A stretch of DNA of 45,691 nt from Thermoleophilia bacterium (GTDB taxonomy: Bacteria > Actinomycetota > Thermoleophilia > BMS3ABIN01), in assembly GCA_014859345.1 (NCBI GenBank), contig JACUUL010000010.1, positions 1 to 45,691 of the forward strand. The letters are read 5' to 3'. Under the pieces are notes generated by a model. It ran no database searches. It saw only the letters and a program-made list of their open reading frames with translations, and was not told the DNA's origin. A program made the translations under genes and the position numbers. This document shows positions 1 to 45,691 of this stretch, in pieces (positions within the stretch are counted from its first letter, which is position 1; the number at the start of each line of letters is the position of its first letter).

Positions 1-57
1 GAAGAGGCCCCGCCTGAATCCGCAACCGCTGAAAGCGAGAGCGAAGAGGCCGAATAA
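1..57 (+). CDS. C-terminal end of a protein, probably 30S ribosomal protein S1 (partial)
   Basis: The first 18 codons of the window read in frame to a TAA at 55-57. The peptide is almost entirely Glu, Ala, Ser and Pro. A Glu/Ala-rich acidic tail is common at the C-terminus of actinobacterial ribosomal protein S1, and rpsA often lies directly upstream of coaE in Actinobacteria, as here. No S1 domain is visible because the gene is cut by the window edge, so the identity rests on the tail composition and gene order only. A strong intrinsic terminator follows about 40 bases after the stop, so this gene ends its own transcript. Confidence 0.5.
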   Translation, partial: EEAPPESATAESESEEAE

Positions 58-98
58 TCAGGCATTAGGCGGTTTTTACATCCACCACCATAACTTTT

Positions 99-124
99 AA
101 AGCCCTGCCCCGCGGGGCTTTTTG
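99..124 (+). terminator. Rho-independent terminator after the S1-like gene
   Basis: A 7-bp stem (AAAGCCC at 99-105 with GGGCTTT at 115-121) encloses a GC-rich loop and runs into a T-rich tract. It lies between the TAA at 55-57 and the coaE promoter. Confidence 0.8.
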
Positions 125-171
125 TTTGAGACGAATCCTCCAGGTTCCGTCCCCGCGTTTCCACCCGCTGA

Positions 172-177
172 TATAAT
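172..177 (+). promoter_or_regulatory. -10 element TATAAT of coaE, leaderless-type
   Basis: A perfect TATAAT ends six bases before the GTG start of coaE at 184. Transcription would start at or next to the start codon, so the mRNA would be leaderless. No ribosome-binding site is present. No convincing -35 hexamer is seen 16-18 bases upstream. Confidence 0.6.
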
Positions 178-183
178 CAATAT

Positions 184-876
184 GTGGCAGGCATCAGAAA
201 AAAGTCCCCTGTCCGTATCGCGCTCACGGGAGGCATCGGCTCCGGAAAGTCGACGGCCCTGACAATGTTCGCGGCGCGCAAGGCGGCTGTGCTCAACTCA
301 GACAACGTCGTCCATAAACTGCTGCAGCGCCGGGATGTCCGGGACCGCGTGGCCGCGAGCCTGGGCATAGGCAGCCTGTCCGCCGGCGAGGAAGGCCGGA
401 CGGCGCTGGCTGATACCGTTTTTGCCGATGAGGCCAAGCTGGACAGGCTCGAAGCGATCATGTTCCCTCTCGTGCGGGAGGCGATGGAGTCATGGCTGCA
501 GTCCGAAGAGGTGCGAAGCGCGCCTTTGGCGGTGGTCGAACTGCCCATGCTGTTCGAGGCCGGAATGGAGGACATGTTCGATCACATCGTGCTGATCACG
601 GCCCCGGTGGAGACAAGGCAGTCAAGATATGCCGGGAGGGTCGCCCGCGATGATTTTCAGCGGCGCGCCGCTCACCAGCTATCCGAGGAGGAGAAACGGG
701 TCAGGTCAGGTTTCGTTTATGAGAACACAGGCTCTCCGGAGGAACTGGATGAGTTTGTGGCCGCCATGGTGGAAGCCGTGACCGGCGGCTTGACCCCGCC
801 CGGGGATGTTTCGGGAAAAGACGGCCTGGCTGATGCCGATGAACCCTCCGGACCACGACCCGGAGGCACGGCGTGA
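184..876 (+). CDS. coaE: Dephospho-CoA kinase
   Basis: This enzyme phosphorylates the 3'-OH of dephospho-CoA with ATP, the last step of coenzyme A synthesis, in the cytosol. The 230-aa product has the CoaE P-loop GGIGSGKS at residues 16-23, and the DNVVHKLL segment just after it fits the family's substrate side. The core family is about 195-205 aa. The last 30 or so residues are a Gly/Pro/Asp-rich tail with no visible domain. The GTG at 184 is chosen because it places the P-loop normally and sits six bases after a TATAAT; an ATG at 182 is in another frame. The stop overlaps the next gene by 4 bases (GTGA), suggesting translational coupling. Confidence 0.93.
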   Translation: MAGIRKKSPVRIALTGGIGSGKSTALTMFAARKAAVLNSDNVVHKLLQRRDVRDRVAASLGIGSLSAGEEGRTALADTVFADEAKLDRLEAIMFPLVREAMESWLQSEEVRSAPLAVVELPMLFEAGMEDMFDHIVLITAPVETRQSRYAGRVARDDFQRRAAHQLSEEEKRVRSGFVYENTGSPEELDEFVAAMVEAVTGGLTPPGDVSGKDGLADADEPSGPRPGGTA

Positions 877-1457
877 AGAAGTATATCCGTCCATTCATGG
901 CTGCGGCCACCGTGCTGGCTATAGCCGTGACTGTCCTGGTCGCTCTGCACCTGGCCATGCCGGGATGGTACGCCCGCTGGTGGTACCCGCTGGATTACGC
1001 CGAGTCGATATCCCGCTGCTCGAACGAAAACAGTCTGGATCCGGCCCTGGTTGCCGCGGTGATATATACGGAAAGTCAGTTCGACAGGCTGTCCACCTCG
1101 CCCGCGGGCGCTGTCGGCCTGATGCAGATCATGCCTGGCACGGGCAGGTGGATCGCTGAAGAACACGGCACAGTCATCCAGGGCGACGAGCTTCGGGATC
1201 CCGAAATAAACATCGCCTACGGCTGCTGGTATCTGCGCTATCTTTTGGACAGGTACAGAAATCCTTCGCTGGCCCTGGCCGCCTACAATGGCGGCATCGA
1301 GAACGTGGACAGCTGGATGGCCGAGGCCGGCGGCGGCCGCGAGTTTGACTACACGAAGGACATTCCGTTTAAAGAAACAAGAGACTACGTATCCCGCGTC
1401 GAAACGGCGGTTCACATTTACGAGCGCGCCTATCCGGCGGAGCTGGGAACGGAATGA
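873..1457 (+). CDS. Membrane-anchored lytic transglycosylase, SLT domain
   Basis: The predicted role is non-hydrolytic cleavage of peptidoglycan MurNAc-GlcNAc links outside the membrane. The 194-aa protein has a signal-anchor helix at about residues 8-29 and then a compact SLT (soluble lytic transglycosylase) domain. Visible family marks are the catalytic Glu67 in YTESQFD, GLMQIMP at 82-88 and the AAYNGG motif near 137. The GTG start lies inside the coaE stop region (4-base overlap), and uvrB follows after 12 bases, so the three genes look like one transcript. There is no functional link between this enzyme and its neighbours that I can name; it is probably a conserved order of convenience. 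Family assignment is firm, exact substrate unknown. Confidence 0.88.
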   Translation: MKKYIRPFMAAATVLAIAVTVLVALHLAMPGWYARWWYPLDYAESISRCSNENSLDPALVAAVIYTESQFDRLSTSPAGAVGLMQIMPGTGRWIAEEHGTVIQGDELRDPEINIAYGCWYLRYLLDRYRNPSLALAAYNGGIENVDSWMAEAGGGREFDYTKDIPFKETRDYVSRVETAVHIYERAYPAELGTE

Positions 1458-1469
1458 TAAAAGGGCAAA

Positions 1470-3461
1470 ATGCCCCAGACTTTCAACATTAACTCCACAT
1501 ATGAGCCCACCGGCGACCAGCCTCAGGCGATCGAATCACTGCTGGAAGGACTGGCGCGCGGAGACCGCTTTCAGACGCTGCTGGGCGTGACCGGCTCAGG
1601 CAAAACCTACACCATGGCCAACGTCATCGCCCGCACCGGCAAGCCGGCCCTGGTGATGGCCCACAACAAGACGCTGGCGGCTCAGCTCTGCAACGAGTTC
1701 AAGGAGTTCCTGCCCGACAGCGCCGTCGAGTACTTCGTCAGCTATTATGATTACTACCAGCCCGAGGCCTACCTGCCGGCCACCGACACCTATATCGAGA
1801 AGGACACCGCCATAAATGAGGAGATCGACCGGCTGCGCCATGCCGCCACCAGCGCCCTCCTCTCCCGGCGGGATGTTGTTATCGTGGCCAGCGTCTCCTG
1901 TATCTACGGCCTGGGGTCGCCCCGGGAATACCTCGAGAAGATGGTAATGCTCAGAACCGGAGATGAGCCTGGCCTGGAAAAGGTGATACGGCGGCTGGTG
2001 GACATCCAGTACACCCGCAGCGATTACGACTTCGCCCGCGGCCAGTTCCGGCTCAGGGGCGATGTCCTCGAAGTGCATGCCGCGTACGAGGACACGATAA
2101 TCCGTGTCGAGTTCTTCGGCGACGCGGTGGAGCGCATCGTCCGCCTGGAACCGCTTTCAGGGGAGATCCTGGAGGAGATCGACCGCATCGACATCTATCC
2201 CGCCACCCATTTCGTCACTACGCCGGAGGCGATCGAACGGGCGCTCGTGGAGATAGCGGGCGAGCTGGACCAACGGGTGTCCGAACTCAGGTCCCAGGGC
2301 AAGGAGCTGGAGGCCCACCGCCTGACGATGCGCACCCGTTTCGACATGGAGATGCTCAGGGAGACCGGCTACTGCGCCGGCGTGGAGAACTATTCCCGCA
2401 TCCTTGACGGGCGCGCCGCGGGCGAGCCGCCCCATACCCTGCTGGACTTCTTCCCCGACGACTTCATCTGCTTTATCGACGAGTCCCACAACACCGTGCC
2501 CCAGATCGGCGGCATGTACAATGGCGACCGGGCCCGCAAACAGACCCTGGTCAATTACGGCTTCCGGCTGCCGTCGGCTCTGGACAACCGCCCCCTCCGT
2601 TACGAGGAGTTCCTGGGACGGGTGCCCCAGATCATATTCGTCAGCGCCACGCCCGGACCGTGGGAACTGGGGCACAGCTCGCAGGTGGTGGAACAGCTGA
2701 TCCGGCCCACCGGCCTAGTCGATCCCGAGGTCGAGGTGCGGCCCACCGAGCATCAGGTCGATGACCTCATGAACGAGGTGCGGCGCAGAGCGGAAGCCGG
2801 CGAGCGGGTTCTGGTGACCACGCTCACCAAGAAGATGGCTGAGGACCTGACCGAGTATCTGCTGGAATCGGGATTCAGGGTCCGCTACCTGCACTCAGAC
2901 ATCGACACTATCGAGCGCATTCACATCATCCGCGACCTGAGGCTGGGGGAGTTCGACGTGCTGGTGGGCGTCAACCTCCTGCGAGAGGGGCTGGACCTGC
3001 CTGAGGTGAGCCTGGTGTCCATCCTGGACGCCGACAAGGAGGGCTTTCTCCGCGGCGAGACAGCGCTCATCCAGACCATAGGCCGGGCCGCCCGCAATTT
3101 AAGCGGGCTGGTGATCATGTACGCCGACAAGATGACGGGAGCCATGGAGCGGGCCATCGGGGAGACCAACCGCCGCCGGGACGCCCAGCTCGCTTACAAC
3201 CGCGAGCACGGCATCAAGCCCAGGACCATCGTCAAGGGCGTTTCCGACATGAGCGCCATGCTGGGCGAGCCGCACGTCCCCTATAAGGCCAAAAGGGTCC
3301 GCTACGCCGCCAGGAAGATGACAGCCAAAGAGATAGACGAAGCCATCGCGGCGCTGGAGGAAGAGATGTTCGCCGCGGCTGAGGAGCTCAAGTTCGAGTA
3401 CGCCGCCAAGCTGAGGGATCAGATCAGGGGACTGGCCGGGCAGAAGCGGAAGACCGGTTAG
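1470..3461 (+). CDS. uvrB: UvrABC excinuclease subunit B
   Basis: UvrB is the damage-verifying helicase-like subunit of nucleotide excision repair; it is loaded by UvrA and recruits UvrC. The 663-aa protein is full length. It shows the Walker A motif GVTGSGKT at 39-46, the Tyr-rich beta-hairpin around residues 91-103 ([12 protein letters not shown]) that inserts into DNA, the DESH Walker B box at 337-340, helicase motifs V/VI ([13 protein letters not shown] and QTIGRAARN) and a C-terminal UVR motif that contacts UvrC or UvrA. The ATG at 1470 gives the standard N-terminus. uvrA follows on the same strand 102 bases later, the common bacterial arrangement. No clear LexA-type palindrome was seen upstream. 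Confidence 0.97.
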
Positions 3462-3547
3462 CGGCGCCGCCCGGCGGGGCCGATAATCACTGATCTGTTT
3501 TTACGAGGTGGTCCCGGGGTTCCGGCCCCAAAAGGCTCCCAATCATT

Positions 3548-3553
3548 TACAAT
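3548..3553 (+). promoter_or_regulatory. Possible -10 element TACAAT before uvrA
   Basis: In the 102-base uvrB-uvrA gap, TACAAT lies ten bases before the uvrA ATG. No ribosome-binding site is visible before that ATG, so a very short leader is plausible. A -35 box is not recognisable, so uvrA may equally be read through from uvrB. Confidence 0.35.
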
Positions 3554-3563
3554 CTGTAATGGT

Positions 3564-6404
3564 ATGTCTGATTCCATAAAGATCCGCGGCGCCCGCGAGC
3601 ACAACTTGAAGAACGTTTCGCTGGAGCTCCCCCGCGACAAAATGATAGTCATAACCGGGCTATCCGGCTCGGGCAAGAGCTCGCTGGCCTTCGACACCAT
3701 CTATGCCGAGGGACAGCGGCGCTACGTGGAGTCGCTCTCTGCCTACGCCCGCCAGTTCCTGGGCCAGATGCAGAAGCCGGACGTCGACAGCATAGAGGGC
3801 CTGTCGCCGGCCATCTCCATCGACCAGAAGGCCATCAGCAAGAACCCGCGCTCCACCGTGGGCACCGTAACCGAGATCTACGACTACCTGCGGCTGCTTT
3901 TCGCGCGCATCGGCCGGCCCCACTGCCCCGACTGCGGCCGGCTCATCGCCGCCCAGTCCCAGGAGCAGATCATCGACCAGATCCTGGACATGCCTTCCGG
4001 CACCCGCTTCATGGTAAACGCTCCCCTCATCCGCGGCCGCAAGGGGGAGTACCGCGAGCTCCTGGACGGCATCCGCCGCGACGGCTTCACCCGTGTCAAG
4101 ATCGACGGAGAGACCCGCCACATAGACGAAGACATCAGCCTGGACAAGAAGAGGAAACACGATATCGAGGTGGTGGTGGACCGGCTCATCATCAAGGAAG
4201 ACCTCCGCCGCCGCCTGGCCGATTCGGTGGAGACCGCCGCCGCCCTTTCCGGCGGCCTCATAATCATAGAGACCGGGGACGGCCAGGTGACTACTTACAG
4301 CGAACGCTTCGCCTGCCCGGACTGCGGCGTCAGTCTGGCCGAGCTGGCTCCGCGGATCTTCTCCTTCAACAGCCCTTACGGCGCCTGCGAGCACTGCACC
4401 GGCCTGGGCTTTCAGGAGGAGATCGATATCGACCTGCTCATACCGGACAAGAGTAAAACCCTGAGGCAGGCAGGAATCCTGTCCTGGAGCTCCGGCTTCC
4501 GGCACGTCCTCAAACGCCTCGCCCGGTTCTACGGCATCAGCCTCGATACCCCTTTCAACAAGCTTTCCAGGCAGGACCGGGATCTGATGCTCAACGGCAG
4601 CGATTCGCAATACCACGACAAGCGGCAGGGGCGCAGGCCCACCAGATACTGGACAGTCGAGGGCATCATCCCCAACCTCGAACGTCGCTACCTCGAAACC
4701 GAATCACCCCACATGCGCGAGCGCATAGGCCAGATGATGGCCATGCACCCGTGTCCGGTCTGCCACGGCGCCCGGCTCAAGGCCGAGAGCCTGGCGGTCA
4801 CCGTGGGCGGGATGAACATCTACGAGTTCACGCAAATGGCGGTAAGGAGCGCGGCAGATTTTCTGTCATCCCTCGAACTCAGCGAAACCGAGCATCTGAT
4901 CGGGGAGCGAATCATCAAGGAGATCCGGGAACGGCTTGAATTCCTCGACAATGTGGGAGTTGGCTACCTGACCCTCGACCGGACCGCTGGCACCCTCTCC
5001 GGCGGCGAGGGCCAGCGCATCCGCCTGGCAACGCAGATAGGTTCCAGCCTGGTGGGCGTGCTTTACATCCTGGACGAGCCCAGCATAGGCCTGCACCACC
5101 GCGACAACCGGAAGCTGCTGGACACCCTGCACCGCCTGCGGGACCTGGGAAACACCGTGATCGTCGTTGAGCACGATCAGGAGACCATGCTTTCGGCCGA
5201 CCATCTGGTGGACATGGGGCCTGGGGCCGGAGAGAGTGGAGGCGAGGTGATCGCACAGGGACCGGTGGCCGAAGTACTGAGGGAGCCCGCCAGCGTCACC
5301 GCCGCCTATCTGAAAGGCGAGAGGAAGATAGCCGTTCCCGAGCGCCGCGCCGCCGAAAACGGGCGCGTCACCATCCGCGGGGCCCGCGAGCACAACCTCA
5401 AGAACATAGACGTGGAAATCCCCCTGGGGAAATTCGTCTGCGTCACCGGCGTGTCGGGGTCCGGCAAATCGTCTCTTGTCAACGATATCCTCTACCGCTC
5501 CCTGGCCTCCCAAGTGCACCGCGCCAAGAAGCCGCCCGGCGACCACGATGACATCGAAGGCGCCGAGCTGCTGGACAAGGTGATTAACATCGATCAGTCG
5601 CCGATAGGCCGGACGCCCCGCTCCAATCCGGCTACCTACGCCGGCGTCTTCGACCACATCCGCCAGCTGTTCGCGCAAACGCCGGAAGCAAAAGTGAGAG
5701 GGTACAAGCCCGGCCGTTTCAGCTTTAACGTCCGGGGCGGCCGCTGCGAGGCCTGCCGCGGCGAGGGCACCATCAAGATCGAGATGCATTTCCTGCCCGA
5801 TATCTACGTGCCCTGCGAGGTCTGCAAGGGGCGGCGCTACAACCGGGAGACCCTGGAAGTCCGCTTCAAGGGCAGGAACATCGCCGACGTGCTGGATATG
5901 AGCGCCGCGTCCGCGCATGAGTTCTTTCAGAACATCCCCAAGATAGCCCGCCGCCTGAAGACCATGGAAGACGTGGGACTGGGCTACATCCGCCTGGGCC
6001 AACCCGCCACCCAGCTCTCGGGCGGCGAGGCCCAGCGGGTCAAGCTTTCCTCGGAGCTTAACAAGGTGGCCACCGGCCGCACCCTGTATATCCTCGACGA
6101 GCCCACCACCGGCCTGCACTTCGCGGACATCGAGCGGTTGCTGGAGGTGCTGCAGCGTCTGGTGGGCTCCGGAAACACTGTGGTCGTCATCGAGCACAAC
6201 CTGGACGTGGTCAAGTGCGCAGACCACATCATCGATCTGGGTCCGGAAGGGGGAGACGAAGGCGGTTACCTGATTGCTGCCGGAGCCCCGGAAAGTATTG
6301 CCCGCGACCGCCGCTCCTACACCGGCCAGGCGTTGAAACCGTTGCTAAAAAAGGCTCCCGGAACCGGCAAAACGCGCGGCCGCGGACGCGCCGCGGTCAA
6401 ATAA
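3564..6404 (+). CDS. uvrA: UvrABC excinuclease subunit A
   Basis: UvrA is the dimeric ABC-type ATPase that finds bulky DNA lesions and loads UvrB. The 946-aa protein has the complete double-ABC architecture: first Walker A GLSGSGKS at 32-39, first zinc module (CPDC pairs near residues 118 and 252), UvrB-binding region, ABC signature LSGGE at 478-482, second Walker A GVSGSGKS from 629, the large CEAC/CEVC zinc finger near 730-760, and a second LSGGE at 818-822. Each half ends with an ILDEP Walker B box. The C-terminal 20 residues are Lys/Arg/Gly-rich. Nothing is truncated. The downstream gene is convergent. Confidence 0.97.
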
Positions 6405-6420
6405 TTGGCCCGGGCGCCCC

Positions 6421-6436
6421 GCCCGCGGACGCGGGC
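6421..6436. terminator. GC-rich hairpin between convergent uvrA and the DUF916-like gene
   Basis: GCCCGCG (6421-6427), a GA loop and CGCGGGC (6430-6436) form a perfect 7-bp inverted repeat in the 61-base gap between two convergent genes. There is no T tract on either side, so intrinsic termination is uncertain. Confidence 0.4.
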
Positions 6437-6465
6437 GACACGAACAGGCAGAAATGAATCCTTCC

Positions 6466-7929
6466 TCAGGAGAGCCAGTCGAGCATATCGTCGATCATTC
6501 CTATCTCCGACCACCAGCCGATGCGCCGGGACGCCTGGCGGGCTTCTTTCAGCTGCCCTTGGGCTCCGGCGGCATCACCCTGAACGTACAGGGATCTGGC
6601 CATGTCCAGCTGCTCCTGGATCAGCTGCCGGATGATGCCGACAGTCTCGGGATCCTCGAGATCGACCAGTCGGGCATCCTCCATCGAGGGAAACAGTTCC
6701 GTCATGGGAACCAGGTTTCGCGGGCGGGCCGCGGTTTTTTCCCTGACAGGCGCCCGAACGGCCGGCTCCCGGTAAGGACCCGCTTTCACGCTTTTTTCGC
6801 CGGCCGGCGGCGCTTCAGCGCTTACCCGCCTCCCGGTCGCCCCGCGGCCGCGCCGCCGGACGATTATCAGAAGGATGAGGGCCGCGAGCAGCAGCAAGGC
6901 AGCGATAAACAGCAGCAGCTGCCAGGGCACCAGCCAGAACGTCTGCGAGACGGCCAGCTCGGCCGGCTCCTCCGACCCGTATCCCATCTCCGCCCAGACC
7001 GTGTAACGCCCGAACGAAAGGAGCCCCGGATTCCAGTTGACCACGGTCCGGCGGGAAGCATCCGGCAGGACTACCCATTCCTCGACGAAAATTTCTGCCA
7101 CCGTGCGGCCCAATAGATCAGTGATCTCGACCCGGCCCGAAGGGCTCAGATCGACATCGCCCGTATTATTGAACACCAGGCCGACCGCTACTGGACCGGA
7201 AGCCGCCAGGCGGGTAACCTCCGGAGCATCGAGCGTGCCGTCCTCGACAGCCGGTCCGGATACCCTGAAAAGGAGCAGGGAGTCCCGCCGTCCGGGAACA
7301 GCCTGCCGCCCGTCTTCTTCACCCGTGGTTTCGACATCGGCGGTGGCGACAAGCGAAGCGTAATGGCCCCCGGGGCGGCTTCCTTCCGGCACTGATATGC
7401 TTGCCTGCATCGTGAGGGTCTCACCGTGCCGCAGAACTATATCGTCGATCTCCGGGGTAACCCAGCTGCGCGCCCCCCGGTCCGCGTCCTCATCCCCCAG
7501 AAATACGAAGGCCTGCGCCGGATCGTCCGACCCCTCGAAATCCTCCACGTGAAATTCGAGGTCCAGAGTCTGGCCTGTGCGATTGACGAGCGTCACCTCC
7601 ACCGCGATTTCATCGCCGGGGTCCACGCTCAGCTCAAATTTGGTGGGGGTAAGCTCGAATTCACCGGTTTCCGGCTCATCTCCGGCTGTCACTTCATATG
7701 CCGGAGCCGAAGCAGCCAGCACCATGATCAGGACCGCCGCCGCCATGGCCAGCGCCAGCAGGCACGCCGCGACCTTAAGGCGCGCCGGGCCGGCAGCGGC
7801 CCATAATCGATGCTGGCTGCGGGTTTCCGGGGACGGTGGAATCCGGGTAGTTTTCAAAAATTGTCTGTCCAGGCTTCCCCCTTTTACGGCCGGAGCCGGT
7901 TTTTCCTGCCGGATAATAGCGATAGCCAC
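6466..7929 (-). CDS. DUF916-like membrane-anchored surface protein
   Basis: The protein (487 aa from the GTG at 7929) has an N-terminal hydrophobic segment (LLALAMAAAVLIMVLAA), an extracytoplasmic part of about 270 residues and a second membrane helix (LLLFIAALLLLAALILLIIV) followed by a basic, Pro/Ala-rich cytoplasmic tail of about 130 residues. The first half of the ectodomain matches the DUF916/WxL-interacting style: a PGDEIAVEVTLVNRTG strand pair, the SWVTPEI segment and VPEGSRPGGHYASLV. These domains are Ig-like folds linked to cell-surface carbohydrate or peptidoglycan binding. The start at 7929 has an AGAGGG site seven bases upstream; a longer GTG start at 7956 is possible. The tail (QEQLDMARSLYVQGD) looks helical. 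Function is not known. Confidence 0.7.
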   Translation of the reverse strand: MAIAIIRQEKPAPAVKGGSLDRQFLKTTRIPPSPETRSQHRLWAAAGPARLKVAACLLALAMAAAVLIMVLAASAPAYEVTAGDEPETGEFELTPTKFELSVDPGDEIAVEVTLVNRTGQTLDLEFHVEDFEGSDDPAQAFVFLGDEDADRGARSWVTPEIDDIVLRHGETLTMQASISVPEGSRPGGHYASLVATADVETTGEEDGRQAVPGRRDSLLLFRVSGPAVEDGTLDAPEVTRLAASGPVAVGLVFNNTGDVDLSPSGRVEITDLLGRTVAEIFVEEWVVLPDASRRTVVNWNPGLLSFGRYTVWAEMGYGSEEPAELAVSQTFWLVPWQLLLFIAALLLLAALILLIIVRRRGRGATGRRVSAEAPPAGEKSVKAGPYREPAVRAPVREKTAARPRNLVPMTELFPSMEDARLVDLEDPETVGIIRQLIQEQLDMARSLYVQGDAAGAQGQLKEARQASRRIGWWSEIGMIDDMLDWLS

Positions 7930-7990
7930 GCGGCATTCCCTCTTTCCGCCCGTCACCCGGCCCCGGCAAATTGTGATATGTTTTGATTAT

Positions 7991-8818
7991 ATGTATCCTG
8001 AGCTCTTTTCCATAGGCCCTTTTACCATCCATTCGTTTGGACTGATGATGGCGCTGGGATTCGTGGCGGCGGGGGTTGTGTCGTATTTCGAGTTCAAGCG
8101 AAAAGGCATGAACCCGGAGTATGTCTATTGGCTGACGCTGGCTGCGGCTGTCGGCGGGCTTCTGGGCAGCAAGATCCACTACCTTCTGCTTAATCTCGAC
8201 AGGGTCGGTGACGATCCGCTGGCTATGACGTTCAGCGGCGCCGGGCTGGTATGGTACGGCGGGTTTATCGTTGGCGCCCTGGCGGCTATGGCAGTGGCCA
8301 GGCTGTTCCGCATATCCATCATCAAGGTGCTGGATGCGGGGGCGCCCGCGGCGGCGATCGGCTATGCCTTCGGCCGCATGGGCTGCTTCCTGAACGGTGA
8401 TGACTACGGGATTCCGTCCGCCCTGCCGTGGGCCATGGGCTTCCCCCAGGGATCCCCGCCAACGCCCCCGGGGGTCGAGGTGCAGCCGACCCAGCTGTAC
8501 GAATCGTTCGCGGCGCTGGCTATTTTCGGCATTCTTCTTTATCTGCGGCCCCGGCTCAAAAGCAACGGGGCCATGATCAGCGCCTTCCTGGTGATGGCCG
8601 GCATCGAGCGTTTCCTGGTAGAGTTCGTCCGGTTTGAGCGGGATGGGCAGCTGCAGCAGCAGTACCTGGGCTTGGCTACGGCCATTCTGGCCGGGATAGC
8701 CCTGTTCTTCATCCAGAAGCGGGCGCGGTCCGCACAGGTTGAGGCTGCCGCGAAGCCGCGGCGCGCCTTCCCCAAAAAGGGTCCCTCCTCCCTGAAAAAA
8801 CGGAAAAGCCCAGGTTGA
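7991..8818 (+). CDS. lgt: Prolipoprotein diacylglyceryl transferase
   Basis: Lgt moves the diacylglyceryl group from phosphatidylglycerol to the lipobox Cys of prolipoproteins in the inner membrane. The 275-aa protein has about seven membrane helices, the N-terminal HSFG motif at 14-17 and the Lgt signature GRMGCFLNGD at 128-137. The C-terminus is Lys/Arg-rich. The frame stays open far upstream, but ATG 7991 gives the family N-terminus (YPELFSIGPFTIHSFG), and upstream codons overlap the divergent gene. No Shine-Dalgarno site is visible before it. Divergent from the DUF916-like gene with a gap of about 60 bases. Confidence 0.93.
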   Translation: MYPELFSIGPFTIHSFGLMMALGFVAAGVVSYFEFKRKGMNPEYVYWLTLAAAVGGLLGSKIHYLLLNLDRVGDDPLAMTFSGAGLVWYGGFIVGALAAMAVARLFRISIIKVLDAGAPAAAIGYAFGRMGCFLNGDDYGIPSALPWAMGFPQGSPPTPPGVEVQPTQLYESFAALAIFGILLYLRPRLKSNGAMISAFLVMAGIERFLVEFVRFERDGQLQQQYLGLATAILAGIALFFIQKRARSAQVEAAAKPRRAFPKKGPSSLKKRKSPG

Positions 8819-8962
8819 TAGTTTGTACCCCCCGTGCTATCATGAATTGTTCACTATTGAATATCCGCACCGATCCAGGTCTCTTGAATCCATGCGATAT
8901 TTCTTCCATAGATTTAATGCTGCTTAATACTGCGCGACTGACTCTGCCAGCGCCGCGTCCGC

Positions 8963-8968
8963 TAAACT
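8963..8968 (+). promoter_or_regulatory. Possible -10 TAAACT of ccdA, leaderless-type
   Basis: TAAACT lies seven bases before the ATG at 8976, with a partial -35-like CTGACT at 8938-8943. There is no ribosome-binding site. The rest of the 157-base gap after lgt (8819-8975) shows nothing recognisable. Confidence 0.4.
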
Positions 8969-8975
8969 AAACGCC

Positions 8976-9740
8976 ATGGAACAGATCACCGAAGTCTCTC
9001 TTATTGCCTTTTTCTGGGCCTTTCTGGCCGGTCTGGCTTCGTTTCTTTCCCCTTGCGTGCTGCCCCTGCTTCCCGGATACCTGTCATATGTTTCCGGTGT
9101 GGGAGTCGATGAACTGGGCACCCAGACGCGCAAGGTAGCGCTGGCCAGCACTGCCTTTGTCGTTGGATTCGTGACCCTGTTCAGCGTGCAGGGGGCCGCT
9201 CTGGGACTGGCGGGCAGCAGCATCGGCGACTTCCTGTCTTTCTGGTTGAGCGACACCGGACAGGGAAGGCGGATTCTGGAACTGATTGCCGGCGTCGTGT
9301 TCATCGCGTTCGGCATCCTTGCCATGGGCCTGATCAATCCCGCTTTTTTCCAGAGGGAGAGGCGGATGCGGCTCCTCAGAAAGCCGGCGAGCCTGGTGGG
9401 GGTGGTGCTGGCGGGCATGCTTTTCTCGATAGGCATCGGCCCGTGCACCGGTCCGCTGCTCGGATCGATCTATACGCTGGCCATCGGCACCCAGGATCCG
9501 GGCGCCGGCGCCAGCCTGCTGTTCGTCTATGCCATGGGGATGGGGGTGCCCTTTGTGGCTTCCGGTTTCCTGTTCACCAGGATGATCGGCACCTATTCCG
9601 TCATCAAGCGGCATTTTCGCGTCATCAAGATAGCTTCCGGGATAATACTGATCGCTTTCGGCTTCCTGCTGCTTTCCGGTCAGATCAATAATCTGAGCAA
9701 CTGGCTGCAGTGGTTGCCGTCACTGACGCAGTATTCATAG
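8976..9740 (+). CDS. ccdA: CcdA/DsbD-type transmembrane thiol-disulfide transporter
   Basis: CcdA-type proteins carry reducing equivalents from cytosolic thioredoxin across the membrane to extracytoplasmic thioredoxin-like proteins. The 254-aa product has six hydrophobic segments. The two redox cysteines are in the expected places: SPCVLPLLPGY (Cys27) and GPCTGPLLGS (Cys157), the paired helix-breaking Pro-Cys motifs of the DsbD beta domain. It lacks the periplasmic alpha and gamma domains of full DsbD. The TlpA-like thioredoxin 188 bases downstream is the likely partner, supporting a role in cytochrome c maturation or general disulfide reduction. Confidence 0.92.
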   Translation: MEQITEVSLIAFFWAFLAGLASFLSPCVLPLLPGYLSYVSGVGVDELGTQTRKVALASTAFVVGFVTLFSVQGAALGLAGSSIGDFLSFWLSDTGQGRRILELIAGVVFIAFGILAMGLINPAFFQRERRMRLLRKPASLVGVVLAGMLFSIGIGPCTGPLLGSIYTLAIGTQDPGAGASLLFVYAMGMGVPFVASGFLFTRMIGTYSVIKRHFRVIKIASGIILIAFGFLLLSGQINNLSNWLQWLPSLTQYS

Positions 9741-9847
9741 ACGCAGCAAACAAAGCTAACATAATTGGCTTTGCCTGGGTTAACTGATAACGTGTTAAAA
9801 ATTATAAAGTGCGAGTTAAGAGGTTCGGCAGGAGGGCGGTGGTCCGG

Positions 9848-9853
9848 TATAAT
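9848..9853 (+). promoter_or_regulatory. -10 element TATAAT upstream of the TlpA-like gene
   Basis: A perfect TATAAT sits in the AT-rich 188-base gap after ccdA. The only -35 candidate is a poor TTCGGC at 9824-9829. If used, the leader to the ATG at 9929 is about 70 bases and the TlpA-TPR pair is transcribed separately from ccdA. Confidence 0.45.
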
Positions 9854-9928
9854 TAACGGGACGGTTCTCAAGCTGAATTCTGCGCGAGTAATTCTTGGTG
9901 AGACTCTGAGAAGCCCTGTGCTGCCAGC

Positions 9929-10567
9929 ATGAATGAGACAGAAACCACATCCGAATACATGCCGCCAGAAGAAAGCTGGTCGGCGAAAGACGCCTTTCTG
10001 GCAGTGGGAGCCTTTGTCGTAATCGCCATCCTGGCCGTGGGCGCTTACTTCTTTTATCAAAGCACCAAGCCTCCGATGGTGATAGAGGGCTCCATTGCTC
10101 CGGAATTCACATATCCCACGCTTGCCGGCGGCGAAGCCAGCCTTTCTGATTACCGGGGCAAAGTCGTTCTGCTAAATGTCTGGAACACCGCCTGCATCGA
10201 GTGCAAAAGGGAAATGCCGCTGATGGAGATAAAATACCGGGGGATGAAAGACAAGCCCTTCGAGATTCTGGCCGTCAGCAACGACCGTCGCGGCGCCACG
10301 GACGTCCAGCCGTTTGTCGACAATCTTTTTACCGAGGAAGGAAGACCGATCGAGTTGACATTTCCCATACTGCTGGACACCGAGGATAAGATAGGCAGAA
10401 ACTATCAGGTTGTGAGATACCCGGAAAGCTTTATACTGGATAAAGAGGGCGTCGTGGCCAAGATCATTATCGGCCGCCTTACTGAGAGAGATTTTCTGTA
10501 TATGGAAGGCCTGACAGAGGGAAAACCTCAACCTCAGGCCGATTACCATCAAAACACAACCAGTTGA
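9929..10567 (+). CDS. Membrane-anchored TlpA/ResA-like thioredoxin
   Basis: This is a 212-aa extracytoplasmic thioredoxin-fold protein. Residues 22-43 form a membrane anchor. The AhpC/TSA-Redoxin core follows, with the entry APEFTYPTLAG, the VVLLNVWNTACIEC active-site strand (Cys89 and Cys92, a CIEC redox pair) and the cis-Pro in VRYPESFILD. The Trp before the motif and the two-Cys spacing are family-typical; the pair CIEC rather than CPPC is unusual and may shift redox potential. It should be kept reduced by the CcdA encoded upstream and could reduce apocytochrome c or other secreted thiols. A TPR protein follows after 10 bases. Confidence 0.85.
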   Translation: MNETETTSEYMPPEESWSAKDAFLAVGAFVVIAILAVGAYFFYQSTKPPMVIEGSIAPEFTYPTLAGGEASLSDYRGKVVLLNVWNTACIECKREMPLMEIKYRGMKDKPFEILAVSNDRRGATDVQPFVDNLFTEEGRPIELTFPILLDTEDKIGRNYQVVRYPESFILDKEGVVAKIIIGRLTERDFLYMEGLTEGKPQPQADYHQNTTS

Positions 10568-10577
10568 GAAAGAGAAA

Positions 10578-11219
10578 ATGAGTGATAATCTAAAATGGCT
10601 TCTGCTGATTCCGGTCGTGATCGTGGCGATCAGTCTCGGCTATGTTATTCCCAAGCTGGTCGGCAGTGATGACGAGCGACCCGAACAGAGACAGAGCCAG
10701 GCGTTGCAACTGGATATCGACGCCACCGGGGAGCGCATCGAAAACTACAGGGCGCTGCTCGAGAGCAATCCGGAAGATGTTGAACTGCTGCGGGGACTGG
10801 CAGACAGCCATCGCGAGATAGGGTCGCTCCAGGCTGAGAACCGTCAGTACCAGGAATCCTTCACCAGCTTCAAGACCGCGGTCGATTATTACCGGGAATA
10901 TCTGGCCAAAAAGCCGGAGGCCCAGGATGCCGGCATCGATCTGGGCCTTACATATTTCTACATGGAAATGCCGCTTGTAGCCGAGCGGGAGCTCCAGAAA
11001 GTGGTGCAGTCGCTGCCGCAGAGCCAGAGAGCCTGGCATTCGCTGGGATGGCTGCAGATGCGGCTGGGAAAGGACGACGAGGCCAGAGCGTCATGGCAGA
11101 AATCTTATGAGCTGGACCCCGAGTCGGCAGTCGGCAGGGAGTCCAGGGCCTTTATGGATGAGCTTGATCTGTCCCGGGGCGTCAGCCAGAATGAGATCCA
11201 GGTTCCGCCGGCGCCCTAG
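10578..11219 (+). CDS. Membrane-anchored TPR protein, CcmH/NrfG-like
   Basis: The 213-aa protein starts with a membrane helix (LLLIPVVIVAISLGYVIPKLV) and then carries about three tetratricopeptide repeats, seen in NPEDVELLRGLADSHREIG, the DAGIDLGLTYFYM segment and SQRAWHSLGWLQMRLGKDDEA. The C-terminal tail is disordered. TPR domains of this kind beside thioredoxin and CcdA genes resemble the CcmI/NrfG subunits that hold apocytochrome c for haem attachment, so a chaperone role in the same pathway is a reasonable inference. No haem-lyase gene is in the window to confirm it. The ATG at 10578 has a GAGAAAGAGAAA stretch before it. A bidirectional terminator follows directly. Confidence 0.72.
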   Translation: MSDNLKWLLLIPVVIVAISLGYVIPKLVGSDDERPEQRQSQALQLDIDATGERIENYRALLESNPEDVELLRGLADSHREIGSLQAENRQYQESFTSFKTAVDYYREYLAKKPEAQDAGIDLGLTYFYMEMPLVAERELQKVVQSLPQSQRAWHSLGWLQMRLGKDDEARASWQKSYELDPESAVGRESRAFMDELDLSRGVSQNEIQVPPAP

Positions 11220-11237
11220 CGGACACAGGATGGCAAC

Positions 11238-11267
11238 AAAAAGGGACGGCCTCGGCCGTCCCTTTTT
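11238..11267. terminator. Bidirectional intrinsic terminator
   Basis: A perfect 14-bp inverted repeat (AAAAAGGGACGGCC, loop TC, GGCCGTCCCTTTTT) lies between the convergent TPR and sigma-factor genes. It has T tracts on both strands and can stop both transcripts. Confidence 0.93.
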
Positions 11268-11288
11268 AATCTCGAATCAATCGCTCAG

Positions 11289-12407
11289 TCAGGCGCTTTC
11301 CCGCAGGTGCTGGGTCTCCTGCAACTCCTTCAGTCTCGCCAGGGTATTGGCTTCTATCTGCCGGATCCGCTCCCGGGTTACGCCGAAGCGGCGCCCGATC
11401 TGCTCCAGCGTGCGCGGATGCTCGCCGTTCAGCCCGTACCTGAGCTCCAGGATCTTGCGCTCCCGGTGAGGCAGAGCTTCCAGAACCTTGTTCAGATCGT
11501 CCTTCTTGATCTCGATCATGGCCGCGTCCAAAGGCCGCGGAGTGCCTTCGTCCTCGAGGAAGTCGCCCAGCTCGGCCTCTTCCTCGTCGCCAACCGGCTT
11601 CTCCAGGCTCACCGGACTCTGCGAGATCTTGATCAGATGCTGCACCTTCTCCACAGTGGTATCCATCACGTCGGCGATCTCTTCCGGGGTGGGCTCACGG
11701 CCCATATCCTGCACCAGCTGGCGTTTGGCCCGCACCAGGTGATTGAGCTTTTCCACCATGTGCACCGGGATGCGGATGGTGCGCGCCTGGTCGGCGATGG
11801 CGCGCGTTACCGCCTGCCGGATCCACCAGGTGGCGTAGGTTGAGAACTTGTACCCGCGGCGGTAATCGAATTTCTCCACGGCGCGGATCAGGCCCAGGTT
11901 GCCCTCCTGGATCAGGTCCAAAAAAGAGAGTCCCCTTCCCAGGTAGCGTTTGGCGATGCTTACGACCAGGCGCAGGTTTGCCTCCACCAGGCGGCTCTTG
12001 GCCTCCATGTCGCCCCGCTCCATCCGTTTTGCCAGGGATACTTCCTCGGCTGCCGAAAGCAGCCTGATCCGGCCGATATCCCGGAGGTACATGCGCAGGG
12101 AGTCATCCGTGGCCGTGGCAACGGGACGCTCGACAGGCTCGGCTTGCTCCGGCTCTTCGGCGACAGGTCCCAGCGCCTCATCGTCCGCGTCCCCCTGTTC
12201 GAGGATATCGACGCCGCCTTCAGCGATGCGGGAATATATCTCCTCGATCTGCTCGGTGGTCAGATCCTCTTCCTGGAGCACGTCCGCGATATCGTCAAGG
12301 GTGAGGAATCCTTTTTCCTGTCCTTGTGTTATCAGGTTTTGAGTCAATTCGTTCGGAATTTCTGCCATGGATTTGATTGTCTCTATCTTTCTATTTGTTA
12401 TCGTCAT
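11289..12407 (-). CDS. rpoD: Primary RNA polymerase sigma-70 factor (SigA/RpoD)
   Basis: This is the housekeeping sigma factor. From the N-terminus it has a short acidic 1.1-like segment, region 1.2 ([16 protein letters not shown]), the region 2 core ([24 protein letters not shown]) and the 2.4 helix that reads the -10 element ([19 protein letters not shown]). Region 3 follows, then a region 4 helix-turn-helix ([20 protein letters not shown]) for the -35 element. All conserved residues look intact. The start is uncertain. ATG 12407 (372 aa) is used here, but its AAAGGAT site is too close; a TTG at 12440 or an ATG at 12368 are alternatives. The non-conserved region 1.1 is absent or very short, as in several non-proteobacterial SigA proteins. 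Confidence 0.93.
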
Positions 12408-12440
12408 ATCCTTTATTTGCCCAGAATGGCCAAATGCCAA

Positions 12441-12802
12441 GCGGCAATTTTAGCATAATAAACACGATCCTGCTTCCCGTAGAGTCTTCGTGCGCGCGCC
12501 AACGCGTATCCGTTCTGGCTTGAATAAGCAGCGGGAAGGAAGTCCTCAGCTAAAACAAACATATAATTATACCCTATTTTATTCACATTAAACCTGGATT
12601 CCTGCACATCTCTATCATTAGCATTCCCCAAATAAGAGAAATGTCTCCTCTGCTCGATGGAAGGTGGCCGCGGGAGGCCTGTCAAGAGACCGTCTTCCAA
12701 ATCAAACATTTTCCGGGACCAGAAGTCATCCCCCCGCCGAATGAAAGGCAGGGGGATGACCGGGTAGCCGTGAGCCGGGTCTGGATATTACATGGTGCTG
12801 CC
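12441..12802 (-). promoter_or_regulatory. Intergenic region upstream of the sigma-factor gene
   Basis: This 360-base stretch separates the MMPL stop from the sigma-factor start; both genes lie on the minus strand. Its middle is distinctly AT-rich. On the minus strand a TATAAT lies at 12571-12566, which would give a leader of about 150 bases for the ATG at 12407. A second AT-rich box, TAAAAT, ends six bases before the TTG at 12440. No good -35 box is seen for either. A GC-rich inverted repeat at 12726-12759 is listed separately. I found no other gene here. Confidence 0.45.
12726..12759. repeat. Long imperfect inverted repeat after the MMPL gene
   Basis: TCATCCCCCGCC-type arms at 12726-12738 and 12747-12759 pair over 13 positions with one mismatch around an 8-base loop. 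There is no T tract. It could end or protect the 3' end of the MMPL mRNA on the minus strand, or be a small palindromic repeat. Confidence 0.5.
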
Positions 12803-15049
12803 TCATGCCTGCGAGGGACATTCCCTCACCCTGCGGCCTTTTTCTTTCTTTTCAGCCGGCGGCTCGTATGTCTCGCCCAGCTTCAGATCCGGCAGCCACT
12901 CTAGCCAGCGGGGCAGGTACCAGTTGCGGTGGCCCAGCAGCTTCATGGTTGACGGCACGAGCACTGAACGGATCAGCGTGGCGTCGAGCAGGATCGCCAC
13001 GGCCAGGCCGAATCCCATCTGCTGGAACATGACCAGCTCGCCGCTGGCGAATCCGGCGAAGACGGCGACCATGATCAGGGCCGCGCCGGTGATGATCCGT
13101 CCGGTCGACTTAAGGCCGAAGGCCACCGCCTCGCCGTTGTCTCCCGTCTCGAGGTAGCGCTCGCGGACGCGGCCCAGGAGGAAGACGTGGTAATCCATCG
13201 AGAGCCCGAACAGCACCGAGAACAGGAAGATCGGCAGCCATGCCTCCACTGCCTCCACCTGGTGGAAGCCCAGCAGGCCGGCGCCCACACCCTTCTGGAA
13301 CACGAGCACGATGAGGCCGTAGGCAGCGCCGACGGAGAGCAGGTTCATCAGGATGGCCTTGAGCGGCACCACCAGCGAGCGGAACACCACCATGAGCAGC
13401 AGGAAGCTGAGCGCCAGGATGAAGATGACGATCACCGGTCCGAAGTCGTTGGTCATGGTGTAATAGTCGACGTTTGACGCCGTGGCGCCGGTTACCAGCA
13501 CTTGCGCCCCGGAGCCCGCGAACGCCAGCGGGATATATTCATTGCGCAGCCGCTTTACCGCCTCGATGCTGGCCTCGCTGTCTGTAGTCGCCGACGCGGC
13601 CAGCGAGATGAGGGCCAGGTCGCCCGCCTGGTTGACCTGTACCTGCGGCTCGCCGTAGAAGATATCATCCTGGCCCGCGCGCTCGTTAAAGGCGGACATG
13701 GCCTGCTGTACTTCCTCGCCATTCACGTCGCCATCTATCACGATCTCGACCGGGGTGATGAGCCCCAGCGAGAAATCGCGTTCCAGGGCCATATAGGCCC
13801 GCTTGGATTCGAACCGGTCCGGCAGCGTGGCGATGCCGCTGGAGCCGGTGTTCATCTGGAAGAAATAGAGGGCCGGCAGGCCCAGGGCCACGATAACCGC
13901 CAGCGCGCTCAGGAGGGGCCTCTTCATGACGGCCCCCGTGGTGCGGTCCCAGAACCTGCCATCGCGGGAACCGCGAGAAAGCCGGCTGATCACAGGGATC
14001 TTCAGCGAGTTGACCATGTTTCCCGTAAGAGAAAGGATCGCCGGCAGCAGGGTCAGAGCCGCCGCCATGGCGATCGCCACCACGAATATGGCGCCCGCTC
14101 CCAGGCTGCTGAAGATGGACATCGGGATCAGGAGCATGCCGACCAGGGCCAGAATTACCGTCAGGCCGCTGAAGAGAACCGACTTGCTGGCTGTGGCGCC
14201 GGCGATGGCGATCGCCTGATAACGGTCGCTGCCGGTTGCCAGCTCCTCACGGTACCTGGAGATGATGAACAGCGTGTAATCGATGCCCACGGCCAGGCCC
14301 ATCATGACGATCATGTTGGCCACGAAGAAGCTCATCTGGAACTTCTGCCCGACCAGCGCGGTGATGCCGAGGGCGACAAGGATGGACAGTCCGGCCAGCG
14401 CGATAGGGAGCCCGGCGGCCACCAGGGTGCCGAATACCACCAGCAGCACGACCAGCGCCATGCCTATGCCGATGATCTCGGTCTTGGCGCCGTCAGACTT
14501 GGCCACTTCGTTAAAGTCGTTATCGGTGCTGGCCATGCCGGTCGTCATCACGCTCAGCCCGGTCTGGCTGCCGACCTCGTGACCCAGGTCGATGATCTGG
14601 CCCACGTTACTTTCCGCCTGGTCGATCGTTCCGGCAAGCACCACCGGCACTATGGTGCTGTGACGGTCGGTGGAGACCATTGATTCATCGCCGGTCTGAT
14701 AATAATTGACCGTCTGCTCCACGACATCGGGCGGCAGCGCCGCGATGTCCCGGGTAAGCCGCTCGACATCTGCCCGGAACGCCGGGTCATCAACCGTAGC
14801 ATTTTCGGAAGAGACAATGACTATCTCCTTCATCTTCTCCGGACCGGTGAGGCGCTCTTCCAGCAGTTCCTGTCCGCGCTGGGACTCCGGTTGCCGGGTG
14901 AATTTCATCTCTGCTGTAAGAGCGTCTCCCAGCATCGTGAACATGGCGAAGACAGCCGTGGCAACCAGAAGCAGCCAGACGATTATCGTCACCCATGGCC
15001 TGCGCGCGCACCTTGCCGCCAGGCCGCCTGTTGAAATGAATCTGTACAT
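12803..15049 (-). CDS. MMPL-family RND transporter
   Basis: This 748-aa inner-membrane exporter has the MMPL/HpnN layout of two repeats, each with one N-terminal helix, an extracytoplasmic loop of about 150-200 residues and a five-helix block. Proton-relay motifs are visible in both halves: GIDYTLFIISRYREEL in the first and GLSMDYHVFLLGRVRERYL in the second, each with the key Asp-Tyr pair. In Actinobacteria such proteins export lipids or glycolipids; the substrate here is unknown. The C-terminus is a basic tail (EKKEKGRR). ATG 15049 gives the normal N-terminal helix. Upstream lie two tandem repeats that could be an operator, and then tRNA-Lys. Confidence 0.9.
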   Translation of the reverse strand: MYRFISTGGLAARCARRPWVTIIVWLLLVATAVFAMFTMLGDALTAEMKFTRQPESQRGQELLEERLTGPEKMKEIVIVSSENATVDDPAFRADVERLTRDIAALPPDVVEQTVNYYQTGDESMVSTDRHSTIVPVVLAGTIDQAESNVGQIIDLGHEVGSQTGLSVMTTGMASTDNDFNEVAKSDGAKTEIIGIGMALVVLLVVFGTLVAAGLPIALAGLSILVALGITALVGQKFQMSFFVANMIVMMGLAVGIDYTLFIISRYREELATGSDRYQAIAIAGATASKSVLFSGLTVILALVGMLLIPMSIFSSLGAGAIFVVAIAMAAALTLLPAILSLTGNMVNSLKIPVISRLSRGSRDGRFWDRTTGAVMKRPLLSALAVIVALGLPALYFFQMNTGSSGIATLPDRFESKRAYMALERDFSLGLITPVEIVIDGDVNGEEVQQAMSAFNERAGQDDIFYGEPQVQVNQAGDLALISLAASATTDSEASIEAVKRLRNEYIPLAFAGSGAQVLVTGATASNVDYYTMTNDFGPVIVIFILALSFLLLMVVFRSLVVPLKAILMNLLSVGAAYGLIVLVFQKGVGAGLLGFHQVEAVEAWLPIFLFSVLFGLSMDYHVFLLGRVRERYLETGDNGEAVAFGLKSTGRIITGAALIMVAVFAGFASGELVMFQQMGFGLAVAILLDATLIRSVLVPSTMKLLGHRNWYLPRWLEWLPDLKLGETYEPPAEKKEKGRRVRECPSQA

Positions 15050-15091
15050 CTCGTTCTAAAAACCATGTATCGGGGTGGCCGTCAAAATGGC

Positions 15092-15119
15092 TGTCAGTAA
15101 CCAATGGTTGTCAGTAACC
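15092..15119 (-). promoter_or_regulatory. Tandem 11-bp repeats, candidate operator of the MMPL gene
   Basis: GGTTACTGACA occurs twice on the minus strand, 17 bases apart start to start, 40-70 bases upstream of the MMPL ATG. The junction AACC-AAT-GGTT is itself an inverted repeat. Such sites before MMPL/RND genes are often bound by TetR- or MarR-type repressors. No regulator gene lies next to it. Confidence 0.45.
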
Positions 15120-15182
15120 GACGAAGACCTCGATCACCGCGAGGCCTTTCGTATGAAAACCTGATGTTTGCAGGGAATTTAC

Positions 15183-15258
<76 letters not shown>

Positions 15259-15264
15259 ACTGGA

Positions 15265-15288
15265 GAAAAAACCGGCCCTGACGGGCCG
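15265..15288 (-). terminator. Intrinsic terminator just upstream of tRNA-Lys
   Basis: On the minus strand CGGCCC, loop GTCA, GGGCCG is followed by GTTTTTT. It follows the antiporter stop (15335) and ends only about seven bases before the tRNA 5' end. An extended -10 (TGCTAGACT, minus strand, about 15304-15296) just upstream could start the tRNA transcript before the hairpin. Confidence 0.8.
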
Positions 15289-15334
15289 AGAAAACAGTCT
15301 AGCACACAGGACTTCGTTGCTGAAGCGGCGGCTG

Positions 15335-16333
15335 TCATATCGACACGGATAACGCGTAAAAGACGAAAAAGGCGTAGAAGCTGCCGCTTAAGAGAAGCAT
15401 CCACCAGTGAATCGTCCGCATGAGCTTGATCCACAGCAGCAGGAGGAAGCCGGATCCCAAAGCCATGGCGGCGCTCACCAGCGAGACCGAGTTCAGGTTC
15501 CAGGGAGTAAGGAGCAGGCCCACGGAGACGGGGAAGGCGCTTTGAAAGACAAGGGCTCCGGTGATGTTCCCAAAGGCGAGCGTGTCCTTGCGGGCGCGGA
15601 GCCAGAGCACGCTGTTGAACTTTTCCGGCAACTCGGTAGCCACCGGCGTGATCAGCAGCGATATGACCAGGGCGGGGACGCCCAGGATGATGGCGACCTC
15701 GCTGACCGCGCCCACGAACATGTGAGCTCCGAATATTATGGCGCCCAGGGATATGGCGATCTGCAGGAGTATCCACCGCAACCGCGGGAAAGCGGGAGGG
15801 TGGCTGCTGGCCAGGTACAGGGGCCGGCTATGCCCGGACAGCTCGCCTTCCGTGCGCAGCGTGACGTAGACGTACACCATGTAACCGATCCAGAGAAACA
15901 CGGCCATCACCCAGGAGAGCGGCCGGTAGTGTAACAGCCCGGCGATGACCGCCGCCAGGTAAAAGACCAGAAAGAAGGTTAGGTCCCGGCCGATGATCCG
16001 GGGGTTGACCTGAGGGTTGATCTTCCTGCCGTTGCTGAGGCGGAAAATCACCAGAGACACGCCGGTGACGAACATGGCCAGCGTGGCCAGCATGAAGGGG
16101 GCGCCCAGGATGGCGCCCACTCCCACCTCGTTGGAAGCCTCCCCGGCCACGAAGACGATGGCGATGATAGGGACCATGGTCTCCGGCAGGGCGGTGCCCA
16201 CGGCCGCCAGCAGGCTGCCGACCGTGCCCTCGCCCAGGCCGCGCTTCTTGCCGAACCATTCGATGCCGTTGATGAAGCCCTCGCAACCCACCAGGATGAT
16301 CACCAGGCTGATTATCAGCTCCAGAAAGGTCAT
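15335..16333 (-). CDS. Sodium/calcium (cation) antiporter, CaCA family
   Basis: The 332-aa protein has about ten membrane helices in two inverted halves, as in YrbG-type Ca2+/cation antiporters. The two alpha repeats that form the ion site are clear: GSLLAAVGTALPETMVP, with Glu51 in the first, and TPVATELPEKFNSV at about 229-242 in the second. It exchanges Ca2+ or Na+ for another cation across the inner membrane. The ATG at 16333 gives a normal first helix. It is preceded at 20 bases by the stop of the DUF1015 gene, so the two may be co-transcribed, and it is followed by an intrinsic terminator. Confidence 0.9.
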   Translation of the reverse strand: MTFLELIISLVIILVGCEGFINGIEWFGKKRGLGEGTVGSLLAAVGTALPETMVPIIAIVFVAGEASNEVGVGAILGAPFMLATLAMFVTGVSLVIFRLSNGRKINPQVNPRIIGRDLTFFLVFYLAAVIAGLLHYRPLSWVMAVFLWIGYMVYVYVTLRTEGELSGHSRPLYLASSHPPAFPRLRWILLQIAISLGAIIFGAHMFVGAVSEVAIILGVPALVISLLITPVATELPEKFNSVLWLRARKDTLAFGNITGALVFQSAFPVSVGLLLTPWNLNSVSLVSAAMALGSGFLLLLWIKLMRTIHWWMLLLSGSFYAFFVFYALSVSI

Positions 16334-16352
16334 CGTGCTGGCGAAAGACCGG

Positions 16353-17711
16353 TCATTCGAAGCGGAAGCAGCGGAATACGAGGCCGGTCAGCGGCTTTGG
16401 ATGGAAGTAGGTCGATTTCTGAGGCATCTTCTCGCCGGTTTCGGCCACGGCTTTGACCTCCTCCATCGAGGTGGGATTGATAAAGAAGGCGGCGTCACAT
16501 TTTTCCGCCTCTCTGATCGCCTGGCCGGTTCGTTCCACGTAAGAGACTACTGCGCCGGCGTTCAGTCCGCCGGGCCGTATTTCCAGACTGTCAAAAAGCA
16601 CAAGGCGGTCCAGCACGGCGACGTCCAGGGAGCACCAGGCCTCGGAGTGGCCGGTGGCAGCGGGGTCCAGCACCGGACGGGGGCTGCGGGCCCTGAGCAC
16701 GTAATATCGCCCCTGGCCGGGCAGATAGAGGCCGAAGGCGTTGCGCTGCCGTCCCGCGGTTTTCACCTTTTCGATCATGGTCCGGGCGCGGTCTGACCCG
16801 GGGCCGCCGGCTTCCTCGATCTCGAACTCCGGACCCAGGAGTTCCGGCAGGCGGGCCAGCGTCTCCTCTTTCAGGCCGCCAATCAGGCGGTGGATCGGCA
16901 GGATCGAGGGTGACGAGCCCTCCACATGAGAGAGATAAACCATGAGATAGTCGTAAGGCATATCGCCGCCTGCGCCTTCTGCCCGGCGGCGGGCGTTACG
17001 ATAGGCCAGGGCGGTTTCGTAGCGGTGGTGGCCGTCGGCGATGAGCAGGCTCTGGCCGGCCAGCTCACGGGTCACCAGCGAGGTGACATCTTCGTCACTT
17101 ATTGCCCAGAGGAAATGTCTGTCGCCCCCGTCTTCGGCGAGGGCGATGTCGGCATCGCGTTCCGCCGCTTTCCTGAGGGCCGAAACGATCTTCTGCCGGG
17201 GATCCGAATAGAGGCAGAAGATGGCGCTCAGGTTGGCTTCGGTCGCGTCCATCAGGCGCAGGCGGTCCTCTTTGGGGCCCGCAGCAGTCTCCTCGTGGGG
17301 CATAATGATTCCTTCGGCGAACTCGGCCAGCTTCACGGCGGCCAAAAAACCTTCCCGCACCGCCGGCTGTCCCTCCGGATCGGTGAACTCCTCCCTCAGG
17401 AAATAAAGCGCCGGCGCCGGATCGGGAACCAGGATCTTCTCATCGAGCCAAAGGTTCAGCGTCGCCGCCGCCCGGGTGTAGCGGTTGTCGCCATCGCCAT
17501 CCCCCTTCCAGCTCAGCCCGTAATCGAGGTGAATCGCGTTCAGGGGATGAAGCCGATGGTAGAGCTTTTGCTGCCGCGGCGAGATAATGTCGTACGGGGG
17601 CGTGACAACCTGCTGCAGGTCGGGTATCAGCCTCTGGTTGTAGCGTACGCCGCGGAATGGGATGACGTGGGCCAACTTCGTCAACCGGTTACCTCGGGCA
17701 GCCGTGCTCAT
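16353..17711 (-). CDS. DUF1015 family protein
   Basis: The 452-aa cytosolic protein matches the DUF1015 family. Visible marks are the N-terminal VVTPPYDIIS (residues 35-44), a LDYGLSW segment and the strongly conserved ADGHHRYETAL (Asp226, His228, His229, Arg230) in mid-protein. DUF1015 proteins are widespread in anaerobic bacteria and archaea; the biochemical role is not established to my knowledge. The conserved DGHHR patch is probably the active or binding site. The ATG at 17711 has weak ribosome-binding context and a TTG ten codons later is possible. The antiporter gene follows after 19 bases in the same direction. Confidence 0.85.
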   Translation of the reverse strand: MSTAARGNRLTKLAHVIPFRGVRYNQRLIPDLQQVVTPPYDIISPRQQKLYHRLHPLNAIHLDYGLSWKGDGDGDNRYTRAAATLNLWLDEKILVPDPAPALYFLREEFTDPEGQPAVREGFLAAVKLAEFAEGIIMPHEETAAGPKEDRLRLMDATEANLSAIFCLYSDPRQKIVSALRKAAERDADIALAEDGGDRHFLWAISDEDVTSLVTRELAGQSLLIADGHHRYETALAYRNARRRAEGAGGDMPYDYLMVYLSHVEGSSPSILPIHRLIGGLKEETLARLPELLGPEFEIEEAGGPGSDRARTMIEKVKTAGRQRNAFGLYLPGQGRYYVLRARSPRPVLDPAATGHSEAWCSLDVAVLDRLVLFDSLEIRPGGLNAGAVVSYVERTGQAIREAEKCDAAFFINPTSMEEVKAVAETGEKMPQKSTYFHPKPLTGLVFRCFRFE

Positions 17712-18013
17712 CCTGGCCGGACATGTAACAATCGCAACCCCCGGACCTTGCCAAAGAGTGATTCACTGTTTCGATGCAGATTCTGTCGCTCGGTTTCAAT
17801 GGTCTTCCGGATAGATGTTTTCCTCAGGAGTTTAATTTAACCCTATCATAAGACAAAACCCAAGGCCTGCCCGGCCGGATGGAGCGCCCGAGGTTTTATG
17901 CCCGGTCGAAATGGAGACGATTAAGGGAAAGCCGGCCGTTATCCTGGCGGGAGCGGCGGGCTCGCGGAGGCTGAATGATGCCGCCATAATTACGAAAGCG
18001 CGCGGAGGTGCGC
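17712..18013. other. Divergent intergenic region, about 300 bases
   Basis: This gap separates the DUF1015 gene (minus) from the methyltransferase (plus) and should hold both promoters, but no convincing -35/-10 pair was found. An AT-rich patch lies at 17833-17860. A 42-codon open frame at 17911-18039 begins METIKGKPAVILAGAAGSRR, reminiscent of the LAGG-x-G-S-R start of nucleotidyltransferases, then degenerates; it has no ribosome-binding site and may be a remnant or chance. Confidence 0.4.
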
Positions 18014-18706
18014 ATGCGGGAGGATCAGCGGAGCTCTGACGAACCGCGGCAAAAGGCGGGGCAGCGTCCGACCTCGGGCTATTACCGGGACGAGTTCGGA
18101 CGGGTGGCGCGCTTCTATGACTTTGGCATAAGGAACACGTTCCGGGTGGTGGGCGGCGAGCGGATGTTTCGCTGCGGCATTGTCGAGGCCGCGCAGGTCC
18201 GGCCTGGGCATCAGGTCCTCGATGTCAGCTGCGGCACCGGCACCCTGGTGGCCATGCTGGCCGACTGCGCCGGTCCGGAGGGCCGGGTGACGGGCATAGA
18301 CCTCTCAGAGGAGATGATCGCCGTGGCCCGGGGCAAACATTCGGCCGGCAATGTGGAATTCATCGTAGCCAACGCCGAAGACATCCCCTTTGCCGATAAT
18401 GCCTTCGACCGGGTGACCATCTCCCTGGCGATTCACGAAATGAACCGGGAAGGCCGCCGCAACACATTCGGGGAGATGCACAGGGTGCTCAAGCCGGGGG
18501 GGCTTGCGGTGGTCGCGGACATGCGGCCGCCGGACACCGCCTTCACCAGGCTCATCGCCAGGTTCATGGGCCTGGTGGAGACGGAGACACTGACCGATCT
18601 GTGGCGGATCGGCCTTTACCGCGAGATGGGGGACGCCGGATTTGTAAACCGGCGGCGGCGCCTGGCCGGCCACGGTTTTTTTGAGATTGTGGTGGCGGAG
18701 AAGTGA
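18014..18706 (+). CDS. Class I SAM-dependent methyltransferase, UbiE-like
   Basis: The 230-aa protein has the Rossmann methyltransferase motifs: motif I VLDVSCGTGTLVAML, motif II acidic end GIDLSEEM, post-II NAEDIPFADNAFD and motif III (LKPGGLAVVADM). The substrate is not clear; the N-terminal YYRDEFGRVARFYDFG segment is similar in place to that of UbiE/COQ5 and of small-molecule methyltransferases. ATG 18014 is chosen because GGAGG (18004-18008) lies five bases before it; the GTG at 18008 overlaps that site. The gene stands alone, convergent with rsmI. Confidence 0.82.
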   Translation: MREDQRSSDEPRQKAGQRPTSGYYRDEFGRVARFYDFGIRNTFRVVGGERMFRCGIVEAAQVRPGHQVLDVSCGTGTLVAMLADCAGPEGRVTGIDLSEEMIAVARGKHSAGNVEFIVANAEDIPFADNAFDRVTISLAIHEMNREGRRNTFGEMHRVLKPGGLAVVADMRPPDTAFTRLIARFMGLVETETLTDLWRIGLYREMGDAGFVNRRRRLAGHGFFEIVVAEK

Positions 18707-18781
18707 TTAGTGAGGGGTGCCTTGGCCGCGGCTGATATTTCACGGCATTTCAGCGAAGCGAAGGAGAATCCGCCTGTCTGC

Positions 18782-19654
18782 CTATGATGAATAATCCTGA
18801 TTCATCGCAAGCGCCAGTCTGTAAGCTTTATTCTTCGGGGCGCCGGTAAGCAACGACACGATTTCCGAGGCCCGGCGGGGGGAGAGGCCGGCGTCAAGCA
18901 GCAGGGTGAGGGCCGTCTTAACTTCTTTTTCCTTTGCCTCATCCTCTCGCGCCTCCGGCGCTGGCTTCCCCTCGAAGACCATGACTATCTCTCCCCTGAC
19001 CTTCTCCGGCAGCCCGGCCAGAAGCGCGGCGGCCGAGCCTCTTTTGATCTCCTGGAACTTTTTGGTCAGTTCGCGGCAGATGGCTATTTGCCGCTCTCCC
19101 ATCAGCGCGGCCGTCTCCTCCAGGGCATGGCGGAGGCGGTGCGGAGCTTCGAAGGCCACGGTGGTGCGATGCTCGCGGTTTATCCCGGCCAGTGCCTTCC
19201 TGAGATCGCCGCGGCGGCGGGGCAGATAGCCGGTGAACAAGAAAGAATCCGTGGGGAAGCCGGACGAGACCAGGGCTGTCTCGATGGAGGAAGGGCCGGG
19301 GAGCACTTCCACCGGCAGGCCCTCGTCGAGAGCTGACTTTATCAGCCGGTATCCCGGATCGCTGATGCCGGGCATGCCCGCGTCCGACACCAGGGCGACG
19401 GTCTTTCCTTCCCGCAGATGGCCCAACAGCTCGGGGACGCGCCGCAACTCGTTGTGCTCGTAATAGCTTGTCAGCGGTTTGCTGATGCCGTAATGGGAAA
19501 GCAGCTTGAGGGTGCGGCGGGTATCCTCGGCGGCCACCAGGTCCGATTTTTTCAGGACCTCGAGCACCCGGAGGGTGATGTCGCCGAGATTGCCGATCGG
19601 GGTGGGGCAGATGTATAGCAAACCGTCATCCCCGTGCTCGCGGGCCGGAGCCAC
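18782..19654 (-). CDS. rsmI: 16S rRNA (cytidine1402-2'-O)-methyltransferase
   Basis: RsmI 2'-O-methylates C1402 in the decoding centre of 16S rRNA with SAM. The 290-aa protein has the tetrapyrrole-methylase fold with the family motifs CPTPIGNLGDITLR near the start, VAAEDTRRT, ALVSDAGMPGISDPGYRL and LPGPSSIETALVSSGFP. The C-terminal 50-60 residues form the helical domain typical of RsmI (LLLDAGLSPRRASEIVS). GTG 19654 is the annotated start; the conserved part begins about ten residues later. Downstream the gene faces the methyltransferase at 18014. Confidence 0.93.
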   Translation of the reverse strand: MAPAREHGDDGLLYICPTPIGNLGDITLRVLEVLKKSDLVAAEDTRRTLKLLSHYGISKPLTSYYEHNELRRVPELLGHLREGKTVALVSDAGMPGISDPGYRLIKSALDEGLPVEVLPGPSSIETALVSSGFPTDSFLFTGYLPRRRGDLRKALAGINREHRTTVAFEAPHRLRHALEETAALMGERQIAICRELTKKFQEIKRGSAAALLAGLPEKVRGEIVMVFEGKPAPEAREDEAKEKEVKTALTLLLDAGLSPRRASEIVSLLTGAPKNKAYRLALAMNQDYSS

Positions 19655-19717
19655 GCGCCGGCCCTGATGTTATTTCGGTCTCGCGTGGCTGGGCTCAGGC
19701 CCTTGAAGGGCCGATTT

Positions 19718-19897
19718 TTAAGCCTTGACGGCCTTGCTGATGGAGTCGTTGGGACAGACTTCGGAACACGAGCCGCAGTCGGTGCACTCCGTGGCAGCGA
19801 TCACGAAGATGTCATCTCCCTCTGAGATTGCCTCGACGGGGCATTCGTCCATGCACACCCCGCATGCCAGGCACTCTTCGGATATTTGAAACGCCAT
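19718..19897 (-). CDS. Small 2[4Fe-4S] ferredoxin
   Basis: A 59-aa electron carrier. Two complete cluster motifs are visible: CLACGVCMDECPVEAI and CTDCGSCSEVCPNDSI, each C-x2-C-x2-C-x3-C-P, in the pseudo-twofold layout of clostridial ferredoxins. The ATG is preceded by AGGAGGAG five bases upstream, one of the best ribosome-binding sites in the window. It lies 41 bases after the DUF362 iron-sulfur gene on the same strand, so the two are probably co-expressed. A hairpin (GGCCC-TTGAA-GGGCC, 19698-19712) lies just past its stop and may end the transcript. Low-potential ferredoxins of this type are typical of anaerobic metabolism. Confidence 0.93.
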   Translation of the reverse strand: MAFQISEECLACGVCMDECPVEAISEGDDIFVIAATECTDCGSCSEVCPNDSISKAVKA

Positions 19898-19938
19898 TTA
19901 TGCTCCTCCTGAAAAGGTAAAACGATCAAACTAATATT

Positions 19939-21105
19939 TTATGCCTCTTCGCCGCCGTCTTTGTCAAGTCCCAGGGGCGCAAGCTCGTAGCGGTCGGTAC
20001 CGATTCCCAGCTTATTCGCGTGGGTGAGCTGCGCGGTGGAATCGATGCCCTCATGGATGGATCCGAACTTGTCGCGGCTGTCCAGATGGGCCTCGGGCAG
20101 GGCGCTGCCCCTGATGCCGGCGGCCTGGCTAACCAGGTCGAGAGAGGCGGCGTCGACCGCCACCGGATCGGTCGAGGCCAGTATGCCGATGTTGGGCACG
20201 ATGGGGCGGTCGCTCCAGCCGAGACAGTCGCAGTCGGGCGTCACGTCAAGGACGAAATTTATGGCGGCGAATCTGTCCAGCTTGCCGGTGAGCGCCGCGG
20301 CGGCGTACTCCGCCATCTTCTGCTGGACGATGGAGGCGTCGGATTGCCAGTTAATGGCGATGGCGCCGGGGGAGCAGACCGTGACACATTCACCGCAGCC
20401 GGCGCAGGCTTCGCTGTCTATCAGGGCCGCCTTCAGGCCGGGCTGCTCCGGAACGCCTCCGGCCACCATCGATATTGCCGCCTCCGGGCACCATTTGCGG
20501 CAGCGGCCGCAGGCGTCGCACTGGGGAGGATCCACCTCCGGGCGCACATCTGAATGCATCATCTGCTTCCCGGCCCGGGATCCGAAGCCCATCCCCAGAT
20601 TTTTCAGGGCGCCGCCAAAGCCGCAGATCATATGTCCCTTGAAATGGGCCAGGGAGATGATCACGTCGGCATCCAGCGCTTCGGGGACGATTTTGGCTTC
20701 CTGGAAGTGTTCTCCGGCAACGGGAACAGTCCGGTAATCGATGCCCAGGAGGCCGCCGGCGATGACGACAGGGGCGCCGGTGACTGCGTATCCGAATCCG
20801 TTTTCCATGGCGGTGATGGCGTGGTCGCGGGAGTTGGTCCGGCCGCCGGCGTACAGGGTGTTGGAGTCGGTGAGGAAGGGGCGTCCGCCCAGGCGGATGA
20901 TCTCGTCTACGACCGGCCGCACATACTGGGGCCTCAGATAGGTCAGGTTGCCGCGCTCGCCGAAACTCACCTTGACCGCCACCAGGTCCCCCTCGCTGAT
21001 GATGCTTTTCAGGCCAAGACGGGAGATCAGCTGACGGTACTTTGAGATGTTGCGCTCGCGGCTGTCAGCGCGGCTGTCGATGAAGAAAACCTTGGAAAGC
21101 GTCAT
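19939..21105 (-). CDS. DUF362 iron-sulfur protein
   Basis: The protein (388 aa from ATG 21105) has the DUF362 fold N-terminally (VKVSFGERGNLTYLRPQYVR, DADVIISLAHFKGH, and GGALKNLGMGFGSR) and two inserted 4Fe-4S motifs, CDACGRCRKWCPE and CAGCGECVTVCSP. The segment after the clusters continues DUF362 (NIGILASTDPVAVDAASLDL). DUF362 proteins are common in anaerobes and function is unknown. The frame can start as far up as 21156, but TATAAT on the minus strand overlaps that ATG, so transcription would begin inside it. ATG 21105 (MTLSKVFFIDSR) fits the family start better. The ferredoxin gene follows. Confidence 0.85.
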   Translation of the reverse strand: MTLSKVFFIDSRADSRERNISKYRQLISRLGLKSIISEGDLVAVKVSFGERGNLTYLRPQYVRPVVDEIIRLGGRPFLTDSNTLYAGGRTNSRDHAITAMENGFGYAVTGAPVVIAGGLLGIDYRTVPVAGEHFQEAKIVPEALDADVIISLAHFKGHMICGFGGALKNLGMGFGSRAGKQMMHSDVRPEVDPPQCDACGRCRKWCPEAAISMVAGGVPEQPGLKAALIDSEACAGCGECVTVCSPGAIAINWQSDASIVQQKMAEYAAAALTGKLDRFAAINFVLDVTPDCDCLGWSDRPIVPNIGILASTDPVAVDAASLDLVSQAAGIRGSALPEAHLDSRDKFGSIHEGIDSTAQLTHANKLGIGTDRYELAPLGLDKDGGEEA

Positions 21106-21211
21106 GGCTGATCGATGCGTCATTTGTCCCGGGTTTCGGCTAACGAGTATAGCCATTATAGTGTAGCGGAGTTTTCGGTCGTGTTGGGAACTGCCCGCCT
21201 CGAATACAGTT

Positions 21212-22186
21212 TTATCTCCCTTTCTTCAGTTCCCGAAGAGCCAGGCAGGCCGCGCCGATCACGCCGGCTTCGGGGCCGAAGCCGGCCGCTGTCACCCGGA
21301 CGACGTCGCGGTTGGGCCTGAGCCCCCGCTGAGCCAGGATTTTTTTGGCGGGATCGAGGATAAGGCCGCCGGCCCCCATCAGGCCTCCGCCGACGACGAG
21401 AACCTCGGGATTGAAGATGTTGACCAGGTTTGTTATCCCGACTCCAAGGTAGAATCCAATCAGATCCATGACCTTCAGGGCGGCCGGATCGCCCTGCCGG
21501 GCCAGGCGGCAGACCAGCCTGCCGTCCAGCATCATCCCGGCGGCGGCCGCCTTGCCCAGGGCTGAATCCGGTTCCTTTTCGGCGTAAATTGCGGCGTAGC
21601 GGGCCAGCGCCGTGCCCGAAGCCATCGTCTCGAAGCAACCGTAATTTTCACAGGCTCCCTGGCAACGGGGCCCGTTGACGTCAATCACCATATGTCCGAG
21701 CTCCGCGGCGCTGCCGGTGGCGCCCCTGTAGACTTCGCCGCCGGTGATGATGCCGCCGCCGATGCCGGTGCCCAGGGTTATCATGATGACCTCCCGGGCT
21801 CCGGCCGCCGCCCCCGCGGTCGCCTCTGCCAGGGCGGCGACGTTGGCGTCGTTATCGATGAACACCGGCAGGCCCAGCTCGCCGCTAATATGCCTGACAA
21901 AGTCGAAATCAGCCAGGGGTATGTTGACCGACATCACAGCCCTGCCCCGGACCTGATCGATCATGGAGGGAATGCCGAAACCTGCGGCGGAAACCGGAGC
22001 CGGCGCGCGCGATACCAGCCCCCGGACCAGCGAGAGGATGCCGGCGATCAAGGACTCCTGGCTCTCGATGGGGGTTCTGACTTCCAGCGATTCAATGATC
22101 GCTAGCCGCCCGTCGACCAGACCCGCGGCCATCTTGCTGCCGCCCAGGTCGATGCCTATCACTAATGTTTCAGGGCTGCCTGTCAT
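21212..22186 (-). CDS. ROK family sugar kinase, glucokinase-like
   Basis: The 324-aa ROK protein phosphorylates a hexose, most likely glucose, with ATP. Motifs are the N-terminal phosphate loop GIDLGGSKMAAGLVDG, the sugar-binding NDANVAALAEA, the adenosine-motif-like GTGIGGGIITGGEVYRG, and the zinc site with its His (AELGHMVI) and the cysteines of CQGACENYGCFE. The Cys spacing (C-x3-C-x4-C) differs from the common C-x-C-G-x2-G-C but keeps GC-x-E. It may feed sugar phosphates to the polysaccharide locus nearby, which is inference. The gene stands alone, with a weak TTGAAA/TATACA pair (15-base spacer) just upstream on the minus strand. Confidence 0.9.
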   Translation of the reverse strand: MTGSPETLVIGIDLGGSKMAAGLVDGRLAIIESLEVRTPIESQESLIAGILSLVRGLVSRAPAPVSAAGFGIPSMIDQVRGRAVMSVNIPLADFDFVRHISGELGLPVFIDNDANVAALAEATAGAAAGAREVIMITLGTGIGGGIITGGEVYRGATGSAAELGHMVIDVNGPRCQGACENYGCFETMASGTALARYAAIYAEKEPDSALGKAAAAGMMLDGRLVCRLARQGDPAALKVMDLIGFYLGVGITNLVNIFNPEVLVVGGGLMGAGGLILDPAKKILAQRGLRPNRDVVRVTAAGFGPEAGVIGAACLALRELKKGR

Positions 22187-22298
22187 CTGCCATCCGGGGC
22201 GCAGCGAGTGTATAGAAAAGGGGTGGGATTTTCAACAAGAAAGGGTAGGGATAAGGATGAAACGAAACAGGGCGAACCGCGGTTTGCCCAGGACGGTA

Positions 22299-22328
22299 TT
22301 GAAACGAAACGCTTTTAAATGGTACAAA
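22299..22328 (+). promoter_or_regulatory. Promoter for the DUF5658 gene
   Basis: TTGAAA (22299-22304), an 18-base spacer and TACAAA (22323-22328) lie upstream of ATG 22361. Transcription would start near 22335, which excludes the upstream ATG at 22319 as translation start. Confidence 0.55.
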
Positions 22329-22360
22329 TGAGTATCGATGACAGCGACGGGAAGGAACGG

Positions 22361-22873
22361 ATGAACAGGAAGATGGTTTGCGCGGCCGCAGGCGATCAGC
22401 GGCTGGCCTGCGACAACCGGTGCCATGCCTGCGGTTTCCTCAAGGCCGACCGCAGGGCATCCCGCGAGAGCGCCATCTGCTGGACTCTGGATGAACGCCG
22501 CACTATCAGCAACCTGCTTCCGTTCAGCTACAGCCTGGCCGAAGGCGATGGCTCGCTTTCCACGTCGCGGCCCTGGACCCGCCGGCTTCCTGCCATGCTT
22601 CTCGCCCTTCTGCTGACTTTTAACTTCCTGGACATGGTTCTCACGGCCAGGGCTCTTTCTCTGGGAGTGGCGGAGGCCAATCCGGTCATGGCGGCGCTGT
22701 TTGAAATCAGCATTCCCTTCGGCATGGTTGCCAAATTCGCGGTTGTGAGCGCTGGCGGCCTGATCCTGTGGAGATTGAGGCATCTGCCTCTGGCGGCCCG
22801 CGGGATGGGAGCGCTAACAGCGTCCTACGGCGCTGTGGTTCTGTATCACCTGGCGTTCCAGGCGGCTGTCTGA
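22361..22873 (+). CDS. DUF5658 membrane protein with Cys-rich N-terminus
   Basis: The 170-aa protein has three membrane helices in its second half, with the DUF5658 signature around LTFNFLDMVLTARALSLGVAE followed by ANPVMAALF. The function of DUF5658 is not known. The N-terminal 50 residues are cytosolic and unusual: Cys7, Cys17, Cys21, Cys24 and a later Cys form a CDNRCHAC (C-x3-C-x2-C) cluster that could bind metal. ATG 22361 is preferred over 22319 because of GGAAGGAA just upstream and a promoter ending at 22328. Divergent from the ROK kinase. Confidence 0.72.
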   Translation: MNRKMVCAAAGDQRLACDNRCHACGFLKADRRASRESAICWTLDERRTISNLLPFSYSLAEGDGSLSTSRPWTRRLPAMLLALLLTFNFLDMVLTARALSLGVAEANPVMAALFEISIPFGMVAKFAVVSAGGLILWRLRHLPLAARGMGALTASYGAVVLYHLAFQAAV

Positions 22874-22960
22874 ATCCTGTCGGCGCCGGCAGCCTGGAAT
22901 GACTGACGAAGTTGCTTCCGCGTGGCGCCCGTTTACAGTGAGAAAAGCGAAACCGGAACC

Positions 22961-23035
22961 CGCGACGATCATCAATCCTGCGATCTTTCTTTTCGAGCCA
23001 AAACCTCCAAGGAGATGAGTTCATGTCCCTGAGTT
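22961..23035 (+). repeat. Degenerate copy of the palindromic element found at 28977-29063
   Basis: The 243-base gap between DUF5658 and LCP genes holds a stretch resembling the inverted-repeat element between ligases 2 and 3. The right-arm match is 21 of 25 bases (23011-23035 against 29039-29063), and the AAACC-TCC spacer motif also aligns. The left arm is too decayed to form the hairpin. Otherwise the gap shows nothing. Confidence 0.45.
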
Positions 23036-23116
23036 TTCACCTGCTTTCTAATCAGGCGCCGGTTAAATGCTAATATCTGTTGGAACGCGAGTTTCATCAT
23101 CCCTGATGCCTGGCAG

Positions 23117-24211
23117 ATGACGAACGAAGAGAAACACTACACAAAATACAAGAGTTCACGCTTCCGCATCCGGAGCAAGCCGCTAAAGCGTGACGCGGGG
23201 CAGGCGCCCCGGGATGACGCCGGCGGCAGCCAGCCGGCCGGGGAACCTCCCGGCGGCTTGCCGCCCAAAAAGCCCGGCAGCCTCCCGGCGCGGCCGCGCC
23301 GGCGCGGCCGCTGGGGCAGGCGCGCCGCCATCTTCCTGCTTTTTCTGTTGATTGTGGCTCTGGCTCTGGCCGGTTTCTTTTACTGGCGGCTGGACCGGGA
23401 GGTGCGGGCCAGCAACGCGCGGGTGCCGGACGATGTGGCGCCGGTCCTCGCCAGACCGGCCGGCAGCATCTCCTCGACGCCGGTCAACATCCTGTTTTTG
23501 GGAACCGATCAGCGGCCCGGCGAGCCGGCCCGGGCTGACACAATCCTGCTGATGCGGGTCAACGGGCGCAGCAAGACCATGTCACAGCTCTCGATCCCCA
23601 GGGACACACTGGCGGATATCCCCGGATACGGCGAGGAAAAAATCAACTCCGCCTATGCCTACGGCGGGCCGTCGCTTATGATCGAGGCGGTGGAGGATCT
23701 GACCGGAATACCGATCCATCACTTCGTCGAACTGGACTTTGCCGGGTTTCCCGCGATCGTCGACACCCTGGGAGGCGTGGACATCAACGTGCCCGCGGCC
23801 ATCGATTCCCAGTATCCGGCCGGCTACGACTGGACAGAAGTCCATTTTGACGCCGGTCCGCAGCGGATGGACGGGGAACGGGCCCTGGTCTACGTGCGGG
23901 TCCGGTACTCGGACGACGACTTCCAGCGCATGGGCAGGCAGCAGCAGTTCATGGAGGCGCTTCAGAGAAAACTCAGCAGCCCGGGCAACCTGGTCCGGAT
24001 GCCGCTGATCGCGCCGGACCTGGTGGGCAACATGACCACAGACCTGTCCACCGACGATCTGATCTGGCTGAGCTGGGTGAAGTTCCGGACTCCGGCCGAA
24101 AAGAGCCGCAAGCTCGTGTTGCCGGGTGACGGCCTGGATATCGGCGGTGTCTCCTACGTGGTCCTGGACGGGGAGGCTCGGCAGGTGATCCAGGAATTCC
24201 TTTCCTCCTGA
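23117..24211 (+). CDS. LytR-CpsA-Psr (LCP) family phosphotransferase
   Basis: LCP enzymes transfer polyprenyl-diphosphate-linked glycopolymers onto peptidoglycan outside the membrane. The 364-aa protein has a long Pro/Gly/Arg-rich cytoplasmic N-terminus (residues 1-72), one membrane helix (about 73-92) and then the catalytic LCP domain. Visible conserved residues are ILFLGTDQRPGEPARADTILLMRV (shown split: ARADTI holds the metal-ligand Asp), LSIPRDT with its Arg-Asp, EKINSAYAYGG and the late RVRYSDDDFQRMGRQQ. No C-terminal LytR_C domain is present. It stands at the start of the glycan locus and could anchor its product to the wall. Confidence 0.92.
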   Translation: MTNEEKHYTKYKSSRFRIRSKPLKRDAGQAPRDDAGGSQPAGEPPGGLPPKKPGSLPARPRRRGRWGRRAAIFLLFLLIVALALAGFFYWRLDREVRASNARVPDDVAPVLARPAGSISSTPVNILFLGTDQRPGEPARADTILLMRVNGRSKTMSQLSIPRDTLADIPGYGEEKINSAYAYGGPSLMIEAVEDLTGIPIHHFVELDFAGFPAIVDTLGGVDINVPAAIDSQYPAGYDWTEVHFDAGPQRMDGERALVYVRVRYSDDDFQRMGRQQQFMEALQRKLSSPGNLVRMPLIAPDLVGNMTTDLSTDDLIWLSWVKFRTPAEKSRKLVLPGDGLDIGGVSYVVLDGEARQVIQEFLSS

Positions 24212-24290
24212 GAATCGTTCTGGTTTCTTTAAGCCGGACGGGTTACCACAAGAACCGGATGTCCGCGGAACTTGTTAAAAGGAGTTTCGC

Positions 24291-24362
24291 GTGGCTTCCC
24301 GCATCCAGGCGACGACCGTCAAAGTAGAATTAGCTCCCGTCAAAAGGATAAAATATACGTGA
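24291..24362 (+). CDS. Candidate 23-aa leader peptide before the GT4 gene
   Basis: A 23-codon frame starts with GTG six bases after AAAAGGAG, a very good ribosome-binding site, and ends TGA at 24360-24362. The next base is A, then the ATG of the glycosyltransferase at 24364, which has no such site itself. The peptide (MASRIQATTVKVELAPVKR plus four residues) is basic and has no known motif. The arrangement suggests that ribosomes finishing the leader reinitiate on the glycosyltransferase. Whether it is translated is not shown. Confidence 0.45.
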   Translation: MASRIQATTVKVELAPVKRIKYT

Positions 24363-24363
24363 A

Positions 24364-25479
24364 ATGCGCATAGGTATTGACCTCTCGGTAATCCAGTCCA
24401 CAAAGAGCGGGGTGGACTGGTACACACATCACGTCATCAAGGAGATCATGGGCCTGCTGGCCCCGCACGAGCATCTCTGCCTGTTTGCCAACCGCGAGAC
24501 CGGATTTGAGAAGGAGGCTGCCGGCCACCCGCAGGTGTCGGTTGTGCGGGGTCACTTCCGTTACCAGGAGCCATGGAGGCAGTTGATGCTGCCCGCCCTG
24601 CTCAGAAAGCACCAGATCGATGTCTGCTTCTTCACCAATTTCGTGCTGTCGGTTTTTGCCCCTTGCCCCATGGTGCTCACTATCCACGATCTGTCGTTCA
24701 AGCTGTTTCCGCGGACCCATTCCCTCAGGAACGTCGTCTGGGCCAGGAGCCTGGTGCCCGTCTCCACCTGGCGGGCCGGCCACATCATCGTCGACTCCAA
24801 CAATACCAAGCTGGACCTGCTCACGGTGATGGGGGTCCGCGAGAGCAAGATCAGCGTCGTCCATCTGGGCGCTTCGGAACTCTACACGCCCGATCCAGAG
24901 CCTGAGGATGAGGAAGTGCTCGCCCACTACGGCATAGTCAAGCCTTATGTGCTCTATGTGGGCACGCTGGAACCGCGCAAGAACCTCCCGATGCTGATCA
25001 GGAGTTTCGACCGGGTGGCCAGAACCAGGTCCGATCTGCACCTGGTGCTGGCCGGGCGCCGGGGCTGGATGGCCCAGGCGATTTTTGACGAGCTGGAGCG
25101 GCGCGATCTCCTGGGACGGGTACACATCACGGGCTATGTGAAGGACGAGAACCTGCCGGCTCTTTACCGGCAGGCGGCGGTGTTCGCTTATCCGTCGCTG
25201 TACGAGGGGTTTGGGCTGCCGCCTCTGGAAGCCATGTCATCCGGAACGCCGGTGATCGTCTCCAAGAGCTCGTCTCTGCCCGAGGTGGTGGGAGACGCGG
25301 GCCTGTACGTGAACCCGCTGGACGCGGAAGAACTGGGGAGGGCGATAGAATCTGTAGTGAGCGATCCCGCGCTTGCCGGCAGCCTGAGGGAAAAAGGTTT
25401 GAACCGGTCCCGCCAGTTCAGCTGGAAAAAGACGGCGGCCCGGACGCTGGAAATACTCCGCGAAGCAGCACGTGTATAA
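24364..25479 (+). CDS. GT4 family glycosyltransferase
   Basis: The 371-aa GT-B enzyme resembles family GT4 mannosyl/glucosyltransferases. The N-terminal half shows SGVDWYTHHVI and the MVLTIHDLSF segment; the C-terminal half has YVGTLEPRKNLPMLIRSF, HITGYVKDENLPALYRQA and the nucleotide-sugar E-x7-E motif at Glu281/Glu289 in YEGFGLPPLEAM. It should add a hexose from a nucleotide sugar to a lipid-linked acceptor on the cytosolic face. ATG 24364 begins the standard beta-strand MRIGIDLSVI. A leader ORF stops one base before it. The stop overlaps the first ligase-like gene by 8 bases, so the two are coupled. Confidence 0.92.
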   Translation: MRIGIDLSVIQSTKSGVDWYTHHVIKEIMGLLAPHEHLCLFANRETGFEKEAAGHPQVSVVRGHFRYQEPWRQLMLPALLRKHQIDVCFFTNFVLSVFAPCPMVLTIHDLSFKLFPRTHSLRNVVWARSLVPVSTWRAGHIIVDSNNTKLDLLTVMGVRESKISVVHLGASELYTPDPEPEDEEVLAHYGIVKPYVLYVGTLEPRKNLPMLIRSFDRVARTRSDLHLVLAGRRGWMAQAIFDELERRDLLGRVHITGYVKDENLPALYRQAAVFAYPSLYEGFGLPPLEAMSSGTPVIVSKSSSLPEVVGDAGLYVNPLDAEELGRAIESVVSDPALAGSLREKGLNRSRQFSWKKTAARTLEILREAARV

Positions 25480-27232
25480 CGATTTGAGAACGCGACGCCG
25501 GGCCTGGCTGATCCTGTCGGGGGCCTGCCTGGCAATATTCCTGACCGCCTTCGAGGTGCGCCGGCCGCTGTTCATGATCGGACCGGTAAGCTTTACGACT
25601 ACCGAGCTGGCGGCGGGTTTCTTCCTTCTGACCGCTGCCGCCTGGGCGATGGTGGACCGGTCCCGGTTCCTTTCCCGGAGATTTCTTGATCTGGCTGTGC
25701 TCCTCTTCGTGCTCAGCAACTTTATCTCGGTGGCGGCCGCCATCGACAAGACGGGAGCGCTCAAGTTCTCCTTCAGGATGACCGCCGCCGGCCTGGTTTA
25801 CTTCGGGATCTCCCGGCTGCCTTCCAGGGCCAGGTCTCACCTGGTTGTGGCCGGGGCGGCAGCCTTGACCCTCCTGGTCGTCACGTTGGTGGGCCTGATG
25901 CAGAACTTTGCCGGCTTTATGGACTGGGAACGATGGCTGTCTCCCTGGCAGGAGGGCATCTTCACTTTCGGAGCCTTTGACAATGTCAGGATCTCGTCCA
26001 CGCTTCCTTATCCCACGTCGCTGGCCATGTTCATCGAGCTGACGCTGCCGCTGCTCATAGCGGCGGGCCTTTGGCTGGTATGCCGGGAACAGACGGCATC
26101 CCGGCGGCGTCTGCTTCAGGCGGCGCTTGCCGCCTCTCTGGCCGCGGCCGTGGCGTTGCTCGTCTACACCTACACCAGAAGCGCCCTGGTGGCCATGCCT
26201 CTGTCGGTGATGACCGCAGGTTTTCTGGCCGTTGTTTACGGGTACGGAAAACGGGTCGCGGCCTTTTTCGCTCTGGCCCCTGTGTTCCTGGTGGCTGTTC
26301 TTGCCCTGTCCATGATCACCGGCAACAAGGCCGCGGCCAGGCTGGGCGTGGCCGACCAGCCCCAGCGCCAAGGGGCGGAATACAGGATCCTCGAATTTCC
26401 GGACGACCTCAAGCCCGGCGAAGAATCCAGCGCCCGAGTAAATATAGTCAACACTTCCGAGGTCGCCTGGACCCCGGATGGCAGCAACCGCGTGCTGGCG
26501 TCTTACCGGTGGTTTCAGGACGGGATGCAGACCAGGGAGATTTCGCTCGACTCTTATCTGCCGCGGGACGTCGGGCCCGGTGAGCAGCTGGACATTGATG
26601 TCGTCTTTCTCGCGCCCCCGGAACCGGGGGAATACATCCTCGTGATCGACCTCCTGCAGGTGGGCGTGGGCTGGTTTTCTTCCAACGGGGTGCCGCCGGC
26701 TTTGGTGCCCCTGGAGATAGACGAGCAGGGAAGCCGCATACTGCCGGGCCCGGCAGAGGAGACCGGTTTTATCGCAATCGGCACGCCTTCCCGAAGCATG
26801 TTGTGGCAGGCGGCCTATCATATGTGGCGGGATTATCCGCTTCTGGGGGTGGGACCGGATCAGTTCCGGGCCCGATACGGCGAATATCTCAGTGAGCTTC
26901 CTCCCGATGTCCGGGTGAGGACGAACAACATCTATCTGGAGGCGCTTTCGAACACCGGCCTGGCAGGCCTGGCGGCGATGCTGTTCTTGCTGGGCTCGGC
27001 GGCTTGGTGCCAGTGGCGGCTGGTGCGGGACCGCGCGCAGGAATACGGAAGGCGCCTGGTATCGCTGGCATTGATGGCCTCGCTGGCAGCCTATGCGCTC
27101 CACGGGATGCTGGACAACTTCCTCTGGCAAAACGGCATCACCTTCATGTTCTTCGCGCAACTGGGGCTGACCTCTTGGCTTTATTTCACCAGGAGTGGAA
27201 GCGGGCGGGAAGAACCCGCGAAAACCGGATAA
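25472..27232 (+). CDS. O-antigen ligase-like protein 1 with Ig-like insert; catalytic His replaced
   Basis: This 586-aa multi-pass protein is the first of three tandem paralogues. It has about ten helices, a TYTRSALVA basic motif, and a C-terminal Wzy_C block with LLGVGPDQFRARYGEYL and NNIYLEALSNTGLAGLA. The WaaL family uses H-[NSQ]-x9-G-x2-[GTY]; here residue 485 is Asn (codon AAC) where paralogues 2 and 3 have His. The spacing is kept. Between about residues 300 and 420 an extracytoplasmic Ig-like domain is inserted (NTSEVAWTPDGSNRVLASYRW and VGWFSSNGVPPA). It should act on polyprenyl-linked glycan at the outer face, but activity is doubtful. Confidence 0.85.
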   Translation: MYNDLRTRRRAWLILSGACLAIFLTAFEVRRPLFMIGPVSFTTTELAAGFFLLTAAAWAMVDRSRFLSRRFLDLAVLLFVLSNFISVAAAIDKTGALKFSFRMTAAGLVYFGISRLPSRARSHLVVAGAAALTLLVVTLVGLMQNFAGFMDWERWLSPWQEGIFTFGAFDNVRISSTLPYPTSLAMFIELTLPLLIAAGLWLVCREQTASRRRLLQAALAASLAAAVALLVYTYTRSALVAMPLSVMTAGFLAVVYGYGKRVAAFFALAPVFLVAVLALSMITGNKAAARLGVADQPQRQGAEYRILEFPDDLKPGEESSARVNIVNTSEVAWTPDGSNRVLASYRWFQDGMQTREISLDSYLPRDVGPGEQLDIDVVFLAPPEPGEYILVIDLLQVGVGWFSSNGVPPALVPLEIDEQGSRILPGPAEETGFIAIGTPSRSMLWQAAYHMWRDYPLLGVGPDQFRARYGEYLSELPPDVRVRTNNIYLEALSNTGLAGLAAMLFLLGSAAWCQWRLVRDRAQEYGRRLVSLALMASLAAYALHGMLDNFLWQNGITFMFFAQLGLTSWLYFTRSGSGREEPAKTG

Positions 27233-27257
27233 ATCTGGGCTGGGCAGGCAAAAAAAA

Positions 27258-28991
27258 ATGGATCGCCGCACGACAATTCTGCTGGCAGCGGCCGCCGGCG
27301 CGGTTTTTATGACGGCCTTCGAGGTTCTCAGGCCGGTGTTCAGCCTGGGCTCCATCGGTTTTACCACGTCCCAGCTGGCCGCGATTCTCTTCATTGCCGC
27401 CTTCGCGCTGTGGGCGGGAAAGAGTCGCGCCGGCCTGCGGGGCCGCGGGGCGCTGGATGCCGCGGTGGTGCTCTTTGTCGCCAGCAACTTCCTGTCCGCG
27501 GCTTTCGCCGCCGACACGCCGGGCGCTCTCAAGTTTTCGCTGCGCATGACCCTGGCCGCGCTGGTGTATTTCGGCATATCGCGCCTGCCCGCCAGGGCTC
27601 CGTCCCACCAGGTAGTCGCGGGTTCGGCGGCCGCGGCGCTGCTGGTTGTGAGCCTGGTTGGCCTCCTGGAATACTTCGTGTCTTTTGCCGACTGGGCGCG
27701 ATTGCTCTCTCCCTGGCAGGAGGACAGCTTCGTGTTCGGCGCCTTTTACAACATCAGGATCTCGTCAACCCTACCGTATCCCACCTCCCTGGCCATGTTC
27801 ATCGAGCTGACGCTGCCGCTGCTGACCGCGTCGGGCCTGTGGCTTATCGCCCTTAAACCGGCTTCTGACACCCGCCGCAGACTGCTGATGGCCGCGCTCG
27901 CCGCCGCCATGGCGGCAGCCGTGGCCGTCCTGATCTTCACATACACAAGAAGCTCCCTGGCGGCCTTGCCTTTGTCGATGATAACCGGGGCCGCCGCCGC
28001 CCTTGTATACGGTTACGGAAAACGGACCGCCGCCTTCTTTTTGCTGGCCGCGGCGCTCATGGTTTCGATTCTGGGCGTCTCCACGATCTTCAGCGACAGG
28101 ACGGCGGCGAGACTGGGTGTGGCCGAGCCCGCCCAGCGCTTCAGCGCGGAATACCAGATCCTTGAATTTCCCGCGGACCTCAGGCCCGGAGAGGAATCCC
28201 GGACGCGATTGAAGATATCGAACACCTCTGATGTCACATGGATTCCCGCAGGCGAGGGGCGCGTGCTTGCTTCGTACCGCTGGTTCGAGAACGGACGTCA
28301 GACGGGGGAAACCTCCGTCGATTCCAGCCTGCCGCGCGACATCCGGCCGGGAGAGGAATTCGAGCTGGAAGTGAGGCTCTTGGCGCCAAGGGAGCCGGGG
28401 TCTTACGTTGTGGCGATTGAACTCCTTCAGGCGGGAGTGGGCTGGTTCTCCGATACCCATGTGCGCCCGGCCATGGTCGCGGTCGAGATAGATTGGGAAG
28501 GAAGCCGCACGCTGCCTCTTTCAGAGGAAGAGACCAGGTTCATATGGTCCGTGGACGAGACGTCGACAGCCCCCCGTGCCGCCCTGTGGCGGGCAGCCGC
28601 GAGGATGTGGGCGGATCATTTCCTCCTGGGAGTTGGGCCGGGCCAGTTTCGCACGGCGCATGCCGAATACCTGTCGGGATACGATCCCGACGAACGGTTG
28701 GAAGCCCACAATATCATCCTGTCGGCGGCGGCCAACACCGGGCTCATCGGAGTCGCAGCCATGCTGTACCTTCTCGCCGGGGCCGCCTGGGCGCAGCTCA
28801 GGATGGTCCGGGACCGGGCGCTGGCGCCGGACCGGCGGCTGCTGGCATTGGGCCTGCTGGCGGCCCTGGTCGCCTATGTCAGCCACGGCATGCTTGATTA
28901 TTTTCTCTGGCAGACCGGCATCGCCCTCATGTTTTTCGCCCAACTGGGGCTGACCTCGTGGCTTTATTATGATAGAAATTCGGGGACATGA
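27258..28991 (+). CDS. O-antigen ligase-like protein 2 with Ig-like insert
   Basis: This 577-aa paralogue shares the layout of the first: helices, TYTRSSLAALPLSMI, an Ig-like insert at about 297-408 (NTSDVTWIPAGEGRVLASYRW, then VGWFSDTHVRPAMV), and a Wzy_C block with LLGVGPGQFRTAHAEYL. The ligase motif is intact with His484 in AHNIILSAAANTGLIG. ATG 27258 is preferred to an in-frame GTG at 27195 that overlaps the previous gene. The C-terminus is short (YYDRNSGT): its last four codons and stop come from the left arm of a palindromic element. The gene follows paralogue 1 by 25 bases. The predicted role is transfer or polymerisation of lipid-linked glycan outside the membrane. Confidence 0.87.
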   Translation: MDRRTTILLAAAAGAVFMTAFEVLRPVFSLGSIGFTTSQLAAILFIAAFALWAGKSRAGLRGRGALDAAVVLFVASNFLSAAFAADTPGALKFSLRMTLAALVYFGISRLPARAPSHQVVAGSAAAALLVVSLVGLLEYFVSFADWARLLSPWQEDSFVFGAFYNIRISSTLPYPTSLAMFIELTLPLLTASGLWLIALKPASDTRRRLLMAALAAAMAAAVAVLIFTYTRSSLAALPLSMITGAAAALVYGYGKRTAAFFLLAAALMVSILGVSTIFSDRTAARLGVAEPAQRFSAEYQILEFPADLRPGEESRTRLKISNTSDVTWIPAGEGRVLASYRWFENGRQTGETSVDSSLPRDIRPGEEFELEVRLLAPREPGSYVVAIELLQAGVGWFSDTHVRPAMVAVEIDWEGSRTLPLSEEETRFIWSVDETSTAPRAALWRAAARMWADHFLLGVGPGQFRTAHAEYLSGYDPDERLEAHNIILSAAANTGLIGVAAMLYLLAGAAWAQLRMVRDRALAPDRRLLALGLLAALVAYVSHGMLDYFLWQTGIALMFFAQLGLTSWLYYDRNSGT

Positions 28992-29063
28992 TCCTCATTT
29001 CCCTGCAATGTTCTTTCTGGCACTCAAACCTTCCTTGGGGAAATGAGGTCATGTCCCCGAATT
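28977..29063. repeat. REP-like palindromic element between ligases 2 and 3
   Basis: The left arm at 28977-29003 and the right arm at 29038-29063 are reverse complements over 26 bases with one extra base in the left arm; the spacer is 34 bases. Each arm contains GGGGACATGA. The TGA stop of ligase 2 (28989-28991) is inside the left arm. Similar AATTCGGGGACA-type palindromes in other bacteria accompany REP-associated transposases; none is in the window. Confidence 0.8.
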
Positions 29064-29085
29064 GCTGTCGACTCGGCAAAGGGAC

Positions 29086-30891
29086 ATGACTAAAAAACCA
29101 GACTGGCTCACAAAACTGGTGCTAGTGGCGGCGGCCGGCGCCACTTTTTTGATGGCTTTCGAGGTGCGCTGGCCGGTTTTCAGCCTGTGGTCGGTCGGTT
29201 ATACCACTTCCCAGCTGGCAGCCATCATCTTCGTGGCCAGCCTCCTGGCCTGGGCCCCCCGGAGTGGCGCCCGCCTTTTTGCCCGCCGGGCCCTGGACGC
29301 GGGCGTGCTGTTCTTCGTGGCCAGCAATTATCTTTCCGCCATTTTCTCAGCGGATGTCCCCGGCGCCCTCAAATTCTCTTTACGCATGACGCTGGCGGCG
29401 CTGGTTTATTTCGGAATATCGCGGTTGCCGGCCAGGAAAGCGTCGCATCTGGCAGTCTCCGGAGCGATGGCCGCAGGGCTGCTGGCCGTGACGCTGGTGG
29501 GATTTCTGGAGAGCCAGGTGGCCTTTGTCCGCTGGACGCACTGGCTCTCCCCCTGGCAGGAAACCATCGTCACTTTCGGCACTTTTTACAACCTGAGAGC
29601 CTCTTCTACCCTGCCCTTCCCCACAGTGCTTTCCATGTACCTGGAGCTGGCGGCGCCGGTGGCGCTGGTTTTGGGACTCTGGCTGCTGGCGCGCAGACAA
29701 GCCGACAGGGGCAGCCGGCTCTGGTTGCACGGGGTCCTGACAGCCGGCCTCAGCCTCGTAATGACCGTACAGGTTTTTACCTATACGCGGAGCGCTCTGG
29801 TGGCGGTCCCCGTGTCCATGCTGGCGGCTGCCTTGCTGGCGGCGGCCTTTGGCTACGGCAGGCGGGTTGCCGGTTATTTCACCCTGGGCGTGGTCCTGCT
29901 GCTCGCCATCATGGCGATGACGACTCTCATCAGCAACAAAATGGCCAGCCGGATAGGGGTCGCCGAACAGACCAGGCATTACGGAGCAGACTACAGCGTC
30001 GTGGAGTTTCCCCGGGAGATGCAGCCCGGCCGGGAATACGCGGCCCGGATCAATGTGGAGAACACGTCGGACGTTTCCTGGAATCACCAGGGAAGCAACC
30101 GCATCACCATGAGTTACCGCTGGACTGAGTATCCGGAAAAGGCGAACTACAGGATCACGCACCTGGTCACCGAACTGCCGCGCGAGGTCGCTCCGGATGA
30201 GACAATCGAGCTGGAAGTCCCCTTCATGACCCCGGATGACCCGGGACGATACGTGCTGGTGATGGAGCTCGTGAAGGGACACGTGGGCTGGTTCTCCGCC
30301 GACGCCAGCGTGCCGCCGGTGGTCGTGCCGCTTGAATTCGACTCCCGGGGCAGCGCGATATTTTCGATGCCGGAGACCGGCGCGGATTACGTCGAGGCCA
30401 AGCCGATCCTGACTTCACCTTCGCGGACTGTTCTCTGGCGGGCGGCGATCAGGATGTGGAAAGAACATCCCCTGGTGGGTGTGGGGCCTGGCCAGTATCG
30501 ACGGGTCTACCACGAGTATGTCTCGGGGATAGAACCCGACGAGCGCCTCGAGGCTCATAACATCTTCCTGCAGGCCATGGCCAGCACCGGAGTCGTGGGG
30601 CTGGCGGCGATGCTCTGGCTGCTGGCGGCCGCCGCCCGCGCTCAGCTGGGAATGATCCGCGATCGCTCACTGGGAAAGGATGTGCGGTTGATCTCCCTGG
30701 GGCTGATGGCGGCCCTGATCGCCTATGTAAGCCACGGCGTCCTCGATTTCTTCCTGTGGCAGACCGGCATCGCCTTCATGTTCTTTGCCCAGCTGGGTCT
30801 GACCTCGTGGCTCTGGGAAAGACGGAAACCTGGGACATCGGCCTCGTTCACCCGGGATCACGACCTGGATGACCGTCTAGACTTGACCTAG
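29086..30891 (+). CDS. O-antigen ligase-like protein 3 with Ig-like insert
   Basis: This 601-aa paralogue has the same architecture: N-terminal helices, FTYTRSALVAVPVSM, an Ig-like insert at about 301-414 (NTSDVSWNHQGSNRITMSYRW, then VGWFSADASVPPVVVP), and a Wzy_C block with LVGVGPGQYRRVYHEYV. The ligase motif is intact: His491 in AHNIFLQAMASTGVVG. Its C-terminal tail is longer and charged (RDHDLDDRLDLT). ATG 29086 follows AAAGGGAC closely; a TTG at 29062 overlaps the palindromic element and is less likely. Its stop TAG (30889-30891) overlaps the stop of the convergent GT4 gene in the palindrome CCTAGG. Confidence 0.87.
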   Translation: MTKKPDWLTKLVLVAAAGATFLMAFEVRWPVFSLWSVGYTTSQLAAIIFVASLLAWAPRSGARLFARRALDAGVLFFVASNYLSAIFSADVPGALKFSLRMTLAALVYFGISRLPARKASHLAVSGAMAAGLLAVTLVGFLESQVAFVRWTHWLSPWQETIVTFGTFYNLRASSTLPFPTVLSMYLELAAPVALVLGLWLLARRQADRGSRLWLHGVLTAGLSLVMTVQVFTYTRSALVAVPVSMLAAALLAAAFGYGRRVAGYFTLGVVLLLAIMAMTTLISNKMASRIGVAEQTRHYGADYSVVEFPREMQPGREYAARINVENTSDVSWNHQGSNRITMSYRWTEYPEKANYRITHLVTELPREVAPDETIELEVPFMTPDDPGRYVLVMELVKGHVGWFSADASVPPVVVPLEFDSRGSAIFSMPETGADYVEAKPILTSPSRTVLWRAAIRMWKEHPLVGVGPGQYRRVYHEYVSGIEPDERLEAHNIFLQAMASTGVVGLAAMLWLLAAAARAQLGMIRDRSLGKDVRLISLGLMAALIAYVSHGVLDFFLWQTGIAFMFFAQLGLTSWLWERRKPGTSASFTRDHDLDDRLDLT

Positions 30892-32009
30892 GCAGCCGCC
30901 TCGCGCAACACCTCAAGAGTGCTTTTCGCCGTCTTCTGCCAGGTAAACTTCGCCGCCCGCTTCTTGCCCCGCTCCATCAGCAGGTTCCTGGTGCCTGAAT
31001 CCGAGGCCACCAGCTCCATCGCGGCCGCCAGTTCCTCCCTGTTGTCCGGGTCGATGAGCACCGCCGCGTTTCCGGCCACTTCGGGCAGCGATGACCGGTT
31101 CGACGTGATGACCGGAGTCGATGCCGCCATCGCCTCCAGGACCGGCAGTCCGAAACCTTCATAAAACGAAGGAAAGACAAGGGCTGTGGCCATCCTGTAG
31201 ACAGCGGGCAGATCGCCTGCCGGGAGGTAGCCGGGTGAGTAGAGAGAGCCGGGCCGCAGGCGGTTCAGGGCGCCGGCCATTCCCGCCTCGGCAAAAATGC
31301 GGTTTCCGGTTCCGGCGATGACCAGCTTGTGGCCGTCTGTGACCTCGTCTGGCAGGAGCCTGTAGGCTTCCAGGACTCCCCTCAGATTCTTCCGGGGCTC
31401 CAGGCTGGACACCGAGAGGAAGAACCTGGCGGGCAGGCCGTGGCGGCGGCGCACTTCCTCCATCTCTTTCCTGGTCACGCGCCGGCGGAAGGCGGGAGAG
31501 ACGCCCAGCGGGATGACGCTGATCTTGCCGGACGGCAGCCCCAGCCGGTTCTCCAGGTCCATGCGCGTGCTTTCGGAATCGGTTATGACCCGGGACGCCT
31601 GCCTGGCTATCAACGGAACGGCGGCGCGGTAGTAGAGCGCGAAGCCCCGGGAAAAGTATTCAGGAAAAAGGAGGAAAGTGAGGTCATGGATGGTAACGAC
31701 GCCTGGAACCGGCGGATAGAGGGGGGCTACGTTGGCCGGGTTAAAGAGCACGTCGATATCCGCTTTTTTCGCCATCTTTCTCAGCACGGTCTGTTCCCAG
31801 ACCAGGCCGCGCCCCGGGCCGCCGGCGGGCAAGGCGCTGGTTGCCAGCGGCAGACCGGATTCATTCCGGCGGCCTTCCCGGCCCGAGAAGACCGTAAACC
31901 GGACTCCGGACTCGAGGTCCAGAAGCGCGCGGGTTACCTCCCGGGCATAGTGCTGGACGCCTGTCAGCTGGCGGAAGATGGAACGGCCGTTGATTCCTAC
32001 ATGCAGCAT
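30888..32009 (-). CDS. GT4 family glycosyltransferase
   Basis: The 373-aa GT-B enzyme is a second GT4 member of the locus. It has the N-terminal GINGRSIFRQLTGVQHYAREV, the VVTIHDLTFLLFPEYFSRG segment, and in the C-terminal half SVSSLEPRKNLRGVLEAY and YEGFGLPVLEAMAAS (the E-x7-E donor site). It resembles mannosyl- or rhamnosyltransferases of capsule clusters, but the sugar cannot be read from sequence. It is the only gene on the minus strand between the ligases and the sugar transferase. TAGAAT lies seven bases before the ATG, so a leaderless mRNA is likely. Its stop codon overlaps that of ligase 3. Confidence 0.9.
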   Translation of the reverse strand: MLHVGINGRSIFRQLTGVQHYAREVTRALLDLESGVRFTVFSGREGRRNESGLPLATSALPAGGPGRGLVWEQTVLRKMAKKADIDVLFNPANVAPLYPPVPGVVTIHDLTFLLFPEYFSRGFALYYRAAVPLIARQASRVITDSESTRMDLENRLGLPSGKISVIPLGVSPAFRRRVTRKEMEEVRRRHGLPARFFLSVSSLEPRKNLRGVLEAYRLLPDEVTDGHKLVIAGTGNRIFAEAGMAGALNRLRPGSLYSPGYLPAGDLPAVYRMATALVFPSFYEGFGLPVLEAMAASTPVITSNRSSLPEVAGNAAVLIDPDNREELAAAMELVASDSGTRNLLMERGKKRAAKFTWQKTAKSTLEVLREAAA

Positions 32010-32016
32010 GGGACTG

Positions 32017-32046
32017 ATTCTAGCACCGCGGACTTTTCTTCGGCAA
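32017..32046 (-). promoter_or_regulatory. Leaderless-type promoter of the minus-strand GT4 gene
   Basis: On the minus strand TTGCCG (32046-32041), an 18-base spacer and TAGAAT (32022-32017) end seven bases before the ATG at 32009. The initiation point would coincide with the start codon. Confidence 0.6.
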
Positions 32047-32257
32047 AAAGGCTACCCGCCGGCGGCTCGTTTCCCTGAGAACTCCCTGAGAACTTTTTAT
32101 TGCCGCAGATCAAATTGCGGGCAATTATGATAATGTCCCTGGTTTTAGGAGCGGGAAACGGGAATGGGCGCCCGGTTTTCAGGCCGGGCTGATGCGCCGG
32201 CGCCCGCTAAACAACGCCGCATCCTCGAGATTCCGGGCAAAAACCGGCAAAAAGGTC

Positions 32258-32280
32258 TAAAATAATTAGGGGTTATTTTA
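32258..32280 (+). promoter_or_regulatory. AT-rich inverted repeat and -10 box before the sugar transferase
   Basis: TAAAATAA (32258-32265) and TTATTTTA (32273-32280) flank TTAGGGG and end one base before the GTG start at 32282. TAAAAT can serve as -10; the palindrome could bind a regulator or hide the start. The rest of the 272-base divergent gap (32010-32281) holds the minus-strand promoter and an AT-rich patch near 32120-32140. Confidence 0.45.
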
Positions 32281-32281
32281 C

Positions 32282-33703
32282 GTGGCGCAAGCAAAACAAT
32301 TCTTTACTTCACACCGGTTTTCCCACCTGTCGCTGATCCTGGGCGACATGATCGCGGTGCTGGTTGGTTACCGGCTGGCTTTCCATTTTTATTTTCAGAT
32401 GGGCGTGTGGTACGTGAGTATCGCTCCCGATACGGAGACGCCCTCCATCAGCTTTTATATGGCGGTGACCTTTGTCATCCTGCCGCTTTACTGGGCCATG
32501 TTCAAGCTCTTCGGTCTCTACCGCTTCCGCCTGAATCTCAGCCTGCTGGAGGTCCTGCCCCATATCGCCTCGGCGGCGACCGTGGCCTCGATGCTGCTGC
32601 TGGCCGCCACCATCGTGGCTTTCCCGCCGGAGCACTATTCGCGAAACGTTCTGGTGCTTTCCTGGATAAGCGTCATCGCGTCGGTGTCTCTGGTGCGTTT
32701 CACTGTTTATCAGCTGCAGAAGTGGGGGCGGCGCCACGGCTGGTATGTGAAGAACACGCTTGTGCTGGGAGCCGGCAAGGTCGGCAGGTCCTGCGCCGGC
32801 AAGATCATGCGCAATCCTGCCCTGGGCCTGAATTTCGTGGGGTTCCTGGACGAGAGCCCGGCGCCGAAGGCCACAGAGGGCTCTTATCAGGTGTTCAATG
32901 ACTACAGCCGTCTGGAGGACATCATCAGTAAATTCAAGATCCAGCACATGGTCATCGCCTTCTCGCAGGACCGTCACGGCCGGATTGTCGAGCTCATGGA
33001 GCGGTGCCGGCCCTATAACGTGGAGTTCACCGTCGTGCCGCGCCTCTATGAGGTTTTCTCCGAGCGCATCGGTGTGGAGCACATCCGGGGGCTGCCGGTG
33101 CTGGGTCTGAAGCGGGGCAGCATCAGCAGGCTGGAAGGGTTAGTCAAGAGGATTATGGACATCGCGATCTCGCTGATGACCCTCATCATACTCTCACCGC
33201 TGCTGCTGCTGACGGCACTTGCCATCAGGCTGGATTCTCCGGGACCGGTTCTGTACCGGCAGACCCGGCTGGGCAAGGGTGAAAAACCTTTCGAGATTTA
33301 CAAGTTCCGCTCCATGCGGCGGGACGCCGAGAAGGGCAAGGCGGGCTGGTCCACCCCGGGTGACGCCCGGCGGACCCGGGTGGGCAGGATCATCAGGCCG
33401 CTGGGCATCGACGAGCTGCCACAGCTGGTCAACGTGCTCAAGGGCGAGATGAGCCTGGTGGGGCCCCGGCCGGAGCGTCCGGAGCACGCGGAGAACTTTC
33501 GGAAAGAGATTCCAACATACGGCAGCCGCCACCGGGTGCGGCCTGGCCTGACCGGCTGGGCCCAGATCAACGGACTCAGGGGCGACACCGATATCGGCGA
33601 GCGGATAGAGCACGACATCTATTACATCGAGAACTGGAATCCCTGGCTGGATATAAAGATCATGCTGAAGACAATCCTTGCCTTCGTGAACAAGGACGCG
33701 TAG
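32282..33703 (+). CDS. Undecaprenyl-phosphate sugar phosphotransferase (WbaP/WcaJ type)
   Basis: This enzyme starts glycan assembly by moving a sugar-1-phosphate from a nucleotide sugar to undecaprenyl phosphate at the inner membrane. The 473-aa protein has four N-terminal helices, a middle nucleotide-binding-like domain (LVLGAGKVGRSCAGKIM), and the C-terminal bac_transf domain from about residue 280. That domain shows KRIMDIAISLMTLIILSP, PVLYRQTRLGKGEKPFEIYK, the FRSMRRDAE catalytic segment, GEMSLVGPRPERPEH and RPGLTGWAQINGLRG. All signature blocks are intact. GTG 32282 is the only sensible start. It is the single initiating transferase in the window. Confidence 0.94.
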   Translation: MAQAKQFFTSHRFSHLSLILGDMIAVLVGYRLAFHFYFQMGVWYVSIAPDTETPSISFYMAVTFVILPLYWAMFKLFGLYRFRLNLSLLEVLPHIASAATVASMLLLAATIVAFPPEHYSRNVLVLSWISVIASVSLVRFTVYQLQKWGRRHGWYVKNTLVLGAGKVGRSCAGKIMRNPALGLNFVGFLDESPAPKATEGSYQVFNDYSRLEDIISKFKIQHMVIAFSQDRHGRIVELMERCRPYNVEFTVVPRLYEVFSERIGVEHIRGLPVLGLKRGSISRLEGLVKRIMDIAISLMTLIILSPLLLLTALAIRLDSPGPVLYRQTRLGKGEKPFEIYKFRSMRRDAEKGKAGWSTPGDARRTRVGRIIRPLGIDELPQLVNVLKGEMSLVGPRPERPEHAENFRKEIPTYGSRHRVRPGLTGWAQINGLRGDTDIGERIEHDIYYIENWNPWLDIKIMLKTILAFVNKDA

Positions 33704-33798
33704 AAAAGCCGGCCATCCCGCGGGCGCTGCAACCCGGGCATCGTGTTTTCTTTCAGGGCTGAGCGAGGGATTTTTGCTGCTTGATCTTGGCCGGGGAA

Positions 33799-33841
33799 AA
33801 GATATATTCCTCGTCGCCCAAGGCTCCTTGGAATGACGGGA
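33799..33841. repeat. Small palindromic intergenic repeat
   Basis: Within the 212-base convergent gap 33704-33915 the minus strand reads GTCATTCCAAGGAGCC then GACGAGGAATAT. The core CCAAGG-CT-CCTTGG is a perfect hairpin and the ends ATTCC/GGAAT pair further out. The 13-base string GTCATTCCAAGGA recurs at 44174-44186. The remaining gap is AT/GA-rich with ill-defined GTTCCTC repeats and no gene. Confidence 0.5.
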
Positions 33842-33915
33842 GAAGAAACTCGCTCGCGATTACGAAAGGGAACGAGGAACAGCGATGAGGAACGTTTTTT
33901 GCCGGTAACCGGTGG

Positions 33916-34938
33916 TCACGCCGGCCGCACCGGCCTGTCGCAGGCTGCTTCCCGGTAACGGGCCGTCCAGTCCTGGACCCTCTGGTTGTACTTGTCCAGG
34001 ATCGGAAAGCGGTTATCCTGCTTGTGCAGCTTGATGCGGTTCCGCCTCATGGTCAGCGAGGCGCCGGGAGAAACGCTCGCGAGCTTCCGGCTCTGTAGCT
34101 TTCTGACCGCCATCTCGAGCAGGTCTCCCACCGGGCCGGCCAGCATTTTTTCCACGGTTCGCTGCTGCCGCCGCCACCGGGGACTGGCGGGCAGCCGGCA
34201 GTCCTGCAGTTCGATATCCGGCAGATAGGAAGGGAAAACGTCGTAGATCCAGCAGTTGGCCGCCCGGAAGCGTTCAAAGGCCGGGGCATTGTACACAGGC
34301 AGGGCTCCCAGGATCTCGCGGGCGTAGAACATGTTCCGGTTGCTGAAAACCAGATCGCCCTCCGTCAGGAAGACATTGAAGCAGATGTCCGGATTCTGTC
34401 CGAAACGCCGCCACAGCCTGAGAAAGAAAAAGGTGCTCCAGATACGGCGGCGCGCGGAGATGATCAACAGGTCGATATCGTCGCCGGCGGGAGAGTTGAG
34501 GGCGGCCAGCGCGCCCGTGATCGCCGCCGCCCTGAGGAAGGGAACTCCCTGCAGGGGGATTATCCGCCTCAGGGCGATGTCCAGCTGGCGCCGTGATTCG
34601 GCTTCGCGGTCAAGGCGGCGCTGGCAGTTGTCATCCCGGCCATCGAGGTAGTAAAGATTCCCTTTCTGCTTGACAACCGTCCTGAGCTCCTCGCTGGAGC
34701 GCAGCCTGGCGGCGGCTTCGTCGATGGTGATCCTGACACCGGGGACGAAGCGGACGATCTCTTCCAGGGTCAGCGCGAATCGGAAAATGTCGGCATAACA
34801 GAGGGCGGCAACGATGGATTCATCAATGCGGCGACCGGCCTCCGGGGTGATTTCAGCCGGCTTTTCCACCGGACCCCCCGGGGTTGTCGCGCCCGGCTTA
34901 TGCGCCGGACCAGGAACGGATTGGATATTGGACGCCAT
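33916..34938 (-). CDS. Nucleotidyltransferase-fold protein with N-terminal helical domain
   Basis: The 340-aa protein has a winged-helix-like segment at about 38-100 (ALCYADIFRFALTLEEIV, then KGNLYYLDGRDD) and a nucleotidyltransferase core: TGALAALN at 141-148 and DDIDLLII at 153-160, matching the GS-x10-DxD pattern with TGAL for the usual GS. Asp154 and Asp156 would bind metal. The family is found in polysaccharide and surface loci of diverse bacteria, with no assigned reaction that I know of. The C-terminal third is basic and rich in Arg/Lys. The gene is alone on the minus strand, facing the sugar transferase, and has the clearest promoter of the window. Confidence 0.7.
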   Translation of the reverse strand: MASNIQSVPGPAHKPGATTPGGPVEKPAEITPEAGRRIDESIVAALCYADIFRFALTLEEIVRFVPGVRITIDEAAARLRSSEELRTVVKQKGNLYYLDGRDDNCQRRLDREAESRRQLDIALRRIIPLQGVPFLRAAAITGALAALNSPAGDDIDLLIISARRRIWSTFFFLRLWRRFGQNPDICFNVFLTEGDLVFSNRNMFYAREILGALPVYNAPAFERFRAANCWIYDVFPSYLPDIELQDCRLPASPRWRRQQRTVEKMLAGPVGDLLEMAVRKLQSRKLASVSPGASLTMRRNRIKLHKQDNRFPILDKYNQRVQDWTARYREAACDRPVRPA

Positions 34939-34958
34939 GTTACGAATTCCTGTAAAAA

Positions 34959-34987
34959 AGTATATGCTTTCAGGCGGTGATTCTCAA
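34959..34987 (-). promoter_or_regulatory. Sigma-70 promoter of the nucleotidyltransferase-like gene
   Basis: On the minus strand TTGAGA (34987-34982), an exact 17-base spacer and TATACT (34964-34959) precede the ATG at 34938. The -35 box overlaps the first base of the divergent glycosyltransferase start codon at 34987. An AGGA site precedes the ATG. Confidence 0.75.
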
Positions 34988-36075
34988 TGAGGGTGGCTAT
35001 CGCACATGAATGGCTGACGACTCTGGGCGGCTCCGAGCGGGTTGTGGAGGCGCTCCTGGAGCTGTACCCGGACGCCCCAGTTTACACGGCTTTTCATTCC
35101 AGCCGCAATCTTCCCGAAGTTGTGAAGAAGTGGGACGTGCGCACCTCCTTCGTGCAGAGCCTCCCCTTCCTGAACCGGATAGCCCAGAAATACATCCCTC
35201 TCTTTCCCCTGGCGTTCGAGTCCTTCGACCTCTCCGGCTACGACCTGGTGATCTCTTCCAGCTCAGCCTGCGCCAAAGGGGTGCTGACCGGACCCGGAAC
35301 CCTGCATGTCTGTTACTGCTATACGCCGCTGCGCTACGCCTGGGAGCCGCACCTGGATGCGCGTTTTCAGTTCGGCAATCCCCTGCTTAAGGCCGGCAAC
35401 ACGGCGCTGCTCCATTACCTGAGGATGTGGGACAGGCTGGCGGCCGACCGGGTCGACGAGTTCGTGGCCATCTCCCGCAACGTGGCCGCCAAGATAGGCA
35501 AGTATTACCGGCGCGAGGCCACCGTCATCAATCCGCCGGTGAGCGTCGAGCGGTTCCCGGTCAAGAAGGTCGCGCGCACTTATTTTCTGATCGTGTCCCG
35601 GCTGGTGCCCTATAAGCGCCTGGAGGTCGCGGTGGAGGCCTTCACCAGGCTGGGGCTGCCCCTGAAGATAGCCGGGGACGGGCCGGAACGGGAGCGGCTT
35701 CAGGCCCTGGCCGGGCCGAACATCGAGTTTCTGGGGTTTGTTCCCGACGAGGAGGTGCCGCCCCTGATGGCGGGTTGCCTGGCCCTGATCTTTCCGGGGG
35801 AGGAAGACTTCGGCATCGTGCCGCTGGAGGCCATGGCGGCCGGGCGGCCGGTCATCGGGCTGGGCCGCGGAGGCCTGCTGGAGACCATTCAGGAAGGGAA
35901 GACGGGCCTCTTTTTCCCGGAGCCGGCGCCGGCGTCGCTTATCGATGCCGTCTCGCGCTTTTCCATTCGTGATTTCCAGCCGGCCCGGCTGAGCAAGCAC
36001 GCGGCAAAGTTCTCCAAAGAGCGTTTTAAAAAAGAGATGGCGGATTTCATTGATGCCCGGCTGAGAGAAAGATAG
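34987..36075 (+). CDS. GT4 glycosyltransferase, WbaZ-like
   Basis: The 362-aa GT-B enzyme belongs to the WbaZ-like group of GT4. The N-terminus (MRVAIAHEWLTTLGGSERVV) has the group's glycine loop. CYCYTPLRYAWEP lies mid-protein, and the donor site is PGEEDFGIVPLEAMAAG with the E-x7-E Glu pair. WbaZ-type enzymes are mannosyltransferases in O-antigen synthesis; the sugar here is inferred only by similarity. The ATG has AGGCGGTG seven bases upstream. The YihY-like gene follows after five bases, so both are likely co-transcribed. Confidence 0.9.
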   Translation: MRVAIAHEWLTTLGGSERVVEALLELYPDAPVYTAFHSSRNLPEVVKKWDVRTSFVQSLPFLNRIAQKYIPLFPLAFESFDLSGYDLVISSSSACAKGVLTGPGTLHVCYCYTPLRYAWEPHLDARFQFGNPLLKAGNTALLHYLRMWDRLAADRVDEFVAISRNVAAKIGKYYRREATVINPPVSVERFPVKKVARTYFLIVSRLVPYKRLEVAVEAFTRLGLPLKIAGDGPERERLQALAGPNIEFLGFVPDEEVPPLMAGCLALIFPGEEDFGIVPLEAMAAGRPVIGLGRGGLLETIQEGKTGLFFPEPAPASLIDAVSRFSIRDFQPARLSKHAAKFSKERFKKEMADFIDARLRER

Positions 36076-36080
36076 CGCGC

Positions 36081-36980
36081 ATGAACAAACTGCGTGGAGC
36101 AGCCTCCACCATCCGGATGAGCGCCAGGGAATGGCTGGATGACAAAGCGTCCATGCTGGCAGCGGCCCTTTCTTTTTTCGCCATTCTCAGTCTGGCGCCG
36201 CTGTTGCTGCTGATAGTCTCCGTTACGGGCATCCTCATAGGTGAGGGGGAAGCCAAGCAGGAGATAATCAGCCGCGCGGGGGATGCCGTCGGCGAGAGCG
36301 GCAGGGTTCTGGCGCAAACCGTTCTGGACAACGCCGGCCGTTCGGCCGGCGGCGTGCTGGGAGCCATCCTGGGCGCCGTATTGCTTCTCTTTGGAGCTAC
36401 CGGCCTCTTCGCGCAGTTGCAGTCGGCGCTCAACCGTGTCTGGCACGTGGAACCGGAACCGGGCAAAGGCGCGCGAAAATTTCTGAAAAAACGCCTGCTT
36501 TCTTTCTTGGTGATCCTGGGAGTGGGTTTTCTGCTGCTGTTCTCGCTTGTCCTGGGCGCCATAACCACGGCAGCCGCGGAGTGGAGCGCCACCTTTCTCG
36601 GCGTTTCCAACTGGCTGCCTTTCCTGATTAATTTGACGGGTTCGCTGGTGCTTTTGATATTTTTGTTCGCCTTTATTTACAAGGTGCTTCCCGACGTGGA
36701 GATCGGCTGGCCCGAAGTGTGGTACGGCGCTTTTTTTACCGCCGTCCTTTTTGTCATAGGAAATATTCTGATCGGGTTTTATCTTCGCAACAGCGGCACG
36801 GCGTCCACCTACGGAGCTTTTGGTTCGCTTGTGGTAGTGCTTTTATGGGTATACTATTCGGCCCAGGTGGTGCTGTTTGGCGCCGAGTTCACCAAGGTAT
36901 ACGCCCGGCGGCACGGCAATCCGCTCAGGCCCCAGGCCGGCGCGCGCCGGGTGCCCGGGGCCAGGCTGGACAGGGTTTAG
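36081..36980 (+). CDS. YihY/BrkB family membrane protein
   Basis: The 299-aa inner-membrane protein has about six helices and the YihY/virulence factor BrkB pattern: the N-terminal AAALSFFAILSLAPLLLL, the loop after the second helix, GATGLFAQLQSALNRVWHVEP, and late TYGAFGSLVVVLLWVYYSAQVV followed by FGAEFTKVYARRHG. The family role is unsettled. Its place between a glycosyltransferase and a cupin in a glycan locus may be incidental. The C-terminus is basic and short. Confidence 0.92.
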   Translation: MNKLRGAASTIRMSAREWLDDKASMLAAALSFFAILSLAPLLLLIVSVTGILIGEGEAKQEIISRAGDAVGESGRVLAQTVLDNAGRSAGGVLGAILGAVLLLFGATGLFAQLQSALNRVWHVEPEPGKGARKFLKKRLLSFLVILGVGFLLLFSLVLGAITTAAAEWSATFLGVSNWLPFLINLTGSLVLLIFLFAFIYKVLPDVEIGWPEVWYGAFFTAVLFVIGNILIGFYLRNSGTASTYGAFGSLVVVLLWVYYSAQVVLFGAEFTKVYARRHGNPLRPQAGARRVPGARLDRV

Positions 36981-37081
36981 GCCGGTGTCCGGCGGATCGC
37001 GGCTTCATTCTGCCGGTTACGAGAATTTGACATTCGGGTATTGATTGTGGAACCAGGCCCATTACTCGAGAAAGGACAGGG

Positions 37082-37480
37082 ATGAAGGGATTCAAGGACA
37101 ATATCGAGAGCATAACCCTCGCAAACGGGAATTTCCGCAAGGTTCTTTATTCCGGCCCGCACAGCCAGCTGGTCTTGATGAGCCTCAGGCCCAGCGAGGA
37201 GATCGGGATGGAGGTGCATGAGGAGAACGACCAGTTCTTCCGGTTCGAGGGCGGCCACGGCAAAGTCATGATAGACGGGAACGAGTACGACGTGAAAGAC
37301 GGCGATGCGGTAGTAGTTCCGGCCGGCGCCGAGCATAATGTGATCAACGCCTCGGACAGCGAGGAACTGAAGCTCTACACGATATATTCACCCGCTCACC
37401 ACAAGGACGGGATCGTCAGGGCTACAAAGTCGGAGGCCGAGGCCAACGAGGCGGAATTCGACGGGGTCACCACCGAATAA
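37082..37480 (+). CDS. Cupin domain protein
   Basis: A 132-aa single-domain cupin. Metal-site residues are in the first motif (GMEVHEENDQFFRFEGG) and the second (VVVPAGAEHNVIN), with HEENDQ giving His and the Asp-Gln variant. The family covers sugar isomerases, epimerases and small-molecule binding proteins; this short form resembles mannose-6-phosphate isomerase-like cupins, but the activity is not certain. The ATG is preceded by AAAGGACAGGG. A TTGACA at 37027-37032 has no good -10 partner. The C-terminus is Glu/Ala-rich. It faces the flippase gene. Confidence 0.88.
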   Translation: MKGFKDNIESITLANGNFRKVLYSGPHSQLVLMSLRPSEEIGMEVHEENDQFFRFEGGHGKVMIDGNEYDVKDGDAVVVPAGAEHNVINASDSEELKLYTIYSPAHHKDGIVRATKSEAEANEAEFDGVTTE

Positions 37481-37504
37481 AAAACCCCGGGCCCCCTCCC
37501 GGGG
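37479..37504 (-). terminator. Intrinsic terminator of the flippase gene
   Basis: Minus strand: CCCCGGG (37504-37498), 6-base loop and CCCGGGG (37491-37485) followed by a TTTTTTA tract at 37484-37478. It overlaps the last codon of the convergent cupin gene. Confidence 0.85.
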
Positions 37505-37509
37505 CGACC

Positions 37510-39003
37510 TCAGACGCTTGCCGAGGGCGGCTGCATGTCAACCGCTTCCTCAGGGGCTGCCCTGCGCGTGAAGATCATCTTGAGGTCGCCAGGATCCACA
37601 ACGCGAAGAACGGTGACCGCGACCGCGTAAAAGACGGCGGCTGCGGCGATGATGGCGGCCGGATGCAGCCTTCCCTTGAGTACCAGTATCAGGCCGCCCA
37701 TGACCAGCGCCACCGCGGCCACCTTGAGGCTCAGCCAGGCTGTTCGCGTCAGCGAGATATTGCGCTTCAGGAGCCAGAACATCTGCGTAAGCCCGATGAT
37801 CTCGGTGGCAAGAGTTGTCGCGGCCGCTCCGGTGAAGCCGTAGCGCGGGATGACAATCAGGTTCAGCGCCACGTTGGCCGCCATGTTCACGGCGCCCACG
37901 ACGGCCACTGCCTTCTGCCTTTCGATGATGGTGAGCAGATTCCCCTGCAAAAAGGTGATGAACCAGACCGGCAGCGTCCAGGACAGCACGGCGAGCGCCA
38001 GGGCCGCAGGAAGGTATGTTTCTCCGAGGAGCATCTGGGTGATCTCCCGGGCCAGCAGCGAGCCGCCCACAGCCATCGGCACCGACATGGCCAGCAGCCA
38101 GCGCGAGGCGCGCTGGAAGGGACCGTCGAGGTTGTCCGTGGGCCGCCTGAAGGCTCCGGCCAGCCGGGGGAAAAGGGCGGCCACCAGTCCCGAAGGCAGG
38201 AACATCAGCGCCGAGATGAGATTGTAGGCGCCGTTGTAGAGGCCCACCTCCTCGTCTCCGCGGAAGAACGAGATCATGACGCTGTCGATGCGGAAGTAGA
38301 CGAGGTAAAAGGCGACGATCAGCCCGAAGGGCAGAGCTGCTTTCAGATAACCCCGCCATCTCTCCCGGTCCAGCGCGATCCGGAAGGGGCCATATTTCTT
38401 CCAGACGAGCCACACCGACAACGCTCCGCCGCCGAACTGGACGGCCGTGTGGGAGAAAGCGACTGCCAGGAAGCTTCTGCCTGCCAGCAGAAGGGCCACG
38501 CCGGCCGCCGCGAAAACGGCCTTCTCCAGCAGCCAGAGAAACGCCTGGATATGGAGGTCCTGCCTGACCGAATAGGCGATGGTGGTGGAATAAAACCAGG
38601 AGTAGCCTATCTGGGCAACGGCGAATGCGGCCACGGCCAGGGACGTGGTGGGATCCTTCCCCAGGAAAGGCAACAGCGCGATCATGAGCAGCGCCGAGAA
38701 GCTGGAGAGCGCCGTCTTGAGCCCCAGGACCCCGGCCAGCCTTTCCCTCAACTCCCGCGGCCGGCGGGACATCTCGCGGATGGTGTATTCATGCAGCCCG
38801 AAGTCGCCCAGGATCGAAAAGATCTCCGAGAAGGCAAAGGCGAACATGTACTTTCCGTAGTCTTCCGGTCCCAGCCAGCGCGCCAGGAACAGGAAAAACA
38901 CGAAACCGATGACCGTCCTGGCGAACTGGGAGGAGCTGAGCAGGGCGGCGTTAACGGGAACCCGGCTTTTACCGGACGGCTCAGTCGCTGATTGGGAAGT
39001 CAT
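37510..39003 (-). CDS. Wzx-type polysaccharide flippase
   Basis: This 497-aa protein of about 12-14 helices belongs to the MATE-like polysaccharide transporters, which move undecaprenyl-PP-linked glycan from the inner to the outer face. The N-terminal SSQFARTVIGFVFFLFLARWLGPEDYGKY (read as SSQFARTV and LGPEDYGKY), the GDFGLHEYTIREMSRRP loop and the central FRIDSVMISFFRGDEEVGLYN are Wzx-typical. The next gene upstream on the minus strand is absent, and the divergent phosphorylase shares a 94-base gap. TACTAT eight bases before the ATG suggests a leaderless mRNA. Confidence 0.92.
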   Translation of the reverse strand: MTSQSATEPSGKSRVPVNAALLSSSQFARTVIGFVFFLFLARWLGPEDYGKYMFAFAFSEIFSILGDFGLHEYTIREMSRRPRELRERLAGVLGLKTALSSFSALLMIALLPFLGKDPTTSLAVAAFAVAQIGYSWFYSTTIAYSVRQDLHIQAFLWLLEKAVFAAAGVALLLAGRSFLAVAFSHTAVQFGGGALSVWLVWKKYGPFRIALDRERWRGYLKAALPFGLIVAFYLVYFRIDSVMISFFRGDEEVGLYNGAYNLISALMFLPSGLVAALFPRLAGAFRRPTDNLDGPFQRASRWLLAMSVPMAVGGSLLAREITQMLLGETYLPAALALAVLSWTLPVWFITFLQGNLLTIIERQKAVAVVGAVNMAANVALNLIVIPRYGFTGAAATTLATEIIGLTQMFWLLKRNISLTRTAWLSLKVAAVALVMGGLILVLKGRLHPAAIIAAAAVFYAVAVTVLRVVDPGDLKMIFTRRAAPEEAVDMQPPSASV

Positions 39004-39011
39004 TGTGTGCT

Positions 39012-39017
39012 ATAGTA
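39012..39017 (-). promoter_or_regulatory. Possible -10 TACTAT of the flippase gene
   Basis: Minus-strand TACTAT ends eight bases before the ATG at 39003, in the 94-base divergent gap with the phosphorylase gene. No ribosome-binding site is present. The -35 box is not recognisable. Confidence 0.4.
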
Positions 39018-39097
39018 TCGGTCATCTTTTGCGAATGGAAGCAGGCATTTTTACAGTCAGGGACCGAAATTGTCCGCAATATCCGTTGTGACCGACC

Positions 39098-39829
39098 ATG
39101 ACTACCTGGGAAGAAAAATTTGTCCGCTTTATGTCCGAGCGCTGGGTATTCCAGGGGACCGATCCCCATGACTACACCCCCCGGACATTCCTCATGGGCC
39201 TGGGAGAGGACTTCATCAGCCCGCTATTGAAGAAGCACAGGCACTTTGGCGCCCTTTACACGGGCTATCTGGGCGGGAGGCTGGTGGGCTACATGCGGGT
39301 GCCGCCCGGCACTGTCATCCTGGAAGGAATCATGCGGGCGCTCGAGTTTACCCGGGTAGACAAGGTAATCGGGATCGGCACGTGCGGCGCCCTGCAGCCG
39401 GAGATCGAGCTTGGTGAAATCGTCATCGCCGAATCTGCCGAGGCGGGGGACGGCCTCAGTCCCCATTATGGAGTGGAGCCGGGGGCGATGGTGGCCGCCG
39501 ACGGGGCTCTCACGGATTCTCTGGGGGAGTCTTTGCGCGGCGCCGGCCTGAAGGTTCATTCTGGCGCCGTCGTCACCACCGGGGCTGCCTTCCGGGAGAC
39601 AGATGAGATGATAGACAACTGGAGGCGGGCCGGCCTGCTTGGGGTGGAGCTGGAGACGTCCTGCCTGTTGGCGCTGGCGAGGTTTACGGGAGTAAGGGCG
39701 GCTGTAGCTCATCTGGTGACGGACAGCCCGGTCCGGATGGCGACAAGCGACGGTGTCCTGCGCGGTAAAAATCGGCATGATTTTGTCAAAGGCATAACGG
39801 ACTTCATGACCTCTCCCACCCTCGCTTGA
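39098..39829 (+). CDS. Nucleoside phosphorylase-like protein (PNP/UDP family)
   Basis: The 243-aa protein has the phosphorylase fold of uridine/purine-nucleoside phosphorylases. The glycine loop KVIGIGTCGAL (from about residue 89) and the late LLGVELETSCLLALA with the Glu-x-Glu ribose clamp fit the family. The N-terminal 40 residues, with PHDYTPRTFLMG, are unlike MTA or purine phosphorylases. It could salvage nucleosides, or cleave a nucleoside-linked lipid, as the HpnG member of this superfamily does for adenosylhopane. The substrate is unknown. It heads an operon with GT2 and radical SAM genes. Confidence 0.82.
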   Translation: MTTWEEKFVRFMSERWVFQGTDPHDYTPRTFLMGLGEDFISPLLKKHRHFGALYTGYLGGRLVGYMRVPPGTVILEGIMRALEFTRVDKVIGIGTCGALQPEIELGEIVIAESAEAGDGLSPHYGVEPGAMVAADGALTDSLGESLRGAGLKVHSGAVVTTGAAFRETDEMIDNWRRAGLLGVELETSCLLALARFTGVRAAVAHLVTDSPVRMATSDGVLRGKNRHDFVKGITDFMTSPTLA

Positions 39830-39845
39830 CCGGCTGACATGACCG

Positions 39846-40595
39846 ATGTCCACAGCCGAGACAACAAGGAGATTGACTGATTTGGGGGCGGAAGCCGAAA
39901 AGACGGCTGTGCTTTCTTCCCGGGAAAAGGTCACCGTGGCGATCCTTGCCCGAAACGAAGAAGCAACCATCGAAAAGGTCATAATGTCGGCGGCGTCGTG
40001 CTGTGGAGACGTCATCGTGATAGACGGCAATTCCACCGACCTCACCCGGGAACTGGCCCGCGCTGCCGGCGCCAGGGTGTACCGGGACGGCGGCAGGGGA
40101 AAGGGCGACGGCATTCGCAAGGCCATAGAAGTGGCCCGGGGCGAAGTGATCGTCTTTTCCGACGCTGACGGCTCGCACGACCCCAACGACATCCCGGCTC
40201 TGGCGGCGCCCATCATCACCGGGCGGGCCGACCTGGTGGTGGGCTCGCGCTGGCGCGGCGGCAGTGACGAGCTGGCGGGCGACATCGCCAAATTCGTCCG
40301 CAGCACCGGCAGCGCCATCATCGCTTTGGTCATAAACTACCGATGGAACATCAGGCTCACCGATGTGGAGAACGGTTTCCGCGCCATCTCGACCGAGGCT
40401 GCCCGCGACCTCGAACTGAAGGAACATGGGTTCACTATCGAGCAGGAGATGATCATGAAGTGCCTGCGAAGGGGATACCGGGTCACCGAGGTCGCCACGC
40501 ACGAATACGTAAGGCAGTCGGGCCATTCACAGCTCAAGGTCTACAAGGTCTGGCACCGTTTTCTCTGGTGCCTGCTCAGGAATCTCATTAAATAG
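39846..40595 (+). CDS. GT2 glycosyltransferase, polyprenyl-phosphate-sugar synthase-like
   Basis: The 249-aa GT-A enzyme resembles dolichyl-phosphate mannose synthase and its bacterial equivalents. Visible motifs are VTVAILARNEEATIEKVI, DVIVIDGNSTDLT, the DxD region EVIVFSDADGSHDP, and VENGFRAISTEAARDLELKEHGF (split: VENGF, ELKEHGF) for the acceptor loop. No C-terminal membrane helices are present, so it is likely a peripheral enzyme. It would form polyprenyl-phosphate-hexose, the donor used by GT39-type transferases such as the gene at 44169. The first 30 residues are non-conserved; an internal start is possible. Its TAG is in the same frame as the next gene. Confidence 0.87.
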   Translation: MSTAETTRRLTDLGAEAEKTAVLSSREKVTVAILARNEEATIEKVIMSAASCCGDVIVIDGNSTDLTRELARAAGARVYRDGGRGKGDGIRKAIEVARGEVIVFSDADGSHDPNDIPALAAPIITGRADLVVGSRWRGGSDELAGDIAKFVRSTGSAIIALVINYRWNIRLTDVENGFRAISTEAARDLELKEHGFTIEQEMIMKCLRRGYRVTEVATHEYVRQSGHSQLKVYKVWHRFLWCLLRNLIK

Positions 40596-40631
40596 TCCAG
40601 TCCGCGAACACAAGCCCATGGGGGTGTCACT

Positions 40632-41996
40632 ATTAAAATCGCTCTGGTGGCGCCACATTCACAGGCGCATACGCTCATACCGCCGCTGGGTCCCGGATAC
40701 CTTGCTGCCAGCTCCCGGTCTAGAGGTCATGAGGTCACCATTTTTGATATGGCAAAGGAGGGCTGGGGCGCCGGCCGCGGGGCAGAGGCTGTCGCCAGTT
40801 ATGGGCCGGATCTGGTCGGCATAAGCATCCTCAGCACTGCTTATCTGCCTGCCCGGGATCTCGTGTCGGCGATCAAGGAACGGCTTTCCGGCGCCATCGT
40901 GGTCGTGGGCGGTCCCCACGTGACGGCGCTTCCCGAAGCTACACTGGAGGATCTCGGTGTCGATATCGCCATGGTCGGCGAGTCTGAACACACATTTCCT
41001 CAACTGATCGACCGGCTCGATTCAGACGGGTCGCTGGAAAGCATGCCCAGCCTTTGCTACAGGGAAGACGGCGGTTTCCGGCAAACGCGGCGTGCCGATT
41101 TCCACCCGGATCTGGACAGCCTGGAATTTCCCGCGTGGGACCTGATGGATCCCCGCGCCTATCCAGACAAGCCGCATCAGCTGCTGCACAAGAAGTTTCC
41201 GGTGGCGCCAATCATCACGACACGCGGCTGCCCCTACGATTGCATATTCTGCTCCTCGACCATCCTTTGGGGCAAGCGCCTGAGAACCCGGTCGCCGGAA
41301 AATGTTCTGGATGAGATCGAGATGCTGGTGCGCGAGTATGGCGTCAGGGAGATCCATTTCGAGGATGATAACTTCACGCAGAAACGCAGCCATGTCAAAA
41401 ATGTGTGTGAGGAGATCCTGAGGCGGGGCCTGAAGTTCGTCTGGTCGTGCCCGAACGGTGTCCGCATCGACTCTCTTGACGACGAGATCCTGGCCCTGAT
41501 GCGGCGTTCCGGATGCCACAGCCTGGGGCTGGGGATTGAATCGGGCAGCCAGGAGGTTCTGGACCGCAACCTTAAACGCCTGGACCTGGCCAAAGTATCC
41601 GAACAGGTGGACATGATAAGATCGCACGGGATCGCCGCCCACGGTTTTTTCTTCATCGGCTTGCCGGGAGAGACCGAGGAAACCGTGAAACAGACCATCA
41701 GGTTCGCGCGCGAGGTGCGTTTCAGCCGCGCCAACTTCAGCTTGCTGACGCCGCTGCCGGGGACCGCCATATATGACGAGTTCGTGGCCGGCCAGCCGGG
41801 CAAGCTGGACTTCAGGACGCTTAATTTCTTCACACCTTTTCCAATCGGCGAGCTCGGCGCGGAACAGCTCAAGCGCTGGCAGCGGCGCGCCGTCCTGGGT
41901 TTTTATTTAAGGCTTGGGCCCATTGCCCATCTGATTTCCAGATTCAGATTGTCACAGACCGTCAAGATATTGAAGGCACTGTTGGATTACACGTAA
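40632..41996 (+). CDS. B12-binding radical SAM enzyme 1 (probable ATT start)
   Basis: This is a 454-aa class B-like radical SAM protein. It has an N-terminal cobalamin-binding Rossmann domain (PPLGPGYLAASSRSRGHEV, VVVGGPHVTALPE), the [4Fe-4S] motif CPYDCIFC (Cys200, 204, 207), an EDDNFT strand and GLPGETEETVKQT. The frame holds no ATG, GTG or TTG between the previous in-frame TAG (40593) and GTG 40647. The first beta-strand KIALVAPHS begins right after an ATT at 40632, preceded by GGGGGTG. I take ATT as start; GTG 40647 would lose the strand. Enzymes of this type methylate unactivated carbon or cyclise; the substrate is unknown. Confidence 0.87.
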   Translation: MKIALVAPHSQAHTLIPPLGPGYLAASSRSRGHEVTIFDMAKEGWGAGRGAEAVASYGPDLVGISILSTAYLPARDLVSAIKERLSGAIVVVGGPHVTALPEATLEDLGVDIAMVGESEHTFPQLIDRLDSDGSLESMPSLCYREDGGFRQTRRADFHPDLDSLEFPAWDLMDPRAYPDKPHQLLHKKFPVAPIITTRGCPYDCIFCSSTILWGKRLRTRSPENVLDEIEMLVREYGVREIHFEDDNFTQKRSHVKNVCEEILRRGLKFVWSCPNGVRIDSLDDEILALMRRSGCHSLGLGIESGSQEVLDRNLKRLDLAKVSEQVDMIRSHGIAAHGFFFIGLPGETEETVKQTIRFAREVRFSRANFSLLTPLPGTAIYDEFVAGQPGKLDFRTLNFFTPFPIGELGAEQLKRWQRRAVLGFYLRLGPIAHLISRFRLSQTVKILKALLDYT

Positions 41997-42025
41997 TTAC
42001 GGGTTGATCTGAGATAAAGGTTCTA

Positions 42026-43435
42026 TTGTTAAATCCACCCCCCCTCGATGGGGTCAACGTAGTGCGCGAGGGACGCTGCATGCAGCGGACCAGCGCCTGG
42101 ACCACCGTCTGGGCGCCGGTATCGCTGGCGACTTCGGCATCCGTGCTCAGGGACCAGGGCTTCGACGTGAGGCTGGCCGACTGCAGCGTCGAGGATATCG
42201 ACTGGCCTGGCCTGTCCACGCTCATCGCGTCGTACAGGCCCGGGCTGGTCATCATCAATACGGCCACTCCATCGATCAATGGTGATCTGGAAGTTGCCCG
42301 GGTGGCCCGGGAAGTGTGGCCGGAGGTCAAAACCCTGGCCATGGGCATCCATCCCAGCGCCCTGGGAGATGACTGCTTCGATCTTCAGCAGGAGCTGGAC
42401 ATGGTAGCCCGCGGCGAGCCGGAGTACACCATCCGGGACGCGGCCGTGGCTATTCGCGAGGGCACCAGGCTCGAAACAGTGGCCGGCCTTTCTTTCCGGG
42501 ACAAAGACAGGAAGGTGGTCCATAACCGGCGGCGGGGCTTCATCGACAATCTGGACTCGCTGCCCTTCCCGGCGTGGGACCTGGTCGATACCGGACTGTA
42601 CCGCATGCCCTTCAGCGGCGAGCGTTTCGTATTGATAGCTACAGCCCGCGGCTGTCCCTACGCCTGTACTTTCTGCGCCAACAAGGCTTACTATGGATCG
42701 CGCCTGAGACGCCGGTCCCCGCAGCGGGTAGTGGATGAAGTCGAGTGGGTGAGCAGGAAGCACGGCATCAAGGAATTCCTGTTCTGGTCGGAATCTTTCA
42801 CCAACGACCAGGAATATGCCATCGAGGTGGCCGAGGAAATCACGCGGCGGAACCTGAACGTGAGCTGGGTATGCAACAGCCGGGTGGACACGGTCTCGCC
42901 TCTGCTGCTCAAGGCCATAAAGGAGGCCGGCTGCTGGATGATCGGCTATGGCATCGAGAGCGGCAACCAGCAGGTGCTCGACTCGGTGCGCAAGGGAACG
43001 ATGCTGACAGACGCGATAATGGCCGTGCGCATGGCCCACGACGTGGGCCTGGAGGTCACGGGTCACTGCATCCTGGGCTTCCCCGGAGAGACGGTCCAGA
43101 CCATGCAGGAGACCATCGAGTTCGCCAAGTTCCTCAGGCTGGACTACGCCCAGTTCTACTGCGCCGTGGCCTTTCCGGGATCGGTCCTTTACCGGCAGGC
43201 CCGTGAGAATGGCTGGCTGGATACCACCGACTGGCGCTATTACGAGCAGAACTTCTCGGTGATATCCGATGACGGTCTCGATTCAAAGCAGGTCATGGAG
43301 GCGCGGGACGCGGCCTACCGCGAATTCTACAAGCAGCCGTATCTCTTTTTGAACGTGCTCCGGAAGGTGAAGAGGCCGGGCGACGTCGTGAACTTCGCGC
43401 GCATGTTCAAGGATTTTCTGGCATGGGTGTCGTGA
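42026..43435 (+). CDS. B12-binding radical SAM enzyme 2
   Basis: This 469-aa protein is related to the previous one. The B12-binding part has SVLRDQGFDVRLADCSVED and KTLAMGIHPSALGD, but the canonical DxHxxG is not evident. The radical SAM motif CPYACTFC is at Cys210, 214 and 217, followed by the ELR-like FLFWSESFT strand and GHCILGFPGETVQTMQE. TTG 42026 has an AAAGG site five bases upstream; codons 42014-42025 read I-K-V-L, so the conserved KVLLLNPP strand would begin at an ATA. The start is unsettled. It follows RSAM 1 after about 30 bases. Confidence 0.87.
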   Translation: MLNPPPLDGVNVVREGRCMQRTSAWTTVWAPVSLATSASVLRDQGFDVRLADCSVEDIDWPGLSTLIASYRPGLVIINTATPSINGDLEVARVAREVWPEVKTLAMGIHPSALGDDCFDLQQELDMVARGEPEYTIRDAAVAIREGTRLETVAGLSFRDKDRKVVHNRRRGFIDNLDSLPFPAWDLVDTGLYRMPFSGERFVLIATARGCPYACTFCANKAYYGSRLRRRSPQRVVDEVEWVSRKHGIKEFLFWSESFTNDQEYAIEVAEEITRRNLNVSWVCNSRVDTVSPLLLKAIKEAGCWMIGYGIESGNQQVLDSVRKGTMLTDAIMAVRMAHDVGLEVTGHCILGFPGETVQTMQETIEFAKFLRLDYAQFYCAVAFPGSVLYRQARENGWLDTTDWRYYEQNFSVISDDGLDSKQVMEARDAAYREFYKQPYLFLNVLRKVKRPGDVVNFARMFKDFLAWVS

Positions 43436-43445
43436 CCGCCGGCTT

Positions 43446-44135
43446 ATGCGATTAGTCAAATTCGATATCACCCGGGTGGAGGGCTATCCTTTTAAGGCAA
43501 GCGCCGAGGCGAAGGAGGAATACGGCTCGGACAGGGAGCATCCAATCCTCGACCGTTATTTCGACGCCAGCGCGCCGGTGAGGTACTTTTACTGGAAGAA
43601 ACTGGAGATGCTCTGCGACCTGGATGAATACGACGGGGGAGGGACCGCGTTGGCCGCCGGCTGCGGGCCGGGCGTGGAGCTGCCTACCCTGGCCACCGGC
43701 TTCAGGAAGGTCATCGCCCTGGATTTAAACGGCGACGATCTGGAAATCGCCCGGGCCATCTGCCGGGCCGAGAACCTGGCCAACGTGGAGATAGTCGAAG
43801 CCGACCTGCTGGACCCCGGTGAAGGTCAGGACGGGGCCGATACGGTCTTTCTGATTGACGTCCTGGAGCATTTCCCTGACCCGGCTCCGGCGGTGGAGAG
43901 CGTCTACCGCCTCTTGCCCGAGGGCGGAAAGCTGGTCATGGTTGCTCCCACGGAAAACCGCTTGAATGACTGGTTGCGCCGGGCCCTCGGTTACAGCAAG
44001 CCGGCCACCCACTATCATGATTCCCGGGCGCTGGAGCAGGCGGCGCGCCGGCGGTTCCGGCTGGCCAGAAAGGTGCGCCCGTTCGGTCTTCCCCGGGCGT
44101 TGTCACTGTCAGAGATTTTCCTATTTGTCAAATAG
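43446..44135 (+). CDS. Class I SAM-dependent methyltransferase
   Basis: The 229-aa protein has a Methyltransf_11-type core: motif I GTALAAGCGPGVELPTLA (the usual LDLGCG is changed to LAAGCG), KVIALDLNGDDLEIARAI for motif II, TVFLIDVLEHFPDPAPAVE and LLPEGGKLVMVAPTENR for later motifs. The N-terminal 50 residues carry DREHPILDRYFDASAP with no named match. It lies in the operon after two radical SAM genes and before a GT39-like gene, so a role in modifying the glycan or carrier is inferred. The stop falls 33 bases before the next start. Confidence 0.83.
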   Translation: MRLVKFDITRVEGYPFKASAEAKEEYGSDREHPILDRYFDASAPVRYFYWKKLEMLCDLDEYDGGGTALAAGCGPGVELPTLATGFRKVIALDLNGDDLEIARAICRAENLANVEIVEADLLDPGEGQDGADTVFLIDVLEHFPDPAPAVESVYRLLPEGGKLVMVAPTENRLNDWLRRALGYSKPATHYHDSRALEQAARRRFRLARKVRPFGLPRALSLSEIFLFVK

Positions 44136-44168
44136 CGCGGAAAAAAACCATCAATCCCAAAGATTAAA

Positions 44169-45691
44169 ATGATGTCATTCCAAGGAAGCGAAGCGGCTGA
44201 CGAATCTGCCTTTGACGAATCCGCGAAGCGGTTCTGGACGCCCGGCCGCATTCTGGCGCTGCTGATCGGCGCGGCGGTCCTGCTCAGGGTGGCGGCCACG
44301 CTCACGCGCCAGATGGTCATGGCGGACGAAGTCGCCTACGTGCGCATCGCGGAGAACCTGGCCGCAGGCAACGGCTTTGTTGACGTAACCGGAGGCGGCA
44401 CCATTTACGCGCCTTTGCTGCCCATGCTCATGGCCGGCCTGGGCTTTCTGTTGCGCGACTTCATCCTGTCCGGCTATATCGTGGTGATTATCTTCGGAGG
44501 ACTGTTGCTGATCCCGGTGTACCTGCTGGGCCGGGATCTCATCGGCGAGAGGGTGGGGCTGATGGCGGCCGCGCTCATGGCAGTCCAGCCCTTTTTCATC
44601 AGCACCTCCGAGTTCATTTACAGCGAGGTGCTATATATCTTCTTCCTGCTGATGTCGCTGTTCTTCGGTTGGCACGTCCTCAAGGAGCAGCGCCTGAAGT
44701 GCGGGGCGGCCGCGGGCATCTGCCTGGGGCTGGCATACCTGGCGCAGCCGTCGACCCTCTATTACCTTATCGGCCTGCTGGGGTTGATGGCCGCCGCCGC
44801 CGTCCGGACCCGCGGGCTCGCGAGGATGGCGGGAGCCGCCGGCGCTCTCTTGTTTGCCTTTCTGCTTTTTGCCGCGCCATATGTGACGTTCCTGCATGCG
44901 GAGCTGGGACAATGGACCTTTACCGACAAGTCAATGGGCGGCGGCCTCCATTCAGCTACTCACAATATCAGGCGCGAGGACGTTGCCGCGTCGGAAAGGC
45001 TGCTCATGTCCCTGACCGCTGAGGAAAAAGAGCCGGTGGTGCTGGCTCTGGAGCGGGATAAGACAACCCCCTTTGGCTTCCTGCTGGGAAACCCCGGGGC
45101 GGCGGCAAGGAATTTTTTGCGGCAGTCATTTTATTTCCATGAATCCATCCTCTCCCGGGTCTTCCCCCTGTGGCTGCTGCCGCTTCTGGGGCTGGGCCTT
45201 TTTACCCGGGAGTGGACGCGGCAGCGGGCGGCGGCGGTAGGATACCTGGCGCTGATGATCTCACCAATGCTGCTGGTGCTCGCCATTTACGCCCATGCCC
45301 GGTTTTTCATGCCGTACGTGTCTCTGGCGATGATCATGGTAGCGGCCGGCTGGATGCGGCTGGAGGATTGGGGACGGCAGACGGCCCGGTGCAGCTTCAG
45401 GGGCGCCTGGAGGGAGAGGCTGGCGGGCTGGGCTCCGTGGCTGGTAGGAGTGGCGGTGCTGATGCCGCTGTTGTTCTATTCAGGCCTGATGCTGAAACAA
45501 CGGTCTTACGAAACCCAGTACAAGGAAGCCGGCCTGTGGCTGAAAGAGCACGGCGGCGAGGGCTCCAGGATCATGGACCGCACGTATTCCGCGGCTTACT
45601 ATGCCGGCGGCATGTTCGTGCTGCTGCCCTACGCGGATTACGAGGATATGACTGCGTATGCCCGCAAACGGGATGTGGACTATCTGATCGT
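44169..45691 (+). CDS. GT39/ArnT-like glycosyltransferase (partial, runs off the window)
   Basis: The frame stays open from ATG 44169 to the window end (507 codons). It is a GT-C membrane enzyme with about ten or more helices; the first loop has MADEVAYVRIAENLAAGNGF, with the Asp53-Glu54 pair that is catalytic in PMT/ArnT-type enzymes, and then GGGTIYAPLLPMLM. Such proteins use polyprenyl-phosphate sugars as donors, which the GT2 enzyme upstream could make. The first 23 residues (MMSFQGSEAADESAFDESAK) are soluble and acidic, and the DNA for residues 3-13 overlaps a repeat-like string. ATG 44172 is an equal start. The C-terminal domain lies outside the window. Confidence 0.88.
   Translation, partial: MMSFQGSEAADESAFDESAKRFWTPGRILALLIGAAVLLRVAATLTRQMVMADEVAYVRIAENLAAGNGFVDVTGGGTIYAPLLPMLMAGLGFLLRDFILSGYIVVIIFGGLLLIPVYLLGRDLIGERVGLMAAALMAVQPFFISTSEFIYSEVLYIFFLLMSLFFGWHVLKEQRLKCGAAAGICLGLAYLAQPSTLYYLIGLLGLMAAAAVRTRGLARMAGAAGALLFAFLLFAAPYVTFLHAELGQWTFTDKSMGGGLHSATHNIRREDVAASERLLMSLTAEEKEPVVLALERDKTTPFGFLLGNPGAAARNFLRQSFYFHESILSRVFPLWLLPLLGLGLFTREWTRQRAAAVGYLALMISPMLLVLAIYAHARFFMPYVSLAMIMVAAGWMRLEDWGRQTARCSFRGAWRERLAGWAPWLVGVAVLMPLLFYSGLMLKQRSYETQYKEAGLWLKEHGGEGSRIMDRTYSAAYYAGGMFVLLPYADYEDMTAYARKRDVDYLI

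Follow-up and report, generated by a model that had tools for sequence, protein, structure and literature searches.

Gene content of the region

The window analysed here (45,691 nucleotides of a member of the Thermoleophilia) is an entire contig of a 2.08 Mb MAG, and its last part carries the following genes, the most downstream of which is incomplete:

39098..39829, + strand: nucleoside-phosphorylase-fold protein (NP; NP-I, PF01048; PNP_UDP_1, E 1.7e-27)
39846..40595, + strand: AglJ/DPM-synthase-like GT2, probable polyprenyl-phosphate-sugar synthase (Glycos_transf_2, 5.7e-22)
40632..41996, + strand: rSAM1, B12-binding radical SAM enzyme (Radical_SAM 6e-25, B12-binding 2.5e-21)
42014..43435, + strand: rSAM2, B12-binding radical SAM enzyme (Radical_SAM 9.9e-26, B12-binding 3.6e-12)
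43446..44135, + strand: MT, class I SAM-dependent methyltransferase (Methyltransf_11, 5.7e-14)
44169..45691 (contig end), + strand: PMT_2/GT39-like membrane glycosyltransferase, partial (2e-11)

An earlier note on this DNA described six co-directional genes with short gaps, and this was confirmed: all lie on the + strand, separated from NP to PMT_2 by 16, 36, 17, 10 and 33 bp (10-36 bp). Since position 45691 is the contig end, the PMT_2/GT39-like gene is truncated (507 aa visible versus about 550 in relatives) and the operon may continue. The two radical SAM genes start with ATT at 40632 (rSAM1) and ATA at 42014 (rSAM2), where most relatives have ATG, and neither has an ATG, GTG or TTG at the start used by its orthologues. 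A promoter scan returned sites that were no more numerous than in shuffled sequences.

NP starts 95 bp beyond the divergent gene of a Wzx-type flippase, with which a complete Wzx/Wzy/LCP surface-polysaccharide locus ends; this locus occupies the 16 kb upstream of the block:

23117..24211, + strand: LytR-CpsA-Psr (LCP) ligase, likely attaching the polymer to the wall (PF03816, 3.5e-46)
24364..25479, + strand: GT4 glycosyltransferase
25472..27232, + strand: Wzy_C polymerase/ligase 1 (PF04932)
27195..28991, + strand: Wzy_C polymerase/ligase 2 (PF04932)
29062..30891, + strand: Wzy_C polymerase/ligase 3 (PF04932)
30888..32009, - strand: GT4 glycosyltransferase
32282..33703, + strand: initiating sugar-phosphate transferase, PGT (Bac_transf PF02397, 1.1e-70)
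33916..34938, - strand: conserved protein without Pfam match, position kept in relatives
34987..36075, + strand: GT4 glycosyltransferase, mostly 71-75% identity to relatives
37510..39003, - strand: Wzx-type flippase, Polysacc_synt, divergent from NP (PF01943, 8.8e-32; 64-71% identity to relatives)

PGT, Wzx, Wzy and LCP thus occur together. With the Wzx/Wzy-dependent loci with LCP attachment that specify Gram-positive capsule or wall polysaccharides, the region shares PGT, GT4s, Wzy_C, Wzx and LCP in a conserved order, and it differs from them by the B12 radical SAM enzymes and the NP-fold protein appended here. Three Wzy_C paralogues occur in the window versus one in relatives.

Conservation of the block and its glycosyltransferase pair

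The order LCP-GT4-Wzy-GT4-PGT-GT4-Wzx, followed by NP, is repeated in relatives of several genera wherever sequence is available. NP, GT2, rSAM1 and rSAM2 are contiguous in 10 relatives belonging to three other genera, with 55-68% identity, so that the gene set is indeed conserved beyond this genome as the earlier note required; YihY and cupin genes, which lie here between the GT4 and flippase genes, were not observed at this position in relatives. Because the core remains contiguous while these neighbours are not kept, the order of the block is not attributable to chance. Among the 18 same-family genomes, NP was found in 17, rSAM2 in 16 and rSAM1 in 11, and both radical SAM genes are absent from all 41 other genomes of the same class. 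The family, which consists of uncultured subsurface Actinobacteria, thus retains both B12 radical enzymes in the majority of its members, yet neither is essential to the polymer since rSAM1 is missing from 7/18 and rSAM2 from 2/18 of these relatives.

The distal part of the block is more variable. No MT orthologue occurs at the same position in relatives, and MT and GT39 are not fixed beside rSAM2, differing in place or identity; one relative (G018) has a second contiguous block made of GT2, rSAM2 and GT39. In relatives, the tail of the locus comprises a DegT sugar aminotransferase (best model ArnB), a second GT2, a GT39 and a DUF2079 gene, and in 12 of them tandem ArnE/ArnF-like flippase genes are found in the same locus; a single-sequence search did not find this pair in the present genome. 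The variation of MT and GT39, together with the lack of rSAM1 in seven relatives, would be expected if the tailoring genes had no joint product, being loosely assembled within a hypervariable stretch of polysaccharide genes and conserved through descent only. We regard this as unlikely, given that 11 genomes from four genera keep the four-gene core uninterrupted at this level of divergence while nearby genes were replaced.

The best model for GT2 is AglJ (TIGR04182), whose score of 144.9 bits falls under the 325-bit equivalog cut-off and indicates membership of the same GT2 subfamily only. Together with the ArnE/ArnF-like genes of the 12 relatives, this supports the earlier proposal that GT2 and the GT39-like enzyme may make and use a polyprenyl-phosphate sugar. 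Three-component extracytoplasmic glycosylation relies on a GtrB GT2, a small flippase and a GT-C enzyme (PMC11127046). The combination of GT2 and GT-C is common to such systems, to the Arn pathway and to the locus described here, with the ArnE/ArnF-like pair and the DegT aminotransferase as further likenesses in relatives; these systems are, however, devoid of radical SAM enzymes, and no small flippase was found in this genome by the single-sequence search.

The two B12-binding radical SAM enzymes

Both enzymes combine a CX3CX2C motif, invariant in rSAM1, with a B12-binding domain, as is characteristic of B12-dependent radical SAM proteins. The best NCBIfam match of rSAM1 is the RiPP enzyme model ApyD (178 bits) by a narrow margin, which could mean that the radical enzymes, like RiPP C-methyltransferases, act on proteins or peptides and not on sugars. 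This appears very improbable: the scores of rSAM1 against named families are closely bunched and all far under the cut-offs, the annotated genes of the locus include no recognisable precursor peptide or peptidase, and the neighbours are sugar genes.

The rSAM2 protein, which has the N-terminal signature REGRCMQR, aligns over its full length with HpnJ, its best-scoring characterised relative and the radical SAM enzyme of the BHT cyclitol ether (TIGR03471; 31% identity), and shares its B12-binding and radical SAM domains. Its score of 273.9 bits is nevertheless far under the cut-off of 577.6, whereas true HpnJ controls reached 843.9 and 805.3 bits. Placement within the HpnJ clade was rejected, as the tree sets rSAM2 apart from HpnJ and the Lawsonia sequence, with moderate support and long branches. 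The predicted structure of rSAM2 (65 pLDDT only) was used for fold class alone; the radical SAM diol dehydratase AprD4, which also acts on a sugar, is among its top-three structural matches and has the aminosugar paromamine as substrate according to the PDB title, but the AprD4 model gave 115 bits versus a cut-off of 500. A distant rSAM2 (40% identity, REGRCEQR kept) comes from another actinobacterial family, where it lies in an XrtG exosortase locus with a membrane PTPS_related gene on one side and a PpgS/AglJ-like GT2 on the other; no PF09721 match indicative of an exosortase was obtained in the present genome. Related B12 radical SAM genes also occur in sugar-polymer loci on Lawsonia, Solidesulfovibrio and Azospirillum plasmids, and no direct precedent for such enzymes in surface-glycan loci was found in the literature searched.

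HpnJ acts on lipid-linked glucosamine (PMC12583986), and its resemblance to rSAM2 would fit a lipid product made apart from the surface polymer, either a new glycolipid of the membrane or a modified polyprenyl carrier; GT2 and GT39 would then glycosylate a lipid, the radical enzymes would methylate or cyclise it and NP would cut a nucleoside-linked intermediate as HpnG does. PMT_2 enzymes are in addition able to glycosylate lipids, ArnT being an example. A hopanoid link was nonetheless rejected: the genome has no PF13249 match for a squalene-hopene cyclase, its best HpnH score is 51.1 bits (cut-off 225), and NP reaches only 38 bits with the HpnG model (TIGR03468, cut-off 187.1). A stand-alone lipid pathway is also at odds with the location of the genes, which are appended to a conserved Wzx/Wzy/LCP locus. 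Nothing in these data points to a new lipid, and we consider one quite unlikely. What stands of the earlier reading is thus the gene set, its conservation and the GT2/GT39 idea; the HpnG and hopanoid analogy and the separate lipid pathway do not.

The nucleoside-phosphorylase-fold protein

NP has the fold and the nucleoside-site acids of NP-I enzymes such as the Sulfolobus solfataricus MTA phosphorylase and the DeoD PNP. Its residues D209, E184 and E186 are invariant and equivalent to the catalytic Asp204 and the ribose-binding Glu179/Glu181 of DeoD, in which R43 and R87 are the phosphate ligands. In a 17-row alignment the equivalents of the latter two are missing, with His49 at the Arg43 position and Gly92 (Ser in two sequences) in place of Arg87, the Arg87-type ligand being lost in 17/17 orthologues. 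This loss argues against a phosphorylase, which further weakens the analogy with HpnG, but not against a nucleosidase.

NP might be tied to the radical enzymes only through clearance of inhibitory 5'-deoxyadenosine or methylthioadenosine, with no part in the glycan pathway. Its nearest solved relative by profile (5.3e-18) and fold (7.5e-18) is a 5'-deoxy-5'-methylthioadenosine phosphorylase, and 5dAdo, an inhibitor of radical SAM enzymes, is a salvage substrate of MtnN or MtnP (PMC8102628). Furthermore, NP is kept near a third radical SAM gene (rSAM3) in a genome (G001) missing both rSAM1 and rSAM2, and a radical SAM gene is likewise found close to a Streptosporangium relative of NP. Against this, the genome already encodes a bona fide MTAP, which scores 317.9 bits against a cut-off of 274.85, as well as a paralogue of MTAP, weakening the case for NP as sole 5'-dAdo/MTA salvage enzyme, and the missing Arg87-type ligand counts against the phosphorylase version. 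This reading concerns NP alone, is compatible with the tailoring model given below, and seems to us a serious possibility that falls somewhat short of even chances.

A proposed tailoring model for the surface polymer

We consider it probable, with some reserve, that the six genes form the tailoring part of a Wzx/Wzy/LCP surface-polysaccharide locus shared across the family and edit a lipid-linked or activated sugar for a wall or capsular polymer, the two B12 radical enzymes probably making an unusual sugar. We infer that GT2 would load a sugar onto polyprenyl phosphate at the inner membrane face; rSAM1 and rSAM2 would remodel it, lipid-linked or before loading, via 5'-deoxyadenosyl radicals and cobalamin, with C-methylation, dehydration or ring rearrangement as candidate reactions; and MT would add an ordinary methyl group. 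The modified sugar would then be flipped and transferred outside the membrane by the GT39-like GT-C enzyme to a polymer presumably built by PGT, the GT4s, Wzx and Wzy and fixed by LCP. NP is the weakest link of this model, our working guess being that it clears 5'-deoxyadenosine or some other nucleoside left over from the radical reactions. The model draws on the polysaccharide genes directly upstream and their order in relatives, on the contiguous four-gene core, on the G018 block, on the sugar-related genes in the locus tail of relatives, on the glycan and polymer loci that hold the distant rSAM2 and the related B12 radical SAM genes, and on the lipid-linked sugar and aminosugar substrates of HpnJ and AprD4. 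Counted against it are the absence of rSAM1 or rSAM2 from some relatives, the persistence of NP in G001, the negative single-sequence search for the ArnE/ArnF-like pair in this genome, the low confidence of the rSAM2 structure and the divergent orientation of the flippase gene (-) relative to the tailoring genes (+). In a bolder version, which we think improbable, rSAM2 would represent a new subfamily of B12 radical SAM enzymes, of REGRC-QR type, and would rearrange a sugar while it is bound to polyprenyl phosphate, one option being an HpnJ-like contraction of the ring to a carbocycle. The wall or capsular polymer would then contain a cyclitol or a branched sugar formed on its lipid carrier.

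Substrates are known for only a few cobalamin radical SAM enzymes, and those that do not methylate (OxsB, HpnJ and BchE) are especially obscure (PMC13142503). Two cobalamin radical SAM enzymes kept together with a GT2 of the polyprenyl-phosphate-sugar type, a GT-C enzyme and full polysaccharide machinery offer a testable substrate class. Comparable genes are present in an exosortase locus and in polymer loci of both Desulfovibrionaceae and Azospirillum, which suggests that surface sugars may be subject to B12 radical chemistry more often than is currently appreciated.

The six-gene block and the locus upstream

The block lies on a contig (C62) that is entirely covered by the window, in a MAG of 2.08 Mb in 122 contigs. 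The features concerned are:

23117-39003, upstream of the six genes: LCP ligase, GT4, three Wzy_C, GT4, initiating sugar-phosphate transferase (PGT), GT4 and Wzx-type flippase, in this order
39098-45691, + strand: NP-I-fold protein (NP), GT2, two B12-binding radical SAM enzymes (rSAM1 and rSAM2), class I methyltransferase and PMT_2 membrane transferase (GT39-like), from domain matches

As the earlier note had proposed, the six genes are co-directional and closely spaced, with intergenic gaps of 10-36 bp; the last is interrupted by the contig end. Relatives having the same genes are, when named, MAGs labelled Thermoleophilia or Actinomycetes, including Bacterium BMS3Abin01. In those whose available sequence is long enough, the same series (LCP-GT4-Wzy-GT4-PGT-conserved unknown-GT4-Wzx) is directly followed by NP, the exception being G004, a relative in which ca. 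7 kb separate Wzx from NP. Because the polysaccharide series is present upstream and the order Wzx then NP recurs in relatives, the six genes make up the downstream end of a locus for a surface polysaccharide. An LCP enzyme in a locus of an actinobacterial host makes a wall-attached polymer the likely product, given the known role of such enzymes.

Within this interval in G004, L037:16256-19998 encodes a histidine kinase (a sensor kinase), a response regulator and PEP-synthase-like products. The window has three tandem Wzy_C polymerase/ligase paralogues (25472-30891) versus one in the relatives' loci.

The start codons of rSAM1 and rSAM2 are ATT (40632) and ATA (42014), respectively, at positions where most orthologues have ATG. 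An in-frame TGA occurs immediately upstream of the ATA, so that the sole remaining ordinary start of rSAM2 falls inside the first strand. Either rare start codons are used in two adjacent genes or both reflect assembly consensus errors.

Conservation among relatives

NP occurs in 17 of the 18 same-family genomes, rSAM2 in 16 and rSAM1 in 11. Outside the family, NP was not detected at a strict threshold among 396 genomes sampled from the phylum, and both radical SAM genes are missing from all 41 other genomes of the class. A search for the gene set elsewhere, as advised in the earlier note, recovered NP-GT2-rSAM1-rSAM2 as a contiguous run in ten relatives belonging to three genera other than that of the window. 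In these, the methyltransferase and GT39 genes do not directly follow rSAM2; farther downstream, relatives have an ArnE/ArnF-like pair, two further radical SAM genes (rSAM3 and rSAM4), a second GT2, a SPASM radical SAM, DUF2079, GT39, and a DegT aminotransferase or variants of it. One relative (G018) has a second block, GT2-rSAM2-GT39.

The small tandem ArnE/ArnF-like membrane genes (L037:10847-11657, with equivalents in 11 other relatives) lie between rSAM2 and rSAM3, divergent to the operon. In G013, the rSAM2 copy of the locus (L044:12379-12951) has lost most of the radical SAM core through two internal in-frame deletions, yet is still an open frame of 192 aa; G013 also has a full-length copy at another place in its genome. 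Finally, a 33 kb contig of G000 (C92; L053, L054) carries an island in which seven or more B12 radical SAM genes, including an rSAM1 paralogue (56%), are accompanied by flippases, GT39 and a SPASM-like radical SAM.

The NP and radical SAM proteins

NP was modelled with high confidence (91 pLDDT), and its fold resembles those of MTA phosphorylase and PNP; D209, E184 and E186 correspond to the acids of the nucleoside site in DeoD. The positions of Arg87 and Arg43, the phosphate ligands of DeoD, are occupied by Gly or Ser (17/17 NP sequences) and by His, respectively, so that a phosphate-dependent role like that of HpnG, the analogy drawn in the earlier note, is unsupported. 5'-Deoxyadenosine inhibits radical SAM enzymes (PMC8102628), and its clearance is a plausible role for NP, although the genome already has a separate MTAP.

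An NP relative (34% identity) on a Streptosporangium plasmid (L084:8665-9525) is clustered with a radical SAM gene, an aminotransferase, a Gfo/Idh oxidoreductase and aminoglycoside phosphotransferases, the product of which is possibly aminoglycoside-like.

Both rSAM1 and rSAM2 retain the CX3CX2C motif and the B12-binding domain. rSAM1 is about equidistant from the ApyD, BchE, ladderane-type and BzaD models. rSAM2 aligns with the HpnJ model over its full length (31% pairwise identity to HpnJ) but scores 273.9 bits, below the cut-off of 577.6, whereas two plasmid HpnJ proteins reach 843.9 and 805.3. In a 39-protein tree, where branches are long and support is moderate, it forms a separate clade placed outside the group of HpnJ and Lawsonia. 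Its predicted fold matches TsrM, AprD4, MgmA and OxsB, the model being weak (65 pLDDT). HpnJ makes a cyclitol ether from lipid-linked glucosamine (PMC12583986) and is counted among the cobalamin radical SAM enzymes that do not methylate (PMC13142503).

Among the 396 genomes, rSAM2 has a single strong relative beyond the family, in G272 (500 bits against the profile; 40% identical to the window protein). This relative shares the N-terminal REGRC-QR signature of the family and is encoded in an XrtG-type exosortase locus (L110:3386-12191) from a different actinobacterial family. Ahead of it lie genes for a PTPS_related membrane protein, an XrtG-type glycosyltransferase and an XrtG-like exosortase, and it is directly followed by a PpgS/AglJ-like GT2 resembling polyprenyl-P-sugar synthases. 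More distant relatives on Lawsonia, Solidesulfovibrio and Azospirillum plasmids lie near glycosyltransferases, sugar kinases, GDP-fucose synthase and aminotransferases. The L. intracellularis plasmid (L080:6837-8300) encodes an HpnJ-like radical SAM that scores 375.8 bits, also below the cut-off, within a cluster of sugar and methyltransferase genes.

A possible route to a tailored glycan

The analysis establishes what the genes are, the locus in which they lie and how they are linked. As to substrate, order of steps and chemistry, we infer that GT2 would form a polyprenyl-P-sugar, that rSAM1 and rSAM2 would remodel the sugar, and that a flippase and the GT39-like enzyme would place it onto the polymer outside, similarly to three-component systems (PMC11127046). 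rSAM1 is absent from several relatives, and in three of them (G005, G009 and G013) the locus has another methyltransferase; such on-off occurrence is what would be expected for variable glycan tailoring.
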